NCBI RefSeq assembly: GCF_023074055.1
Contig: NZ_JADPKR010000013.1
Coordinates: 186,001 to 250,000 of the forward strand
DNA from: Bradyrhizobium sp. 141
GTDB lineage: Bacteria > Pseudomonadota > Alphaproteobacteria > Rhizobiales > Xanthobacteraceae
Length of the DNA: 64,000 nt
Direction: 5' to 3'
The translations under genes were made by a program, and so were the position numbers. Below the pieces are notes generated by a model. It saw nothing but the letters and a program-made list of their open reading frames with translations, was not told the DNA's origin and searched no databases. Below, piece after piece: positions 1-64,000 of the stretch. Every line of letters begins with the position of its first letter. The stretch's first letter is position 1.

Positions 1-183
1 TGCCCTCAAGTTGGATTAGCGGCTCGCTCCTTTTACCAGCTTGATTACTAACCGCGACCCAGTTATCTGGGGGGCGAGTTTGGTTCCATACATTGCTTTG
101 GATAATTTGGCTCTGTGTCTTGATTAATGTCGACTGGGGCAATATTAGATGGAACTAGGTGGGCGCAACTACACGGTGCGAGA

Positions 184-552
184 ATGTCAGCTAAGAAACT
201 CGAATTAGAATCCATGTCCCTCGACGATCTATGGTCGCTTCATGAGGAAATTAGCGGCATTTTGTCGGATCGGATCAAGGCGGAAAAGCAGGAACTGGAG
301 AAGCGCCTAGCGGTTCTCGGCGGCGGGATGGCTGTGTTAGCCGAAAGAAGAGAGTCGGGCGTCTCCCCGCCCGGCAAACAGAGGCGCAAATATCCGCGCG
401 TGCTGCCGAAATATCGCAATCCCCAGACTTCGGAAACCTGGTCGGGACGTGGTAAGCAGCCGCGATGGTTGGTTGCTGCCATGAAATCCGGCCGTCGGAT
501 CGAGGAGTTTCGCATAGGGGGAGCGGGTCCGAAGCTTCGGCAGCGGGCGTGA
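184..552 (+). CDS. H-NS-family nucleoid-associated regulator
   Basis: A 122-residue basic protein with the layout of proteobacterial H-NS/histone-like silencers. An N-terminal helical segment with alternating charged residues (about residues 5-50, likely the oligomerisation coil) is followed by a basic linker. The C-terminal DNA-binding signature is KYRNPQTSETWSGRGKQP and then RWL. Such proteins bind AT-rich, curved DNA and silence it. I prefer the ATG at 184 over the in-frame ATG at 127, because family members begin just before the coil. The gene stands alone and converges on the glycosyltransferase operon across a hairpin. Many promoters in this window sit in AT-rich islands, so the locus could be among its targets, but that is inference. 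Confidence 0.82.
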   Translation: MSAKKLELESMSLDDLWSLHEEISGILSDRIKAEKQELEKRLAVLGGGMAVLAERRESGVSPPGKQRRKYPRVLPKYRNPQTSETWSGRGKQPRWLVAAMKSGRRIEEFRIGGAGPKLRQRA

Positions 553-558
553 AGCGGC

Positions 559-582
559 GCTACGCCAGCAGGCTGGCGTAGC
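559..582. terminator. Hairpin between convergent genes
   Basis: A perfect 10-bp stem (GCTACGCCAG / CTGGCGTAGC) with a 4-base loop lies 6 bases after the H-NS gene stop and 25 bases from the stop of the convergent transferase gene. There is no long T run, so it is a probable rather than textbook bidirectional terminator. Confidence 0.6.
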
Positions 583-607
583 TTGGCGCTTTGAGCGGAG
601 ATCCAGC

Positions 608-2077
608 CTAGTAGGCGTTACGGCCCCGCAATACTTCCATCGGAGTTCGCAACAGGATTGCGAGATCCAGCCGAAGACTCCAATTGTCGATGTACCAGAG
701 ATCGTACTGTACACGTGCTTCGATCATGGAGGCTGTGGGAGTTGCGCCGCGGCAGCCGTGGATCTGGGCCCATCCGGTCAGTCCCGGCCTGACCCTGCGG
801 CGAAACGCGTAGTTTCGCACGAGCTTGTCAAACTGTCCGTCGTGGGCCAAGGCGTGGGGACGCGGACCCACCAGCGACATGCTGCCCTCGACCACATTCA
901 GCAGTTGCGGCAGTTCATCGAAACTGGTCCGACGCAGCCATTTGCCGACGCGGGTAACGCGTCGATCGGCGCGGTTAGCCTGAAGGATTACGGGCCCATC
1001 CTCAAGCACATGCATGGTCCGGAATTTGCGGATTAAGAATATTCGGCCGTTGAAGCCACAGCGTTGCTGCCGAAAGAATATAGGGCCGGGAGAATCCAGC
1101 TTGATCGCGATTGCAGCCAGCGCAAGCAGCGGGGCGAGCATCGCCAAGCCGAGGCTACCCCCGATAATATCAATCGTCCGCTTGATCGCGGACTCCAGCG
1201 GCGTCAGGGGGCCACGCTGTAGTTCTACACAAACGGCACTTCCAAGACTCCGCTTAGGGTGTCGAAGCAATTCGGACGTTGTGCCGACGGGCACGAAAAT
1301 GATCGGGAACGGCAATACGCGTAAATCGGCAACAAAGGCTCGCAATTCGGGCCATCGCTCCGGGGCGGCTTCCACCACCACCTGATCGAGCTGGCAGGTG
1401 CGGATGTGGTCGATGACGCGGGCCGTGAGCCGCCTTCGGCAGGCGGGACCGAAGCCAAGCGGAGGCAAGCTGAATCGTCCCTTCACGCAATATCCGTGCA
1501 TTGATAGGGTTTCGGACAACCCCACGTTCTTCGACCATGGTTGATCGCTGATCAGAACGATATTTGTGTTGGCGAACTTTCTGCCGCTCAGGGCCCTTCC
1601 GAGAAGCACCTTGACTCCCCACCGTTCGGCCAAAAGCAAACTCAGACCGATAACGACGAAGAGTAGTCCTGCTTGCTGTGAGGTCCCCGGGTGAATTGCA
1701 AAGCCGTACACCGACCAAATGAAAAGCACCGATGACGTCCAAGCCAGACAGACCGCCCGCATCTGATTTCGGAGGGCGAGGAGTTCAACTGGCTGATAAA
1801 GCCCGTGCGTCTTCAGCAGGCAAACGAGACAAGCTGCGCTGATCAGCGCCAGGCCAAGTGCGTTGCTCACGCCGGCTGCGGCTTGCCCATTTTGGGCTTG
1901 GTGCAGCAATGAGGAAACGATGCTCGCAAATAGAATGGTCGCAATATCCGCACAGAGCGCCACGTGCTCGACCGCGTCATAACGGAGGGGCCATTTGTGC
2001 TGGCGGGACGCTACCAGCTCGGGACTGAGACGATCCGTAACCTCCCGCTCGCGGAAATCTCGGTTCACGAAATTCAT
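608..2077 (-). CDS. Polyprenyl-phosphate sugar-phosphate transferase (priming transferase)
   Basis: A 489-residue member of the WcaJ/ExoY/PssY family, which starts repeat-unit assembly by moving a hexose-1-phosphate onto undecaprenyl phosphate at the inner membrane. The N-terminal third has several hydrophobic segments and a middle CoA-binding-like region follows. From about residue 295 comes the bacterial sugar-transferase domain: KRTIDIIGG with its membrane hairpin, RKFRTM near 346, SLVGPRPH near 402 and PGLTGWAQ towards the end. The ATG at 2077 is preferred to an upstream in-frame TTG at 2131, which would put start sequence inside an AT-rich promoter island. It is the last gene of the leftward operon with the polymerase-like and ExoP-like genes. 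The exact sugar cannot be read from sequence. Confidence 0.88.
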
Positions 2078-2091
2078 TGTCGCGGCCCTGC

Positions 2092-2124
2092 ATTTAATAT
2101 TTAATTTATTATTAATTAACAAAC
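2092..2124. promoter_or_regulatory. AT-rich island upstream of the priming transferase
   Basis: About 33 bases almost wholly A/T lie just upstream of the start at 2077. They hold repeated TTAA/ATTTAAT strings, including TTAA-N7-TTAA at 2101-2115. Likely promoter or silencer/regulator target; the bound protein is unknown. Confidence 0.4.
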
Positions 2125-2228
2125 TTTTCAAGTGAAAATTGCGGTTCCCATTGATTTGATTGGCACACTCCTGTCGCCGGACCGTGATCGCCTGTTGGCC
2201 AAAGGTCGCCGCTTCCTCCGATCTTATC

Positions 2229-4244
2229 TTATCGAGAACCCTGTCGAGAGCTCCGCGTGCGCACTTGGTCGAGGTACGCCGGATCTAGTTCCGAAATCAG
2301 GCCCTCGAGATAGATCTTCCCGTCGGGCGAGGCTGACCGGTACGCGGTCACAAGCGCGGGTCTGAGGGCAGGCCGATGTCTAACGACGAGGGTTATGTCC
2401 CGCTTGACCAATTCACGAAACTCAGGCTCTCGTACCACGGTATCTGTAGCAAGCGCGACGGATACGCGTAACGGAAGTAAATCCAGATCATTGGGGGCAG
2501 TATAGTATGACATTTTGAGCATCGCTGCCGTGCTGGACGGGGACGAATTATGCTTGGACCCAGCCGCAAGCATGAGCCAAATGTCACCCCGGAGCGGCGA
2601 AGAGCGTAATGCACGAGCAAACGCACTCGAAGTCACAAGAGGAGCCGTGCTTTGCTCGTCGGCAGCAGGAGCCGAATCCGAGCTGAATCTTGATCCGCCT
2701 CGGAACCATAGGTCTTCACGCGCTGCCGCAACCGAAACCGGTTTCGAGATCCCGTTCGGCCAGGCTGCAGCAGTAGACAGAACCGACACTGAAGAAGGTC
2801 GTACACTGAGATACAACTCAGGGAGGGCCATCCATACTGCCTGCGTGATCAGTGCGATTCCAAGCACCATCAGGGGAATGCGCGGCCACATGGTGACTAA
2901 CGCTGACGCGAACCTCCAACGAGAGGCTTGTGCTTGAACTGCAATCCGGTCGGAGGCCTCTTTCGATTCTGAGGATATGACGTCGCGTCCCGGGGAGTGG
3001 ACGCTTTGACCGAACGACAACCCAAAAAGCGCACCGAGCAAAAGCGATGCGCCCAAACCCAGAATTCCGTGCTCGGAAAAGGCCAGTATCGTCACTGCAA
3101 TCGAAGCGCCGGCGCCCAGCGCGGCGAACACGTAATCGTAGGTCCGTGACAGAGAACGCCTGATCAGAATGCAAGCGCCGAGCAATGCAATAACCACGAG
3201 TCCGCAAAGGAAGGCCCACCCCATGTCTACAACAATCGCGGCGGCGGCAGTCGGCCTTTCTCGCGAGGCGCCGCCTTCAACGTCCAGGTAAATCGGCAAG
3301 AGCACGGTCGAAGCACCCGCGCCGGATCCCGTTGGCCCAACGTCCTGGAGCATCCGTTCTGTTGCGGTCTGACTGCTCGTCGAAAAGGCGATCGTCAGAT
3401 CGGTGTTCGTCCTGAAGGGAATGGTTGTGGCTATGGCAATGGAGACAATCGCGGCGGTTGCGAGAACGCCAGCGGTACCCCACGAGCCCAAGAACCACCT
3501 GCGAATGGCGAACACCGAGAGCAAGATTCCAGATCCGAGGAGGGCGGCAACGACAGTGGTGGCGTTGGTCCGAATGACCAGCGCGGCCATGCAGACGACC
3601 ATTGCGATGATTGCGGCGAGCAGAGCAGGGAGCGGGGCCGGCGCAATTGTTCCTGGCCGACTGTGCCGCCGTAATTGATCGAGCGCACGTATCGCCGTCG
3701 CGTAGGCGAGCAGCACGCCGAGCACTGCGACGGTCGAGCCATCCGGTCCGGCGGCGCCATTTGTTTCCTTGCCGAACCACATGGCCGTGGCAACCGTGGC
3801 TATCGCCAATAGAATATGCAGGACTTGCGCTGCGCGATATCGGTCAAGCGTGATGACCGCGGTGACGAGGGCTGTCGCGAGCACAGCACAATACTGCGCG
3901 AGCGAGAACATCGTGGTCGCGGTATCGACGGTGATCATTTCGGGGAGGGGCTCGCTCAGGGCCGCCGATGCGGTTGCCCAGATGGGATTGCCGAGTGTGC
4001 CCGTAGGCATCGGCACTGCCTGCAACGCCATCCAGAGCGCCGGAGCTGCGAGCACAACGACCAGGCCAGGCCGGAGGAGCAGCCTCGCGAGTCCGAGGGA
4101 GGCGGACAATGGAAAGATCGCGACAGCCAGCGCAGCTGTTGCAAGTAGGAAGGATGCCAACACCCAGCCTGGCAGGCTTTCCGGCATCGCGAGCGCGGCG
4201 GTAATCGCCACCAACTCGGCTAACATGACGAGGCGGACAATCAT
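2229..4244 (-). CDS. O-antigen polymerase/ligase-like membrane protein
   Basis: A 671-residue integral membrane protein. About ten or more hydrophobic segments cover residues 1-300 and 330-420. A large polar loop between them (around SSQTATERMLQDVGPTGSG) resembles the periplasmic loop of Wzy/WaaL-type proteins. After the last membrane segment (about residue 460) a soluble tail of some 200 residues follows, probably periplasmic. The family polymerises or transfers lipid-linked glycan. The ATG at 4244 is chosen; an in-frame GTG at 4271 is possible. It sits between the ExoP-like kinase and the priming transferase, so a role in the same glycan is likely. A second Wzy-like protein is encoded at 36584-37984, so polymerase and ligase roles may be divided; which does what is not visible. 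Confidence 0.65.
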   Translation of the reverse strand: MIVRLVMLAELVAITAALAMPESLPGWVLASFLLATAALAVAIFPLSASLGLARLLLRPGLVVVLAAPALWMALQAVPMPTGTLGNPIWATASAALSEPLPEMITVDTATTMFSLAQYCAVLATALVTAVITLDRYRAAQVLHILLAIATVATAMWFGKETNGAAGPDGSTVAVLGVLLAYATAIRALDQLRRHSRPGTIAPAPLPALLAAIIAMVVCMAALVIRTNATTVVAALLGSGILLSVFAIRRWFLGSWGTAGVLATAAIVSIAIATTIPFRTNTDLTIAFSTSSQTATERMLQDVGPTGSGAGASTVLLPIYLDVEGGASRERPTAAAAIVVDMGWAFLCGLVVIALLGACILIRRSLSRTYDYVFAALGAGASIAVTILAFSEHGILGLGASLLLGALFGLSFGQSVHSPGRDVISSESKEASDRIAVQAQASRWRFASALVTMWPRIPLMVLGIALITQAVWMALPELYLSVRPSSVSVLSTAAAWPNGISKPVSVAAAREDLWFRGGSRFSSDSAPAADEQSTAPLVTSSAFARALRSSPLRGDIWLMLAAGSKHNSSPSSTAAMLKMSYYTAPNDLDLLPLRVSVALATDTVVREPEFRELVKRDITLVVRHRPALRPALVTAYRSASPDGKIYLEGLISELDPAYLDQVRTRSSRQGSR

Positions 4245-4319
4245 GTGAACACCATCGTGTGGTGCGGCCACTCCGCTGATCCGCTTGCCGGAGAACGTGG
4301 AGGCCGCTACGATACAGCC

Positions 4320-6659
4320 TTAAGAGCCAGTAAGACCATAACGGATGTAATGGCTGTCATGATAATAGTAGCTCCGATGACCATCATATCGAGCCATCGC
4401 CTTGGTATCCGTCTTGCTGAGGACTGCCCCGATCAGCGACTCGTGAATGTTGGGCGCCGTGTGCAGCGCGTGCTGTACGACATCTATTTTGGTCCGGCCC
4501 CATTCAACGACCAGAATGTAGCAGTCTATCAGGGAGGAGGTGGCTCGGACATCAACTAATGGGGTCAACGGGGGAAGGTCGACGATGATGTAGTCATAGT
4601 CGGCCCGCAAACGGTCGAACAACTTGCTGATGGTGTCGGCACAAAGGATTTCGCTGGTGTGAAGCAGGGGGCCCCGTCGCACGGCGGGTAAGAATGCAAG
4701 GTTGGTCGCCGGATCCCGCCAAATGGCCTCCGTGAGAGACCGGCTGCCGTTTGCAACTTCGAGGATTCCAGCGGCAGCCTTTGGTGCAAAGATCGTGGAT
4801 AGCGAAGGATTCCTGAGGTCGCAATCGACGATGATCGCTTTCTTGCCGGTGTGCCCGATCAATTGCGCAAGCGAGGCTGCAATTGTGGTTTTCCCCTCAT
4901 TCGGCAGGGCCGAGGTAATGCCGATGACCTGGGAGGAGATCTTCGCCGGATTGTGGTCGATGGCTAGCTTGATGGAACGAATTGCCTCGGTATATCGCGA
5001 TAGCGGCATCCCGACCACGGTTCGATGAATTGCGGTTGGAGATGAAACGATCCGTTGCTGAGCATCATCATCAGCAGTTGGTTGGAGGCGAACTGGTGGC
5101 TTCGATGATTTGCGGACCGGTAATAATGGAACCAAAGATAGGCAAGGCAATTCCAGCACAGATTCCACTTGTGAAGAAGTGCGAAATACGCGGTCCATGA
5201 GGTCTCTGAGGAGTGCCAAGCCGATGCCAAGCGCGAGACCGCCTAGGATGCCGAGCGTTAGCACCAATCTTGTTTTTGGCTTGCTCTTGCTTGGCGGCGG
5301 CGAAGCGGGAAAAAGCACACGCGTTTCTGAGATGGGAAATGACTCCTGCTGTGCGGAGCCCATGTAGCGCTGCTGGAAGGATTCGTACAAGGCACGCAAG
5401 CCCTTTGCCCTGCTTTCCAGATCCTTGATCGTCAGCTCGGCAGAATTGACTGAACGGGACTGCGAAACAGCCTTGGACAGCTGCTTTTCGATTTCTTGCT
5501 GCCGCTGCTTGGCAAGTTCGAATTCGCTTCGGCTGACTTCGGCAAGTCTTCTGACTTCGTCGAATATGGAGACGCGAAATTCCCGAACGCGGTTCCGGAT
5601 ATTGACGACTGCCAAGTGATCACGGCCGACCTTTGCCGCCAGCTCGGCCTCACGTCTCATAAGTTCTAGGTATTGCTGGCGCAGTCCAGTAATGATCTGA
5701 CTGTTCAGCGCATCCGCCCCGATAGCATCCAGATTTGCCATCGAGGATGGATTCTTCGGATCGGAGGCGAGGAGCGTTTCATAGCGGGCCAGTTTGGCCG
5801 TCGCCTCAGAGGTTTGGGCGCGCGCCGCAGCCAATCGGTTGTTGATCTCTGTGATTTGCTGCTCGTCGATGGGCTTCCCGTCCAAAGAAACGATATTGTT
5901 CTGGACCTTGTAGACGTCGACGGCCCGTTGTGCAGCGATAGCTTGGTCGCCCAAATCGCGTAGCCTCTCCTGTAGCCAACTTGTTGCTCTGCGATTGGCT
6001 TCAAATTTTGCATTGAGCTGGTCCGCAACATAGGCATTAGCTACCGCGTTGGCGATCTCCGCTGCTCGGGCGGCGTTGCTCGAACTGAAGCTGATCTCAA
6101 TGACATTGCTGAACCCGACACGCCCCGCTGAAAGCCGGCTCAGAAATGCATCTACGAGCCCTTCCGATGGTTCGCCCTGGGCATCGGATGGACCAGCTTT
6201 CTTCGTTCCAGCCGAGCCCCACGGCCGAATTCGCTGCCAGAGCGACTGTAGAGATAGCCCAGATCCGTCAAAGTCCGGGTCGTCCGCCAGTTTCAACTGG
6301 TTGATGACCGCAACGGCAGTGCCCTTCGATCTCAAGAGCTGAAGCTGGGTCTCGATTTGGTTTAGATCGAAGGCGGTCTCGGCGAGCAGCGACTGCTGCT
6401 GGACAAATTGGGGCCTTGGATTCGCCAGCAGGATCTGAACTTGCGCGGTGTAAGTCGGAGGCGCCAACCGGAGATAAAGCAGGCTGGCCGCAATGGCGAG
6501 TCCAGCGGTGAAAAGGATCACGAGATATTGGCGCCGTAGAAGCCCGATACCGAAATTGATGATGTCGCTGATTCCTCCGCCGTCCGCCTTGGCGGACTGG
6601 GGCAGCCCGTTCGCCGGCAGCCGTAATCTATCTGTGTGTTGAATATTGTTCTGAAGCAT
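4320..6659 (-). CDS. exoP: Polysaccharide co-polymerase and tyrosine autokinase (Wzc/ExoP type)
   Basis: A 779-residue inner-membrane protein that sets glycan chain length. The first membrane helix is near residues 44-65, a long periplasmic Wzz/coiled-coil region follows, then a GNVR-type segment and the second helix near 470-492 after a proline-rich stretch. The cytoplasmic BY-kinase domain has Walker A (ALPNEGKTT, about 586), A' (IIVDCDLRNPS) and Walker B (YIIVDLPP, about 691). The last 25 residues form a tyrosine cluster (YDGHRSYYYHDSHY), the usual autophosphorylation tail. Kinase and co-polymerase are fused in one chain. The ATG at 6659 is preferred to the adjacent GTG at 6662. It is the first gene of the leftward operon and divergent from rfbC. 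Confidence 0.9.
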   Translation of the reverse strand: MLQNNIQHTDRLRLPANGLPQSAKADGGGISDIINFGIGLLRRQYLVILFTAGLAIAASLLYLRLAPPTYTAQVQILLANPRPQFVQQQSLLAETAFDLNQIETQLQLLRSKGTAVAVINQLKLADDPDFDGSGLSLQSLWQRIRPWGSAGTKKAGPSDAQGEPSEGLVDAFLSRLSAGRVGFSNVIEISFSSSNAARAAEIANAVANAYVADQLNAKFEANRRATSWLQERLRDLGDQAIAAQRAVDVYKVQNNIVSLDGKPIDEQQITEINNRLAAARAQTSEATAKLARYETLLASDPKNPSSMANLDAIGADALNSQIITGLRQQYLELMRREAELAAKVGRDHLAVVNIRNRVREFRVSIFDEVRRLAEVSRSEFELAKQRQQEIEKQLSKAVSQSRSVNSAELTIKDLESRAKGLRALYESFQQRYMGSAQQESFPISETRVLFPASPPPSKSKPKTRLVLTLGILGGLALGIGLALLRDLMDRVFRTSSQVESVLELPCLSLVPLLPVRKSSKPPVRLQPTADDDAQQRIVSSPTAIHRTVVGMPLSRYTEAIRSIKLAIDHNPAKISSQVIGITSALPNEGKTTIAASLAQLIGHTGKKAIIVDCDLRNPSLSTIFAPKAAAGILEVANGSRSLTEAIWRDPATNLAFLPAVRRGPLLHTSEILCADTISKLFDRLRADYDYIIVDLPPLTPLVDVRATSSLIDCYILVVEWGRTKIDVVQHALHTAPNIHESLIGAVLSKTDTKAMARYDGHRSYYYHDSHYIRYGLTGS

Positions 6660-6830
6660 CACGTAACCTGTCCGACGGTTGGTCGCGTTGCGGCTGCCCG
6701 CCCGCAGACCAACGTTGAATGCAGGACTGCGGACGGTGAGAGATTATATACCTTATAAAAATTTGCTTGCCAAATTAAATGATGGTTATATTAATTGAAA
6801 TCAGAATGTAGATAACGGCGAATCTGGACA

Positions 6831-6852
6831 TTTCAGCTTCGTTCTGCTGAAA
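6831..6852. promoter_or_regulatory. Inverted repeat, candidate operator
   Basis: TTTCAGC and GCTGAAA form a perfect 7-bp inverted repeat with an 8-base spacer in the divergent promoter region. Operator or hairpin; no regulator can be assigned. Confidence 0.3.
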
Positions 6853-6884
6853 GTTGAAGATATTTCAGAGATTTGGTGGCAGAT

Positions 6885-6907
6885 CATTATTCGCCTCCAA
6901 AATAATG
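6885..6907. promoter_or_regulatory. Second inverted repeat, candidate operator
   Basis: CATTATT and AATAATG form a perfect 7-bp inverted repeat with a 9-base spacer, about 100 bases upstream of rfbC. Possible operator; function unproven. Confidence 0.3.
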
Positions 6908-7003
6908 CGGATATCTCAGGGGGCTGGAAAAGTAATCCTATGGAGGATTATGATCCGCTGCATGAAACCCGATCCAAAATAAGGGCGGGCAGGAGAGTAC
7001 CTA

Positions 7004-7561
7004 ATGCTGGAGCTGCGATCCCTCGCGATCCCTGATGTCAAGGTGATTCGGACAGATCGGTTTTCCGACGTCCGAGGCTACTTCTGCGAGACCTTCCAAC
7101 GATCGGCCTTTGCGGAGAAGGGCATTCTTCACGACTTCGTTCAGGACAATCAGTCCAGCTCGGATCGGACCGGCACGGTGCGCGGCTTGCACTTCCAGCG
7201 ACCGCCCTTCGCCCAGGCGAAGCTCATACGGGTGTTGAGCGGGGCCATTCGCGATATTGCCGTTGATCTCAGGCGTTCATCGCCCAACTTCGGCAAGCAC
7301 ATCGCCATCCAGTTGGATAGTGAAAGCGGTGAGCAGGTGTTCATTCCGAAGGGGTTCGCGCACGGCTTCTGTACGCTGCAGCCCAAGACCGTCGTCCTGT
7401 ACAAGGTCGATCAGGTCTACGCCCCGAGCCATGATGCCGGGGTCTATTGGGCTGATCCGGCGTTAGCAATCGAGTGGCCCGTGACAACGTCGGAGGCTCA
7501 GCTCTCGCCAAAGGACCAGACCCTTCCCGCGCTCAACCAGCTCGGTTGCGTTTTCGATTAG
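7004..7561 (+). CDS. rfbC: dTDP-4-dehydrorhamnose 3,5-epimerase
   Basis: A cupin-fold enzyme of 185 residues, the usual family length. It epimerises C3 and C5 of dTDP-4-keto-6-deoxy-glucose, the third step to dTDP-L-rhamnose. Visible signatures are the start [15 protein letters not shown], the catalytic-histidine motif GTVRGLHFQ near residue 60, and [10 protein letters not shown] near 110. AGGAGA precedes the ATG. It is the first gene of the rfbCBDA operon; rfbB starts 14 bases after its stop. Confidence 0.95.
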
Positions 7562-7575
7562 TGGAGACGAGTAGC

Positions 7576-8634
7576 ATGCGTATCCTGGTGACCGGCGGAG
7601 CGGGCTTTATCGGTTCTGCGGTGTGTCGTCGTTTGGTGCTGCAGACCGGTGCCGCAGTGATCAACGTCGACAAACTGACATACGCAGCCAACCTGACCTC
7701 GCTGGCGAGCATTGAACGACGCGAGACTTATGCGTTCCTGCAGTCCGACATCTGTGACCGAGAGGTGATGGATCTCGCGTTCGTCGACTACGAGCCGGAT
7801 GCGATCATCCACCTGGCCGCTGAAAGCCACGTCGACCGTTCGATCAACGGCCCCGACGCCTTCATCAACACCAACATAGTTGGCACCTATGCGCTGTTGC
7901 AGGCCGCGAGGGTCTACTACGAGCGTCTGCCGCTGCCGAGGCGGAAGCAGTTCCGCTTCATCCATGTATCGACAGACGAGGTCTACGGTTCATTGGGGCC
8001 GGACGACTTGTTTCGCGAGGACACGCCCTACGCGCCGAGTTCGCCGTACTCGGCGAGCAAGGCCGCCTCGGACCACCTCGCGCTCGCCTGGTATCGAACC
8101 TACGGTCTGCCGGTCATCGTATCGAATTGCTCGAACAATTACGGGCCGTACCAGTTCCCGGAAAAGCTCATTCCGCTGACGATTCTCAATGCCATCGACC
8201 GCAAGCCGCTACCGGTCTATGGCGACGGCAAAAACATTCGCGACTGGCTTCAAGTTGATGATCACGCCGCCGGCTTGATAAGACTGCTCCACGAAGGAAG
8301 ACCCGGCGAGAAGTACAATTTCGGCGGAGATGGCCAGCGATCCAACTTGGAGGTCGTCACGCAGGTGTGTGACGTGCTGGATCGATTAGCTCCGGGCGCG
8401 GAGGCAAGACGATCTCTCATTACGTTCGTGCCGGATCGGCCGGGGCATGATGCGCGCTACGCAATCGACGCGTCGAAGGCACATCGCGAACTTGGCTGGG
8501 GGCCGACGAGAACCTTCGAACAGGGCTTGGCCGAAACCGTCGGGTGGTACCTCAAGAACCGCGCATGGTGGGAGCGTGCTCGCCGGGGTGTCTATGACGG
8601 CTCGCGTCTGGGTCTCCTGGCTACCCAACACTGA
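7576..8634 (+). CDS. rfbB: dTDP-glucose 4,6-dehydratase
   Basis: A 352-residue extended short-chain dehydrogenase that converts dTDP-glucose to dTDP-4-keto-6-deoxy-glucose, the second step to dTDP-rhamnose. The NAD-binding GGAGFIG is at residues 7-13. STDEVYG (about 133) supplies the catalytic Thr-Asp-Glu, and YSASK (about 158) the Tyr and Lys. [14 protein letters not shown] and the family C-terminus are also present. The ATG at 7576 is chosen because the fold begins at MRILVTGG; upstream in-frame codons overlap rfbC. rfbD starts 7 bases downstream. Confidence 0.96.
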
Positions 8635-8641
8635 GGTGAAG

Positions 8642-9631
8642 ATGATAGATCGGCCGATCCTCATTGCCGGACGGAATGGGCAGCTGGCAAGGTGTCTTCG
8701 TAATCTCGCTGCAGTGCGCGATCTGCCTGCGGTGGCGCTCGGGCGGCGAGAGCTAGATCTTGAGAGCCGCGAAGGGATCGACAAGATCATCGCGTCGCTC
8801 GCGCCGTCTGCAATCATCAATGCGGCAGCATATACGGCGGTGGATCAAGCCGAATCTGAGGCAACGAAAGCGTTCAGCATCAACCGCGATGGCGCGGCGG
8901 CGTTGGCAGATGTCGCATGGCAGATGAACATTCCGTTCCTTCATGTCTCGACCGACTACGTGTTCGACGGCGCGAAGCCGGATGCGTACGACGAAAACGA
9001 CATTCCCGCGCCATTGAATGTCTACGGTGCGTCGAAGCTTGCCGGTGAAGCCGCTGTACTGGCCGCGCATCCGCTCGCGACCGTGATCAGATGCTCTTGG
9101 CTTTACAGCCCCTATGGCAGCAATTTCGTTCGAACGATGCTGCGGCTATGTGAGACGCAGCCCATTGTAAGGGTTGTACGGGACCAGCTTGGAAATCCGA
9201 CCTACGCATTCGACCTCGCGGAGGCCGTCCTTCGGATCGCAGAACGGTCAGTAACGGACGATCGCAGAGCCACGGCGGGTATTTATCATCTCGCCGGTCA
9301 AGGCGAGACAAGCTGGCACGACTTTGCGCAGGCAATCTTCCACGAGCGTTCCCGTCGTGGAGCGCGGATTCCGGCGCTTGAAGCGATCACGACTGAAGAG
9401 TTTCCGACCGCTGCGCGTCGGCCTCGGAACTCGCGCCTGGACTCATCCAAGGCCGAACGTGTGTTCGGGATTCGATTGGCGCCCTGGCGCCATTCACTCC
9501 AAGCCTGTCTCGACCAGCCCGCCGGAGAAGGAGAAATCGATGCTGAAGGGAATCGTCCTGGCTGGCGGCAGCGGAACGCGCCTCTATCCGATCACGCGCG
9601 TGGTCAGCAAGCAGTTGCTCCCGATCTATGA
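8642..9631 (+). CDS. rfbD: dTDP-4-dehydrorhamnose reductase
   Basis: NADPH-dependent reductase making dTDP-L-rhamnose. Motifs are the nucleotide-binding GRNGQLAR near the start, [10 protein letters not shown] near 105, YGASKLAGE near 130 and the C-terminal [11 protein letters not shown]. The core ends near residue 300, as expected. The frame stays open for about 30 further residues and overlaps rfbA by 92 bases, giving 329 residues. This tail (rich in G, N, R and Q) has no family counterpart that I know of. It could be a lost stop codon or a small frameshift. The ATG at 8642 follows the rfbB stop after 7 bases. Confidence 0.92.
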
Positions 9632-10427
9632 CAAGCCGATGATCTATTATCCGCTGTCGACGCTGATGTTGGCAGGGATCCGCGAAATTCTGATCATTAC
9701 CACGCCTTCGGACCGGTGCCAGTTCGAGCAGTTGCTGGGGGACGGCGGCCAATGGGGCATCCGGCTCAGCTACGCGGAACAAACTCGTCCCGCCGGTCTC
9801 GCGGACGCCTTCATTGTGGGCGCCGAGTTCATCGGAGACGATCGTGTGGCGATGGTGCTCGGGGACAATATTTTCTTCGGCGACGGCTTGAGCGAACTAC
9901 TTGCCAAGGCAGCCGGACGTGAGGAAGGAGCAACGGTCTTTGCTTACCACGTGCGAGACCCGGAGCGATATGGGGTGGTCGCGTTTGATGAGACGGACCG
10001 CCCGGTATCGATCGAGGAGAAGCCCAAACGGCCGGCCTCGAACTGGGCAATTACGGGCCTGTATTTCTTCGACAATCGCGTTGTCCGCTACGCCCGTCGC
10101 GTTGAGCCGTCGGCGCGCGGCGAGCTCGAGATCACCGATCTTCAGATGCGTTACCTTTCGGCCAACGCGCTCCACGTTGAGCGCATGGGGCGGGGGTTTG
10201 CCTGGCTGGACACCGGCACGGTCGAGTCTCTCATCGATGCAGGGACCTTCGTTCAGACCTTGGAAAAGCGGCAGGGAATGAAGATTGCCTGTCTCGAGGA
10301 GGTCGCCTTCAGGCTCGGCTTTATCAATCGTGATCAACTTCTCGCGCTGGCGAAGCCGCTGGAGAAGAGCGGCTACGGCAAATATCTGAGCGAAATCACG
10401 CGGCTGCCGCAATTCGCCTCGCAATAG
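9540..10427 (+). CDS. rfbA: Glucose-1-phosphate thymidylyltransferase
   Basis: A 295-residue nucleotidyltransferase joining dTTP and glucose-1-phosphate, the first committed step to dTDP-rhamnose. The pyrophosphorylase signature [11 protein letters not shown] is at residues 8-18, followed by [26 protein letters not shown] and EEKPKRPAS. The length is normal. GGAGAAGGAG lies just before the ATG inside the end of rfbD, which fixes this start although the genes overlap. Last gene of the rhamnose operon. Confidence 0.96.
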
Positions 10428-10449
10428 CGCCGCTCAGCCGAGGTCTGGA

Positions 10450-10511
10450 ATCATGTTAAATATATGCGTATTGAATTGACGGTCGGTTTAAAATAGAATT
10501 AAATTGATAAG
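10450..10511. promoter_or_regulatory. AT-rich promoter island before the giant secreted protein gene
   Basis: An A/T-dominated stretch between rfbA and the next gene contains GTTAAATATATG, TTTAAAATAG and a TTAA-N7-TTAA pair at 10488-10502. Probable promoter and regulator site of the secretion operon. Confidence 0.4.
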
Positions 10512-13500
10512 GTGCTTTATTTAATCGGTATGGCCATGCTGATTCAAAAGTCGAGCGTCTTCGGCCGGGGAACTCGGGCCGTTCTAGAGGGGGAAGATAT
10601 CCCCGCCCTTTTACAGGAGTCGGCGTTTTGGCATGCATTCGCGGGCATCGGGCCGCCCGGCCTCTGGGCCTCGCCGTTTGCTGATCCGCGGACGAGCGGG
10701 TCATTCACTGTGCCACTTCTCGTTGGTGACCCCTCGTTCCGCCAACCGTCGTCCCGGGCCGGCGCAGGCGTTCCGCCGGACCTGCGTGGCGTTATGCCCG
10801 CTCTCTTCTCCGCATCTTCCCAGTCGCGATTGTCCGCCCTGCTGTCTTCGACGTCTTTGACGAGCGGCCATAAGGCCTTCGGCCTGACGTTCCCATTTGT
10901 GGCAAACGAAGGGACGCCGCCGACAACATCAACGTTTTCGACCTCAGGTACGACTCACTGGACCTATCCGAGCGACGGGGTCTGGAATGTCGCTGCGAAC
11001 TGGAGTGCGGGCGTCCCGGGGATCGTTGACTCTGCGTTACTCGATGCAGCCGGAACGTATACCGTCACGAGCACGGCCAACGTTGATATCGGGAGTCTGG
11101 TCCTTGATGCAGGTGCGACGCTTTCGTTCGGTGCGGGGACGCCCTTTGTCGTCGAAGGCGATGTAGTGAACAATGGGACTGTCGAAGTCGGGGCGTTCCT
11201 TGGCGATCGCATTGCTACGGCGGACTTCAAGGGTGACGTCAGCGGCAAAGGATCTTTCGCAATTTCAGACAATGCGGTCCTGGAGATCGGAGGTTCGGTT
11301 TCGGGCCAGTTCTCGAATGGATCGTTCTCCGGCATAACCGTGTCGTTCGACACGGGAACTGGCACGCTCGTCCTCGATCAGTCGGCCAATTTCCACGGGT
11401 TGATCGCGGGTTCATCGCCGGGGGCACCGCTTTCGCCGGGGAATCTCATCGACTTGAAGGATCTGCCCTTCACACCGTCGATGTCGGCGACGGTCCACTA
11501 CGACAATAGCTCGAATATCAGCGCAGTCGATTTCAGCAATGGTGCGGCCAATGTCACCTTGCTGTTCTCGGGGATGGACCTGAACTGGAATTTGAAAGGC
11601 GATGGGCAGGGAGGAACGATTGTCTCCGATCCACCCACGAATCCCATCGTCCTGGAAAATCAGAAGCCAGGTACGCCGAAAAGTGTTTGGCAGATCCAGC
11701 CGGGCGACAATTCGCATCTGACCCAGGGGTTTGCGACAGCAATCAGCACCAATGTCGGCGGGACGGTCCAATTCAAGATCAACAACTTGACCGGCAACCC
11801 GAGCTATCGCGTCGACGTTTACCGGCTGGGCTATTACGGCGGCGATGGGGCTAGACTGGTTACGAGCCTGCAGCATCAGGCCGCAGCCGCGGTCGTCCAG
11901 CCGGCTCCATTGACTGACCCGTCGAGGGGCCTCGTAGATGCCGGCAATTGGAGCGTGACCGACTCCTGGAGCGTGCCAACCGATGCGGTCTCGGGCGTCT
12001 ACATCGCCAACGTCGTCAACGGCAGCGAGATTTTCCAGATCCCGTTCATCATAAGGAACGACGCTTCGCACAGCGACATCGTTCTCCAGACAAGTGATGA
12101 GGACTGGCAAGCCTACAACGGCTGGGGAGGGGCCAACCTATATTTCGGAAACGGCCCAGGCATCAACGGATCAGCCTTCGCGGTCAGTTACAATCGCCCC
12201 CTCGTAACACGTGACGGCGAGGGAACCTTTTCCGAGGGAGGAGACTCCCCATTCACGGCTGAGTTTGCGGCCATTCAGTGGCTCGAGCAAAACGGGTACG
12301 ATGTCTCCTACATTTCTGGAATCGATGCCGCGACAAACGGCTCGTTGTTGCTCAATCACAAAGTCTTCATGGACGCGGGGCATGACGAATATTGGACCGA
12401 AGCTCAGCGCGCCAACGTAGAGGCCGCAGCGCATGCTGGCGTGAACCTTGCGTTTCTCACGGGCAACGAGATCTTTTGGAAAACAAGGTTGGCACCCAGC
12501 ATCGATGGCAGCGGATCAGCCAACCGCACACTCATTAGCTACAAGGATACGCACGCAAATGCGCTGATTGATCCAAGAGGACAGCCGACCGGCAATTACT
12601 CTGACCCGCGGTTTGGTTCCTCGCCTCTTCCCTCGAATGAGCTGACCGGTACATTGTTCGCGGTCAACGCATTTCGGTACGATACGATCACGATACCGTA
12701 TCCAATGACCCAATTGCGCTTCTGGCGCAATACGTCCGTCGCGCAAACGTCACCCGGGCAGACCGCGTCGCTTGTGCCTGGGCTATTAGGCGTGGAATGG
12801 GACACGGCGCCGGACAACGGATTTCGCCCGGCTGGGTTGATCAGTGTCTCATCTTCAACAGTCCAGGTGACTGGGCAGTATCTCCTTGATTATGGCAACA
12901 CGTTCGCCGATGGCACAGCGACGCACAATCTCGTGCTGCATCGGGATCCCGTTAGTGGCGCACTGATATTCTCGGCCGGCTCAATCAACTGGCCGTGGGC
13001 GCTTGCCAGCGACCACGACGGACCTGCGACTCCGGTAGATCCCAATGTACAGCAGGCGATGGCTAACCTGTTCGCCGACATGGGCGTTCAGCCGGCGACG
13101 CTGCAAGCGAACCTGACGGCCGCGACCCAGTCAACAGACGGTACGGCACCGACCTCTGGTATCACCAGTCTCTCGGCTGCCAGCGTTGTCGAGGGGCAAT
13201 CGATCACGGTGACGGGGACGGCCACTGACGCGGGTGGAAAGATTGCCGGCGTCGAAATCTCCACGAATGGTGGGGCAACCTGGCATCCAGCCACGAGCAA
13301 CGTCGGCGCGGCGAACGTGACATGGTCGTACTCGTTCGTAACAGGCGCTCAGGGGACTTATAATCTCAAGACCAGGGCGGTCGACGACAGCCTGAACCTA
13401 GAAACGCCCGGTGCGGGCAGGACCTACACGGTCACACCATCTTCCAACCTGACGCTCTTCAGTATTACCGACACGCCTGCGGTGATATCGAACAGCGATT

Positions 13501-16500
13501 CCGGCTCAGTTGAGCTTGGCGTCAAATTCGTCCCCGCCGCATCGGGCAAGATCAGCGGCATTCGGTTCTACAAGGGGGCTGAGAATACTGGCACCCACAT
13601 CGGTGATCTCTGGACCACAAACGGAACCCTGCTTGCGAGCGCCACCTTCACCAACGAAACCGCGAGCGGCTGGCAGCAGGTTAACTTCGCCACGCCTGTC
13701 AGTGTGACCGCTGGTGTGACGTATGTTGCTTCCTATCACACGAACACCGGCCACTATTCCTCTACCGATTTCTACTTCATCAATTATGGAGGCCTTACGA
13801 AAGGTGCGCTGACTGCGCCTGGCAGCAGCCTCAACGGCGTCTTTGCCTATGGCAGTGGCCCGATCTTCCCCGACGACGTTTCTGTTGCGAAAGCCGCAAA
13901 TTACTGGGTCGACGTCGTTTTCTCTGATTCAGGCTTGACGTCGCCGCAAGCTAACGGGGACAGTGGCTTCACGGTTACCCAAAATGGTGTGCTGAACATT
14001 CCAGCATCAACGCTGCTCGCGAACGACACCAACCCGTCCGGATTGTCTTTCTCACTTAGCGGCGTCAGTAATCCGGTCAATGGAAGCGTAAGCTACAATG
14101 CGCAAAACCAGACCGTGACCTATACTCCTGCCAATGGCTATGCCGGGACAGCGGGTTTCACCTACACGATCACAGACACGGCAGGCCAAAGTGGGTCCGG
14201 CCAGGTATCGCTCAACGTCAGCTATCCGATCTCTGCGCAGAGCTTGTTTGGCACCAATGATGCGCCAGGGGCCCCCAATTCCGGCGATACAAGCCCCGTC
14301 GAAGTTGGAGTTAAGTTTACCGCATCCGTGAACGGGACAATAACCGGTCTGCGTTTCTACAAGGGATCGTCGAATACCGGTCCACATGTTGCGGCTCTCT
14401 GGAGCTCGACTGGAGCCCTGCTTGCGACTGCCACATTTACGAACGAGACAGCGAGCGGTTGGCAGCAAGTCAACTTCTCCAACCCTGTGGCCATCACGGC
14501 AGGCACAACCTACGTCGCGTCCTATCACACCAACGGCAATTATTCCGGTACGCAGAACTATTTCACCACGCCGCTGACCAACGGCCAGTTAACGGCTCCG
14601 GCTAGCGGCAATGGTGTCTATGGCTACGGATCCGGAAGCGTTTTCCCGACTAACACCTACAAAACCTCCAACTACTGGGTGGACGTCGTCTTCGACGGAT
14701 CCTCCACCACGAATAATACGCCGCCAACCGCGGTTGCTGATGTTGGTGATGCCACCGAGAAGGGCGGCGTGAACAACAGCACCGGTGGCACGGCGGCTAT
14801 CGGCAACGTGCTGACCAACGACACCGATCCCGACGCAGGCGATACCAAGACGGTGACCGCCGTCAGCTTCGGCTCGACCAGTGGCACACTCGGTTCAGCA
14901 CTCTCCGGAGCGCACGGCAGCCTGGTGCTCAATGCCTCGGGCGCCTTTACGTACGCGGTCAACGAGACGGATTCAGCCGTGCAGGCGTTGCGGCTGTCGA
15001 CCAACACGCTCACCGATGTCTTCAATTACACGATGCGCGACACCGCCGGCGCCGCGTCATCGACCACGCTCACCGTCACAATTCATGGCGCCAACGACGC
15101 GCCAGTGCTGGCCGCCCAGACCGGCGATCAGACCGCGACAATCGGTACGTCATTCTCCTTGACGCTGCCTGTGGGCACCTTCTCCGACGTCGATTCCGGG
15201 GATTCGCTCGCCTACACAGCGACCCTCGCCGACGGCACGGCACTTCCCGCATGGCTGACCTTCGATGCCGCGACAAGGACCTTCAGCGGTACACCAACGT
15301 CCACCAATGCTGGCACCCTCAGCGTCAAGACATCGGTCACCGATCTCGGCGGTCTGTCAGCCAGCGAGACGTTCAATCTCACGGCGACGACGGCGCCCTC
15401 AAGCGTGAGCCTGTTCTCAAGCTCGGACACGCCAGCCATTCTGTCGAATTCCGATGCGGCGCAAGTCAATCTTGGCGTGCAATTTACCTCCTCCGTGGCA
15501 GGCACGATCACTGGCATCAAGTACTATAAGAGTGCAAATGACCCCGGGACTCATACGGGCCTGTTGTGGAGCAGCACCGGCACGCTGCTGGCGAGCGCAA
15601 CATTCACCAACGAGGGCAGCAGCGGCTGGCAGACCGTCACATTCAGCAATCCTGTGTCCATCGTCGCTGGCACGACCTACGTCGCGAGCTTTCACAGCAA
15701 CGGCCACTATGCCTCCAGCACCAGCTACTTCACCACCGCTCGCACCAACGGTCCGCTCACGGCTCCTGCGAACATCAATGGCCTCTACACCTACGGCACG
15801 AGCAACCTGTTCCCAACGAGCAGCTATAACGCCTCCAACTACTGGGTGGACGTCGTCTTCGACGGATCCTCCACCACGAATAATACGCCGCCAACCGCGA
15901 TTGCTGATGTTGGTGATGCCACCGAGAAGGGCGGCGTGAACAACAGCACCGGTGGCACGGCGGCTATCGGCAACGTGCTGACCAACGACACCGATCCCGA
16001 CGCAGGCGATACCAAGACGGTGACCGCCGTCAGCTTCGGCTCGACCAGTGGCACACTCGGTTCAGCACTCTCCGGAGCGCACGGCAGCCTGGTGCTCAAT
16101 GCCTCGGGCGCCTTTACGTACGCGGTCAACGAGACGGATTCAGCCGTGCAGGCGTTGCGGCTGTCGACCAACACGCTCACCGATGTCTTCAATTACACGA
16201 TGCGCGACACCGCCGGCGCCGCGTCATCGACCACGCTCACCGTCACAATTCATGGCGCCAACGACGCGCCAGTGCTGGCCGCCCAGACCGGCGATCAGAC
16301 CGCGACAATCGGTACGTCATTCTCCTTGACGCTGCCTGTGGGCACCTTCTCCGACGTCGATTCCGGGGATTCGCTCGCCTACACAGCGACCCTCGCCGAC
16401 GGCACGGCACTTCCCGCATGGCTGACCTTCGATGCCGCGACAAGGACCTTCAGCGGTACACCAACGTCCACCAATGCTGGCACCCTCAGCGTCAAGACAT

Positions 16501-17843
16501 CGGTCACCGATCTCGGCGGTCTGTCAGCCAGCGAGACGTTCAATCTCACGGCGACGACGGCGCCCTCAAGCGTGAGCCTGTTCTCGAGCTCGGACACGCC
16601 GGCCATTCTGTCGAATTCCGATGCGGCGCAAGTCAATCTTGGCGTGCAATTTACCTCCTCCGTGGCAGGCACGATCACTGGCATCAAGTACTATAAGAGT
16701 GCAAATGACCCCGGGACTCATACGGGCTCGTTGTGGAGCAGCACCGGCACGCTGCTGGCGAGCGCAACGTTCACCAACGAGAGCGGCAGCGGCTGGCAGA
16801 CCGTCACATTCAGCAATCCCGTGTCCATCGCGGCTGGCATCCCCTACGTCGCGAGCTTTCACAGCAACGGCCACTATGCCTCCAGCACCAGCTACTTCAC
16901 CACCGCTCGCACCAATGGTCCGCTCACGGCTCCCGCGAACATCAATGGCCTCTACACCTACGGCACGAGCAACCTGTTCCCGACCAGTAGGTATAGCGCA
17001 AGCAACTACTGGGTGGATGTCATGTTCAACAACTTGAGCGGCGGCGCCAACCAGTTACCGGTCGCTGCGAACGATAGCGGTCTCTACGCCACGCAGAACG
17101 TCCCCTTCGGGATCCCGGCTTCGGTACTGCTCGCCAACGACACAGATCCCGATGGCGATAGGCTCACGATCACGGGCGCGAGCGGTGGTGTGAATGGCGT
17201 CGCCAGCTTCAACGCCCAAAGCAACAGCGTGATCTTCATTCCGACGACCGGCTACACGGGAGCGGCGTCGTTCAACTATAGCATCTCCGACGGCCATGGT
17301 GGCGCCGCCAGTACATCCGTCGCCCTCAATGTGACCGCTGCGTCTTCGACGACTGCGAGCCTGTTCAGCGCGAGTCAGGTACCCAGCATTGTGGCGGCCA
17401 ATGATCCAAACTCAGTGGAACTGGGCGTCAAATTTCAGACGTCTACCCCAGGCGATATCATCGGCATTCGCTTCTACAAGGGGCCAACCAACACGGGCAC
17501 ACACCTTGCGGATCTTTGGAGCAGCACCGGGACTTTGCTGGCTACTGCGACCTTTACCAGCGAAACGGCCAACGGCTGGCAGCAGGTCAATTTCGCCACG
17601 CCCGTGACGATCATGCCGGGAACCACCTACGTCGCCTCGTATCACACCGCCGGGAATTACGCGGCCGATCCGGGCCTGCTCGCCAACGCAATTACCAACG
17701 GTCCCCTGACGGCCCCATCCTCGGGCTCGATCGGTGGCAACGGTGTGTTTGCGTACGGGACAGATAGCCTATTCCCGACCAACACCTACAACTCAACAAG
17801 TTATGGCGTTGACGTTGTTTTCAGGCCGCAGCTGGCAGCATAG
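10512..17843 (+). CDS. Giant modular secreted protein: dimethylformamidase-like domain plus five DUF4082 modules
   Basis: A 2443-residue protein without a Sec signal, probably the substrate of the type I system encoded just downstream. Residues 140-370 are repeat-rich and beta-helix-like. Residues about 378-867 resemble the large (beta) subunit of N,N-dimethylformamidase, a hydrolase-like fold (YRLGYYGGDGARL, DAGHDEYWTEAQR, FLTGNEIFWK). An Ig-like domain is at 880-975. Then come DUF4082 modules near 980-1140, 1243-1394, 1633-1783, 2022-2172 and 2282-2440, each with RFYKG/KYYKS, TFTNE, GWQ.V.F and YWVDVVF motifs. Between them are cadherin/VCBS-like and putative-Ig domains (LLANDT, FSDVDSGDSLAYTA). 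No RTX nonapeptides are seen. The start is uncertain: GTG 10512, ATG 10530 or ATG 10536. Two 389-residue units are almost identical. Its substrate is unknown. Confidence 0.8.
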   Translation: MLYLIGMAMLIQKSSVFGRGTRAVLEGEDIPALLQESAFWHAFAGIGPPGLWASPFADPRTSGSFTVPLLVGDPSFRQPSSRAGAGVPPDLRGVMPALFSASSQSRLSALLSSTSLTSGHKAFGLTFPFVANEGTPPTTSTFSTSGTTHWTYPSDGVWNVAANWSAGVPGIVDSALLDAAGTYTVTSTANVDIGSLVLDAGATLSFGAGTPFVVEGDVVNNGTVEVGAFLGDRIATADFKGDVSGKGSFAISDNAVLEIGGSVSGQFSNGSFSGITVSFDTGTGTLVLDQSANFHGLIAGSSPGAPLSPGNLIDLKDLPFTPSMSATVHYDNSSNISAVDFSNGAANVTLLFSGMDLNWNLKGDGQGGTIVSDPPTNPIVLENQKPGTPKSVWQIQPGDNSHLTQGFATAISTNVGGTVQFKINNLTGNPSYRVDVYRLGYYGGDGARLVTSLQHQAAAAVVQPAPLTDPSRGLVDAGNWSVTDSWSVPTDAVSGVYIANVVNGSEIFQIPFIIRNDASHSDIVLQTSDEDWQAYNGWGGANLYFGNGPGINGSAFAVSYNRPLVTRDGEGTFSEGGDSPFTAEFAAIQWLEQNGYDVSYISGIDAATNGSLLLNHKVFMDAGHDEYWTEAQRANVEAAAHAGVNLAFLTGNEIFWKTRLAPSIDGSGSANRTLISYKDTHANALIDPRGQPTGNYSDPRFGSSPLPSNELTGTLFAVNAFRYDTITIPYPMTQLRFWRNTSVAQTSPGQTASLVPGLLGVEWDTAPDNGFRPAGLISVSSSTVQVTGQYLLDYGNTFADGTATHNLVLHRDPVSGALIFSAGSINWPWALASDHDGPATPVDPNVQQAMANLFADMGVQPATLQANLTAATQSTDGTAPTSGITSLSAASVVEGQSITVTGTATDAGGKIAGVEISTNGGATWHPATSNVGAANVTWSYSFVTGAQGTYNLKTRAVDDSLNLETPGAGRTYTVTPSSNLTLFSITDTPAVISNSDSGSVELGVKFVPAASGKISGIRFYKGAENTGTHIGDLWTTNGTLLASATFTNETASGWQQVNFATPVSVTAGVTYVASYHTNTGHYSSTDFYFINYGGLTKGALTAPGSSLNGVFAYGSGPIFPDDVSVAKAANYWVDVVFSDSGLTSPQANGDSGFTVTQNGVLNIPASTLLANDTNPSGLSFSLSGVSNPVNGSVSYNAQNQTVTYTPANGYAGTAGFTYTITDTAGQSGSGQVSLNVSYPISAQSLFGTNDAPGAPNSGDTSPVEVGVKFTASVNGTITGLRFYKGSSNTGPHVAALWSSTGALLATATFTNETASGWQQVNFSNPVAITAGTTYVASYHTNGNYSGTQNYFTTPLTNGQLTAPASGNGVYGYGSGSVFPTNTYKTSNYWVDVVFDGSSTTNNTPPTAVADVGDATEKGGVNNSTGGTAAIGNVLTNDTDPDAGDTKTVTAVSFGSTSGTLGSALSGAHGSLVLNASGAFTYAVNETDSAVQALRLSTNTLTDVFNYTMRDTAGAASSTTLTVTIHGANDAPVLAAQTGDQTATIGTSFSLTLPVGTFSDVDSGDSLAYTATLADGTALPAWLTFDAATRTFSGTPTSTNAGTLSVKTSVTDLGGLSASETFNLTATTAPSSVSLFSSSDTPAILSNSDAAQVNLGVQFTSSVAGTITGIKYYKSANDPGTHTGLLWSSTGTLLASATFTNEGSSGWQTVTFSNPVSIVAGTTYVASFHSNGHYASSTSYFTTARTNGPLTAPANINGLYTYGTSNLFPTSSYNASNYWVDVVFDGSSTTNNTPPTAIADVGDATEKGGVNNSTGGTAAIGNVLTNDTDPDAGDTKTVTAVSFGSTSGTLGSALSGAHGSLVLNASGAFTYAVNETDSAVQALRLSTNTLTDVFNYTMRDTAGAASSTTLTVTIHGANDAPVLAAQTGDQTATIGTSFSLTLPVGTFSDVDSGDSLAYTATLADGTALPAWLTFDAATRTFSGTPTSTNAGTLSVKTSVTDLGGLSASETFNLTATTAPSSVSLFSSSDTPAILSNSDAAQVNLGVQFTSSVAGTITGIKYYKSANDPGTHTGSLWSSTGTLLASATFTNESGSGWQTVTFSNPVSIAAGIPYVASFHSNGHYASSTSYFTTARTNGPLTAPANINGLYTYGTSNLFPTSRYSASNYWVDVMFNNLSGGANQLPVAANDSGLYATQNVPFGIPASVLLANDTDPDGDRLTITGASGGVNGVASFNAQSNSVIFIPTTGYTGAASFNYSISDGHGGAASTSVALNVTAASSTTASLFSASQVPSIVAANDPNSVELGVKFQTSTPGDIIGIRFYKGPTNTGTHLADLWSSTGTLLATATFTSETANGWQQVNFATPVTIMPGTTYVASYHTAGNYAADPGLLANAITNGPLTAPSSGSIGGNGVFAYGTDSLFPTNTYNSTSYGVDVVFRPQLAA
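14667..17000 (+). repeat. Tandem near-identical 1,167-base duplication inside the giant gene
   Basis: Two head-to-tail units begin at 14667 and 15834. Each encodes one VCBS-like, one putative-Ig and one DUF4082 module (389 residues). The first 745 bases of the units appear identical apart from single substitutions such as GCGG against GCGA before TTGCTGATG. Differences rise towards the end (for example GAGGGCAGC against GAGAGCGGC). The multiple of three keeps the frame. This suggests recent unequal crossing-over or gene conversion. Confidence 0.85.
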
Positions 17844-17854
17844 GAGACGTAAAG

Positions 17855-18175
17855 ATGCACGCCGAACTTTATACCGATGGAATCGAAGAAATTACCGTCA
17901 GCGGCACCATCGTCCGTGTCGATCTGGTCAGTCTTTCACCGACGGAGCGCGACGCAAACAATGCCCCCAAGCGAGTGTTTTCGCAGCGATTGATTTTTTC
18001 GGTCGAATCCTTCGCCAATTCGGTCGATGTGATGCAGAAGGCGCTTCAGGGCCTAGTTGACGCAGGCGTGGTCCGGAAGAATCCGTCAGTTCAGTCGCAC
18101 AACGGTGCGTCGGGAATACATGATGCGCTGGCGCCCAACACACGGTCTCTGAATGTCTCTTCGAATTTCCGCTGA
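17855..18175 (+). CDS. Small protein of unknown function in the type I secretion operon
   Basis: A 106-residue soluble protein lying 11 bases after the giant gene and overlapping the next ABC gene by 23 bases. AGGAGACG sits before its ATG, so translation looks real. It has no signal peptide, membrane segment or cysteine. The first 70 residues look like a compact alpha/beta fold (GIEEITVSGTIVRVDLV, then RLIFSVESFANSVDVMQKAL); the C-terminal 35 residues look disordered. The strand-then-helix pattern faintly recalls small DUF3467-type proteins, but I cannot assign it. Its position between substrate and exporter suggests a chaperone, regulator or accessory role (inference). Confidence 0.7.
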   Translation: MHAELYTDGIEEITVSGTIVRVDLVSLSPTERDANNAPKRVFSQRLIFSVESFANSVDVMQKALQGLVDAGVVRKNPSVQSHNGASGIHDALAPNTRSLNVSSNFR

Positions 18176-20372
18176 AATGGACGTCGCTGGCGGCGCGAAA
18201 GACCAGGTTGCGGATACGCCCGCGCCCGGATTGTCAATGCAGACGGCATTGGAATGCCTTTCCAGGGTTTCCGGTCACCATGGCATAGATCTGCCAGTCG
18301 AGCGCTTAAAGCATGCCTACGCGGTAGCCGCCCCGATCTCGTTGAATCTTCTGTTGCGCATGGCGAAAGATGCGGGCTTGCGCGCGAGAAGCACGGAACT
18401 GGATTGGGGCGCGCTGATTCGTCTCGGAGAAGCCTATCCGGCGCTGGCGAGGCTCGCCAATGGCAACTGGATCGTTGTTCTTGGCGCGGGACGGCGAGCT
18501 GACGGCGCCGAGGTCGTCAGCATCTTCGACCCGCTAGCCGACCGCAAGCACGAGGTCTTGGTTGTTGATCGCGACCGCTTCTGTGCCCAGTGGGCCGGCG
18601 ACACGATCCTGATCAAGCGCGAGCCGTTGACACAAGATGGTCGGAGGAGTTTCGGCCTCCGGTGGTTCGTACCGGAATTGCTTCTTCAATGGCGACTGTT
18701 TAGGGACGTCGCCATTGCCGCCATCCTGCTCTACGCGTTGGGCCTCGTCGTCCCGATCTTTTTCCAGCTCGTCATCGACAAGGTTCTGGTTCACGAGAGC
18801 TTCACCACTCTTTATGTACTCGCGGCAGGAGCAGGCGTAGCGCTCGTCTTCGACGCCATATTCGGCTTTCTGCGGCGCTACCTGCTGCTGTATGCGACCA
18901 ACAGGGTCGACATTCGCGTTGCGACGAAGACGTTCGGTCATCTCCTCGGGCTGCCGGTCACCTTCTTCGAGCACATGGCCGCGGGGGTACTGGTCAAGCA
19001 CATGCAACAAGCGGCGCGGATCCGCGAGTTTCTGACCGGGCGACTATTCTTGACGACCCTCGACGCGCTCTCGTTGTTCGTCTTCCTGCCGGTCCTTGCG
19101 CTCTACAGTGTCAAATTGACTTTGATGGTCCTGGCCTTCACCGCCGCGAGCGGCGCTGTTGTCGGCCTGCTCATGGGCCCTTTCCGGCGACGTCTTTACG
19201 ATCTTTACCAGGCGGAAGGTGCGCGGCAGGCTCTTCTCGTCGAAACAGTCCATGGTATGCGCACGGTGAAGACGCTGGGCATGGAGCCAGCGCAGAGCAG
19301 GGTTTGGGATAGCCGATGTGCGCAGTCCGTGACCATGCGATTCGGTGTCGAGAAGATTTCCGCAGGCGCCCAGGCGCTCACCGGATTTCTCGAGAAGATT
19401 ATGACGCTTGGAATCATTTCTGTCGGAGCACTCGATGTCTTCGCCGGAGAAATGACAATCGGCGCGCTAGTCGCTTTCAACATGTTGGCCGGCAGGGTCT
19501 CCGGACCACTGGTCCAGCTCGTGACAATGGTGCACGAATACCAGGAAGTGGCGCTTGCCGTGAAAATGCTCGGCGAGGTCATGAATCAGAAGCCTGAACG
19601 TGACGGTCGGAAAGATGGGCTGCGGCCCGACCTCGCCGGCAAAATCGAGTTCGACAGTGTCTCTTTCCGCTACGGAGCCGAGGGAGCGCCGGCGCTTGAC
19701 GATGTCTCCTTCACCATCGAGCCAGGCTCGATCTTCGGGATCGTGGGCCGAAGCGGCTCCGGCAAGACGACGCTCACAAGGCTGATTTCGGGCATGTATC
19801 CGGTGCAGCAGGGGCTGCTGCGTATCGACGGATATGATTCGAGAGAGTTCGACCTCGCACATCTGCGCCGAAACCTCGGAATCGTCCTACAGGACAACTT
19901 CCTGTTTCGCGGGACGGTTCGCGACAATATCGCCTGCGTGAAAAGTGACGCGACCTTTGCCGAGGTCGTCGCTGCAGCGCAGCTCGCTGGCGCCGACGAA
20001 TTCATCGAGAGGTTGCCCCGTGGCTTCGACACCATGCTCGAGGAAGATGCCTCGAACCTGTCCGGCGGGCAGAAGCAGCGACTCGCGATCGCGAGGGCTC
20101 TGATTGTCAATCCACGAATCTTGATTTTCGATGAAGCGACGAGTGCCCTCGACTCCGAAAGCGAAATGATCATCCGGCGCAATCTCCGCCGTTTGGCGGC
20201 AGGGCGTACCGTCATCATCGTCTCGCATCGGCTGTCGATGCTGACCGAGGCAAGTCAGATCCTGGTGATGGACCGCGGCCGAATCGTCGACGTGGATCGC
20301 CACGACCATCTCCTGTCGAAAAGCACCATCTACAGACACTTGTGGAACCAACAGATGAAGCAGATTGCATGA
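18153..20372 (+). CDS. Type I secretion ABC transporter with cysteine-less C39-like domain (HlyB type)
   Basis: A 739-residue inner-membrane exporter. Residues about 28-150 form a peptidase-C39-like domain. Aligned with HlyB, the catalytic cysteine position is serine (SMQTALECL), so it should bind substrate rather than cut it. The membrane domain spans about 175-430. The ATPase domain has Walker A GRSGSGKTT (about 532), LSGGQKQR (about 636), Walker B ILIFDEATSALD (about 657) and a SHRLS switch. The start could instead be the ATG at 18177, one base after the stop of the small upstream gene. The HlyD gene follows with an ATGA overlap. Probable cargo is the giant DUF4082 protein. Confidence 0.9.
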   Translation: MSLRISAEMDVAGGAKDQVADTPAPGLSMQTALECLSRVSGHHGIDLPVERLKHAYAVAAPISLNLLLRMAKDAGLRARSTELDWGALIRLGEAYPALARLANGNWIVVLGAGRRADGAEVVSIFDPLADRKHEVLVVDRDRFCAQWAGDTILIKREPLTQDGRRSFGLRWFVPELLLQWRLFRDVAIAAILLYALGLVVPIFFQLVIDKVLVHESFTTLYVLAAGAGVALVFDAIFGFLRRYLLLYATNRVDIRVATKTFGHLLGLPVTFFEHMAAGVLVKHMQQAARIREFLTGRLFLTTLDALSLFVFLPVLALYSVKLTLMVLAFTAASGAVVGLLMGPFRRRLYDLYQAEGARQALLVETVHGMRTVKTLGMEPAQSRVWDSRCAQSVTMRFGVEKISAGAQALTGFLEKIMTLGIISVGALDVFAGEMTIGALVAFNMLAGRVSGPLVQLVTMVHEYQEVALAVKMLGEVMNQKPERDGRKDGLRPDLAGKIEFDSVSFRYGAEGAPALDDVSFTIEPGSIFGIVGRSGSGKTTLTRLISGMYPVQQGLLRIDGYDSREFDLAHLRRNLGIVLQDNFLFRGTVRDNIACVKSDATFAEVVAAAQLAGADEFIERLPRGFDTMLEEDASNLSGGQKQRLAIARALIVNPRILIFDEATSALDSESEMIIRRNLRRLAAGRTVIIVSHRLSMLTEASQILVMDRGRIVDVDRHDHLLSKSTIYRHLWNQQMKQIA

Positions 20373-21796
20373 AGGAGACGAGGCCATCACGCGCAGATGC
20401 GAAGCCGATCGGTCTGGTCCCGGCCAGACCGGTCGAGCGACGGCGAAAGCTATTCAGGTCATCGCCGAGGCGAGCGCCAGTCATCGCCGAATTCCAGTCC
20501 GATGCCACCGAGGTCGAGCAGCAAGCGCCGCCGCGGCTCGCGCGTCTCACCCTCTACGGCATACTTGCGCTGATCGTCTTCGCGGTCACCTGGGCATCCG
20601 TTTCGCAAGTGGAGATGATCGTCACGGCGCAGGGAAAATTGACCACGACACGTCCCAATATCGTCGTGCAGCCCTTGGAAACGTCGGTCATACGCGCGAT
20701 CCACGTCAAGGCCGGCGATCGCGTCAACCGCGGCGACGTTCTGGCTACGCTCGATCCGACTTTCTCGCAGGCGGATTTCGACCAATTGCGTGGCAGAGTG
20801 GCTGGTTTCGATGCGTCGATTGATCGCCTTGGCGCCGAATTGAATGGAACCGAGTACGCGGTCAAGGAGCTGATCAATGTGGACCAGGTCCTGCAGGGCA
20901 AGTTGTTCTTGCAGAGGAAGGCCGCCTACGAGGCGCAGATCCAGAACTACGACGCGCAGATCGCGTCCGCTCGAGCCAATCTCAAGACAGCGCAGAATGA
21001 AGAGGCGGTTCTGCTTCAGCGGCTCGACACGATGCGTTCGATTGAAGCGATGCGCACCACGCTGATGGACAAGGAGGTCGGTTCGAGGCTGAACTTCCTG
21101 CTGTCTCGCGATGCACGACTTGAGGTCGAGAGCAATCTGGCGCGTGTCCGTGGCAGTATCGCCGATACCACCCATCGGCTGGAAAAGGCCCGAGCCGATC
21201 AGAAGGTATTCGCCGAGGAGTTTCGTCGCACCACCTATCAGGAACTGGTGGAGACGTTGCCGAAGCGCAATAGCGCAGCAGAGGAATTGAAGAAGGCCGA
21301 GCTTCGGCGGCAGTTGATCGTGCTGCAGGCACCCGCAGATGCCGTGGTGCTGGATATCGCAAACCGGACAGTCGGCTCGGTGGTTCGCGAAGCGGAAACG
21401 CTGTTTGTCCTGGTTCCACGTGACGTGCCGCTTCAGGCGGAGGTCAACGTCGAGGGGCGGGATATCGGTCAGGTGGCGCTTGGACAATCGGTCCGGATCA
21501 AGTTCGAAGCGTTTCCTTTCCAGAAGTATGGAACTGCAACGGGCGAAGTCCGCGTCATCAGTCAGGACACGTTCTCGCCTGATACGAAGGCCGAAGGTGC
21601 GCGCCGCGCGCCAGCTCCCTATTACCGCGTACTGGTCGATTTGTCGGACACGCACCTTCGGCTGCCGGCTGAGCGCATTCAACTGATTCCGGGTATGGCG
21701 GTGACGGCCGAATTGAAAGTCGGCAAGCGCACCGTGATCTCCTATTTCCTCTATCCATTGCTACGCGGATTGGATGAAAGCATCCGGGAGTACTAG
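20369..21796 (+). CDS. HlyD-family membrane fusion protein
   Basis: A 475-residue periplasmic adaptor that links the ABC exporter to an outer-membrane channel. A cytoplasmic N-terminus of about 60 residues precedes one membrane helix (YGILALIVFAVTWASV). A biotinyl-lipoyl-like half follows (VIRAIHVKAGDRVNRGDVL), then a long coiled coil at about 150-310 and the beta-barrel/second lipoyl half with IKFEAFPFQKYG. The chosen ATG overlaps the ABC gene stop as ATGA. No TolC-like gene is present, so a channel encoded elsewhere is presumably used. Confidence 0.92.
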   Translation: MKETRPSRADAKPIGLVPARPVERRRKLFRSSPRRAPVIAEFQSDATEVEQQAPPRLARLTLYGILALIVFAVTWASVSQVEMIVTAQGKLTTTRPNIVVQPLETSVIRAIHVKAGDRVNRGDVLATLDPTFSQADFDQLRGRVAGFDASIDRLGAELNGTEYAVKELINVDQVLQGKLFLQRKAAYEAQIQNYDAQIASARANLKTAQNEEAVLLQRLDTMRSIEAMRTTLMDKEVGSRLNFLLSRDARLEVESNLARVRGSIADTTHRLEKARADQKVFAEEFRRTTYQELVETLPKRNSAAEELKKAELRRQLIVLQAPADAVVLDIANRTVGSVVREAETLFVLVPRDVPLQAEVNVEGRDIGQVALGQSVRIKFEAFPFQKYGTATGEVRVISQDTFSPDTKAEGARRAPAPYYRVLVDLSDTHLRLPAERIQLIPGMAVTAELKVGKRTVISYFLYPLLRGLDESIREY

Positions 21797-22383
21797 GCAT
21801 TCAGCGCGGACGGCGATTCAATGAAAGCATTCCAGCGGCTGCAGCACGCGGCGGTGGAGTTGGCGGGCGATTGCAGGCTGTGGTTCGCCGGCCGCACAGC
21901 AGAACCACCATCGAAATGACCCGATGGGTCGGATGGCGCACAGGGTCGCAATGGCCTAAGTGCGCCGACGGATTGCACAGGACTGCTCGTTAGCGGCGTG
22001 ACGATGCCAGCTAAGGGCAATGGCAATTCCAGCGTATTTGCAGAGTGAGCGGCTGAGCGCGCCCGGCCGCTGAGGTCCGGTATAATAATTTCTTGTCTGG
22101 CTCGGATTAATCGACGAAGCGCGAGAGAAGTTCAAAATCCGCTGCATTTGTAGGTGGTTGCTGGTTTTAAAAATCTAATAAGATAGCCACTTGAAAATAA
22201 CAGTTTGATCTGTATTATTCAATTTCAAATTAAATAGATCATTAAATCATTTGAAGAGTCGTGTTTCCTCGCAGGAGCCGCCATGGGAGCGCAGCGTCGA
22301 CTTCGAAGCGCAGCCGAGATCGTGCCACTCGCGAGGCGGCCAATGCAATCTTGCCGAGCGCTTGAGCCAGAAGGACGCGTGTC
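21797..22383. other. Intergenic stretch between the type I operon and pssE
   Basis: No convincing gene in 587 bases. The first 270 are GC-rich, with a possible 6-bp hairpin (AGCGGC/GCCGCT) at 22049-22072. A TATAAT-like string is near 22081, and 22165-22257 is strongly A/T-rich (AAATTAAATAG, ATTAAATC), probably the promoter region for pssE. AGAAGGA precedes the pssE start. Confidence 0.5.
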
Positions 22384-22896
22384 ATGATCTTCGTAACAGT
22401 CGGTACGCAAGTCCAGTTTGACCGTCTGATCCAAACGGTCGACGATTGGGCCGGTGCACGGGCGAGAAGCGATGTATTCGCTCAGATCGGGCCATCGAAG
22501 CATCAATGCAAGTACATCCGCTCCGAGCGCTTCGTTGACCCCAGCGGATTCAGAAACTGCGTTGAAGCTGCAAGCCTGGTGATCGCTCATGCGGGCATGG
22601 GCTCCATTATCACCGCCCTGGAACTCGGTAAGCGCATCATTGTCATGCCGCGCCGTGCGAGCTTGGGCGAGCACCGAAACGATCATCAGGTCGCAACGGC
22701 GAAGCAGTTCGCCGCACAGGGCCGGATTGAGGTCGCTTTCGAGGAGAGGGAATTGGCCGACAAGCTGGATCAATTGGACGTCTTCAATCGATGCGAGCGC
22801 CTCGGTGGTGAAGCATCACCGCAGCTGATCCTGACAATTCGGAATTTCATTGAAACGGGACATATCCGCTCCCAATCTACCAGCGCTTCAGCTTAG
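22384..22896 (+). CDS. pssE: Glycosyltransferase catalytic subunit, PssE/Alg13-like
   Basis: A 170-residue GT28 C-terminal-domain protein, the size of rhizobial PssE. The pattern MIFVTVGTQVQFDRLIQ at the start and IAHAGMGSIITALELGK (about 75) with MPR bind the nucleotide sugar. In the family it works with a PssD/Alg14-like membrane anchor to add the second sugar, usually glucuronic acid, to the lipid-linked primer. Normally pssD and pssE are adjacent. Here the pssD-like gene is about 6.9 kb downstream, where a decayed pssE copy follows it. This intact copy presumably supplies the activity. Confidence 0.88.
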   Translation: MIFVTVGTQVQFDRLIQTVDDWAGARARSDVFAQIGPSKHQCKYIRSERFVDPSGFRNCVEAASLVIAHAGMGSIITALELGKRIIVMPRRASLGEHRNDHQVATAKQFAAQGRIEVAFEERELADKLDQLDVFNRCERLGGEASPQLILTIRNFIETGHIRSQSTSASA

Positions 22897-23164
22897 GCGG
22901 TCACCATGGAGCTACAACAGAGCCGAGCCTCTTCTCGTCGCCGGTCATGCCGGAAGGATGATGGAGGGGGGTGCATACGCCAACAAGGAAGACTGCCGCA
23001 GGAATGCGCAGCCCTGCTCGACGTATCCTCCGTGATCCTGAGTTGGAGTGTCTGAGACAGACTGCGCGTGTGCCGGCGTTCATTTCGACTGGGCGTCGAG
23101 CAACCGTGAGCGATCACCCAATTAAATCAAACATTTCACCCGATTTCAAATTACTGGTGCAAAT
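22897..23164. other. Gap before the Gfo/Idh/MocA gene
   Basis: 268 bases with only short, unconvincing reading frames. The last 45 bases are AT-rich (CAATTAAATC, TTTCAAATTA) and probably carry a promoter for the nucleotide-sugar genes. Confidence 0.35.
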
Positions 23165-24226
23165 ATGTCGAACGACACAATAGGAATTGGAGTTATCGGA
23201 TACGGCTATTGGGGACCGAACCTGGTCCGCAATTTCGCTGCTCATCACTCGGCGCGTCTGGTCGGCGTATGCGACTTCGACTCCGAAAAGCTCGCGGCCA
23301 GCAAGCGGCTTTATCCGGGGGTGATAACGACGTCCTCTTGCGACGAATTGCTCAACAACCCTGCAGTCGATGCGGTGGCCATCGCTACGCCGGTTCATAC
23401 GCACTATGAATTGGCTCTAGCCGCACTCAAGGCGGGCAAGCACGTTCTTGTGGAGAAGCCGCTTGCACAAAATTCAGAACTGGCCCGACGCCTGATCGAT
23501 GAGGCGGCCAGGCGCGGTCTGATCTTGAGCGTGGACCACACTTTCGTCTACACGCCCGCGGTGCGTAAGATCCGCGAGCTCTTGGTCAAGAAAGAGCTCG
23601 GTAGTGTCTATTACTACGACAGCACACGCGCGAGCCTTGGCCTGTTCCAGAGCGATGTCAATGTGATCTGGGACTTGGCGGTGCACGACATTTCGATCAT
23701 CCAGTATATCTTCGATGAACAGCCTGTTGCCGTTTCGGCCACAGGATCATGCCATGTGGTCGGCTCGCCGGAAAACATGGCCCACATCACGTTGTTCTTC
23801 GATAGTGCCTGCGTGGCCCACATCAGTGTCAACTGGCTCTCGCCTATCAAGGTCCGCCAGACGTTCATCGGAGGCAGCAAGAAGATGATTGTTTACAACG
23901 ATCTTGAACCGACAGAAAAGATCAAAGTGTATGACAAGGGCATCACGGTCGATGGAACCTGCGACAAGGCCCATCAATTCCGGATCGGTTATCGGGCCGG
24001 CGATATGTGGGCGCCCCACGTTGCCCCAAAGGAAGCGCTGCAGGTCGAGGTCGACCACTTCATCGATTGTGTGCGTAACGGGACGCAGCCGATTTCAAGT
24101 GGCATGTCCGGACTGCGGGTGATCGAAGTGCTAGAGGCTGCATCCCGTTCGATCGCCGAGCACGGCAAACCGGTCTTGCTGAAGCGGCAGCAGCGCAGGG
24201 TCGCGGAACGTGCGGCGGCGGTTTGA
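23165..24226 (+). CDS. Gfo/Idh/MocA-family nucleotide-sugar dehydrogenase (WlbA/WbpB-like)
   Basis: A 353-residue NAD-binding oxidoreductase. GVIGYGYWGPN at residues 8-18 is the dinucleotide site. VEKPLA near 100 holds the conserved lysine, and WDLAVHDISI the catalytic-region histidine. In the WlbA/WbpB group these enzymes oxidise C3 of UDP-N-acetylglucosaminuronic acid before transamination. An acetyltransferase and an aminotransferase of the matching types follow, which supports that role; the exact substrate is inferred. The flippase gene begins close to its stop. Confidence 0.82.
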   Translation: MSNDTIGIGVIGYGYWGPNLVRNFAAHHSARLVGVCDFDSEKLAASKRLYPGVITTSSCDELLNNPAVDAVAIATPVHTHYELALAALKAGKHVLVEKPLAQNSELARRLIDEAARRGLILSVDHTFVYTPAVRKIRELLVKKELGSVYYYDSTRASLGLFQSDVNVIWDLAVHDISIIQYIFDEQPVAVSATGSCHVVGSPENMAHITLFFDSACVAHISVNWLSPIKVRQTFIGGSKKMIVYNDLEPTEKIKVYDKGITVDGTCDKAHQFRIGYRAGDMWAPHVAPKEALQVEVDHFIDCVRNGTQPISSGMSGLRVIEVLEAASRSIAEHGKPVLLKRQQRRVAERAAAV

Positions 24227-24248
24227 ATCATTGGCGGGCGACATTCAA

Positions 24249-25748
24249 ATGCGCGAACAGCGCGGTCTCGCGATGAGTGCGGTACAACGCTCCATCCTGT
24301 TTTCGGCGGTCGATCGCTATGGCAGCCTTGTGCTGTTCCTCGTCGCGACCGCCGTCCTTTCTCGTCTGCTATCGCCCGCGGAATTCGGTGTGTACGCGGT
24401 TGTCAATGCCGTCACCGCGGTAATTGGCGCATCCTTTCAGGAGTTCGGGGGCGGGAATTATCTGATTCAGAAGCGTGATTTGTCTCCGGCCGATGTTCGC
24501 TCGGCTTTCACCATCTCGCTGGGGATCTCGGTAGCGATTGCGCTTCTTCTGTTTGTCCTTGCGGGCGCGTTCTCAAGTCTCTTCGCCCAGGACGGCCTCA
24601 AGCGAGGCATCGAGGTGTCGGCGCTGAATTTTTTCCTGGCACCCTTTTCCGGGACGATTTCAGCCTTGTTGCGCCGAGACATGAAATTCGGCACGTTGGC
24701 CATTTGCAACTTCGCTGCAGGTGTGGCCGTTGCTCTGGTCTCGATCGGGCTAGCGATGGCGGGATTCAGTTATATGGCCCCGGTCTGGGGTGCCCTGGCG
24801 GGTAGCGCGGTTCTGACCTTGGCCCTTCTCGCCAGTCATCGCGACTTCAACGCACTGCGTCCCTCGCTCCTCAAATATCGGGAGATCGTCAGCTTTGGCC
24901 TTTATGCCAGCGGCGTCAGCGTCATCAACGTCTTTTACAACCTGGCGCCCCAGCTGTTCCTTGCCAGAATTCTGGACTTTATGTCCGTCGGTCTGTACAG
25001 CCGCGCGATTAACCTGACGCAGACATTCGACAAGCTCGTTACGCAGGTATTGAACCCTGTGATCATGCCGGCGATCGTCGCAAGGCGCCAAGCGGGGGAC
25101 CACCTGAAAAGCGTTTATCTCGAGGCTATTGAGCTGCTTTCCGCCGCGCATTGGCCGTTCCTGATATTCGTTGCCCTTATGGCGCGACCGATCATCGCGA
25201 TCTGGCTCGGCGAGACGTGGCTGGAGGTCGTGCCTCTCGTGCGTCTGCTCTGCATTGCAAACATGGCGCTTTTTGCAGCCTGCTTGAGTTATCCGATGCT
25301 TGTAGCGGTCGGAAGTGTGCGGGACGCCTTGATCTCCTCCTTCATCTCGCTACCTCCGTCGCTGCTCGTAATTTTCTGCGCATCGTTCTTCGGTGTGGAG
25401 GCTGTCGCCGCCTCAGCACTCTTGACGTTGCCCTTCCAAACGGCAGTTGCGATCTATTTTATCGGGCGACACCTAGGCCTTAGGCCAACTGACATTACTC
25501 GCGCGCTGATGAAGAGTGGTGTGGTCACGGTGCTAACCGCGTTGGGCGCATCCGGCTGTGCGGCGCTGACGGAAGGAGGAATCCTGACGTCATTTGCAGG
25601 TTTGGCCTCGGGATTGTGTGCTGCGGCGCTTTGCTGGTGCCTGGGTCTGCTACTGACCGGCCACCCGCTGCTGCATCAGCTGCATCTCGCCGCGGCTAGT
25701 CTCGCCCGTGCCGCGCCAAAACTGAGGCCATCGCGTTCGGCCCTGTGA
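24249..25748 (+). CDS. Wzx-type lipid-linked oligosaccharide flippase
   Basis: A membrane protein of about 499 residues in the MOP/PST family with 12-14 hydrophobic helices. It opens with the typical SILFSAVDRYGSLVLFL helix and the motif LSRLLSPAEFGVYAV. It moves the completed repeat unit on its lipid carrier to the periplasm. The start is uncertain: GTG 24210 would overlap the upstream gene by 17 bases, and ATG 24249 and ATG 24273 are also in frame. Located among the sugar-nucleotide genes, as in Wzx/Wzy loci. Confidence 0.9.
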   Translation: MREQRGLAMSAVQRSILFSAVDRYGSLVLFLVATAVLSRLLSPAEFGVYAVVNAVTAVIGASFQEFGGGNYLIQKRDLSPADVRSAFTISLGISVAIALLLFVLAGAFSSLFAQDGLKRGIEVSALNFFLAPFSGTISALLRRDMKFGTLAICNFAAGVAVALVSIGLAMAGFSYMAPVWGALAGSAVLTLALLASHRDFNALRPSLLKYREIVSFGLYASGVSVINVFYNLAPQLFLARILDFMSVGLYSRAINLTQTFDKLVTQVLNPVIMPAIVARRQAGDHLKSVYLEAIELLSAAHWPFLIFVALMARPIIAIWLGETWLEVVPLVRLLCIANMALFAACLSYPMLVAVGSVRDALISSFISLPPSLLVIFCASFFGVEAVAASALLTLPFQTAVAIYFIGRHLGLRPTDITRALMKSGVVTVLTALGASGCAALTEGGILTSFAGLASGLCAAALCWCLGLLLTGHPLLHQLHLAAASLARAAPKLRPSRSAL

Positions 25749-25776
25749 GGTCTTCTGGCGATTCTTGGAGGCGGAC

Positions 25777-26301
25777 ATGCCTATTAGAGACGACGTGAAG
25801 CTCGGCAGAGATGTCAGGATATTTCATCCCGATCTGGTCAACCTTTATGGTTGCACCGTTGGTGAGGAGAGCAGGATCGGAACCTTCGTCGAAGTCCAGG
25901 CGGGAGCAGAAATAGGGGCGCGTTGCAAGATTTCGTCGCACAGCTTCATTTGCGAGGGTGTGACCATCGAGGACGAAGTGTTCATCGGTCACGGCGTGAT
26001 GTTCACGAATGACAAATTTCCCAAGGCGACAACGGCGGATGGTCGTCCTCAACAAGCTTCGGATTGGACACTGCAGCGCACGCATGTCGGCAGGGGAGCT
26101 TCCATCGGCTCGAACGCGACCATTCTGTGTGGTGTGACGATCGGCGCGGGCGCCTCTGTAGGCGCGGGTGCGGTGGTCACGAAGGACGTTCCTCCCGGCG
26201 CTGTCGTCGCCGGAGTGCCCGCTCGGATTCTGTTCGCAGAAGACGTTGTGTTGAACGGTCGCTGTTCATCAGAGGCGCTCCGAAACCAGGATTGCCGTTA
26301 A
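25777..26301 (+). CDS. Hexapeptide-repeat acetyltransferase (WlbB/WbpD-like)
   Basis: A 174-residue left-handed beta-helix acyltransferase. Imperfect hexapeptides run through the chain (VGEESRIGTFVEVQAGAEIG, then CEGVTIEDEVFIGHG), and GASIGSNATILCGVTIGAGA ends in GAVVTKDVPPGAVVAGVPAR. Close relatives N-acetylate the 3-amino group of UDP-2-acetamido-3-amino uronic acids or of dTDP-3-aminosugars using acetyl-CoA. Placement between a WlbA-like dehydrogenase and a DegT aminotransferase favours the uronic-acid route. The ATG at 25777 is preferred over 25765. Confidence 0.85.
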   Translation: MPIRDDVKLGRDVRIFHPDLVNLYGCTVGEESRIGTFVEVQAGAEIGARCKISSHSFICEGVTIEDEVFIGHGVMFTNDKFPKATTADGRPQQASDWTLQRTHVGRGASIGSNATILCGVTIGAGASVGAGAVVTKDVPPGAVVAGVPARILFAEDVVLNGRCSSEALRNQDCR

Positions 26302-26392
26302 TATATTTTGATCCTAATTTAATGCTTGATTAAATCTGATAATGATATTTAAATAACAAAGATATTTAGGCCCAAAACCAAGGTCTTGAAAA
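26302..26392. promoter_or_regulatory. AT-rich island before the first aminotransferase
   Basis: 91 bases dominated by A/T with TTAATATATTTTG, a TTAA-N7-TTAA pair at 26319-26333 and ATATTTAAATAAC. Probable promoter. Confidence 0.4.
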
Positions 26393-27571
26393 TTGATACC
26401 CTTTCTGGATCTCAAAGCGCAATATAGCCAGATCAAGCCGGAAATCGACGCCGCGGTCGCGAGGGTCGTCAGCAGCGGGCACTTCGTGCTCGGTCCCGAG
26501 GGCACGGCCTTCGAGGAACGCTTTGCGGATTATTGCAGGACCGCTCATTGCCGCGCACTGAACAGCGGCACTTCGGCGCTTCACCTTGCGCTGCTGGCGG
26601 CGGGCGTCGGACCGGGTGATGAGGTCATCACGGTGTCGATGACGTTCGTTGCAACAACCGCGGCCATTTTTTACAGCGGCGCCAAGCCGGTGTTTGTCGA
26701 CGTTGACCCGGTAACGTGGACGATGGACCCCGGCTTGATCGAAGCGGCGATAACTCCGCGAACCAAGGCGATCCTGCCGGTTCACCTCCACGGGTTGATG
26801 GCCGACATGGATCCGATAATGGCGATCGCGCGTCGTCACGGGCTGGTCGTCATTGAGGACGCGGCGCAGGCGCACGGCGCGGAATACCACGGACGTCGCG
26901 CAGGCTCGATCGGCGATCTAGGGTGCTTCAGCTTCTACCCCGGTAAGAATCTTGGAGCGTTCGGCGAGGGTGGGGCGGTCGTTACTGACAGGACCGATTT
27001 CGCACGCCGCGTGTCACTGCTGCGGGATTGGGGGCAGGAGGCGAAATACGACCACGCGATCCCCGGATACAACTACCGCATGGACGAAATTCAGAGCGCG
27101 GTCCTGAACGTCAAGCTGGACTACATTGAGCGCTGGACGGAAGCGCGTCGGTCGCTGGCTGAGCAATACAATGCACTGCTGTCCGATGTTTCATGCGCAC
27201 GTCCCCAGCCACCCCGTTACGCCCGTCACGTCTATCACGTCTACGCAGTTAGATTGGAGCGGCGCGACGACGCGCTGACGCTGTTGCGTGATGCCGGTAT
27301 CGGCGCCGGGATTCACTATCCCGTTCCAGTGCATCTGCAAAGAGCATATGCGGAGCTCGGCTATCGGGCAGGTGATCTGCCGGTCACTGAAGCGCTTGCG
27401 AAGGACTTCCTCTCTCTGCCGATCTATCCCGAGTTGCCGCCGGAAAAGGTGGCGGAAGTTGTCGCGACATTGAGGAGTGCGGCGGCGCTGCACCCCAGCG
27501 TAGCCGCCAGCGACCGGGCGGAGCATCCACAAAACGTCATGACATGGTCCCACAACAGGAGAGCGTCTTGA
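26393..27571 (+). CDS. DegT/DnrJ/EryC1/StrS aminotransferase (WlbC/WbpE-like)
   Basis: A 392-residue PLP-dependent sugar aminotransferase. Visible features are NSGTSALHLALLAAG (phosphate binding), VIEDAAQAHGA (aspartate to the pyridine nitrogen), FSFYPGKNLGAFGEGG with the Schiff-base lysine near residue 185, and GYNYRMDEIQSA. The start is an unusual TTG (first residues MIPFLDLKAQY), fixed by the family N-terminus. With the dehydrogenase and acetyltransferase upstream it completes a route to a UDP-2,3-diacetamido-2,3-dideoxy uronic acid. Its last 28 bases overlap the epimerase gene. Confidence 0.9.
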   Translation: MIPFLDLKAQYSQIKPEIDAAVARVVSSGHFVLGPEGTAFEERFADYCRTAHCRALNSGTSALHLALLAAGVGPGDEVITVSMTFVATTAAIFYSGAKPVFVDVDPVTWTMDPGLIEAAITPRTKAILPVHLHGLMADMDPIMAIARRHGLVVIEDAAQAHGAEYHGRRAGSIGDLGCFSFYPGKNLGAFGEGGAVVTDRTDFARRVSLLRDWGQEAKYDHAIPGYNYRMDEIQSAVLNVKLDYIERWTEARRSLAEQYNALLSDVSCARPQPPRYARHVYHVYAVRLERRDDALTLLRDAGIGAGIHYPVPVHLQRAYAELGYRAGDLPVTEALAKDFLSLPIYPELPPEKVAEVVATLRSAAALHPSVAASDRAEHPQNVMTWSHNRRAS

Positions 27572-28566
27572 TCGATCTCAAGGGTAAGCGCGTTCTGGTC
27601 ACCGGCGGCGCGGGATTCATTGGCTCACACATCATCGATCTGCTCTGCGATGAAGGCTGCATCGAAATCGTCGCCCTCGACAACATGATCAGAGGTCGGC
27701 CGGAGAATCTCCGGCGCGCGCTCGGGCGTGGGCCCGTGCGACTGGTGCACGGCGACATTCGCGATCGCAAGCTGATGGAAGCATTGGTCAAGGCTGCCGA
27801 TATCGTCTTTCACCAGGCCGCGCTCCGCATTACCCATTGCGCAGCCGAACCACGCCTCGCCAAGGAGGTCATGGTGGATGCTATCTTCGACCTGCTGGAG
27901 CTCTGCATCAAGCACGACATTGAGAAGCTCATCGCGGCGTCGTCGGCATCCGTATATGGCATGGCCGAAGAGTTTCCGACGACAGAGCGGCAAAATCCAT
28001 ACAACAACCGAACGCTCTATGGAGCAGCAAAGGCGTTTAATGAAGGGCTCCTGCGAACTTTCAACGATGCGTGCGGCCTCGACTATGTGGCATTCCGATA
28101 TTTCAACGTTTACGGCAGCCGGATGGATATCCATGGGCGCTACACCGAGGTGCTGATCCGTTGGATGGAGCGGCTGGAAGCCGGCCTGCCTCCAATTATC
28201 TTTGGTGACGGTCGTCAGACCATGGATTTCGTCCACGTCCGCGACATCGCACGCGCCAACATTCTTGCGGCCAGGTCAAAGGTTACTGACGAGGTCTTCA
28301 ACGTCGGCAGCGGCACCGAAACCAGTCTGGCTGAGCTGGCAACGGTGCTTGCGTCCGTGATGGGACACCGCGGCCTGACACCCGAATTCGCGCCGGAGCG
28401 CTCGGTCAACCCGGTGCCGCGACGGTTGGCATCAACGGGCAAGGCCGAGCGTTTGCTGGGTTTCCGCACCACAGTTTCGCTGGAGCAGGGGCTCGCCGAC
28501 CTCGTGAAATGGTGGCGATCCGAACGCGAGTTCGCTTCGGACCAGCGGCAGGCCGCCGCATCGTGA
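27544..28566 (+). CDS. NAD-dependent nucleotide-sugar epimerase/dehydratase
   Basis: A 340-residue extended SDR protein. [12 protein letters not shown] near residue 20 binds NAD. ASSASVYG and YGAAKAFNEG carry the catalytic Ser and Tyr-x3-Lys. FRYFNVYGSRM and DFVHVRDIARAN are typical of UDP-hexose or hexuronate epimerases. It is translationally coupled to the aminotransferase by overlap; TTG 27568 is an alternative start. The substrate is not determined. The 3' tail of a second, otherwise lost copy is at 30585-30710. Confidence 0.85.
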   Translation: MVPQQESVLIDLKGKRVLVTGGAGFIGSHIIDLLCDEGCIEIVALDNMIRGRPENLRRALGRGPVRLVHGDIRDRKLMEALVKAADIVFHQAALRITHCAAEPRLAKEVMVDAIFDLLELCIKHDIEKLIAASSASVYGMAEEFPTTERQNPYNNRTLYGAAKAFNEGLLRTFNDACGLDYVAFRYFNVYGSRMDIHGRYTEVLIRWMERLEAGLPPIIFGDGRQTMDFVHVRDIARANILAARSKVTDEVFNVGSGTETSLAELATVLASVMGHRGLTPEFAPERSVNPVPRRLASTGKAERLLGFRTTVSLEQGLADLVKWWRSEREFASDQRQAAAS

Positions 28567-28574
28567 TTGAGGCT

Positions 28575-28591
28575 GCGGCGGAACGCGCCGC
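28575..28591 (+). terminator. GC-rich hairpin after the epimerase gene
   Basis: GCGGCG and CGCCGC pair with a 5-base loop 8 bases after the stop. No T run follows, so termination is possible but unproven. Confidence 0.3.
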
Positions 28592-28716
28592 CGCCCCATC
28601 CGGATAGATTTCGTGGCGGCTACGGATGGCAGCTTTTGCAAGTTTGCGGCTGACACTGATTGACTTGCGGCAGCCTGAGAAAGGTACGGAAATCTGATCC
28701 ATTCCACCGGCCAGCC

Positions 28717-29574
28717 ATGATTTCGATCGTCGTCCCCGCCCACAACGAGAGATCCGTGATTGCACGGACGTTGAGCCAATGGGTCGACAAGCCAGCTTCG
28801 GATCAGCTGCACGTCGTTGTGGTTTGTAACGGCTGTACAGACGACACTGCGAATGTCGCCCGGTGTTTCGGCCCGGCGGTCAAGGTCGTGGAGTCGGACA
28901 TTGCAGGCAAGACCCACGCCCTGAATCTTGGTGATCAAAACGCGGACATGTTTCCGCGGATTTATGTCGACGCCGATATTGTCATTACCGTTGACGCCAT
29001 TCTGGCTTTAGCAAGACGCCTCAATGAAGGTGAGGTTCTGGCGGTGGCGCCCACGGCAGAGATCAACCTGACGGGCTGTTCCTGGCTCGTCCGCCGATAC
29101 TTCGGAATTCGGTCACGGTTGCCGTCATCGCGCGAAGGAATCGGCGGTTCAGGCGTCTATGCCTTATCCGAGGAGGGGCGCAGGCGGTTCGGCCAATTTC
29201 CAGACCTTACGGCTGACGACACCTATGTTCGACTGCAGTTCAGACGGGATGAGCGGCAGACTCTGCCCCATGTGAAGTCTACGGTATTCGCTCCACGCAC
29301 TCTGCTGCAGCTCATAGCCGTCAGAACACGGGCCTATAGGGGAACATTCGAGCTCGCCCGCCTCTTTCCCGAGCTGCGCGCAAACAATGGAGCCCCCAAT
29401 AATCGGACGCTCGTTGCCCTTTTCAAAAGACCTCGGCTATGGCCCGGATTGTTGACTTATTGTGGCGTCAACATTGCCGCTCAGTGCAACGCAACCATAG
29501 GCTCGCGACGTGGAGATCATCTCTGGCAACGAGATGAGACTTCGCGGGTAGCGGTGTCAGATTCGATCAAATGA
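28717..29574 (+). CDS. Family 2 glycosyltransferase
   Basis: A 285-residue GT-A enzyme beginning MISIVVPAHNERSVIART. It shows VVVCNGCTDDT, the metal-binding YVDADIV near residue 88, and LTADDTYVRLQF, which carries the acidic residues of the acceptor region. It likely adds one sugar of the repeat unit at the cytoplasmic face. The ATG at 28717 is chosen because the fold starts there; an upstream in-frame ATG (28660) would add 19 non-conserved residues. Confidence 0.82.
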   Translation: MISIVVPAHNERSVIARTLSQWVDKPASDQLHVVVVCNGCTDDTANVARCFGPAVKVVESDIAGKTHALNLGDQNADMFPRIYVDADIVITVDAILALARRLNEGEVLAVAPTAEINLTGCSWLVRRYFGIRSRLPSSREGIGGSGVYALSEEGRRRFGQFPDLTADDTYVRLQFRRDERQTLPHVKSTVFAPRTLLQLIAVRTRAYRGTFELARLFPELRANNGAPNNRTLVALFKRPRLWPGLLTYCGVNIAAQCNATIGSRRGDHLWQRDETSRVAVSDSIK

Positions 29575-29614
29575 GGCCGCAGTTCGGTTGGGGGTTGGAC
29601 GGAAATCGATTGTT

Positions 29615-29680
29615 GTTCCATATAAAACGCTTGATTTTAAATAATCCGGTTGTTAATTTAATTATTATATAATATTAAAT
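29615..29680. promoter_or_regulatory. AT-rich island before pssD
   Basis: TTTTAAATAATCC, GTTAATTTAATTATTATATAATATTAAATG: about 65 bases with few G or C, ahead of the pssD-like gene. Confidence 0.4.
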
Positions 29681-29753
29681 GCAGGCACTTCGCGCGCCCG
29701 ATCCAACCTTTCTGGGAAGTTGCGAACCTACAGCACTTCAGGGAGGCCAGCCA

Positions 29754-30269
29754 ATGCTTAGGAGCCCGGTCTTTCACCGCAACCCGGTGCTGAACCGCTA
29801 CACGCAGCGGTCACGCGGCACCAGGCCGAAAGTGCTGGCAGTCTCTTCTGGTGGAGGCCATTGGGTGCAGCTCTTACGGATCAAACCCGCTTTCGAGCAT
29901 TGTGATGTTGCGTTCGTCACCGTCCATGAATCGTATCGCGCGCAGGTGCCCGACCACAAATTCTACCTCGTCAACGATGCCAATCGCTGGACCAAGATCG
30001 CGCTGTTGAAAGCAGCGCGCAAAATCGCCTGGATCGTTTGGAATGAAAAGCCGGACATCGTGGTTTCGACGGGGGCTGCGCCGGGATATTTGGCGCTGCG
30101 GTTTGGACAAATGATGGGTGCGCGCACCATCTGGCTCGACAGCATCGCCAATGTCGAGCAGCTCTCGATGTCGGGAGACCGAATTGGCCATTGCGCTGAC
30201 CTCTGGCTGACCCAGTGGCCTCATCTGGCCCGCCCCGATGGACCCTACTACACAGGCGCGGTGCTATGA
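29754..30269 (+). CDS. pssD: PssD/Alg14-like glycosyltransferase membrane-anchor subunit
   Basis: A 171-residue protein with the Alg14/PssD pattern: KVLAVSSGGGHWVQLLR near the start, VTVHESYRAQV, KPDIVVSTGAAPGYLALR and RTIWLDSIAN. In the family it recruits the catalytic PssE partner to the membrane to add the second sugar. AGGGAGG lies 6 bases before ATG 29754, which favours it over ATG 29679. A decayed pssE follows with an ATGA overlap; the intact pssE is at 22384. Confidence 0.88.
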   Translation: MLRSPVFHRNPVLNRYTQRSRGTRPKVLAVSSGGGHWVQLLRIKPAFEHCDVAFVTVHESYRAQVPDHKFYLVNDANRWTKIALLKAARKIAWIVWNEKPDIVVSTGAAPGYLALRFGQMMGARTIWLDSIANVEQLSMSGDRIGHCADLWLTQWPHLARPDGPYYTGAVL

Positions 30270-30409
30270 GTTTTGCGATGGTCGTAACGCGCGGATATCC
30301 TGAGCGCTTCACTTACACGGTTGACGAGTGGGCCGGAGCGGCCGCGCGGCTCGGCACACAAGCATCTCACGCCGCTTATCTAGGCCCCATGCAGTGGTCG
30401 GTCGGATAG
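30266..30409 (+). pseudogene. Degenerate pssE remnant
   Basis: A 47-codon frame starting at an ATGA overlap with pssD, exactly where pssE normally begins. Its first 26 residues (MSFAMVVTRGYPERF, then TVDEWAGAAAR) align with the start of the intact PssE (MIFVTVGTQVQFDRL, TVDDWAGARAR). It then runs YLGPMQW in place of the expected QIGP region and stops. The catalytic C-terminal two thirds are gone, so it should be inactive. Confidence 0.7.
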
Positions 30410-30584
30410 GAACTGTTGTGGGCGGGAAACGAGCAATGTGGAGCGGGCAGAGACGCAGATATCCGTGGCGCGCGTCTTCGATTTTGAGCCTACCGCGTGG
30501 CGCCTGTACAAAGCAGTTCCTGGACAACGGACCTCGCCAAAGGAAGTGGAAATGAAGGAATATCACGCTGGCGCGCATGTAGTG
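30410..30584. other. Unassigned stretch between two gene remnants
   Basis: 175 bases joining the pssE remnant to the epimerase remnant. An open frame from 30438 runs through it into the epimerase tail but shows no family I recognise. Probably junction DNA left by deletion. Confidence 0.4.
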
Positions 30585-30710
30585 GACGAGCACTTGCTGA
30601 AAGTTCGGACGTCCAGTGCGCTTGAGCAGGGCCCGGCGCAACTCGTGAAGTGGCGGCGCCTGCAACGCAAGCTCGTGGCGGTCAGCCCGCGAGAGGCGGT
30701 CGCGTCGTGA
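30585..30710 (+). pseudogene. 3' remnant of a second epimerase gene
   Basis: The last 41 codons match the C-terminus of the intact epimerase (27544-28566): EHLLKVRTSSALEQGPAQLV here against ERLLGFRTTVSLEQGLADLV there. KW then follows in both, and the ends are REAVAS and RQAAAS. The rest of the gene is missing. Its TGA overlaps the GTG start of the following aminotransferase. Confidence 0.7.
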
Positions 30711-31840
30711 TTCCGATCGCACTGCCGCTCCTCGCCGATGAAGAAGCTGGTGCCGCGCGTGCCGCCGTTCTATCGGGCTGGGTTTCGCAAGGTCCGCAAG
30801 TGGCGGCCTTCGAGCAAGAATTCGCCACCCTTGTCGGCGCACCATTCGCATGTGCCGTATCAAACTGTACCACAGCCCTGCAGCTCGCGCTGGCGGCGCT
30901 GGACATCGGACCGGGTGACGAGGTGATCACACCGAGCCATTCCTTCATCGCAACGGCCAATTCGGTCCGGTTTCAAGGCGCGACACCCGTTTTTGTGGAC
31001 ATCGATCCGTCAACCTACAACATCGATCCCGCCCGGCTGGTGGAAGCGATAACCCCCCGAACGCGCGCGATCATCGCCGTGCACCAAATGGGCATGCCTT
31101 GTGATCTTGCAGCACTAACCGCGATAACTGACCGTTATGGCATTGTCCTGATCGAGGACGCGGCGTGTGCTGCCGGCAGCAAAATCCTCATGAATGCGCG
31201 ATGGGAGTCGATTGGAAAGCCGCATGGCCGTATCGCCTGCTTTTCCTTTCATCCTCGGAAAGTGATTACAACTGGCGAGGGCGGGATGCTGACCACTGCG
31301 GATCCAGAGCTTGACCGCAGATTCCGACTGTTACGCCAACATGGCATGAGCGTCCCTGACACGGTGCGGCACGGCTCGGCTCAAGTAATCTTCGAGGATT
31401 ATCTGATTGTAGGCTACAATTACCGGATGACCGACATACAAGCGGCCATCGGTCGCAAACAGCTCGAGCGCCTTCCGGACCTAGTGGCGCGACGCCGCGC
31501 CATCGCCGCCAGATACACCGAGCTACTTTCGAATTTCGAGGGGTTGCGCGTACCAGAGGAGCCCGAGTGGGCCAGATCCAATTGGCAGAGCTATTGCGTG
31601 CGCTTGCCTGACTACCTCGACCAGCGCACGGTGATGCAAGGCCTGCTCGATGAGGGAATCGCGACCCGGCGGGGGATCATGTGCTCGCACCGCGAACCCG
31701 CTTACGCCAATGGAAAGCGGCACCATGATCTCCGTCAATCCGAGATCGCACAGGATCGATCGATACTTCTGCCGATCTATGCGCAAATGAGCCAGGACGA
31801 TGTCAATCGGGTCGTGGATGCTCTGCTGCAGCATATCTGA
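30707..31840 (+). CDS. Second DegT/DnrJ/EryC1/StrS aminotransferase
   Basis: A 377-residue PLP sugar aminotransferase. Features are SNCTTALQLALAALD, VLIEDAACAAGS, CFSFHPRKVITTGEGGML with the catalytic lysine, and GYNYRMTDIQAAIG. It is only distantly similar to the aminotransferase at 26393, so it probably makes a different amino sugar. The GTG start at 30707 overlaps the stop of the epimerase remnant, and upstream in-frame codons encode part of that remnant region. The donor amino acid and the sugar are unknown. Confidence 0.88.
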   Translation: MIPIALPLLADEEAGAARAAVLSGWVSQGPQVAAFEQEFATLVGAPFACAVSNCTTALQLALAALDIGPGDEVITPSHSFIATANSVRFQGATPVFVDIDPSTYNIDPARLVEAITPRTRAIIAVHQMGMPCDLAALTAITDRYGIVLIEDAACAAGSKILMNARWESIGKPHGRIACFSFHPRKVITTGEGGMLTTADPELDRRFRLLRQHGMSVPDTVRHGSAQVIFEDYLIVGYNYRMTDIQAAIGRKQLERLPDLVARRRAIAARYTELLSNFEGLRVPEEPEWARSNWQSYCVRLPDYLDQRTVMQGLLDEGIATRRGIMCSHREPAYANGKRHHDLRQSEIAQDRSILLPIYAQMSQDDVNRVVDALLQHI

Positions 31841-31866
31841 ATGGCTTAATACTCAGGATAACGGGA

Positions 31867-32847
31867 ATGGCGAAGGTCGATATTGTTGTCCCCTGCTACA
31901 ATTACGGGCGCTTCCTCGAGGCGTGCGTGTCGAGCATTCTCAGCCAATCCATTTCGGATGTGCGCGTACTTATCATTGACGACTGCTCCTCCGACGATTC
32001 GGTGTCAGTTGCAAGGAGATTGGAGCAAAGCGACCCGAGGGTGACGGTGATAGCGCATTCGCGCAATCATGGTCACATCAATACCTTCAATGAAGGAATT
32101 GCGTGGGCATCATCCGAATACTTCCTGCTCTTGTCGGCTGATGATTTGCTGGTTCCCGGAGCTCTCCAGCGGGCAACGGAGATCATGGACGCAAGCACGG
32201 ACGTTGTTCTTACGTATGGCGAATGCGTCCTCTGGTTTGACGATCTACCGTTCCCCAAGTTACCTGCGGACGAGAACCGTTCCTGGAGACGGCAAGATCT
32301 GATAAAGGAGATGTGCACCACAGCCAGAAATGACGTCCCCTCAGCGACCGCAATTGCGCGGACACGGACACAGAAGGCGATCGGCGGATACCGCACGTCG
32401 CTTCCTCACGCCGGGGATATGGAGATGTGGTTACGTTTCGCCGCGCACGGCACAGTTGCCCAGATCGATGCGGTACAGGGTATCTATCGGAAGCATTCGT
32501 CGGCGATGTCCAACGCCTACTTCGCCAAGAGGATACTGGATTATCGGCAGTGCTTGCTCGCATTCGAGAGCTTTTTTGATGATTGCGAGGAGCGCGTTCC
32601 GAATTCGCGAAGTTTACGTGCCCAGGCGCGCCATACACTGGCTCACCAGGTTTTTCGCAGCGGGATCGGATTGCTGCGACGTGGTCGCCTTAGGGACGGC
32701 CTTTGCTACATACGCGAAGCCATGACCATGGATCGCCGGTTGCGATACTTTCCTCCAGTTTGGCGCGTGCTGAAGATCCCAGGCAAAGACGGCCGTCAAT
32801 GGGCATTGTCCGCTATCAGAAGAGTGCCAGGCAGGCTGTTGGAGTGA
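31867..32847 (+). CDS. Family 2 glycosyltransferase
   Basis: A 326-residue GT-A protein. KVDIVVPCYNYGRFLEAC opens the fold, IIDDCSSDDS binds the nucleotide, LLLSADDLLVPG is the metal-binding DxD-like motif near residue 95, and SLPHAGDMEMWLRFA lies in the acceptor region. Probably adds a repeat-unit sugar. It begins 26 bases after the aminotransferase stop and precedes a GT8 gene. Confidence 0.85.
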   Translation: MAKVDIVVPCYNYGRFLEACVSSILSQSISDVRVLIIDDCSSDDSVSVARRLEQSDPRVTVIAHSRNHGHINTFNEGIAWASSEYFLLLSADDLLVPGALQRATEIMDASTDVVLTYGECVLWFDDLPFPKLPADENRSWRRQDLIKEMCTTARNDVPSATAIARTRTQKAIGGYRTSLPHAGDMEMWLRFAAHGTVAQIDAVQGIYRKHSSAMSNAYFAKRILDYRQCLLAFESFFDDCEERVPNSRSLRAQARHTLAHQVFRSGIGLLRRGRLRDGLCYIREAMTMDRRLRYFPPVWRVLKIPGKDGRQWALSAIRRVPGRLLE

Positions 32848-32910
32848 CGAATACATCCCGGCATGCGAGGTCGACAACAATCATTTCGTTTCCCTATGGA
32901 ATCAAAACAG

Positions 32911-33825
32911 ATGCGATGCCCGATCGTCCTCGCCTGTGACCGGCGCTATGCCATGCCACTTGCAACGACCTTGCGGTCAATTGTGGAGACGGATAGAAGC
33001 GGCGAACCGCTCGAGTTTCACGTGCTTGTCGACGGTGTTTCCGAGCGTTTCCGAAAGAGAATACTCGATTCTCTCCCGCATGGTTCTGCGTCGATCCGAT
33101 GGATCGAAGTAGACCTGGAGATGTTTCGGGATTTCTCGACCATCAGGTACATCTCAAGAGTCACCTACGCCCGCTTCCTCATCCCTCGCATCTTTCCGGG
33201 TACCGTATCGAGAGTGTTGTATCTCGACTCGGATCTCCTCGCCCTTGATGACTTGCAGGCGCTCTGCGCAACAGATCTCGGGGGGAATGTTCTTGGTGCG
33301 GTGCTGGATGGTCTCGATTCTCAGCTGAAAAATCAAACTATCCGTGGAGCGGTACCCCGCGTGCAAGATTACTTCAACGCCGGTGTACTTCTGATAGACC
33401 TCCACAAATGGCGAGAGGCGAAGATTTCCGAGACAGCGTTGGATTATCTCAAGAGCTACCCTGAATCGCCGTACTCGGACCAAGACGCATTGAATGTTGC
33501 GTGCGATGGCCTTTGGAAAAGGCTCGCTTCCCGATGGAACTATCTAGCTTACAACACGGACCTCGACGTTTCTGAATTGGCAGGCGAGTACAAACCAAGC
33601 ATCGTTCACTTCACGACCTGGAATAAACCTTGGAGACCTGGCGTCGCAAACGCAAATGCCGCATTGTACGACTCGTTCCGAAGCCGCACGCGCTTCGCGC
33701 GTAACTCTATGGATAAAATGGAGAGCACGCTGCGTATCGGCTGGTCCCGCATAAAAAGGTTCAGGGACGCGAGACGAGGCAAATCAACTCGGTCGGGCGC
33801 GATGGTTGATCGCCAGCTTGACTAG
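32911..33825 (+). CDS. Family 8 glycosyltransferase
   Basis: A 304-residue retaining transferase of the LPS galactosyl/glucosyltransferase group. CPIVLACDRRYAMPLATTL opens the domain, YLDSDLLAL near residue 105 is the DxD, and YFNAGVLLIDLHKW and HFTTWNKPW (histidine near 235) are family markers. GGA upstream favours ATG 32911; ATG 32896 and ATG 32863 are alternatives. Last gene of this rightward run. Confidence 0.86.
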   Translation: MRCPIVLACDRRYAMPLATTLRSIVETDRSGEPLEFHVLVDGVSERFRKRILDSLPHGSASIRWIEVDLEMFRDFSTIRYISRVTYARFLIPRIFPGTVSRVLYLDSDLLALDDLQALCATDLGGNVLGAVLDGLDSQLKNQTIRGAVPRVQDYFNAGVLLIDLHKWREAKISETALDYLKSYPESPYSDQDALNVACDGLWKRLASRWNYLAYNTDLDVSELAGEYKPSIVHFTTWNKPWRPGVANANAALYDSFRSRTRFARNSMDKMESTLRIGWSRIKRFRDARRGKSTRSGAMVDRQLD

Positions 33826-34202
33826 ACGAGCATCAAATAGTCGAACGGCGTCTCCCGTTTCAGATCGCGAGAGTTGGCTGATGCCGAAGTGAGGACTGCC
33901 GTCCGGGCGGGATTCAAGTCGCTGGTCCATCCATGCCCTTCCTCAAGCTCGCCGCCGCCCGACCGAAGCTTGGAGGTCGCAAAGCCTGCTCGACCTGATC
34001 AGAGACCAAGGAGGCCGCGTGGCACGCCGGCGAAGAGACTTCGTCGGACGATGCCTTGCTTCGGGCGATCGGGTTGGAGTTGAAGAAGGCGGCTTCGTCA
34101 CCCAAACTGGTAAGTCATGCCCCGCTGCTACGGCTCCAAGACTCGGCAAGCGGTGGCAGCGGCGAGCCGGCTACTCACATCGGTGGGTCGGCCAGTCCAT
34201 TT
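33826..34202. other. Gap with no recognised gene
   Basis: 377 GC-rich bases between a GT8 gene and a convergent methyltransferase gene. Overlapping short frames on both strands have no recognisable product. Possibly decayed coding DNA. Confidence 0.4.
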
Positions 34203-34961
34203 CTATTTTTGGAAGCCCATGCGCCTGGCTTTGCCCGCCAGACGAGTTAGCAGGTTGCCGGCGCTGCGCGATGTTGACGTCTCCGCGTTCAGCGAACGAT
34301 CCTGCCCCTTTTCGACAAGAGTCAGGCAGTCCAATTCCCGAGCCTCGTCCCAATCCATCGTAACTTGTTCGAGGACACGCAATCCGGATCTAGCGGCCGC
34401 GTGCGCGAGCAGATTCTTGCTCATGAAATTGCGCCAATGAGGATTATTTCTGTAATCCGAACCGGGATACCTGTCCAAGTTCGAGTGATGAAACAGTGCT
34501 CGACCGCCGTGTCTCAGAATACGCGAAGCATCCTGCAGGTAGGAAAAAACAGCGTCATACTCAAAATGCACCATCGCATCGAAACAGAATATCGCGGAGA
34601 CAGACCCATCCGCGACGGGACGAAAATCGTAGCCGCTAATGGTATGAACGCTCACTCCTGCAACGTCCGAAAATCGTTTCCTGCAATGCAGCACGTTCTC
34701 CTCGACGACGTCGAGCAGGACGAGCGATTGAGGCGCAGCCTGATCGCGCTTCGTGTTTAACAAGCGCGCGGAATGCCGGCCGTGCCCGCAGGCGAGTTCC
34801 ACGGTCGATGTCGTGTCCAGTTTCTCGAACAGGCGTCGGAATTCCGTCCCCGACTTCCAAAACGGATCGGTCCAGGCGTCCGATTCCGCTTTGTCGTAGT
34901 AATTTGTGCTCTTCCAATCGCGCGCGATCTCTAAAGTTCGCGAAGAAACTGTGGTCATCAC
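34203..34961 (-). CDS. Class I SAM-dependent methyltransferase
   Basis: A 252-residue methyltransferase. VELACGHGRHSARLL near residue 53 is the SAM-binding loop, LVLLDVVEENV provides the acidic residue of strand 2, and AIFCFDAMVHFEYD corresponds to motif IV. It is the only leftward gene within the rightward glycan block. A role in O-methylating a sugar or a non-reducing terminus is plausible from context only. Confidence 0.82.
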   Translation of the reverse strand: MMTTVSSRTLEIARDWKSTNYYDKAESDAWTDPFWKSGTEFRRLFEKLDTTSTVELACGHGRHSARLLNTKRDQAAPQSLVLLDVVEENVLHCRKRFSDVAGVSVHTISGYDFRPVADGSVSAIFCFDAMVHFEYDAVFSYLQDASRILRHGGRALFHHSNLDRYPGSDYRNNPHWRNFMSKNLLAHAAARSGLRVLEQVTMDWDEARELDCLTLVEKGQDRSLNAETSTSRSAGNLLTRLAGKARRMGFQK

Positions 34962-35503
34962 GCCATCTCCATATTTAATCGCAAGCGCGGTTTTTTAATG
35001 TGATTTAGATTAGCATGAATCAACTGGAACTTTAATCCCCGTCATGATGAATATTGTACTGCCCCGGCCTGCACCTTCCTTCGAGCGGATTCGCGCGGGA
35101 ATCGACGGAAATCAGGTGTTAACGGACCCGGGCTCTCGGACGTTGATCGATCTTGGAGGTGATTAGAGTGCTTGGACAAAATCTATTTTCTTTGTCGAAT
35201 TAATGTGATTTAAATCATTCGGTTTTCTGATTGTGGAGGAAAGCCCCAGCCGGGCTCAGGGCGAGAGGTGGGAACATACCAGTTTCCGGACGAAACGACC
35301 GGGAGATCTGCCAAGGTCGATGATGCGAGCGCGCGCGAGAGAGCATGCAATTTGTCCCGAGACGGGAGTCCTTGGTCCGCAGTTCGGTTTGCGACCTGCC
35401 GCAAAAGTCAATCATCATCTCGGGCTCAACGGCGGGACCCCCTTGATGGATACGCAAGCCTGCCGAAGCCAAGCCAATATCCTCTGCTGATCAGGAGCTC
35501 TTC
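34962..35503. other. Promoter-bearing gap with two AT-rich islands
   Basis: A/T-rich DNA at 34970-35035 (ATATTTAATC, TTTTTTAATGTGATTTAG) and 35173-35230 (GAATTAATGTGATTTAAATC) flanks a 40-codon frame at 35044-35166 (MMNIVLPRPAPSF...). That frame lacks a ribosome site and I do not call it. The string TTAATGTGATTTA occurs in both islands, a possible repeated regulator site. AGGAGC precedes the next gene. Confidence 0.4.
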
Positions 35504-36511
35504 ATGGCGTCCCAAGCACATTCGCCCAAAGCTGAAGGGATGGCTGAGCAGCCCCTCGTTACTGTTGTGATGTGCGTTTACAATGCAGGAAATTATTTGC
35601 GGCCTTCGCTGCTGAGCGTAATGGATCAGACCTACAAGAAGCTGGATATACTGATTGTCGACGATGGCAGCACGGACGGCTGTTTCGACACAATTCGGGA
35701 CCTGCTGACCGACGAACGGATTCGCGTGATCCATCAGGCGAATTCAGGAAAGCCCGCGGCTATCAATCGAGCGATTGATCAGATCCGCGGCGAGTACTAT
35801 GCAATTCAAGACGCCGATGACATCAGTCATACTACCAGAATCGAAAGGCAACTTGGTGCGCTGCTGAGTAAGCCGCATTTGGCTGCCGTATTCTGCGGTA
35901 ACGAGCTTATCATTGATGGGACATTTATGGCGCCGGTGTTTTCACCGAAGAGCGAAGACCACTGCCGGTCTGAGAATAGAGCTTTTCGAATGCCTGCTCT
36001 GGATCCCACAGGAATGTTTCGAATGTCGTTGGTCGGCCATATGCGGTTCGAGCCCTCGCTGCAGGTTGCCGAGACCTACGACTACATATTGAGGATTGGC
36101 GAAGAGCACCCGATGGTTGTGTTGGGCGAGTGCCTGTATGCGTACCGCATTCTTCCCAATTCACTTACTCGACGTGCGCCAACGTGGCGCAAGCAGTTCG
36201 AGGGTGAGGCCTTCAGGAGAGCGTGCGAGCGGCGAGGTCTGCGGTTCGAGCAACAGGTTGATGATAAAGGCCCCCGGTCCCGCAACAGCTTGATGGACAA
36301 CAATATCGCTGCCCATTTCATCAACAGCGTACTGGATTCACGCCGGTCAAACCGTCGGTTATCAGCTCTAAAGACGGCTTGGCAGTGCGCTTGTCTGCAT
36401 CCCACCGATCCATACTATTACAAGGCGCTTGCCTACGCGCTGATGCCACCCAGCGTGACGAGTCGGTTACGTCGAGACGTCCTGGCGATTCCCTTGGAGA
36501 CGACGAAATGA
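35504..36511 (+). CDS. Family 2 glycosyltransferase
   Basis: A 335-residue GT-A enzyme. LVTVVMCVYNAGNYLRPS, ILIVDDGSTDG, GEYYAIQDADDISH (metal-binding DAD) and VAETYDYILRIGEEHP are visible. It likely adds one sugar of the repeat. An AGGAGC ribosome site supports ATG 35504. The Wzy-like gene follows after 72 bases. Confidence 0.85.
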   Translation: MASQAHSPKAEGMAEQPLVTVVMCVYNAGNYLRPSLLSVMDQTYKKLDILIVDDGSTDGCFDTIRDLLTDERIRVIHQANSGKPAAINRAIDQIRGEYYAIQDADDISHTTRIERQLGALLSKPHLAAVFCGNELIIDGTFMAPVFSPKSEDHCRSENRAFRMPALDPTGMFRMSLVGHMRFEPSLQVAETYDYILRIGEEHPMVVLGECLYAYRILPNSLTRRAPTWRKQFEGEAFRRACERRGLRFEQQVDDKGPRSRNSLMDNNIAAHFINSVLDSRRSNRRLSALKTAWQCACLHPTDPYYYKALAYALMPPSVTSRLRRDVLAIPLETTK

Positions 36512-36583
36512 AGTGCTTGTTCAGGATGGAATAGTCGACTTGCCGCGGCGTCTCGATTTTCGAGCGCTGCTTCTGTTGGCGGA

Positions 36584-37984
36584 ATGTCTTGGGAATTTGA
36601 GGTATTCGCATTGAACCGCAAGAGCTTGGAGCTGAACCAGGGTTTTCAACTCGCCTATCTGCAGGATCGGCAGCAGAGCTTGGTTGGGCGTGCGGCAGAA
36701 GGGACGCCCTCAAATTCCGAACTGTACCTCAAGCTATTATTAGTCACGATCTTTCTGCCCGAGGGCCTGTCGTTCTTTATCGGGGACTTTCGCCTCACCG
36801 TCGCTCGAGTTCTGATTTGCGTAATGTCCATTGCGGCGATCTCGCGGCTCTCCCAGCGCGGCAGGGGAGCTGTGGTCTGCGTCCCGTCAGATATCGTGGC
36901 TCCGCTTGCGGGCATTTGGATGATGTTGGCCGCCACCGTTACGGATGGTCTCACGGGTCTTAAAGGAGCTGGGATTGAGGCCATTTCGTTCACCGGTGCA
37001 TATCTGTGTTTCCGGTATCTTCTTGGTCCCCGTGACAACCCTGTGCGTGTCGCACGCTTCTCCTGCAAACTCATTCTTGTGGTTATCGGTGTCGCGCTTC
37101 TCGATCCTCTGACTGATAGGCCGTTCACCTATGACTTCATCAAAGGCATCACTGGTTATGTGAAACCCAGTTATGAGGACGCGTTAGCGTTGAGGTCCGA
37201 AACGTTCTTTAGGAACGGGGGCATTCGCGCCATGGGTCCAATGGAGCATTCGATATTGTTCGGTGCCGTTTGCGTTTGGTTCGGGACCTTGGCCTTCACC
37301 ACGTTCAGGACCCGGGTGTTTGGCTGGGTTGTTGCAGGCATCGCGCTCGTCGGTGTGTTGGTCTCGCAGGCGCGGAGTCCATTGCTGGCTTATGTAATCG
37401 GATTTGCTCTGGCGATCCTCTATGCTGCAACGCCTCGCTTCACAAAGCGATGGAAGTTGGTCGGGCTGGCTGTGACCGTTCTGCTCGTTGTTGTTTTCAC
37501 CTTCTCTGGCAAGCCTGTTGTAACACTTGTGCGCCTTGGCGGCGTGAGTGCCGAGGCGGCCTGGTACCGTCAGGCGATCTGGGAGGCGGGAGGACCTGTC
37601 GTACTTGCTTCGCCGATCTTCGGGATTGGTTTGAACGGCGACTGGAATTGGCAGTCTCATGGCGCGCTTGTGAGTGCGAGCGTGGATGCCTTTTGGCTTG
37701 GCGCCGCAATGAACTATGGAATTCCAGGCAGCGCACTGATCCTTTTTACGCTTGTGAGCTCATGCTGGCTTGGAGCGATCGATAGATCGCCTTATCTCAC
37801 GCCCGAAGAGGGACGGCTGTCGGTGGCGCTGGGAATTGTCATCGCAACTATCGTTTTTGTGGGGTTCATAGTCCACTTTTGGGGAATCTGTTTCATCCTT
37901 ATCGCTGTCTTTGCCGGAATGCGAGCAAATCTCGCGGAAATCGCGGTACTGCGCGAAAGAGCCGCAAGAGCGGCGGAGACTTGA
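36584..37984 (+). CDS. Wzy/O-antigen-ligase-family membrane protein
   Basis: A 466-residue membrane protein with about 10-12 hydrophobic helices after a 45-residue polar N-terminus. The large loop (about 185-215) and the sequence LVSQARSPLLAYVIGFALA, with an arginine-bearing motif, are typical of O-antigen polymerase/ligase proteins. FGIGLNGDWNWQSHGALVSA resembles the conserved periplasmic H-containing loop. It probably polymerises the undecaprenyl-linked repeat. It is a stronger Wzy candidate than the 2229-4244 protein because it lies among the transferases. Confidence 0.75.
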   Translation: MSWEFEVFALNRKSLELNQGFQLAYLQDRQQSLVGRAAEGTPSNSELYLKLLLVTIFLPEGLSFFIGDFRLTVARVLICVMSIAAISRLSQRGRGAVVCVPSDIVAPLAGIWMMLAATVTDGLTGLKGAGIEAISFTGAYLCFRYLLGPRDNPVRVARFSCKLILVVIGVALLDPLTDRPFTYDFIKGITGYVKPSYEDALALRSETFFRNGGIRAMGPMEHSILFGAVCVWFGTLAFTTFRTRVFGWVVAGIALVGVLVSQARSPLLAYVIGFALAILYAATPRFTKRWKLVGLAVTVLLVVVFTFSGKPVVTLVRLGGVSAEAAWYRQAIWEAGGPVVLASPIFGIGLNGDWNWQSHGALVSASVDAFWLGAAMNYGIPGSALILFTLVSSCWLGAIDRSPYLTPEEGRLSVALGIVIATIVFVGFIVHFWGICFILIAVFAGMRANLAEIAVLRERAARAAET

Positions 37985-38066
37985 TGTGATTCACTTAGCG
38001 GAAGCGCGTTCTGCTGCGAGGCCGTGGCTCGCACGCCAAGGAAAGTTCGAGCCAAGGATGTAGGTC

Positions 38067-38948
38067 ATGGCCATCCCGGATATTCGAATTCCGACCTTTG
38101 ATGCGGGGGATCATATTCCCCAAGTGATTCACCAAGTATATTTCTCAAAGAATCCGTTACCGGTCGGGTTGGCAAACAATATACAAGCCATCAAGGCGAT
38201 GAACCCTGGCTGGGAGCACAGACTGTACGACGATCAAGCGATCAATGCTTTTATCCTTGAGCATTACGGCCCAGAGATCGCGAACTTGTTCTCGAAGATA
38301 AATCCGCAGTACGGGGCGGCACGGGCTGATTTGTTCCGCTATCTCCTCATATACAGGTGCGGTGGGGTCTATCTCGATATCAAAAGCACAACGGTCCAGC
38401 CGCTCGACCGAGTCCTTCGGTCAGACGACAGGTTCATTCTGTCCCTTTGGCGGAATGGCCCTGGCGAGCTGCATGCGGGCTGGGGCGTGCACAAAGAGTT
38501 TGGTTCTGACAGAAAACGGGAACTGCAACAGTGGCATATCATCGCCGCGGCCGGTCATCCATTTCTGAAGGCGGTGATTGAGCGAGTGTTGACGAATATC
38601 CAGAACTACCGATCGTGGGTGCACGGCGTCGGAAACAAGGGAGTCTGGAGAACAACGGGGCCGATAGTCTATACGCTGGCTATCGAGCCGCTGATGAGTA
38701 GCAACAGTTACCGCATGGTCGCAAACGAGACGGAGCTGTCGCTGCAATTCAACATATATGCCGATCATTCCAATCTTTTCGGCAGGTATTACGGGCTGCT
38801 AACAGACCCCATAGTCTCGATGGACGGATGGCTCTCCATGCCGGTACATCATCTCTATTCCCAGGTGCGCAATGTATATCGCCACTTCAAGACGCCCGGC
38901 GTAGCGCCGTGCGCCCCCGTGGCCTCCACGAAGCCGTATGGGCACTAA
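38067..38948 (+). CDS. GT32-type glycosyltransferase (DXD sugar-binding family)
   Basis: A 293-residue protein of the OCH1/capsular glycosyltransferase type. IPQVIHQVYFSKNPLP, RADLFRYLLIYRCGGVYLDI near residue 90-110 and the following KST are the family core; the metal-binding aspartates lie in YLDIK. The start is supported by AAGGATG upstream. Likely adds a sugar to the repeat unit or a side branch. Confidence 0.8.
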   Translation: MAIPDIRIPTFDAGDHIPQVIHQVYFSKNPLPVGLANNIQAIKAMNPGWEHRLYDDQAINAFILEHYGPEIANLFSKINPQYGAARADLFRYLLIYRCGGVYLDIKSTTVQPLDRVLRSDDRFILSLWRNGPGELHAGWGVHKEFGSDRKRELQQWHIIAAAGHPFLKAVIERVLTNIQNYRSWVHGVGNKGVWRTTGPIVYTLAIEPLMSSNSYRMVANETELSLQFNIYADHSNLFGRYYGLLTDPIVSMDGWLSMPVHHLYSQVRNVYRHFKTPGVAPCAPVASTKPYGH

Positions 38949-39546
38949 GAGCCTTCTGATCGGAACCGAATGAAGTTCGGCGGCAGCACCTTGCGCTCGC
39001 GGTGACGGCGCAGTTTCGCATGCGCGAAGTGGCCCAATTCGGAGCTTATAGCGTGTCCTGCCCAGCAGAGATTGCGTGAGCTATAATCATAATTAAATTA
39101 GTTGCATTATATATATAATATTCGGATAATAAATCAGCCGCCGATAGGGCTGCGACACAACGGTGTGAAGAGTGAGGAGTCGGTCGCCGGATTAAAGCAA
39201 GGCACCTTATGGCCGAGAAATAGGTATTATCGTAGGTTTGTTCTGGGGCGTCGAGTCTCGTTTTAAGGCCTTGCTGCCTGCAGTGTCCTCGCCTGATGAA
39301 CCCTCTACATCCGGACTGGGTTAAGATCGGACTTCAAATGCTCCATCATCGCGCTGAGTTGTTTCGGGATCTCGAAGCAGAATTGGTGGAATTATCCATG
39401 TCGCCCGGCTTCGTCACCGCGGCAAGGAGGGGGAGATCGGCCCAGATTCCAGTCATTGAATTGGCGCGGAGGATAGGGGGACGCATTGTTCCGAAACCTG
39501 CCGCGTTCCTTTTTGTACGGTTGTCCGCGCCGTGTAAGGGAAGACA
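38949..39546. other. Gap with an AT-rich promoter island
   Basis: 598 bases. 39075-39135 is strongly A/T (AATTAAATTAG, ATTATATATATAATATTC). An 84-codon frame at 39296-39550 ends with ATGA on the next start but resembles no family and has no clear ribosome site, so it is not called. No RNA gene recognised. Confidence 0.4.
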
Positions 39547-40713
39547 ATGAGTCAGAGTGGCCTCTCCGATAGCCAAACGGCGCGGCGCATCGCCTTCGCA
39601 ACGATCGGCGACGCAAGCGAAGTCAGGTTCTGGTCCGGCACTCCCTTTCATATGGCGGAATCTCTCGCAGCCGAAGGTCATGAGGTGGTCCAAATCGGGC
39701 CCCTCAGCGCACCGATCCTGCCTCTTTACAAGACGTATTCCAAGGTTCGCCGAGCCTTTCGCGGGCGGGGCCTCTCCCCATTCCATGCGGGGCCAGTCGT
39801 TGCACAATATGCCGCGGACGCTGCGCGCAAAATTCACGCTGTCTCGCCCGATTTCGTCTTCGCGCCCGCCGGCTCCACCTTCGCCTGGGGAGTACCCAAG
39901 GGCATCCCCCTCGTCTATGCGTCCGACGCGACCTTTCGGCTGGTCGACAACTACCATCCGAACTATCGGAACTTGTCGCGCAACGCCCGGGAGGTAGCTG
40001 ATCGCCTGGAACGCGATACGATCGCACGCGCGGATCTCGTCCTCTACCCGTCGGAATGGGCCGCCGAATCTGCTGTTAGAGATTACGGTGCCGATCCCAC
40101 GCGGGTGCATGTCATTCCCTGGGGCGCCAACCTCAAAGAAGCACCCAAGCGTGAGTCTGTGCTGGGGCGCCGCAAGCCGGGTCCGTGCCGGCTTCTCTTC
40201 ATCGGTGCCAACTGGGAAGAGAAGGGCGCGGACATCGCGATCGGGACTCTCGCCGAACTAAAGGACGCGGGCCTGGAGACGGAGCTCGTGATCTGCGGAT
40301 GCACTCCGCCCAAGCCTATCAACCAGGATGGCCTGACGATCATCCCTTACCTCAACAAGAATGATCGTGAACAGCGCGACCGGCTCGATCAACTCTATCG
40401 CGACGCGGATTTCTTTCTGCTGCCGACCCAGGCAGATTGCTACGGCATCGTGTTTTGCGAAGCGGCAGCTCACGGCGTACCGAGCATCGCGCCTGCGACC
40501 GGTGGTGTCTGCTGTGCTATCCGCGACGGAGAGACAGGCATCTTATTGCCGCCGGATGCGAGGAAGGCGGACTATGCGCGGGTCATCTTCGAGGCCTTTT
40601 CGGATCAGGATCGGCTGGCTCGCCTGAGACAATCGAGCCGTGATGCCTTCGAGGCCCGATTGAACTGGCATGCTTGGGCCCGGCGCGTCTCAGATCTGGT
40701 ACAAGCTCTATGA
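39547..40713 (+). CDS. Family 4 glycosyltransferase
   Basis: A 388-residue GT-B enzyme. The N-terminal domain has FWSGTPFHMAESL. The nucleotide-sugar domain has RLLFIGANWEEKGADIAI (about 215), FFLLPTQADCYGIVFCEAAAHG with the glutamates of the EX7E motif (about 300-310), then TGGVCCAIRDGETGILL. The ATGA overlap with the deacetylase gene implies joint translation. Confidence 0.9.
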   Translation: MSQSGLSDSQTARRIAFATIGDASEVRFWSGTPFHMAESLAAEGHEVVQIGPLSAPILPLYKTYSKVRRAFRGRGLSPFHAGPVVAQYAADAARKIHAVSPDFVFAPAGSTFAWGVPKGIPLVYASDATFRLVDNYHPNYRNLSRNAREVADRLERDTIARADLVLYPSEWAAESAVRDYGADPTRVHVIPWGANLKEAPKRESVLGRRKPGPCRLLFIGANWEEKGADIAIGTLAELKDAGLETELVICGCTPPKPINQDGLTIIPYLNKNDREQRDRLDQLYRDADFFLLPTQADCYGIVFCEAAAHGVPSIAPATGGVCCAIRDGETGILLPPDARKADYARVIFEAFSDQDRLARLRQSSRDAFEARLNWHAWARRVSDLVQAL

Positions 40714-41435
40714 TTGTCCTGAACTACCACGAGCTGGTGGAAGCCTCGCCTTCGAATGCGTGGTCCCTGACGCACGACACGTTCGAGGCGCATCTTTCGC
40801 TTTGCTCGGATGGGCTGGTCTCGCCTCAGAGTTTTCTGAGGCATTGCCCCGATCCGAAGGCCAGCCGCACCGGTGGTGTCCTCTTAACCTTCGACGATGG
40901 ATTTCTTTCTGACTACACGCATGTCTACGCTCGTTACATGACGACGGGTCGGATCCCAGGGTACATGTCTTTTATCCCCGTGGACTTGGTAGGCTCGCCC
41001 GGACGTATGAACTGGAGAATGATTGAGGAACTCGGCAGGAGTGGCGTTGCGATCGGCTCACATGGCATGGCCCACGTCGATTTGACGACTGTCTCGGATG
41101 CAAACCTCGACCGCGAGCTTAGGGTGTCGAAGTCGATGCTTGAGGATCGCCTCGGGCAAGAGGTTACTCTTTTCGCTTTTCCATACGGACGCTTCTCCCG
41201 ACGGGTCTGGGAGGCGGCGCTAAGGGCTGGCTACACACACCTCTTTACAATCCAGCTTGGGCATCATCGTGGGTTCGAGCCCTTCCTCTCTTCCCGCCTT
41301 TGCCTGACGAACAACATGGATGCGGAATACATGCGCCAGCACTTGCTTGATCCGGATGCGATGCGCGGCCTTGGCTGGCGGATCAGTACAAAGCTTGGGC
41401 TCTATCGTCTACTGATGCGCTGGCGATATCGATAG
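40710..41435 (+). CDS. Polysaccharide deacetylase (NodB/CE4-like)
   Basis: A 241-residue CE4-fold protein without a signal peptide. LLTFDDGFLSDYTH supplies the paired aspartates, IGSHGMAHVDLT the metal-binding histidine motif, and LFAFPYGRFSRRVWE the C-terminal motif. Such enzymes remove N- or O-acetyl groups from glycans. Lack of an export signal suggests action on a cytoplasmic lipid-linked intermediate. The ATG at 40710 overlaps the upstream stop as ATGA. Confidence 0.85.
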   Translation: MIVLNYHELVEASPSNAWSLTHDTFEAHLSLCSDGLVSPQSFLRHCPDPKASRTGGVLLTFDDGFLSDYTHVYARYMTTGRIPGYMSFIPVDLVGSPGRMNWRMIEELGRSGVAIGSHGMAHVDLTTVSDANLDRELRVSKSMLEDRLGQEVTLFAFPYGRFSRRVWEAALRAGYTHLFTIQLGHHRGFEPFLSSRLCLTNNMDAEYMRQHLLDPDAMRGLGWRISTKLGLYRLLMRWRYR

Positions 41436-41542
41436 CTTCTCTGGGGCGGGGTCTGTCGGACGTCGCATTCGGAACTGCGCAAGCGTTTGGGTCGGCGGTG
41501 GTCGCTCTTCATCGTCGAGGGCAATGAGAAGGTGTCTGGGCT

Positions 41543-42580
41543 ATGCCGACTGCTAGCGTCAACCTCGCCGTCATCATCGTCTCCTACCGCAACGCCGATG
41601 ACGTGAATCGCTGCTTGAAGTCGCTCGCTCGTTCGGACTGGGATCAGTTCGAGGTCTTCATTTGCGAAAATGGCGGGGAAGCAGCCTACCGGAAGTTGCT
41701 GGTGGCGCTCGTGGGACCGGACCGAACGTTGCAACGAATTTCAGATGCGTCGGACACTCTTGACCGGCCACAGAAGCGACTGGCCGAAGTGGTCAAATGC
41801 CGATTTCAGGACCGCACGAATACAGTCCGGGTCGGACTCGCAATCGATAACCTCGGTTACGGAGGCGGCGTCAACGCGTGGCTCGAGCCGTTGCTTGGCG
41901 TCCCCGGCTGGGGTTCGGTGCTTGTCCTGAATCCCGATACCGAAGTGGACAGCCGCGGCCTGTCTGAATTGATTGCCAAGTCTGCCGAGGGGTTTGGCAT
42001 GGTGGGCGGAAGCCTGGTCTTCCACAATACCCCCGACAAGATCATCAACTACGGACTTTGTTGGTCTCGGACGACAGGCCGTGTTGTTGCCATAGGCAGG
42101 AATGCGCCAATTGGCAGTGCACCATCTGTCGAGGACCTCGGCCGGATCGATGCGGTAAGCGGGGCGTGTGTTCTGGCAACGCGAGCGTTCGTCGAAGACG
42201 TCGGTCTCATGGCTGAGGATTATTTTCTCTATATGGAAGATCTGGATTGGGGACGGCGGCGGGGAAAGCACCGCATCGGCTTCGCGAGCAAAGCCATCAT
42301 TCGCCACATTGGAGGAACGACCATCGGCTCGGCCGTTGCCCCGGAGAAGCGCTCACATCTCTCGATCTATTTGTCTGCCCGCAATGGCATTGTCTATGCG
42401 CGGCGCTTTGCGGGATCGCGCTGGATCTGCCATTTCGGAGTCGGACTGCTGTTCGTGGTGCGCTACGTGCTCAAAGGCTCCCTGTCGGCCGGAAGAGTCG
42501 CTTTCGTAGGTTTGCTCGACGGCGCCAAAGGCAAGACAGGGCGGCCGGATGCCGCGCCCGCACCGCAACGGCTCGATTGA
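41543..42580 (+). CDS. Family 2 glycosyltransferase, rhamnosyltransferase-like
   Basis: A 345-residue protein. VNLAVIIVSYRNADDVNRC starts the fold; NLGYGGGVNAWLE, VLVLNPDTEVDS and YFLYMEDLDWGRR are typical of the WbbL/RfbF rhamnosyltransferase group. A rhamnose donor is consistent with the rfb operon in this window, but donor specificity is inferred. C-terminal residues 275-320 contain a hydrophobic stretch. Confidence 0.85.
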   Translation: MPTASVNLAVIIVSYRNADDVNRCLKSLARSDWDQFEVFICENGGEAAYRKLLVALVGPDRTLQRISDASDTLDRPQKRLAEVVKCRFQDRTNTVRVGLAIDNLGYGGGVNAWLEPLLGVPGWGSVLVLNPDTEVDSRGLSELIAKSAEGFGMVGGSLVFHNTPDKIINYGLCWSRTTGRVVAIGRNAPIGSAPSVEDLGRIDAVSGACVLATRAFVEDVGLMAEDYFLYMEDLDWGRRRGKHRIGFASKAIIRHIGGTTIGSAVAPEKRSHLSIYLSARNGIVYARRFAGSRWICHFGVGLLFVVRYVLKGSLSAGRVAFVGLLDGAKGKTGRPDAAPAPQRLD

Positions 42581-43184
42581 TCTGCGACAATCCCGACCAG
42601 CATCTCGGCACCGGCCACGGATTTGAATTCGCTGAAATGGCCGGAGGCTCGGCCGGCATGGCCACTGTCGATCTGAAGATCAGCGACGATTGTCCGCAGG
42701 TGAAATGATCGTGGCGACCCATATTCCTGGGGGATGAGTCCTCAGCTTCTTCCAGCGGTTCAAGTCGCTCAGCGGAGGCGCCTGACGGGGTATAATATCG
42801 GCATTGAATATTTAATTTGTTTTCTGCTGCGGGGGCCGCTTCTGGCGAGCCGCCAACTGGTGATGACAGCGATCTTCGAATCGAGCATACGTTCGTATGT
42901 CTTCGTTCGTTCTCTGTGGCCTCTCTTTCAATGGTGCACGAGTGCCTGATCGAACTAAAGAATTATCGTCGCATTTAAAATGACGCGGTGCACCTTGGCC
43001 GAGGCAGCTAAGAAATTACCTTGGGTGGGCCGTCGTGTCGTCGCAAAAAAGCCTCCCCCCGTCGAGAAGAGGAAGCCAACGGCGCTGCGCCAGCAGAGCC
43101 GCGCTTGGGTACCGTCGCTCGGGGAAATCGAAATGGGCGCGTGCCAGGGGTAAATCAAATCTAATCTACCAGGAGAAAAACTAG
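42581..43184. other. Gap between glycan genes and the second type I unit
   Basis: 604 bases with no convincing gene. A TATAAT string and GAATATTTAATTTG lie at 42790-42823. A run CCTCCCCCCGTCGAG is at 43061-43075. AGGAG precedes the start at 43185. Likely holds the promoter of the second secretion operon. Confidence 0.45.
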
Positions 43185-45590
43185 ATGGCGACCATTCCTC
43201 TGAGCTGGGATGATCCGATGTTCAGCAACGTTACGAATTCGACTGGGGGCGCCATTCCAAATGGCGGGACGCTTTCGAACGCAAGCATTACCGATTTCAG
43301 CGGCGACGCCGTTGTCGGAGGCTTTGGCTCGTTCAACCTCGACACCATCCGTATCGAGGCAAGGGAAGGCGTGCGAATTGCGGGGAGCGGCGACATAAAC
43401 ATCAGCAATTCGTATATTGAAACAACGGGACAAGCGGGCGATCACGCCGATGGCATTCAGGCCTATGCTCCCGGCGGCACCGGGAATTTGACGGTTACGA
43501 ACACGACAATTGTCGGCCACGCCAATGGTAATGACACCGCTGGGATCTTCATTGCAGACGAATACAGTGGAACAGTTACATTGGATAATGTGGTGTTCGA
43601 AGGTGGTCAGTTTGGTTTGCGGGTCGCCGCGGATACAAGCGATATCTACGTCTCCATGAAAGACGTGTACTTTGTGGGAACGACCTATCTCTTTCAGGAG
43701 GTCAATGCGCCCATACACATCACTCAGTGGGAAAATGTACGCTCCGCAACAATTGTGAATGGTCAACTTGTTCCGGGTGATCTTATCGAGCCCCCTTGGC
43801 CGGTTGAAGGTGGGACTGCGCCCTCCGCGCCCACCGTACCGGATGCACCCACTATCACTTCGTTCTCGACCGACAGCGGTGCGGCTGGCGACAAGATCAC
43901 TAACGACAACACCATCGAGCTCAAGGGTGCCGCTGCTGCCGGCAGCATGGTCAAGATCTACGACGGTGCGACCCAAATCGGTTCGACGACTGCGAACTCA
44001 AGCGGCAGTTGGGACTACATCACAAAGGTCCTGACCGACGCCAAACATACGCTCACCGCAACGGCGACCAGCACGTCGGGGCAGACCAGCGCGGCGTCGT
44101 CTGCGTTGGCAGTCACCGTCGATACCAAAGCGCCGACTGCGCCGACCATTGCTAGCAATGCGGTGAACAGCGCCAATCAGGTGGTGATGTCGGGCAATGC
44201 CGAAGCGAGCAGCGTCGTAAAGGTGTTTGACGGCACGACCCAGATCGGGACCGCGACCGCCAACAGCAGTGGCGTGTGGAACTATACCACCAGCGGCCTT
44301 GCGGCCGGTTCGCACAGTCTCACCGCGAAGGCAACAGACGCGGCAGGCAACACCAGCGCGGCGTCCACCGTGGTCACGGCCAGCACCGGCACCTCGACGT
44401 CCCCATCCGCACCGACGTCCCCAACCACACCGACGTCACCAACTGCTGGCAAGCAGATCGAGTCGAATGGCGCGACAACTCTCGTTGAGAGCGGCGGCAA
44501 ATATTACCTCAACGGCAGCAGCGGATCGGGCCCCACGCTGAAGAGCAAGGGTGTGGATTTTGTGGACGGGTCAGATGGCACCTGGGCACCGATTGCTGCG
44601 GAGAAGACCGCGACGGGCTATCAGGTTGTCTGGAAAGAAGGCGGCGGTTACTACACTGCCTGGAACACCGACAACAATGGCAACTACGTTTCCCATGTCA
44701 GCACCCTGACCGGCTCCACGTCGGGTGGCTACGTGTCGGGTTCGAATGCCAGCCTCAAGTCGCTTGAGACGAGCTTCCATCAGGATCTCAACGGTGACGG
44801 TCAGATCGGTACTTCCACTGCAACCACCCCGACGTCCCCAACCACACCGACATCGCCAACTTCTGGTACGAAAATCGAGTCGGCTGGTGCGACTACTCTC
44901 GTTGAGAGCAGCGGCAAATATTACCTCAACGACAGCGCCGGATCGGGCCCCACACTGAAGAATAAGGGAGTGGATTTTGTGGACGGGTCGGATGGCACTT
45001 GGGCACCGATTGCTGCGGAGAAGACCGCGACGGGCTATCAGGTTGTCTGGAAGGAGGGCTCCGGACTCTATACGGCCTGGAACACCGACAGCAACGGTAA
45101 CTACGTTTCCCACGTCAGCACCCTGACCGGCTCCACGTCGGGTGGCTACGTGTCGGGTTCGAATGCCGGCCTCAAGTCGCTTGAGACGAGCTTCCATCAG
45201 GATCTCAACGGTGACGGACAGATCGGTGCTTCCAGCCTAGCTACGTCGTCCACGAGCACCAGTCAGGTCGTTGCTACTTCGAGCTCGACAGGCAGCAACG
45301 TACAGACGAGCACTTCAGGCAATGAGGTCTTCGTTGGCACCAGCAAGGCAGACACTTTCTCGTTTGCCGCGAACTTCGGCAACGACGTCATCAAGGGCTT
45401 CGTTGCCGGCGGAGCTGCCCACGATACGGTCGAGTTCAGCAAGTCCGTGTTCGACAGTTTCGCGAGCGTTCTCTCCCACGCGGCCCAGTCAGGCGGCGAC
45501 GTCGTGATCGCGGCGGGGAGCGGCGACACCCTCACGCTGAAGAACACGCAGCTCGACAAGCTGAACAGCCACGACTTCCATTTCGCGTAG
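43185..45590 (+). CDS. Type I secreted beta-helix protein with Ig-like, W-rich and RTX-like C-terminal modules
   Basis: An 801-residue protein without a Sec signal. Residues 1-210 are a pectate-lyase-like right-handed beta-helix (ADGIQAYAPGGTGNLTVTNT). Two bacterial Ig-like domains cover about 220-400 (TIELKGAAAAGSMVKIYDG). A Pro/Thr/Ser linker leads to two W-rich modules (about 425-545 and 565-685) with GATTLVES, WAPIAAEKTATGYQVVWKE and FHQDLNGDGQIG. The last 95 residues (GNEVFVGTSKADTFSFAANF and onward) look like an RTX-derived type I secretion tail. The exporter follows at once. Glycan binding or cleavage is plausible; catalytic residues are not evident. Confidence 0.82.
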   Translation: MATIPLSWDDPMFSNVTNSTGGAIPNGGTLSNASITDFSGDAVVGGFGSFNLDTIRIEAREGVRIAGSGDINISNSYIETTGQAGDHADGIQAYAPGGTGNLTVTNTTIVGHANGNDTAGIFIADEYSGTVTLDNVVFEGGQFGLRVAADTSDIYVSMKDVYFVGTTYLFQEVNAPIHITQWENVRSATIVNGQLVPGDLIEPPWPVEGGTAPSAPTVPDAPTITSFSTDSGAAGDKITNDNTIELKGAAAAGSMVKIYDGATQIGSTTANSSGSWDYITKVLTDAKHTLTATATSTSGQTSAASSALAVTVDTKAPTAPTIASNAVNSANQVVMSGNAEASSVVKVFDGTTQIGTATANSSGVWNYTTSGLAAGSHSLTAKATDAAGNTSAASTVVTASTGTSTSPSAPTSPTTPTSPTAGKQIESNGATTLVESGGKYYLNGSSGSGPTLKSKGVDFVDGSDGTWAPIAAEKTATGYQVVWKEGGGYYTAWNTDNNGNYVSHVSTLTGSTSGGYVSGSNASLKSLETSFHQDLNGDGQIGTSTATTPTSPTTPTSPTSGTKIESAGATTLVESSGKYYLNDSAGSGPTLKNKGVDFVDGSDGTWAPIAAEKTATGYQVVWKEGSGLYTAWNTDSNGNYVSHVSTLTGSTSGGYVSGSNAGLKSLETSFHQDLNGDGQIGASSLATSSTSTSQVVATSSSTGSNVQTSTSGNEVFVGTSKADTFSFAANFGNDVIKGFVAGGAAHDTVEFSKSVFDSFASVLSHAAQSGGDVVIAAGSGDTLTLKNTQLDKLNSHDFHFA
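44460..45235 (+). repeat. Duplicated W-rich module, 417-base spacing
   Basis: Two copies of the W-rich domain lie 417 bases (139 codons) apart, highly similar at nucleotide level, separated by a short Thr/Pro/Ser linker. In-frame internal duplication. Confidence 0.8.
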
Positions 45591-45683
45591 GGGACCGCGT
45601 AACCACACAGACTAGTACTCAACAACGGCCTCGGGGGATCTCTTGGGGATCCTCCGACAAGGCATGACTAAAGGGCGGCTGTC

Positions 45684-47618
45684 ATGATGGACTTTAGACG
45701 GCGGGGGGTGATCCCCCCGCCTGCGAATCTTTTTCGTATTCCACTTCTGCACATATCCGGACTATGGGCTGGCGGAGGACAGTCGGCGGATGACGCCGAA
45801 CTGCGGACGCCGCGACTAGTCGGCTGGGCAAAGCGCTCGGTCGAAGTCCTGCGGCAACGGATATTCGCTGGTCGATCCGGGCCGGCGAAGGATTATGACG
45901 AGCCGCAATCAGAGATGTCGGCTTTCCTGCGGTCTTGCCGCCGGATTTTCTGGGCGCTCGCGGCCTTCAGCGGGATGAGCAATCTCCTCATGCTCACTGG
46001 TTCGTTTTTCATGCTGCAAGTCTATGATCGGGTGCTGCCCGGGCGCAGCATACCGACGCTGATCGCCTTGATGGTTCTGGCCACGGTGCTCTACCTGTTT
46101 CAGGGTGGGCTCGACTTCGTCAGGAGCAGGATCAGCGCGCGGGTCGGCCGCTATTTCGATGAAAGGCTCGGCATTCGCATATTCGACGCGCTTGTTCGTC
46201 TGCCTTTGAAGACCAGGGCCGATGGCGACGGCTTGCAGCCGGTGCGGGATCTTGATCAGGTCCGCGGCTTCCTGTCGAGCGGAGGGCCGACCGCGCTGTT
46301 CGATCTGCCCTGGATGCCGATCTATCTCGGTGTCTGCTTCCTCTTCCACTTCTGGATTGGCGTCACTGCGCTGGCCGGCGCGCTGGTGCTGGTCGGCATT
46401 ACTATGCTCACCGAAACGCGCACGCGAGGGCCGGCAAAGGCGTCCTCGCGTCTCGCAGTCTCGCGAACGGCACTGGCGCTCGAGGGGCGGCGAAATGCCG
46501 AGGTCCTGCAGGCCATGGGCATGCGGCAGCAGGCGGCGTTCCGTTGGCAGGATGTCAACGCGAAGTACCTCGCTGCCCATGAGCGGGCCAGCGACGTCGT
46601 TAACGGGCTGGGGGGCGCCTCCAAGATCTTTCGAGCGATTCTGCAATCGCTGGTTCTTGCCGTCGGCGCGGTCCTCGTCATCAACCAGGAATCGACCGCC
46701 GGCATCATCATTGCCGGATCGATCCTCACCGCGCGGGCGTTGGCGCCCGTCGAAATGGCCATTGCGAACTGGAAAGGGTTCGTCGCTGCGCGGCAATCCG
46801 GACGACGGCTCGATGCTTTGCTAAAACTTCTCCCCGGCGAGGAGGAGCGGCTGGCATTACCTCCTCCTGTTGAAACTCTCACCGTCGAGCATCTCTATAT
46901 TGGCGCCCCGAACTCGGAGCGGCCCACCGTCAGTGAAGTGTCGTTCCAGCTGCGAAGGGGGCAGGCGGTCGGAATCATTGGTCCGAGCGGATCCGGCAAA
47001 TCGACGTTGGCACGTGCGCTGGTCGGCGTCTGGCCGTGCATTCGAGGCAGGATCCGGCTCGACAAGGCCGCGCTCGATCATTGGTCTTCGGACGCTCTCG
47101 GCAAGCACATCGGTTATCTGCCTCAGGATGTCGAATTGTTCGACGGCAGCATTGCGATGAACATTGCACGGTTCGACCCGCAGGCAACGGCCGCCGCTGT
47201 TCTGGAGGCCTCGCATGCCGCGGGGGCGCACGACCTCATCCTCTCCCTTCCGGACGGGTACAGCACGAAGATCGGCGAGGGAGGGCTAGCGCTGTCGGCG
47301 GGGCAGCGGCAGCGTATCGGGCTCGCACGCGCCTTCTACGGCAAACCGTTCCTGGTCGTGCTTGATGAGCCGTCTTCCAATCTCGACGCCGAGGGCGAGG
47401 AAGCCTTGACCGAGGCGATTCTGAACGTTCGCCGCCGGGGTGGGATTGTTGCGGTTATCGCGCATCGGCCGAAGGCGCTGGAGGCCGTGGACCATGTCCT
47501 GTGCCTCGGGGAAGGCAGAGTTCAGTCCTTCGGCAAGAGAGAGGAGGTCCTGAAGAAGGTCTTGCGAAATCCCGTGCCGCTCAAGGTGGTCGCGGAAGCT
47601 CAAGGAGGCAACCGATGA
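45684..47618 (+). CDS. prtD: Type I secretion ABC transporter, PrtD type
   Basis: A 644-residue permease-ATPase without a C39 domain. About 75 polar N-terminal residues precede the usual PrtD start (FLRSCRRIFWALAAFSGMSN); ATG 45915 would give a standard length. The membrane domain has LMLTGSFFMLQVYDRVLPGRS. The ATPase has Walker A GPSGSGKST near 435, the signature LSAGQRQR near 538, LVVLDEPSSNLD near 557 and AHRP. It lies 93 bases after the RTX-tailed protein and overlaps hlyD by ATGA. Confidence 0.92.
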   Translation: MMDFRRRGVIPPPANLFRIPLLHISGLWAGGGQSADDAELRTPRLVGWAKRSVEVLRQRIFAGRSGPAKDYDEPQSEMSAFLRSCRRIFWALAAFSGMSNLLMLTGSFFMLQVYDRVLPGRSIPTLIALMVLATVLYLFQGGLDFVRSRISARVGRYFDERLGIRIFDALVRLPLKTRADGDGLQPVRDLDQVRGFLSSGGPTALFDLPWMPIYLGVCFLFHFWIGVTALAGALVLVGITMLTETRTRGPAKASSRLAVSRTALALEGRRNAEVLQAMGMRQQAAFRWQDVNAKYLAAHERASDVVNGLGGASKIFRAILQSLVLAVGAVLVINQESTAGIIIAGSILTARALAPVEMAIANWKGFVAARQSGRRLDALLKLLPGEEERLALPPPVETLTVEHLYIGAPNSERPTVSEVSFQLRRGQAVGIIGPSGSGKSTLARALVGVWPCIRGRIRLDKAALDHWSSDALGKHIGYLPQDVELFDGSIAMNIARFDPQATAAAVLEASHAAGAHDLILSLPDGYSTKIGEGGLALSAGQRQRIGLARAFYGKPFLVVLDEPSSNLDAEGEEALTEAILNVRRRGGIVAVIAHRPKALEAVDHVLCLGEGRVQSFGKREEVLKKVLRNPVPLKVVAEAQGGNR

Positions 47619-48928
47619 ACAGCCAGGTGGCGCCGGCGATGCAGTCCATCCAGCGTTACATGATCGTCGGTATGATCATGTTCGGTCTGGTGACATTTGG
47701 GGTCGGCGGTTGGGCGACAACGAGCCAGTTGTCGGGCGCGGTGATCGCCCAGGGCGTGGTCGTGGTGGATTCGAGCGTCAAGAAGGTTCAGCACGCCACC
47801 GGTGGGATCGTGGGTGAGTTGCGCGTGCGCCAGGGCGATCGGGTCAATGCAGGCGACGTTTTGATCCGCCTCGACGAGACTCAGACGCTCGCCAATGCGA
47901 CGATCGTCACGAACAGCATCGATGAGCTGCTCGCGCGCCAGGCTCGTCTCGAGGCCGAGCGCGATGGTGCCGAGCAATTCGTGTTTCCCAAGGTGCTGCT
48001 CGACCGAGCCAAGGAGAGCAACTCCGAGGCGAGCCGTGCAATCACTGCGGAGCGGAAGCTGTTCGACCTTCGCCGTCAGGCAAGGAGCGGCCAAAAAGCG
48101 CAGTTGCAGGAGAAAAGCGCGCAGCTGGAGAACGAGATCAAGGGCTATACGGGGCAGACCGAGGCCAAGCAGAAGGAAGTCGAATTCATCCGCCAGGAGC
48201 TGGAGGGCGTGCGCAGCCTTTGGCAGAAGAATCTGGTGCCGATCACGCGGCTCAATTCCCTCGAGCGCGACTCCGCGCGCATCGAAGGCGAGCGCAGCCA
48301 GTTGGCCGGCATGATTGCGCAATCGAAAGGCAAGATCTCCGAAATCGGCCTCCAGATCATTCAGATCGACCAGGACCTGCGGACGGAAGTCGGCAAGGAC
48401 CTGATCGAAACGCGCTCAAAACTCTCCGAACTGGGCGAGCGCAAGACTGCGGCGGTCGATCAATTGCATCGGATCGATATCAGGGCGCCACAGACCGGCC
48501 GCGTCCACGAGCTTAGCGTCCACACGGTCGGCGGGGTCATCTCACCCGGTGAGCAAATCATGCTGATCGTGCCTGACGCGGACTCGCTTGCCGTCGAGGT
48601 CAAGATCGCACCGCGCGACATCGACCAGGTCTATGTGGGGCAGACCGCGACAATGCGTTTCGCGGCGTTTAACCAGAAGACCACTCCGGAGATCGACGGA
48701 GAGGTCAGCATGGTCTCGGCAGATATCACGCAGGATCAGCGCGCCGGCACGAGTTACTACACGGGTCGCGTTCTGCTGAAGCCGGAAGAGCTGGCGAAAC
48801 TCGGGTCGGCCAAGCTGTTGCCCGGCATGCCCGTCGAGGTCTTCATCAAGACGGGAGGTCGGACCGCGCTATCCTACCTGCTCAAGCCGCTGCACGATCA
48901 GGCGGAGCGGGCGTTCAAGGAGCGCTGA
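47615..48928 (+). CDS. HlyD-family membrane fusion protein of the PrtD system
   Basis: A 437-residue adaptor. A short N-terminus and one membrane helix (YMIVGMIMFGLVTFGVGGW) are followed by a lipoyl-like half (VGELRVRQGDRVNAGDVLI), a coiled coil at about 110-300 and the C-terminal barrel with IDIRAPQTGRVHEL and TMRFAAFNQ. The ATGA overlap with prtD fixes the start. A degraded copy of its 3' end occurs at 49687-49920. Confidence 0.93.
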   Translation: MNSQVAPAMQSIQRYMIVGMIMFGLVTFGVGGWATTSQLSGAVIAQGVVVVDSSVKKVQHATGGIVGELRVRQGDRVNAGDVLIRLDETQTLANATIVTNSIDELLARQARLEAERDGAEQFVFPKVLLDRAKESNSEASRAITAERKLFDLRRQARSGQKAQLQEKSAQLENEIKGYTGQTEAKQKEVEFIRQELEGVRSLWQKNLVPITRLNSLERDSARIEGERSQLAGMIAQSKGKISEIGLQIIQIDQDLRTEVGKDLIETRSKLSELGERKTAAVDQLHRIDIRAPQTGRVHELSVHTVGGVISPGEQIMLIVPDADSLAVEVKIAPRDIDQVYVGQTATMRFAAFNQKTTPEIDGEVSMVSADITQDQRAGTSYYTGRVLLKPEELAKLGSAKLLPGMPVEVFIKTGGRTALSYLLKPLHDQAERAFKER

Positions 48929-48955
48929 AGCTTTGCTGGACACGAAATGATACAG

Positions 48956-48981
48956 CCCCGAGAGTACACCAGCGCTCGGGG
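48956..48981 (+). terminator. Hairpin after hlyD
   Basis: CCCCGAG and CTCGGGG pair around a 12-base loop 27 bases after the hlyD stop. A diverged version lies after the hlyD remnant at 49947. Likely terminator or processing stem. Confidence 0.45.
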
Positions 48982-49029
48982 TCGCGCGTCAACGAGCATC
49001 GAGCTCGCGATCAAGGAGCTATTGGACAG

Positions 49030-49626
49030 ATGACATCGCAGTCCATCATACTCTCACAAAGCCCGGTCATTCGTGTTTATGATGATGTCTTAGAACAGCA
49101 ATTATTGGCGAATGTCCAAGACTATCTGCAAAATACATCATGGAAATTTGGAGCAGTATCATTCAAGGCACCCGGCAGTTATCGCTATTGGTACAAGCAT
49201 TTTGCCGGCGGATACGACGAAGCTGACACGTCAGATTGTTCAGGTGTCTTGGAGAACGAAGCTCCGGTCATCTGGAAAATGTGGAGTCTCTTGGAGCGGT
49301 CGATCTTCAAGGATCACACACTGATGAGGTGCTATGCAAACGGTTATCCGTACGGATGCGAAGGCTCAGCTCATTTGGATTCAGCTGATCCCAATGACTA
49401 CACGGCAGTCTTCTATTCTAATCCAACTTGGGATCCTAATTGGGCGGGTGAGACCGTTTTCCTGACCCAACAACCACCGGCAGATATCGTTGCAGCCGTA
49501 CTGCCACGTCCAAACCGTCTGGTGCTCTTCCAGGGGAATGTTCCGCACGCCGCAAGAGGAATCTCGCGAGTTTGTCCATTGCTGCGGATAACGTTGATGT
49601 TCAAGACGAAAAAGAAGTCCAACTGA
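49030..49626 (+). CDS. 2-oxoglutarate/Fe(II)-dependent oxygenase
   Basis: A 198-residue double-stranded beta-helix protein of the prolyl-4-hydroxylase-like group. AHLDSADPNDYTAVFYSN near residue 115 gives the HxD, NVPHAARGIS near 172 the distal histidine, and LRITLMFK the 2-oxoglutarate arginine. No export signal, so it acts in the cytoplasm. AAGGAG lies before the ATG. The gene is visibly less GC-rich than its neighbours and sits between hlyD and a decayed copy of the hlyD end, which suggests insertion. The substrate could be a secreted-protein side chain or a sugar precursor (inference). Confidence 0.8.
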   Translation: MTSQSIILSQSPVIRVYDDVLEQQLLANVQDYLQNTSWKFGAVSFKAPGSYRYWYKHFAGGYDEADTSDCSGVLENEAPVIWKMWSLLERSIFKDHTLMRCYANGYPYGCEGSAHLDSADPNDYTAVFYSNPTWDPNWAGETVFLTQQPPADIVAAVLPRPNRLVLFQGNVPHAARGISRVCPLLRITLMFKTKKKSN

Positions 49627-49686
49627 ACATGACGCAGAGCTCGCAGAGGCGCCGTGAGTTGGGCGATTAGCGACAAGAACTACTCG

Positions 49687-49920
49687 CACAGATGGTTTGC
49701 CGCTCGTCGGGTTGCATCCGAAGGCCCCGAGGTCAAGTTTGTTCGGCGCGAACAGCGTGCCGGTAGCAGCCAACACAGCGATTGCATCATCCTGAAGCCG
49801 AAGGAGCTGGGGAAACTCGGGTCGGCCAGGCTTTCGTAAGCATGGCACGTCGCACTGCGCTGTCCTGCCCTCTCAAGCCGCCGCAGGCTTAGGTGGAACG
49901 GGCATTCAAGGAACGCTGAG
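49687..49920 (+). pseudogene. Decayed hlyD 3' end
   Basis: Nucleotides and residues match the end of the intact hlyD (about 48650-48928). At protein level REQRAGSSQHSDCIILKPKE then LGKLGSARL matches DQRAGTSYYTGRVLLKPEEL then AKLGSAKL. A stop at 49837-49839 breaks the frame and a stretch is deleted. The final GCATTCAAGGAACGCTGA mirrors GCGTTCAAGGAGCGCTGA. Not functional. Confidence 0.75.
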
Positions 49921-49946
49921 CCATTGCCAGACGTGGAATGACGCGG

Positions 49947-49965
49947 GCCCGAGTGCCACTCGGGC
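49947..49965 (+). terminator. Hairpin after the hlyD remnant
   Basis: GCCCGAGT and ACTCGGGC form a perfect 8-bp stem with a 3-base loop. The flanks (CAACGAGCACCGAGCT) match those of the first hairpin (CAACGAGCATCGAGCT), showing that the terminator was copied with the gene end. Confidence 0.45.
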
Positions 49966-49972
49966 TCCGCAT

Positions 49973-50365
49973 TCAACGAGCACCGAGCTGACGCCCAGCC
50001 TCTGCAATACGTCTGGTGCCGGAAGCCGTGGCTCGAGGGGTCCCAGGCCGCCCAAGATAAGGCACAATGGTGGACAGCTTTCCCGCCTGCATCAGGCCCG
50101 ATTGGGCGCTTCCGAGCAGCCGCCAGAGATTGGCTGGGGTGAGCCTTCCAATCCCGATCCACGTCTTCGCCTGTGACAGCAAAGCCCATGCGCGAGTACG
50201 GACCGAGCGCAGCAAAGGCCTGTCTTGCCGGCGGGCGAACCTGCGATACGCGCGGCGCTGCAGCCCGCTCAGCACATCCATTTGCTTGTGGTGCAGAGTC
50301 ATCGCTGTGACGAAGGCTAGCAGAATGGCTTCAGCCCCCAGAATGACGAGCAGTTCTTCCGTCAT
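49973..50365 (-). CDS. Possible small membrane protein
   Basis: A 130-residue leftward frame starting MTEELLVILGAEAILLAF, with one N-terminal hydrophobic helix and a long basic tail. I do not recognise a family. It fills an otherwise empty 800-base stretch; its 3' end runs into the duplicated hlyD tail sequence. It may be a real inner-membrane protein or chance; an upstream start at 50434 is also open. Confidence 0.35.
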   Translation of the reverse strand: MTEELLVILGAEAILLAFVTAMTLHHKQMDVLSGLQRRAYRRFARRQDRPLLRSVRTRAWALLSQAKTWIGIGRLTPANLWRLLGSAQSGLMQAGKLSTIVPYLGRPGTPRATASGTRRIAEAGRQLGAR

Positions 50366-50705
50366 GTGCAATCCCGATCCTGAGGCAGGAGAGCCGTTCG
50401 GGAGACGCTTTGCCCAGCGGCGGAGATTAATCAATAATTAAACTCGCGAGTTTGTTAAATTGTTGCCCTAATTGCGCGGGTCCGCGGCTCTGCGAAGCCC
50501 AACGGCTCGCAGAAGCGATGGAGCGCTCCATTGCCAAAATGGTCGATGTGCGCCCATGCGCGGGGCCGACATCAAGCCGCAATGATACAATCCGTCCCAA
50601 AATTTAATATTTATTTTATTTGAATTAATAATCCATTTTAAATAGGATGTCTCCGCACTGCCAGTGGATCCGAGCCTCAATCTGGCGTTTACGAGGGATC
50701 GGCGG
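50366..50705. promoter_or_regulatory. Gap with paired AT-rich islands
   Basis: A/T-rich segments at 50428-50465 (ATTAATCAATAATTAAAC) and 50597-50648 (AATTTAATATTTATTTTATT, CATTTTAAATAGG) surround GC-rich DNA. They probably carry promoters for the leftward small frame and the rightward protease gene. Confidence 0.4.
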
Positions 50706-51314
50706 ATGAATCGTGCGTGCGGCTCGGTTGTCGCGGCGGCGCTTGCTGTAATGATCGGTGGAACTGAATGGGCGCGCGCCGGGCGCACGGCCCCGCCGGC
50801 GACGCTGAGGGCAATCAATCCGCGCATCGAGCTGGGAAGCCCGACGCTGCCGCCCCTTGCGTACACCGCGTTCTGCCTGCGTTATGAGGCGGAATGTCTG
50901 CAGCGGCGATCGTTTCGTGGTGGGCCGATCCGGCTGACCGAGGACCGATGGGCGGCTCTGCAAGAGGTCAATCGAGCAGTCAACCTCGCCATTATGCCGG
51001 CTCGCAATGAGCTCGGCCTTGCCGGCGAGGAGTGGGTCATCAATCCCAATCACGGTGATTGCAATGACTACGCGGTGAGCAAGCGCCACGAGTTGCTTCA
51101 GCTTGGCTGGCCGGCACGAGTGCTGTTATTGGGCGAAGTCGTCCTGGGTTCTGGAGAACACCATTTGGTGCTTCTCGTGCGCACCCGCAGCGGCGACTTC
51201 GTTCTCGACAATCTCACGCCGCAGATCAAGCCGTGGTCGCTGATGCCCTATCGCTGGGTTCGCGTACAGATACCCGGCAATCATCGCCTGTGGGCGACGA
51301 TCAGGCGACCATGA
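50706..51314 (+). CDS. Periplasmic transglutaminase-like cysteine protease (BTLCP/LapG-like)
   Basis: A 202-residue protein with a signal-like N-terminus (CGSVVAAALAVMIGG). It has the LapG-type triad: GDCNDYAVSKRHEL (Cys near 118), GEHHLVLLV (His near 152) and FVLDNL (Asp near 168). LapG enzymes cut type I secreted adhesins near their N-terminus and release them from the surface, controlled by LapD and cyclic-di-GMP. No LapD-like gene is in the window. Proximity to two type I systems suggests the large secreted proteins as targets. ATG 50706 follows GAGGGA. Confidence 0.85.
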   Translation: MNRACGSVVAAALAVMIGGTEWARAGRTAPPATLRAINPRIELGSPTLPPLAYTAFCLRYEAECLQRRSFRGGPIRLTEDRWAALQEVNRAVNLAIMPARNELGLAGEEWVINPNHGDCNDYAVSKRHELLQLGWPARVLLLGEVVLGSGEHHLVLLVRTRSGDFVLDNLTPQIKPWSLMPYRWVRVQIPGNHRLWATIRRP

Positions 51315-51454
51315 GCATGATTGGCTGATGTGGCGAAGGCCTTGCGCTGTTCCCTGGAAATCTCTCCACCTTTCCGGGTGCTCTGTCTGGGTTCAGATTC
51401 GGTCTGTGCGAGTAAGCCTTCAGGCTTGCTCGTTCGATTCGACATGGCCCGAAG

Positions 51455-51502
51455 AATAATATCGTTGTTATTTTATTTGAAGCGAATTTAAATGTGCCGT
51501 AT
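51455..51502. promoter_or_regulatory. AT-rich island before a methyltransferase
   Basis: GAATAATATCGTTGTTATTTT and GAATTTAAATG: short A/T-rich tract 40-85 bases before the start at 51540. Confidence 0.35.
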
Positions 51503-51539
51503 ATAGTCGAATTCAAGCTCACCATCGAGGAAGATTGAA

Positions 51540-52238
51540 ATGGCGACTTCCCCGGCGATCGAAGTTGGTGGTTACGAGAGGGCAGCGTCGAGCAGTTTCA
51601 GGCTGGCCCGATTTTCCATATTTCTCGACCTCATCAATTCGATTCCGACGATGGGGCGTTCTCTGCGGATTCTCGACGTTGGCGGAGTTGAAGCCTACTG
51701 GAAGGATAAGAGAAAACTGATAGGCAGGCCTGTCGAAATAACGCTGGTCAACTTGGACGACGCGCAGCCTGCAGCCCAGCCGGGATTTACATTCCTGCAC
51801 GGGAACGCCTGTCACATGCCTGAATTCGCCGATAACAGCTTCGACGTGATCCACTCGAACTCCGTCATCGAACATGTAGGCCAATGGTCGGACATGATGT
51901 CAATGGCGAAGGAGATCCGCAGAATCGCTCCAAACTACTTTGTGCAAACACCCTATTTCTGGTTTCCGATCGAGCCCCACGCGAGAACGCCACTCCTGCA
52001 TTGGCTTCCCGAGTCCCTTAAGTTCCGGCTGGTCATGGCCCGCAAGTTGGGTCCTTATTGGTCCAAAGCGGCTACCGTCGATGAGGCGATGAGGACCGTT
52101 CAATCTTCGACCTTGCTCGACAGGCGCATGTTTTCGGCGCTTTTTCCCGACGCGGACGTCATCCCGGAAAAGTATCTCGGAATGACCAAGTCGCTTATGG
52201 CAGTTCGGAAAACCCCTGGGATCGCGCCAGGCATCTAA
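51540..52238 (+). CDS. SAM-dependent methyltransferase
   Basis: A 232-residue class I methyltransferase. RILDVGGVEAYW near residue 42 is the SAM loop (without a full GxGxG), ITLVNLDD the strand-2 acid, and FDVIHSNSVIEHV motif IV. GGAAG precedes the ATG. The target is unknown; sugar or lipid O-methylation fits the setting. The next gene converges on it. Confidence 0.8.
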   Translation: MATSPAIEVGGYERAASSSFRLARFSIFLDLINSIPTMGRSLRILDVGGVEAYWKDKRKLIGRPVEITLVNLDDAQPAAQPGFTFLHGNACHMPEFADNSFDVIHSNSVIEHVGQWSDMMSMAKEIRRIAPNYFVQTPYFWFPIEPHARTPLLHWLPESLKFRLVMARKLGPYWSKAATVDEAMRTVQSSTLLDRRMFSALFPDADVIPEKYLGMTKSLMAVRKTPGIAPGI

Positions 52239-52339
52239 GTTTAAATTTGCACGCTGATCGAAGCAGCACATGACCCACGTGAGCAGGGCGGGCCGATATG
52301 CGCCGCCCTGGCTTTTGGCCATCATTACTGGACGCGCTG

Positions 52340-53275
52340 TCAGGGGCGTCGGATGGGTCTCACGACAACAAGCTGGCCATTCTGAATGACGCAGTCATTC
52401 ACGTTCGTCCACTCGTCGATGATGAATTCGGTGATGAAAAACTTGCGGAAGCGGAACGGTCCGACAAAGCACACGTTTTTCATTCGCAAATGTGCGTTGG
52501 TGTAACCATCGGCGTGAAGACGCAGGCCAAAAGGTCCGCCCTGGAACATGACGTTTTCCAGATCAACCAGATCGGGCTTCCAGCTGTCGGCGACGAATAT
52601 CCCGGCGGTCGCCGAAGTGTTGTGCGCGACAATGGACGTATTTCGCAGAGTGATCGTTCCGTGATTGCCGGGGCCATAGGCCTGGATCACATCGGCATGG
52701 TCATCGTCTTGTCCTATCGCCTCGAGATAAGAGTCCGAGATTACGATATTGCCTTTGATCGCCCGGATACATTCGCGGGACTGGATTCGGAGCCTCGTTA
52801 GTGTGCAGCTACCCCAGCAACCAACCGTGTTATCGCCGACTTCGTAATAGATATAACTTCGATCTGTGAGTGATCCTCCATCCGGTACGCCATTGTCCAG
52901 TCGGCTGTAGGAGACAGCACTGGTAAATCGCGCATCGTTAAAGGAAAGCGGCGGTCCACTCAAAGGTATCGATGACGGAGCGGGTGCAGGAGCAGGTGGC
53001 GCGGCGGGTCTGTCTTTGCCGTTAGAACCATCAACGCCGCCATCGTAAGCGAGACGCCACCGGACATAGCCGTTCGCGCTCGTCGGATTGACGAGCTTAT
53101 CGTCCATCTGGCGCCAGGCATCGATGCGCTGCCCAGGCTTGGACTGCGGCGGCATGGATGATGCTGAAGATCCAAATGAGTTCTGCTCTTGACCCGCCAG
53201 GGTCGGCGACGTTGCTCCGATCCCCAGACTTAAAGAGATCATCGCGATAGAGGTCAATATTATTGCAGCTCTCAT
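52340..53275 (-). CDS. Sec-exported pectate-lyase-like beta-helix protein
   Basis: A 311-residue protein with a clear signal peptide (MRAAIILTSIAMISLSL, cut near TLAGQ). After a Pro/Ala-rich linker a 200-residue right-handed beta-helix follows. It is paralogous to residues 1-210 of the type I protein at 43185: DDHADVIQAYGPGNHGTITL against GDHADGIQAYAPGGTGNLTV. Four extra cysteines (TVGCWGSCTL, RECIR, VCF) may form disulfides. AGGGGG lies before the chosen ATG; an upstream ATG would hide the signal peptide. Substrate unknown. Confidence 0.82.
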   Translation of the reverse strand: MRAAIILTSIAMISLSLGIGATSPTLAGQEQNSFGSSASSMPPQSKPGQRIDAWRQMDDKLVNPTSANGYVRWRLAYDGGVDGSNGKDRPAAPPAPAPAPSSIPLSGPPLSFNDARFTSAVSYSRLDNGVPDGGSLTDRSYIYYEVGDNTVGCWGSCTLTRLRIQSRECIRAIKGNIVISDSYLEAIGQDDDHADVIQAYGPGNHGTITLRNTSIVAHNTSATAGIFVADSWKPDLVDLENVMFQGGPFGLRLHADGYTNAHLRMKNVCFVGPFRFRKFFITEFIIDEWTNVNDCVIQNGQLVVVRPIRRP

Positions 53276-53393
53276 TAATCCCCCTAAACGGCCTCGATCT
53301 TCCGAGACGTCCATATCCATGCCGTTTCTCGCGGGATGAACGATCGCTATCCCCGAACGGTCGCAGTTCGACGCTTACTATGGCCCGCACCGG

Positions 53394-56300
53394 TCAGGAC
53401 CCCACTGTGAGCCCCACAGCGGGTGTGGCTGAAGGGTCCACCCAACGTCGGATCGTGCCATCAAATATGTCGGCTCCGTAGAGCCACCCGTCGGGGCCCT
53501 TCTGCAGGTCGACGATGCCTTGTGCGTTGTTGTCCACCAACTGAACGCTGGCGATCTGGCGGTTTGCGTTCAAGGTCGCAGCGAAGATCGTTCCATTGTA
53601 GACATCGTCGAAGAACATGATGTTCTGGTTGTAGAAATCTCCCGCGGTGATCACGTGGAAATTGTCCGGGGCACCGTGGCTCTCGGCCAAGATGGGAAAT
53701 ACTGCAGGCGGGTCCGACGTATTGTTGCGGTTGCCATTGTTGTAGAAGGTGATTGCCTGGGCGAGGTCCTGGTAGCTGGCGGTTTTGTTCGGACCCTCGA
53801 GATAGGGCCAGCCGAAATTCGATCCCGCCGGACCGGTGTCCAACTCCTCCCAGCTGTCCCAACCCACATCTCCGAGCACCGGCAGATTGGTGACGGGATC
53901 GAAGCTGAAGCGATAAGAGTTGCGAACGCCGTAGTAGAAGACCTTCGACTGATTGCTGTTGGGATCGCCGGCCTGATAGAATGGATTTCCGGGCGCTCCT
54001 GCACCCGTAGTCGGGTCGATCCGCAACAGCTTGCCGGAGAGATTTTGGATGTCCTGGACCCGCACTGCACGAGGGTCCGCGAAATTGTATGACGTGCCGT
54101 CGCCCACGGTGAGATAGAGATAGCCGTCGGGACCAAAATGAACGGCACCGATGGAATGCGAGTCCCCGTCCGTCGCCAGATAATCGCGAATGTTCTGATT
54201 CTGAATCCCTGGCGAGTTCGGATCGTTGTCCTGAGCTCCAGTGTCTATCTGGCTGGCCGGAGCCGTTATGGTGGTGCCGTTGACGATACCTGATGGAGGA
54301 ATGCTGGGATCGCCGTTGCTGTCCAGGTCCGGACGGCTCGTATACGCCCAAGTGCTATTCTTGCCGACGAGTACGAACTCGCTCGCGGGATCGGCGACCA
54401 TGGTGCTTGGGTTCACAGTCACCCTCACCAGACGAGACGGTCGATTTCCGGCCTGATCGGGTCCTGCGAGTCCCGTCTGGCCCGCGGTCTCGGGCGGATC
54501 GTAGGTGTAGAGCAGGTAGACATAGGGGCTGCCTGCAAAGAAATTTGGGTTAACCGCGATCCCCAGAAGTCCGCGATCGCTGACATCGTTGACCTCGCTG
54601 GACAGGTCGATCAGCGGCGTCGATCGCAGCGTGCCGTTGTCCACCACGCGCACCACACCGTCCTTCTGCGCGACGAGCATGTAGCGGCCGTCGGGACTCC
54701 AATCGATCGCCGTTGGTTCGTTCAGGCCTGTTACGGCCGTCTGGCCCACCAGATTGCCGAGGTCGGGGTTGTCATTATCCAGGATCTTCACTGTTGTCGT
54801 CGCCTGCGCGCCCAGGGTGGCGCCCGTCGGGGTGGTCAAGTTGACGGTGAAAGTCTCGTCGCTCTCCGGTGTCGTATCGTTGATGATCGGGATGGTGATG
54901 GTCTGAGTCACCTGGCCGGCAGCGAAGGTCACTGTGCTGGACGTGGTCGTGTAGTCCAATCCCGAGACCGCGCTGCCGTTGCTGGTTGTGAAGCCGACCG
55001 TGGCAGCCTGAGTGGCACTGCCGCTGCGCAGCAGCGTGATCGTCGCTGTCGGTGTGCCCTCGGTAACGGTGACGGCGGCGTCCGCCATTGCGATGGCGGT
55101 GGGCGAGTCGTCGTCGACGATGGATACGAGCACGGTGCGCGGGGCTCCAAGGGAGCCGGAGCTGGGATTCTGAAGCCCGACGGCAAACGTTTCAGTTCCC
55201 TCGGTGAGCTGATCGTTCACAATCGAGATGGTGAAGCTCTTGGTGCTCTCTCCGGGTGCGAAGACGATCTGACCGGTGTTCGCCCGACCATTGAACGTGG
55301 GCTGAATGTAGTCCAATCCAGCCGTCGCCGTCCCAGCCGTGCCGATTTCATTCGTCGTGTACTCGACGGTCGTTTGAGACTGGAGATCGCCAGAGCGTAC
55401 GACGGTGATGGTGGCTGTGCCCCCCGCTTCACTGACGTAGACTGTGGAACTGTTGAGGAGTGCGATGACGTTGGGCTGGGCGAAGACGACATCGCGGAAG
55501 TAGTTTGCGTTCTGATAAACGTTGGTGGGGAAGACGCCCGCGGTGTAGTCGAAGACGCCGGCGCCGGCCGGAGCATTCAAGCCACCATTGCTGATGCCGG
55601 ATGCGAAGCCTTGGGTGGTGGAGACGTAGTAGCTGTTGATATTGACCGAAACCACGTAGGTCGTGCCCGCCGCGATGGTAAGTGGCGTGGCGAGCGCCTG
55701 CTGCTGCCAGCCCGATGCGCCTTCATTGGTGAAGGTGACCGTCGCCAGTTGCTGGCCGGTGGATGACCAGATGTGGCCGACATGAGTGCCGGTCTCGTTC
55801 GAGGCCTTGTAGTACCGTATCGCCTGGATCACGCCGGACGTGTCGCTGGTGAAGCGCATGCCCAGCTCGTAATCCGCCCCTATCCCGTCGCTGGCATTGG
55901 TGATGGCAGGCGTTTGGGTGGTGAATAGAATAGTACCGGAACTCGCAGTTGTAACCCCAGCGGTCGCCGCGCTGGTCACGTTCTCGCTGGTGCCGAGCAG
56001 GTCGGTGTAGGTCGTATTCACCCGGATCCGCTTGCCGACCAGGCTGCTGTCGAGAGTGAGGCTCGAGGTGGTTGCGGCGAGATTCGTCCAGGTGATACCG
56101 TCCGGGCTGCTTTGCCAGTGATATGTGATGCTCGCAGGCACGCCGTCGGGATCCGTGACGTTGGCCGTCAGCGTTTGATTCTGGGTCGCGGTACCACTGA
56201 TCGTCACGGCGCCGACGTCGTTCACATTGGCTACCATCGTGGCGGTCGCGGAGCTCACCGGGCTCTCGCTGCTGCCCAGCAGGTCCGTATAGAAGGCGGT

Positions 56301-58037
56301 GGCACGTATGAAGTTGCCGACCTGGGCCTGACCCAGGGTCAACGTTTTCGCGGTCGCGCCGGTGAAGTTGGTCCACGTGCTGCCGTTCGTGCTCTGTTGC
56401 CACTGATATGAGATCGTACCGGGCACTCCGTCCGTATCGCTCACCGTCGCGGTCAACGTCTGGTTCTGCGTCGGCGTCCCGCTGATGCTCACCGAGCCGG
56501 GGTGATTGCTGGGACTTGACGAGCCCGCGGCAAACACCACGTCGCGGAAGTAGTTGGTATTCTGATAGATGGCGGTCGGGAAAATGCCTTTTGTCAAGTC
56601 GTAGATGCCGGCGCCGGCGGGAGCGTTCAGGCCACCATTGCTGATGCCGGATGCGAAGCCTTGGGTGGTGGAGACATAGTAGCTGTTGATATTGACCGAG
56701 ACCACGTAGGTCGTGCCGGCGGTGATGCTGAGCGGGGTGGCAAGGGCCTGCTGCTGCCAGCCCGATGCGCCTTCATTGGTGAAGGTGACCGTCGCCAGTT
56801 CCTGGCCGGTGGATGACCAGATGTGGCCGACATGGGTGCCGGTCTCGTTCGAGGCCTTGTAGTACCGTATCGCCTGGATCACGCCGGACGTGTCGCTGGT
56901 GAAGCGCATGCCCAGTTCGTAATCCGCCCCTATCCCGTCGCTGGCATTGGTGATGGCAGGCGCCTGTGTGGTGAACAGAGTGGTGGTTGCACTCGCAGCT
57001 GCAACCGTGGCCGTCGCCGCGCTGGTCGCGTTCTCGCCGGTGCCGCGCAGGTCGGTGTAGGTGGCATTCACCCGGATCCGCTTTCCGACCAGGCTGCTGT
57101 CGAGAGTGAGGCTCGAGGTCGTGGCGGCGAGATTCGTCCAGGTGGTTCCGTCCGGGCTGCTTTGCCAGTGATATGTGATGCTCGCTGGGACGCCGTCGGG
57201 ATCCGTGACGTTGGCCGTCAGCGTTTGATTCTGGGCCGCGGTGCCGCTGATCGTGATGGCGCCGACGTCGTTGACATTGGCTACCGTCGTGGCGGTCGCG
57301 GAGCTCACCGGGCTCTCGCTGCTGCCCAGCAGGTCCGTGTAGAAAGCCATGGCGCGTATGAAGTTGCCGACCTGGGCCTGGCCCAGCGTCAGCGTTTTCG
57401 CGGTCGCGCCGCTAATGTTGGTCCACGTGCTGCCGTTCGTGCTCTGCTGCCACTGATAGGAGACCGTCCCGGGCACTCCGTCCGTATCGCTCACCGTCGC
57501 GGTCAACGTCTGGTTCTGCGTCGGCGTCCCGCTGACGCTCACCGCGCCGGGATGATTATTGGGGTTTTTCGAACTCGCAGCGAAGACGACGTCGCGGAAG
57601 TAGTTTGCGTTCTGATAGACGTTAGTCGGAAAGACGCCCGCGTTGTAGTCGAAGACGCCGGCACCGGCCGGGGCGGTCAGGCCACCGTTGCTGATGCCGG
57701 ATGCGAAGCCTTGGGTGGTGGAGACGTAATAGCTGTTGATATTGACCGAGACCACGTAGGTCGTGCCGGCGGTGATGGTGAGCGGCGTGGCGAGGGCCTG
57801 CTGCTGCCAGCCCGATGCGCCTTCATTGGTGAAGGTGACCGTCGCCAGCTCCTGGCCGGTGGTCGACCAAATGTGCCCGACATGAGTGCCGGTCTCGTTC
57901 GAGGCCTTGTAGTATCGGATCGCCTGGATCACGCCGGAGCTGTCGCTGGTGAAGGTCATGCCCAGCTCGTAATCCGCTCCTGCTCCATCGGTGTTGTTGG
58001 TCAGAACGGGGACCTGGGTGGTGAACAGACTTGTCAT
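53394..58037 (-). CDS. Large modular secreted protein: DUF4082/Ig repeats, Calx-beta domains and sugar-dehydrogenase propeller
   Basis: A 1547-residue protein without a Sec signal. DUF4082 modules are near residues 1-150, 350-500 and 705-853, each marked by IRYYKASNETGTHVG and FTNEGASGWQQQAL. Pairs of Ig-like domains (YQWQQSTNGSTW, YHWQSSPDG) lie between them. Two Calx-beta domains (about 856-1085) and a glucose/sorbosone-dehydrogenase-type propeller (about 1090-1547) follow. The propeller has GLLGIAVNPNF, HSIGAVHFGPDGYLYLTVGDG with a histidine near the PQQ site, SGKLLRID and GVRNSYRFSFDP. GGGAGAA precedes the ATG. Probably exported by one of the type I systems, although no secretion signal is obvious. 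Confidence 0.82.
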   Translation of the reverse strand: MTSLFTTQVPVLTNNTDGAGADYELGMTFTSDSSGVIQAIRYYKASNETGTHVGHIWSTTGQELATVTFTNEGASGWQQQALATPLTITAGTTYVVSVNINSYYVSTTQGFASGISNGGLTAPAGAGVFDYNAGVFPTNVYQNANYFRDVVFAASSKNPNNHPGAVSVSGTPTQNQTLTATVSDTDGVPGTVSYQWQQSTNGSTWTNISGATAKTLTLGQAQVGNFIRAMAFYTDLLGSSESPVSSATATTVANVNDVGAITISGTAAQNQTLTANVTDPDGVPASITYHWQSSPDGTTWTNLAATTSSLTLDSSLVGKRIRVNATYTDLRGTGENATSAATATVAAASATTTLFTTQAPAITNASDGIGADYELGMRFTSDTSGVIQAIRYYKASNETGTHVGHIWSSTGQELATVTFTNEGASGWQQQALATPLSITAGTTYVVSVNINSYYVSTTQGFASGISNGGLNAPAGAGIYDLTKGIFPTAIYQNTNYFRDVVFAAGSSSPSNHPGSVSISGTPTQNQTLTATVSDTDGVPGTISYQWQQSTNGSTWTNFTGATAKTLTLGQAQVGNFIRATAFYTDLLGSSESPVSSATATMVANVNDVGAVTISGTATQNQTLTANVTDPDGVPASITYHWQSSPDGITWTNLAATTSSLTLDSSLVGKRIRVNTTYTDLLGTSENVTSAATAGVTTASSGTILFTTQTPAITNASDGIGADYELGMRFTSDTSGVIQAIRYYKASNETGTHVGHIWSSTGQQLATVTFTNEGASGWQQQALATPLTIAAGTTYVVSVNINSYYVSTTQGFASGISNGGLNAPAGAGVFDYTAGVFPTNVYQNANYFRDVVFAQPNVIALLNSSTVYVSEAGGTATITVVRSGDLQSQTTVEYTTNEIGTAGTATAGLDYIQPTFNGRANTGQIVFAPGESTKSFTISIVNDQLTEGTETFAVGLQNPSSGSLGAPRTVLVSIVDDDSPTAIAMADAAVTVTEGTPTATITLLRSGSATQAATVGFTTSNGSAVSGLDYTTTSSTVTFAAGQVTQTITIPIINDTTPESDETFTVNLTTPTGATLGAQATTTVKILDNDNPDLGNLVGQTAVTGLNEPTAIDWSPDGRYMLVAQKDGVVRVVDNGTLRSTPLIDLSSEVNDVSDRGLLGIAVNPNFFAGSPYVYLLYTYDPPETAGQTGLAGPDQAGNRPSRLVRVTVNPSTMVADPASEFVLVGKNSTWAYTSRPDLDSNGDPSIPPSGIVNGTTITAPASQIDTGAQDNDPNSPGIQNQNIRDYLATDGDSHSIGAVHFGPDGYLYLTVGDGTSYNFADPRAVRVQDIQNLSGKLLRIDPTTGAGAPGNPFYQAGDPNSNQSKVFYYGVRNSYRFSFDPVTNLPVLGDVGWDSWEELDTGPAGSNFGWPYLEGPNKTASYQDLAQAITFYNNGNRNNTSDPPAVFPILAESHGAPDNFHVITAGDFYNQNIMFFDDVYNGTIFAATLNANRQIASVQLVDNNAQGIVDLQKGPDGWLYGADIFDGTIRRWVDPSATPAVGLTVGS
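55480..58037 (-). repeat. 1,050-base repeat units encoding DUF4082 plus two Ig-like domains
   Basis: The DUF4082 segments recur at 1,050-base spacing (350 codons), for example at 57677, 56627 and 55577, with very high nucleotide similarity. Two full units and a third DUF4082 are present. Confidence 0.8.
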
Positions 58038-58407
58038 GTTGTTCTCCCGCGCAGTCGATCTCTTTACTCGGACAAGGATTTAAGTTAAAATCCCGAGATT
58101 AAATCTATTAAACAATATTTTGCAAATTAATTCTATTTTTTCGCGCTTGTGAAGCAAGCGGCACGTGCAGGTATTTCAATTTCTCTTGAGAAGGCGTGGC
58201 CCGGTTAATCGCCGGTCACGAACAGCTGCTTGGCGGCTACGCCGCATTGACGCCGCCCAAATTCGGCTTCGCTTGGTTTAAGCGCTGTCAGACGAAAGTT
58301 CGGACGGCCTCTTGTGGAGCAGGGCCGCGTCAAGCCAATAGGGCTGGGTGCGACACCGGCAGGCGGCCGGGCCGGGTATCCCGGCTTTCCTCAGCGATGT
58401 CCAGCTG
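58038..58407. promoter_or_regulatory. Gap with AT-rich island upstream of the large leftward gene
   Basis: 58078-58145 is strongly A/T (GATTAAATC, ATTAAAC, GCAAATTAATTC) just upstream of the start at 58037. The remaining GC-rich 260 bases hold no gene I can support. Confidence 0.4.
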
Positions 58408-58650
58408 TTAGGACTCCATCCGTTTCGCGATCAGATCGGCGAATTCGCCCAGGTTCCGGGCCGCCTCCACTTCGCCTAGGCGGAATCGCACCCGAAACTT
58501 CTGCTCGATCGCGATGACGAGCGAGATCTGCATGAGCGAGTCCCATTCCTCGACGTCGGCCGCCGACAGTTCGGGCTTGGCCGCAACCTTCTGAAGGAAG
58601 ATGCCGTCGAAGACCTCTTGCAACTTCGCCAGTACTTCAGCTTGCTTCAT
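58408..58650 (-). CDS. Acyl carrier protein
   Basis: An 80-residue four-helix carrier. VEEWDSLMQISLV contains the DSL motif whose serine takes phosphopantetheine. GGAGG precedes the ATG. It overlaps the FkbH-like gene by 14 bases, so the two are co-translated. Such paired carriers hold a three-carbon or short acyl unit for transfer to a sugar. Confidence 0.9.
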   Translation of the reverse strand: MKQAEVLAKLQEVFDGIFLQKVAAKPELSAADVEEWDSLMQISLVIAIEQKFRVRFRLGEVEAARNLGEFADLIAKRMES

Positions 58651-60511
58651 AGGCCCTCCGGGTTATGTGGATCTTGGTCGAGCGCATCTGATACTTCTCG
58701 ACCTCGAGCTCGAACTCTTTCCGAGCAGTGAAGTCTACCGTACGCACGAAGCCAAACTCCTCGTAGATTCCGGCGACGATCCCGTTTTTCGGCGTCGGAA
58801 GATAAATGCCGCGCACTTTTGTGCAACTTGCGGCGTTCGCAAGCCGAAAGATCTCGTTCATGATCTCGTCCTCGACCTGGCGCTTAAGCACGCGGCAGCT
58901 CATGAGCCACGTATCCAGCACGAAGACGTCGCCTTCGACCTTTGCAATGACCACAGAGATGAGCCCGGAATCGCCGAACCGATCCTCAAGCCGCATCGTG
59001 AAGCAGGAATAGCCCGGTCTCTTTAAGAGACCCTGGATGTCCGTTTCCGGTCGACGGACGGTCGTCAGGTTGAACTGATTGCTGCGCGCGATCAGCTGGG
59101 AAATGCGGGGGACATCGAGCGGGTCGAACTCCTTGATCGTGCCTCGCATCTTAAGCGAGGCGAGGTAGGCTGGCATGTCGGTTATGCTCGCCGCGAACTC
59201 CGTGCGTCGCCGTTCCTGCCTATACTGCGCCGTACGCTCAAGATCCTCCTCGGTGACGTTCCGCGGCTCGAAATGGCGTCCGGCCTGGAGGCGACCGATG
59301 AATTCGGCGGGATCCGGCCCGAGGAGCACGCCTTCGACTTGGGGCTGAAACTGGCGCACGATCTCGATCTCCGCAGGGTTGTCGTCGGCGAAGACGAAGC
59401 TGTCCAGGCCGAGGCGGAGTTCATCTGCGATCCGCTGCAGGTTGTCGGACTTCGGGTCCCAATTGGCCTTGAAGGCCGCGAAGTGTTCCAGGCGCAGAAC
59501 CATCTCGGGATGCTTCTCGAATAACTCAATTGCGCGCGCATGATCGTTCTTGCTGCATACCGCCAGCAGGACGCCGCGTTGGGAAAGGCCGAGGAGGTAT
59601 TTCTGGAATGCCTTGAAAGCCTCGCCGCGCGGAGAGGAGTCGCCGAGTTCGATCCCCTCGACACCGTCCTCCGCAATCACGCCGCCCCATAGCGTGTGAT
59701 CGAGATCGAGTGCCAGCACCTTCTTGGGGCCTTGCTTCCGGGCAGCAATCAGATGGCTTAGCTCTTGCGCGACGTCCACCAGAAAATCAGGTGAGCCGAG
59801 CTGCTTCGATTCATACCACGCTCGCGCATCCTGCGCGGCAGTGATCCCCCGGCGCGCAGAGAGAAACTCGACGTCGCAGATCTGTACCTCAGCGGGAGCC
59901 CGGAGCCCGAGCTCGAAGTTTACCGCCTTGCGGAAACTCCAATCGGCGCCGAGCGTGCGCGAACGAAACGAGCCGAGATCGAGATCGCCGGGCAGGGCGA
60001 GATTGGCAAGGATCACGGACGCGCCTGAGCGCGCGACGAAAGTCCGCGCGAGGTTGAGGAGGTGGTCCGCGGCGCCAATTGCGGCTTCCCGCTGTTGTTC
60101 CACGGCATCGAGGAGCGAGCCGGAAAACCGGCAATGGTTCGCGTTCGGTAGAATGAAGGCGAGATCCGGCTTAAAGGCGTACAATGGGCTCGAGCCGTCG
60201 AGTATCTCCGACACGAAATTATCGTAGTCGCCCAGGAAGCGTTCGCACTCGAATCCCCGAATGGCCAGGAGATGTTCAACCAGCTCGTGCAGCGGATAAA
60301 GGTTGTAGCCACCGATCAACGCGAGGCGGAGTTTTGGCCGGACACTTTCGCTCGCATGTAGCTTCGCTTTCTTTCGAAGCGTCGACAGAAAGAACAGCTC
60401 TGAAAAAGTCGCCGCTTGCCGCGAACGGGCGGCGAGATGTCCCCAGAACGCGGCATCTCCGGACAAAGCTAAGGACTTGAGTTCGGCATCATCGATGGGC
60501 CGGTCCGGCAA
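58637..60511 (-). CDS. FkbH-like HAD-IIIC protein with GNAT domain
   Basis: A 624-residue protein. An N-terminal SGNH-like region of about 260 residues is followed by a HAD domain with LALDLDHTLWGGVI near 267 (catalytic aspartates) and VFADDNPAEIE. A GNAT-like C-terminal domain covers about 480-620 (FGDSGLISVVIAKVEGD). FkbH relatives take the glyceryl unit of 1,3-bisphosphoglycerate, remove the phosphate and load it on an ACP. The start is a TTG; no better codon lies upstream in frame. Together with the ACP it points to an acyl or glyceryl sugar decoration (inference). Confidence 0.88.
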   Translation of the reverse strand: MPDRPIDDAELKSLALSGDAAFWGHLAARSRQAATFSELFFLSTLRKKAKLHASESVRPKLRLALIGGYNLYPLHELVEHLLAIRGFECERFLGDYDNFVSEILDGSSPLYAFKPDLAFILPNANHCRFSGSLLDAVEQQREAAIGAADHLLNLARTFVARSGASVILANLALPGDLDLGSFRSRTLGADWSFRKAVNFELGLRAPAEVQICDVEFLSARRGITAAQDARAWYESKQLGSPDFLVDVAQELSHLIAARKQGPKKVLALDLDHTLWGGVIAEDGVEGIELGDSSPRGEAFKAFQKYLLGLSQRGVLLAVCSKNDHARAIELFEKHPEMVLRLEHFAAFKANWDPKSDNLQRIADELRLGLDSFVFADDNPAEIEIVRQFQPQVEGVLLGPDPAEFIGRLQAGRHFEPRNVTEEDLERTAQYRQERRRTEFAASITDMPAYLASLKMRGTIKEFDPLDVPRISQLIARSNQFNLTTVRRPETDIQGLLKRPGYSCFTMRLEDRFGDSGLISVVIAKVEGDVFVLDTWLMSCRVLKRQVEDEIMNEIFRLANAASCTKVRGIYLPTPKNGIVAGIYEEFGFVRTVDFTARKEFELEVEKYQMRSTKIHITRRAYEAS

Positions 60512-60544
60512 GACTGGTACAGCGGCGAGAATAGCGAGCCTCCA

Positions 60545-60636
60545 TCAATCGAAGCGGCAGCATTTTATTGAAAATCACATTAAATAATGATAACACTGCG
60601 GTCAATTATTTAAAATATTAAATTAGGGTGAAATTA
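60545..60636. promoter_or_regulatory. Divergent AT-rich promoter region
   Basis: TTTATTG, ACATTAAATAATG and CAATTATTTAAAATATTAAATTAGG lie between the leftward FkbH-like gene and the rightward GNAT gene, and probably serve both. Confidence 0.45.
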
Positions 60637-61263
60637 ATGCATGGCGATCTTATGAAGCTGGAAATGCCGAGCATGGGGACGCTTTCAACAAAGGCCGAGA
60701 TTCTCAGGGCGCTTCCGGAAGGAAATAACTTGGCGCTCCGGGAGGTCCGACTGGAAGACTCCCTGCAAATCATCGCTTGGCGAAACGATCCCGTTCTCGG
60801 CAAGTTCATGACGCGGGAAAAGCTGACCTTGGTCCAGCAGGAAGAGTTTTTCCGAAACTATCAAACCAGAACGAACGATTACTATTTCATTGCCGAGTTC
60901 AAGCGCTCGAGAAAACCGGCTGGCACGATCGCCCTCGCGAACGTGGACCTCGCGGCAAGGCACGGCGAGGTCGCGCGGTTGATCGTTGATCCGGGCGCGC
61001 GCCTTTTCCTGGTTGAGATCTTCGACCTGCTTTTCGCGTTCGCGTTCGTGCAACTGGGGCTCTCGGTGGTCGTAGCGAAGGTGCAAAACAGGAACGTGGC
61101 CTCGAAGAGCTTCCATATTCGCCTTGGTTTCGAAATCGAAAGTATTGCGCCGAACGCTTGGTGGAACGGCGACGACGTGATTACGTTTCGGATGTCGCGC
61201 GAGGATTATCCGCGATTGAAGCAGGCTTGGTCGGCGCTGCTGCTTGACGCGCGGGAAGGCTGA
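60637..61263 (+). CDS. GNAT-family N-acetyltransferase
   Basis: A 208-residue protein of the RimJ/RimL or sugar-acyltransferase type. LALREVRLEDSLQIIAWRND starts the fold, and NRNVASKSFHIRLGFEIES carries the conserved C-terminal motif. Divergent from the FkbH-like/ACP pair, so it may move an acyl group to a sugar amine. ATG 60637 is used; GTG 60628 is also in frame. Confidence 0.82.
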   Translation: MHGDLMKLEMPSMGTLSTKAEILRALPEGNNLALREVRLEDSLQIIAWRNDPVLGKFMTREKLTLVQQEEFFRNYQTRTNDYYFIAEFKRSRKPAGTIALANVDLAARHGEVARLIVDPGARLFLVEIFDLLFAFAFVQLGLSVVVAKVQNRNVASKSFHIRLGFEIESIAPNAWWNGDDVITFRMSREDYPRLKQAWSALLLDAREG

Positions 61264-61493
61264 GTGTTTTTGGCTTCCAGCCAGAGCAGCGCATCGTGCT
61301 TTTGAGAGCAAAGATCATGGCGGAGCTGTCGGGGCGCGCAATAGTTGGCTAATGGCCTGAAGTACCCGTGTCGAGGACCCTAGCGGGTTCGGGTTCAATT
61401 CAGGCGAACGCCGCGTCTCTAGCCTGCCCGTGCACAATGCCCAGTCGTCGTTCTGGCATCGGCGAGGCCACGGTCATCGAGGTCATCGCTGCG

Positions 61494-62579
61494 TTAATCT
61501 GAATTGGCGAAAGCCGGATCGGGGCAGCGAGAAACGATCTGGGCGAATCCGTCAGCCGAAACAGTTTTGTTGCGCCGAACCCACTCGGCAGCCCGAAGTC
61601 CACCTGCCTGAAGCCTCACGATCGGATCGGGCCCGATCTCCGACAGGAGAATGCCCATGTGCCCCAGCGCCGGCGGCGCGGTTGGCCAAACGCCCAATCC
61701 ATTTTCTGACAGTGCTGTTCGGTCCATATCACCCCAAAACTGAACGATGGTGGCCCCGGCGGGCGCGCAAGCCGCGAGGTGCATTGCTTCGGGCGAACCG
61801 ATACGAGGCTCAGCCGCCGGGCGCAGCGCGACGACGATCGCGTCCCACTGGTCGCGATACAAGTCTTGGAGGTTGTCGAAGGTGTCCACGCTCGCTCCAG
61901 AGCTCGCGAGACCGGCGCGAAGCGAGCCGACAAATTCATTGTCGCACAGCACGGCAATGCGGTTCTTGTAAACGGATAAGCCGCTATCATGGAGTTGCTT
62001 CACGCACAGCGGACCGAGAAACGAGAAGACATCGACCGACGGGTGGCGTTCGTTTACGCCGACAATCGGAATTCCGCGCCGCAAGCATGCTCCCATATCG
62101 AGGTCCTTGGGGCGAAATTCCCAAGCCTCGAACATCAAGGCGATCACGGCCTGCCTTGGGAGCTTATCAATGAGGGCGGCGGTCAGAGGCCGAAGATGAC
62201 CGCTATTGGTGACGATATCCGTTTGATGGAGGACGTTCGGAGTGATCTGCTCCACGACGTCGATGCTATCGGCAACGCCGACCGAACCCGCAAGCTCCAG
62301 AGTCTGTTGTCTGGCTTCAGCTGGTGTGCCGTGCCGTGTAGGTCTGGTGAAAGCATAGACGTGTTTGGCCCCCGCCATTGCTGCGAGGACGGCCGTCACG
62401 GCGTACGCACCGGTTGCAGCCTCGGTGAGAACTGTTAGTTCGGAAAGGTCCAGGAGAGTCTCCGCGAGGGCCCGGCTCATCAGGGCTCCCAGACGCGGCA
62501 GCGAGAATCCTGGGCGCAAGGCCGCATTGAAGCCAGACCGGAATTGCCTGGATGCTGCTCCAGCCTTGATCTCGGTCAT
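61494..62579 (-). CDS. Unknown protein with dinucleotide-binding-like fold
   Basis: A 361-residue soluble protein. A central stretch (TGAYAVTAVLAAMAGAKHVYA near residue 56) looks like a glycine/alanine-rich Rossmann turn, followed by TDIVTNSGHLRPL and GVNERHPSVDVFSFLGPLCV. A second alpha/beta half follows from about 205 (IAVLCDNEFVGSLR). I do not recognise the family. It resembles NAD-dependent hydroxyacid dehydrogenases only in general shape. AAAGG precedes the ATG. Its place beside the acyl-modification genes suggests a role in that pathway. Confidence 0.7.
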   Translation of the reverse strand: MTEIKAGAASRQFRSGFNAALRPGFSLPRLGALMSRALAETLLDLSELTVLTEAATGAYAVTAVLAAMAGAKHVYAFTRPTRHGTPAEARQQTLELAGSVGVADSIDVVEQITPNVLHQTDIVTNSGHLRPLTAALIDKLPRQAVIALMFEAWEFRPKDLDMGACLRRGIPIVGVNERHPSVDVFSFLGPLCVKQLHDSGLSVYKNRIAVLCDNEFVGSLRAGLASSGASVDTFDNLQDLYRDQWDAIVVALRPAAEPRIGSPEAMHLAACAPAGATIVQFWGDMDRTALSENGLGVWPTAPPALGHMGILLSEIGPDPIVRLQAGGLRAAEWVRRNKTVSADGFAQIVSRCPDPAFANSD

Positions 62580-63380
62580 AAATTGCCTTTCGCTTCCGCT
62601 ATTTGGAAAGAGCGGTGCTTTGGTGCGCGGTATGTGTGGCTGCCTTGGGCTCGTTACGCGCTGAACAGGGTTATGATCTAGATGATTCCAAGCTAATTAA
62701 TATTGTAGTTTAAAATTATACCAGATTTAAATTTAGAATGTCAAACGTGCACTCACCTAGCTGTATTGATTCTCCTTCATGGGACACGGTCGCGGACCTT
62801 GGCGCGCATCGTGTCTCCGTGCATGCCGCCCGCGAATGCAACTTGCACGGGTAGGTAATTTTCATTGAGCAATGATTGCAGGATCACACCGATGAGTTGC
62901 CTCGATACCGACGGTGAAGACCGGCGTTAGTTCTCGAAAGCTGTGGAAGAGTTGCCGGCGTGAGCCCGCCGGTGATGACGTTGGTGCGAGCGGATTGTGC
63001 AAGGCAAGAATGGCAAGTGCAGCGGCGGCGGGGACGGTGGTCCGAACGGCAAGGAGGACCGCTGAAAGTGGCGCTGACGGCTATAGGCGACCGCCGGCCA
63101 GCGCCCGCACCCATGCGCTAGCCAGTCTGGCGGCGCTTTTGCCCGGATGAGCGGTTGATAAACAGGTCATTTAGCTTCTTGCCGGCGCGAAACTGTACCT
63201 TCCGCCATCGGCTGCTTGCCGCGGCCGACCCGGTTTTGGCTGGATTCTTAGAGCGTTCAAGTTATGTGCCATTCGAGAGCCTGAAGTAATACGCGCAAGT
63301 CCTGCGCTTTTTGAGGGCCGTCCTAGGGGGCGCGGTTCTTATGCGTGACCCGTACCGGATCGGGAGACGATGAACCAAAT
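62580..63380. other. 801-base gap without a recognised gene
   Basis: 62690-62745 is A/T-rich (AATTAATATTGTAG, GATTTAAATTTAG), a likely promoter for the leftward gene at 62579. The rest is GC-rich with short overlapping frames of no recognised family. It may be decayed mobile or coding DNA, but no inverted repeats or transposase motifs could be confirmed by eye. Confidence 0.45.
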
Positions 63381-63954
63381 CTAGCGCGGCCCGCGCATCG
63401 ATCCACCTAAGAAGCGCTGATTCCTGATCTCACGAAGCAGCAACATTCGTTTGGTCTGAGCAGCATTGAGCAGGCCCTCGAACAGGGCCAGGACCTCACG
63501 CGCCTGGACGTAGACTTCGGTGGTGATGGCGTCTTGATCGAAGCCATAGGCAGCAAGGCGGGCGTCGATCTCCGTCGCAGCGACCGGGTCAATCCGCCAG
63601 CTCAGGGCATTTTGCTGCGTGTAGTACGCGGCCCGGTCTTCGAAGTCGGGATCGATCCCGACCATGTCGATGCGGCGGAGCGCCGCTTCAATTGCCTTTC
63701 GGCGATAGGTCTCAAGCAATTTGTGCCGCAACATGCGGTAGCGCTGGATTTCCCAGGACAGCTCAGCGACATCGATCGCAAGCAGCCATTCGATGGCGGA
63801 CCGTGGGGCAAGATCTGCGAAGATCGCCTGCCGGAGCGCCTGGTAGCGTTCGAGATTTTCCCAGGGGCAGCAGCAGCGGCGGCGGCGCCAACGCCTCAAA
63901 TTCAAGCGGCAACGTTATGGCTAGCGCGCGCTCGGTTGGGAACAGGCCGTTCAT
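63381..63954 (-). pseudogene. Frameshifted conserved hypothetical gene
   Basis: The N-terminal frame (MNGLFPTERALAITLPLEFE, then ALAPPPLLLP) starts at 63954 and the body (ENLERYQALRQAIFADLA...) continues in another frame to 63381. The frames join if one C is dropped from the run of four near 63867, giving LLLPWENLERYQ. The product would be about 190 residues, helical and without export signals. It resembles multicopy hypothetical proteins of Bradyrhizobium as I remember them; function unknown. Pseudogene or sequencing error. Confidence 0.6.
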
Positions 63955-64000
63955 CGGGACACCTCCAAACCAGGGTTGGCGGACAGCGGCGCGGTCTTGG

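Follow-up and report, generated by a model that had tools for sequence, protein, structure and literature searches.

What does a glucose/sorbosone dehydrogenase (GSDH) propeller do at the end of a long modular protein that has no signal peptide, and which cofactor would it use? The question is raised by an open reading frame in a 64,000-nucleotide stretch of Bradyrhizobium sp. 141, called the window here (G000:C1:186001-250000, within an 8.5-Mb assembly). An earlier note on this DNA had described a 1547-residue protein of DUF4082, Ig and Calx-beta modules ending in a PQQ-type GSDH propeller, a domain that it said normally stands alone, and had suggested that the protein could oxidize matrix sugars if its cofactor is loaded outside the cell. 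The frame is intact, with an ATG start, and Pfam bears out the architecture (Table 1): from the N- to the C-terminus, the computed domain order is two DUF4082-Ig-Ig units, a third DUF4082, two Calx-beta domains and the propeller. GSDH (PF07995) scores 103.8 bits against a gathering cut-off of 25; DUF4082 (three copies, 407.9 bits) and Calx-beta (two copies, 131.3 bits) exceed their whole-protein cut-offs, as does IG_AIR9 (48.9 bits), for which no individual stretch passes. The DUF4082-Ig-Ig unit is a direct repeat spaced at 1050 bp, with 300-nt core copies that are 88-91% identical. That GSDH domains stand alone is mostly right, most sampled open frames running to ~380-600 aa, but fused ones recur, at 913, 1081, 1480 and 1907 aa.

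Table 1. Features of the 1547-aa protein and of the neighboring exporter region, in window coordinates.
Feature	Coordinates	Strand	Basis or remark
801-aa cysteine-free neighbor (Big, W_rich_C), probably a cargo of ABC2/HlyD2	43185..45590	+	
Type I secretion-type ABC transporter (ABC2), likely exporter	45684..47618	+	profile match, synteny
HlyD-family membrane fusion protein (HlyD2), likely exporter	47501..48928	+	profile match, co-occurrence; true start probably downstream of 47501
1547-aa modular protein, intact, without cysteine or signal peptide	53394..58037	-	ORF, Pfam, hydropathy
GSDH propeller, residues 1092-1547	53397..54764	-	Pfam, alignment to known structures
Calx-beta 2, residues 975-1089	54771..55115	-	Pfam
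Calx-beta 1, about residues 855-974	55116..55475	-	Pfam; aligns with Na/Ca exchanger domains 3rb5/3rb7
DUF4082 copy 3, residues 701-850	55488..55937	-	Pfam
Ig-like pair 2, residues 503-700	55938..56531	-	sequence and repeat
DUF4082 copy 2, residues 351-502	56532..56987	-	beta-sandwich of lectin/PHR-like kind in the AF2 model (pLDDT 93)
Ig-like pair 1, residues 153-350	56988..57581	-	IG_AIR9 166-229; pairing read from repeat structure
DUF4082 copy 1, residues 1-152	57582..58037	-	Pfam, repeat

The reading that we favor, at a probability of roughly 0.45, is that of an exported, Ca2+-stabilized extracellular matrix protein whose sugar site is of oxidoreductase type, with a cofactor that is either differently held or different. 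Export route, polysaccharide binding, catalysis and cofactor are what we infer here, as follows. The protein would exit the cytoplasm without a signal, most likely via the ABC2/HlyD2 exporter encoded 4.5 kb away, and fold outside the cell, where Ca2+ would fill the Calx-beta domains. The DUF4082 copies may serve as lectin-like anchors on polysaccharide, at the position that lectins and carbohydrate-binding modules (CBMs) occupy in cyanobacterial relatives, while the propeller would offer a putative sugar-oxidizing site (His1294, Arg1372, Asn1373 and Gly1392) to matrix sugars. The cofactor, acquired outside the cell, would be PQQ on other residues or something else. If active, such a protein would amount to an oxidoreductase put into the biofilm matrix by signal-less export, with its cofactor added there.

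Conservation of the PQQ and calcium ligands, on which the earlier note had made its proposal depend, proves to be divided: the catalytic residues are kept, but the PQQ clamp is not. Numbered within the GSDH domain (adding 1091 gives the full protein), H203, R281, N282 and G301 align by HMMER with His144, Arg228, Asn229 and Gly247 of 1c9u, Gly247 being a calcium-site residue of sGDH, and D63 stands at the Gln76 position. His144, Arg228 and Asn229 form the catalytic trio of sGDH (PMC6881810, in excerpt). D63, H203, D222, R281, N282 and G301—D1154, H1294, D1313, R1372, N1373 and G1392 of the full protein—are invariant in 32/32 members of the family, at pairwise identities down to 35%. With 58 of the 456 domain positions invariant across these members, the naive chance that all six would be is 3e-6, a figure that is illustrative, D63 and D222 not having been fixed beforehand. 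Alignment A1 was built from the 1547-aa protein plus 23 of 34 listed loci, near-duplicates being left out.

For the clamp, we take Arg406 to be a PQQ-holding residue of the Acinetobacter enzyme. Lys377 and Arg408 contact PQQ there (PMC6881789, in excerpt). These three positions read Y389, G416 and V418 (Y1480, G1507 and V1509) in the window protein; neither Lys nor Arg occurs at these sites in a single member (0/32), and HMMER alignment to 2g8s agrees that the clamp is missing. The nearest approaches lie one residue off: four second-branch cyanobacterial proteins (L108, L109, L110 and L112) have Lys just after the Lys377 position, and L036/L037 have Arg just before the Arg406 position. Twenty other GSDH proteins served as an outside comparison only, with L043 and L060 (which looks frameshifted) left out. 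Among these are the stand-alone controls L062-L073, called Asd-type by sequence rather than assay: both arginine positions are filled by Arg in 12/12, and the Lys377 position by Arg in 10/12 and Ser in 2/12, so that the two arginines carry the clamp test. The remaining eight (L040-L042, L056-L059 and L061) are basic at the Lys377 or Arg408 position in 0/8 and at the Arg406 position in 2/8 (L041 Arg, L042 Lys); losing most of the clamp is thus not special to the Calx-beta plus GSDH family. Since trio and glycine are kept, the active site does not look inactivated, but the standard means of holding PQQ is missing. Without a Lys/Arg clamp for its carboxylates, the cofactor would be PQQ held otherwise or another molecule; other conserved basic residues, and candidates for such a role, are K34 (30/32), R248 (29/32) and H363 (31/32).

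The label "PQQ-type" given in the earlier note, which had itself named loss of the PQQ-contacting residues as the refuting observation, is not supported, in view of the 0/32 count. PQQ-dehydrogenase models match such proteins, which are easily given their name as a result. TIGR03606 (non_repeat_PQQ) reaches 67.6 bits on the 1547-aa protein, below its cut-off of 434.55. The supply of the cofactor was gauged from PqqC and PqqE in 24 holder genomes, including three that hold distant relatives only (G103, G109 and G123); holders of L030, L033, L036, L108-L115 (second-branch cyanobacteria) and of further Bradyrhizobium loci lie outside this sample. Because sub-cut-off PqqE matches occur nearly everywhere (some match in 23/24), only matches over the cut-off were counted. 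PqqC and PqqE agree, both exceeding it in 11/24 genomes (ten Bradyrhizobium and G123) and neither in the three Rhizobium, the eight cyanobacteria, G103 or G109; 13 of the 14 non-Bradyrhizobium holders tested thus have neither over the cut-off, and G159 has one sub-cut-off PqqC-like match. As 87 of the 89 Bradyrhizobium genomes carry PqqC, finding it in this genus is uninformative and only the other holders inform; the PQQ genes of Bradyrhizobium were rejected as support for PQQ use on this ground. Escherichia coli has an Asd yet makes no PQQ, and hosts without synthesis genes may still take PQQ up. Given the missing clamp and the 13/14 hosts, the PQQ label should not be copied onto such proteins untested.

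The propeller model has a mean pLDDT of 61 with pocket segments below 50; a reading of the pocket from the predicted structure was dropped on that account, and residues were mapped by sequence only. The best fold matches of this weak model are Asd 3a9g, HHIP 7pgn, 2ism and sGDH 1cru. The sGDH/Asd enzymes (Acinetobacter 1c9u, E. coli 2g8s and Pyrobaculum 3a9g) share the propeller and the equivalents of His144, Arg228, Asn229 and Gly247. Unlike them, the window family has no basic residue at Lys377, Arg406 or Arg408, and the window protein has fused surface modules and no signal peptide.

The presence of HHIP among the closest folds (ranks 2, 8 and 13, for the weak model) brings in the main rival explanation, which we consider doubtful: that the propeller is a dehydrogenase turned non-enzymatic binder, in the manner of human HHIP, with the protein in its entirety serving as an adhesin or as a cross-linker of the matrix. 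HHIP likewise has an extracellular GSDH-like propeller, and HHIP-C, which holds it, binds heparin (PMC8660895, in excerpt). Absence of the clamp in all 32 members, the adhesive look of the remaining modules and the 13 of 24 holder genomes tested without PqqC/PqqE over the cut-off would all suit such a binder. However, a protein that only binds would have no need for the trio and calcium-site glycine, yet these are invariant at identities down to 35%—a comparison made within the bacterial family, with HHIP's own residues outside it. HHIP also differs in its animal origin, its EGF repeats and its cysteine-rich-like part.

A second rival strikes us as unlikely: a conventional PQQ-dependent sugar dehydrogenase, loaded with PQQ outside the cell and holding it by substitute residues, partly as fungal AA12 pyranose dehydrogenases do. 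The AA12 enzymes (CcPDH, TrAA12) have a GSDH-type propeller and leave the cell by eukaryotic export. Their structures appear at ranks 33-35 for the weak model (E 4e-8 to 1e-7), a poorer match than Asd or HHIP (1e-12 or better). CcPDH, an extracellular enzyme of several modules, one of them carbohydrate-binding, contacts PQQ in a non-standard way: it has no Lys377 equivalent, and its Arg273 takes on a role played by Arg408 in sGDH (PMC6881789, in excerpt). That precedent, together with K34, R248 and H363 and with PqqC and PqqE over the cut-off in the window's own genome, speaks for PQQ. Against it, according to the same excerpt, CcPDH retains Arg621, conserved in bacterial enzymes, and AA12 keeps one C-terminal-side Arg contact, whereas at what we infer to be this position (that of Arg406) the window family is basic in 0/32. 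The PQQ genes point the same way, 13/14 non-Bradyrhizobium holders tested being without PqqC and PqqE over the cut-off.

The favored reading, of an exported matrix oxidoreductase, requires a way out of the cell. The earlier statement that the protein has no Sec signal is confirmed. The stop-to-stop frame is 1561 aa long; only 14 codons separate the upstream in-frame stop from the ATG, with no ATG, GTG or TTG among them, so no signal peptide can be added, and a hidden one upstream is ruled out. Over the first 60 residues, the maximal 12-residue Kyte-Doolittle mean is 1.06, compared with 2.4 for the neighboring ORFs 52340-53320 and 50664-51314 and 2.7-3.0 for the stand-alone relatives L064 and L072. 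In strain 139 (L016) the frame is open further upstream, where an earlier Met precedes a hydrophobic stretch (2.09) that is missing from the window, L039 and L017. The N-terminal region of the small ORF 52340-53320, which neighbors the GSDH gene, includes a hydrophobic stretch; this ORF is syntenic in L016 and looks by eye like the N-terminal portion of the 801-aa protein.

Neither RTX repeats nor a recognized type I target domain was found in the 1547-aa protein with Pfam and NCBIfam; it stops about 15 residues past the propeller. A shared C-terminal export signal was rejected, the post-propeller tails varying in length and letters between groups. Two distant relatives, both at 43% identity, are more telling: L105 (G109) carries the type I C-terminal target domain TIGR03661 (41.4 bits vs 17.6) and adjoins HlyD- and ABC-like genes 30-32% identical to those of the window, and L104 (G103) has RTX repeats over the cut-off, with only a distant, partial ABC match nearby. 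For L106, no ABC match was found in 20 kb. That the protein is cytoplasmic or otherwise not exported, as the lack of both a signal peptide and a recognized export tail might suggest, is highly improbable in view of these two relatives, partner domains of extracellular kinds, 0 cysteines in 1547 residues and an exporter linked to the gene.

That linkage takes several forms. The window holds two ABC plus HlyD pairs, at 18153-21796 and 45684-48928, as well as glycosyltransferase, Wzy_C and polysaccharide-synthesis genes, and the GSDH gene is convergent with the second pair. Among 149 relatives, and with 10 candidates per genome scored, a close HlyD2 (at least 77% identity) occurs in 23, all of them among the 89 Bradyrhizobium genomes: in 9/9 Bradyrhizobium holders of the module against 14/80 others (Fisher 1.3e-6, a test that counts genomes as independent, with shared descent uncorrected). 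Stops occur within eight of the 23 matches; in G040, G056 and G072 they fall ahead of the first aligned residue of the ORF. In the nine holders, module and HlyD2 lie less than 10 kb apart on one contig in five; they are 0.5 and 2.3 Mb apart on the same contig in G066 and G021, and on different contigs in G037 and G079. HlyD2 falls inside the fetched flank of 8/10 named Bradyrhizobium loci, and 19 of the 20 Bradyrhizobium genomes with DUF4082 over the cut-off have it. G040, G056 and G072, which have HlyD2 and no module, encode instead a 1907-aa GSDH protein (L097, L098 and L099) 3-10 kb from ABC2-HlyD2, in the same convergent order towards the exporter; its domains, scanned on the G040 copy, are LEPR-XLL/laminin-G/Big_7/GSDH/PKD. 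Being near-identical, these three genomes count as one case. By BLAST, the window's exporter genes were found in none of the flanks of three Rhizobium loci and, in those of 11 cyanobacterial loci, only as a weak ABC match at L035.

We consider type I export through ABC2/HlyD2 likely, and there is indirect evidence to place the protein outside the cell and link it to polysaccharide. A precedent is provided by PrsDE of Rhizobium leguminosarum, which exports signal-less, partly Ca2+-binding EPS proteins (PMC9298526, in excerpt); in rhizobia, the Rap proteins and Ply glycanases are type I-exported and act on EPS (PMC2275737, in excerpt). Rap/Ply proteins are similar in lacking a signal, acting on EPS and, in several cases, binding Ca2+; they differ in having cadherin-like or glycanase domains, with no GSDH propeller described in the excerpts consulted. 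DUF4082 is not itself tied to type I export, because for a Methylococcus DUF4082 protein the predicted route involves signal peptidase I (PMC4257694, in excerpt).

Several neighboring features deserve mention in their own right. An EglC-model match at the C-terminus of the 801-aa protein stays under the curated cut-off, and the W_rich_C-holding part of this protein contains a 417-bp tandem duplication (44412-45234, two copies, 90% matches). The stretch 10512-21796 encodes a protein of 2443 aa without cysteine, which carries DMFA2_C (dimethylformamidase-like), five DUF4082 and cadherin/VCBS-type repeats; an ABC gene with a C39-like domain and an HlyD gene follow. A Peptidase_C93 (BTLCP) gene, which we take to be LapG-type, lies near the exporter at 50664-51314 and also in 9/10 named Bradyrhizobium loci. 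LapA-type retention by way of this peptidase was rejected, as the 1547-aa protein has no [TPAS]AAG motif, assumed here to be the LapA-type cleavage motif. Between the FkbH-like and GSDH genes, a short protein at 58408-58650 is acyl-carrier-like by eye.

The partner modules suggest what the propeller may be brought to. A Pfam scan of 19 cyanobacterial proteins, 11 of them partial (L027, L030, L034 and L108-L115), found a lectin (legume, C-type or H-type), CBM6/35, CBM60, malectin or PA14, the last counted by us as a sugar-binding type, in all 19; the malectin of L027 is a weak fragment (25.2 bits vs 23). DUF4347 stands at the N-terminus of eight of the first ten, L027 and L030 being cut by contig ends. 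The alphaproteobacterial L106 has three CBM60, and no carbohydrate-binding Pfam match was found in L104 or L105. In the window protein and in Rhizobium L024, the lectin/CBM position is occupied by DUF4082. The model of this domain (pLDDT 93) is a beta-sandwich whose VIA matches include a phage fiber (Z 12.7), Cwp84 (12.2) and a PHR domain (11.3), followed by two carbohydrate-esterase entries (8.6 and 7.0). The Cwp84 entry is described as protease plus lectin-like domains, and the match covers the part taken as lectin-like. A lectin-like role for DUF4082 is plausible from this model; since the domain also resembles PHR and phage-fiber domains, sugar binding is not deducible from the fold.

The conserved unit, one or two Calx-beta domains followed by GSDH, has a patchy distribution. 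A genome-contig scan, which uses short query peptides and so covers close relatives only, returned 28 loci: four weak and partial, and 24 nearly full-domain at identities from 64% upward (10 Bradyrhizobium, 3 Rhizobium and 11 cyanobacteria). Identity of the unit is 63-74% in Rhizobium and one cyanobacterial branch, and 48-52% in a second cyanobacterial branch. Among the 149 related genomes, 63 have any match: nine, the window's own included, hold the module at 70-100%, three from other families have relatives at 42-43%, and the matches in a further 51 are all weaker. The module occurs at 48% or more in nine of 386 genomes drawn from across the cyanobacteria; several cyanobacterial assemblies are drafts or MAGs.

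In a tree of 32 domains, the rhizobial copies nest among the cyanobacterial ones, beside Pseudanabaena L027 (support 91/88, not starred), and a constraint uniting the alphaproteobacterial copies is rejected (AU p 0.005). This nesting suggests transfer of the module from cyanobacteria to rhizobia, with due caution for long branches. More broadly, there may be a GSDH subfamily, in cyanobacteria and root-nodule bacteria, that is type I-exported unfolded, builds an oxidoreductase site outside with a non-PQQ cofactor or with PQQ on K34/R248/H363, and oxidizes polysaccharides bound by exchangeable lectin-type modules, a generalization that we hold to be quite doubtful as it stands. With its seeming passage from cyanobacteria to rhizobia and its lectin-type modules exchanged around one Calx-beta/GSDH core, the family offers a clear, testable design. 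No paper joining "Calx-beta" and "sorbosone" turned up in the literature searched, where DUF4082 is mentioned in a single paper; cyanobacterial exoproteomes include the GSDH-type protein All4539 (PMC4390845, in excerpt) and a CBM2-GSDH protein (PMC4937211, in excerpt), both comparable here as GSDH-type only. One Bradyrhizobium copy, L102 (G021:C1, about 4592-4595 kb), has its GSDH domain split across two reading frames and may for that reason be non-functional.
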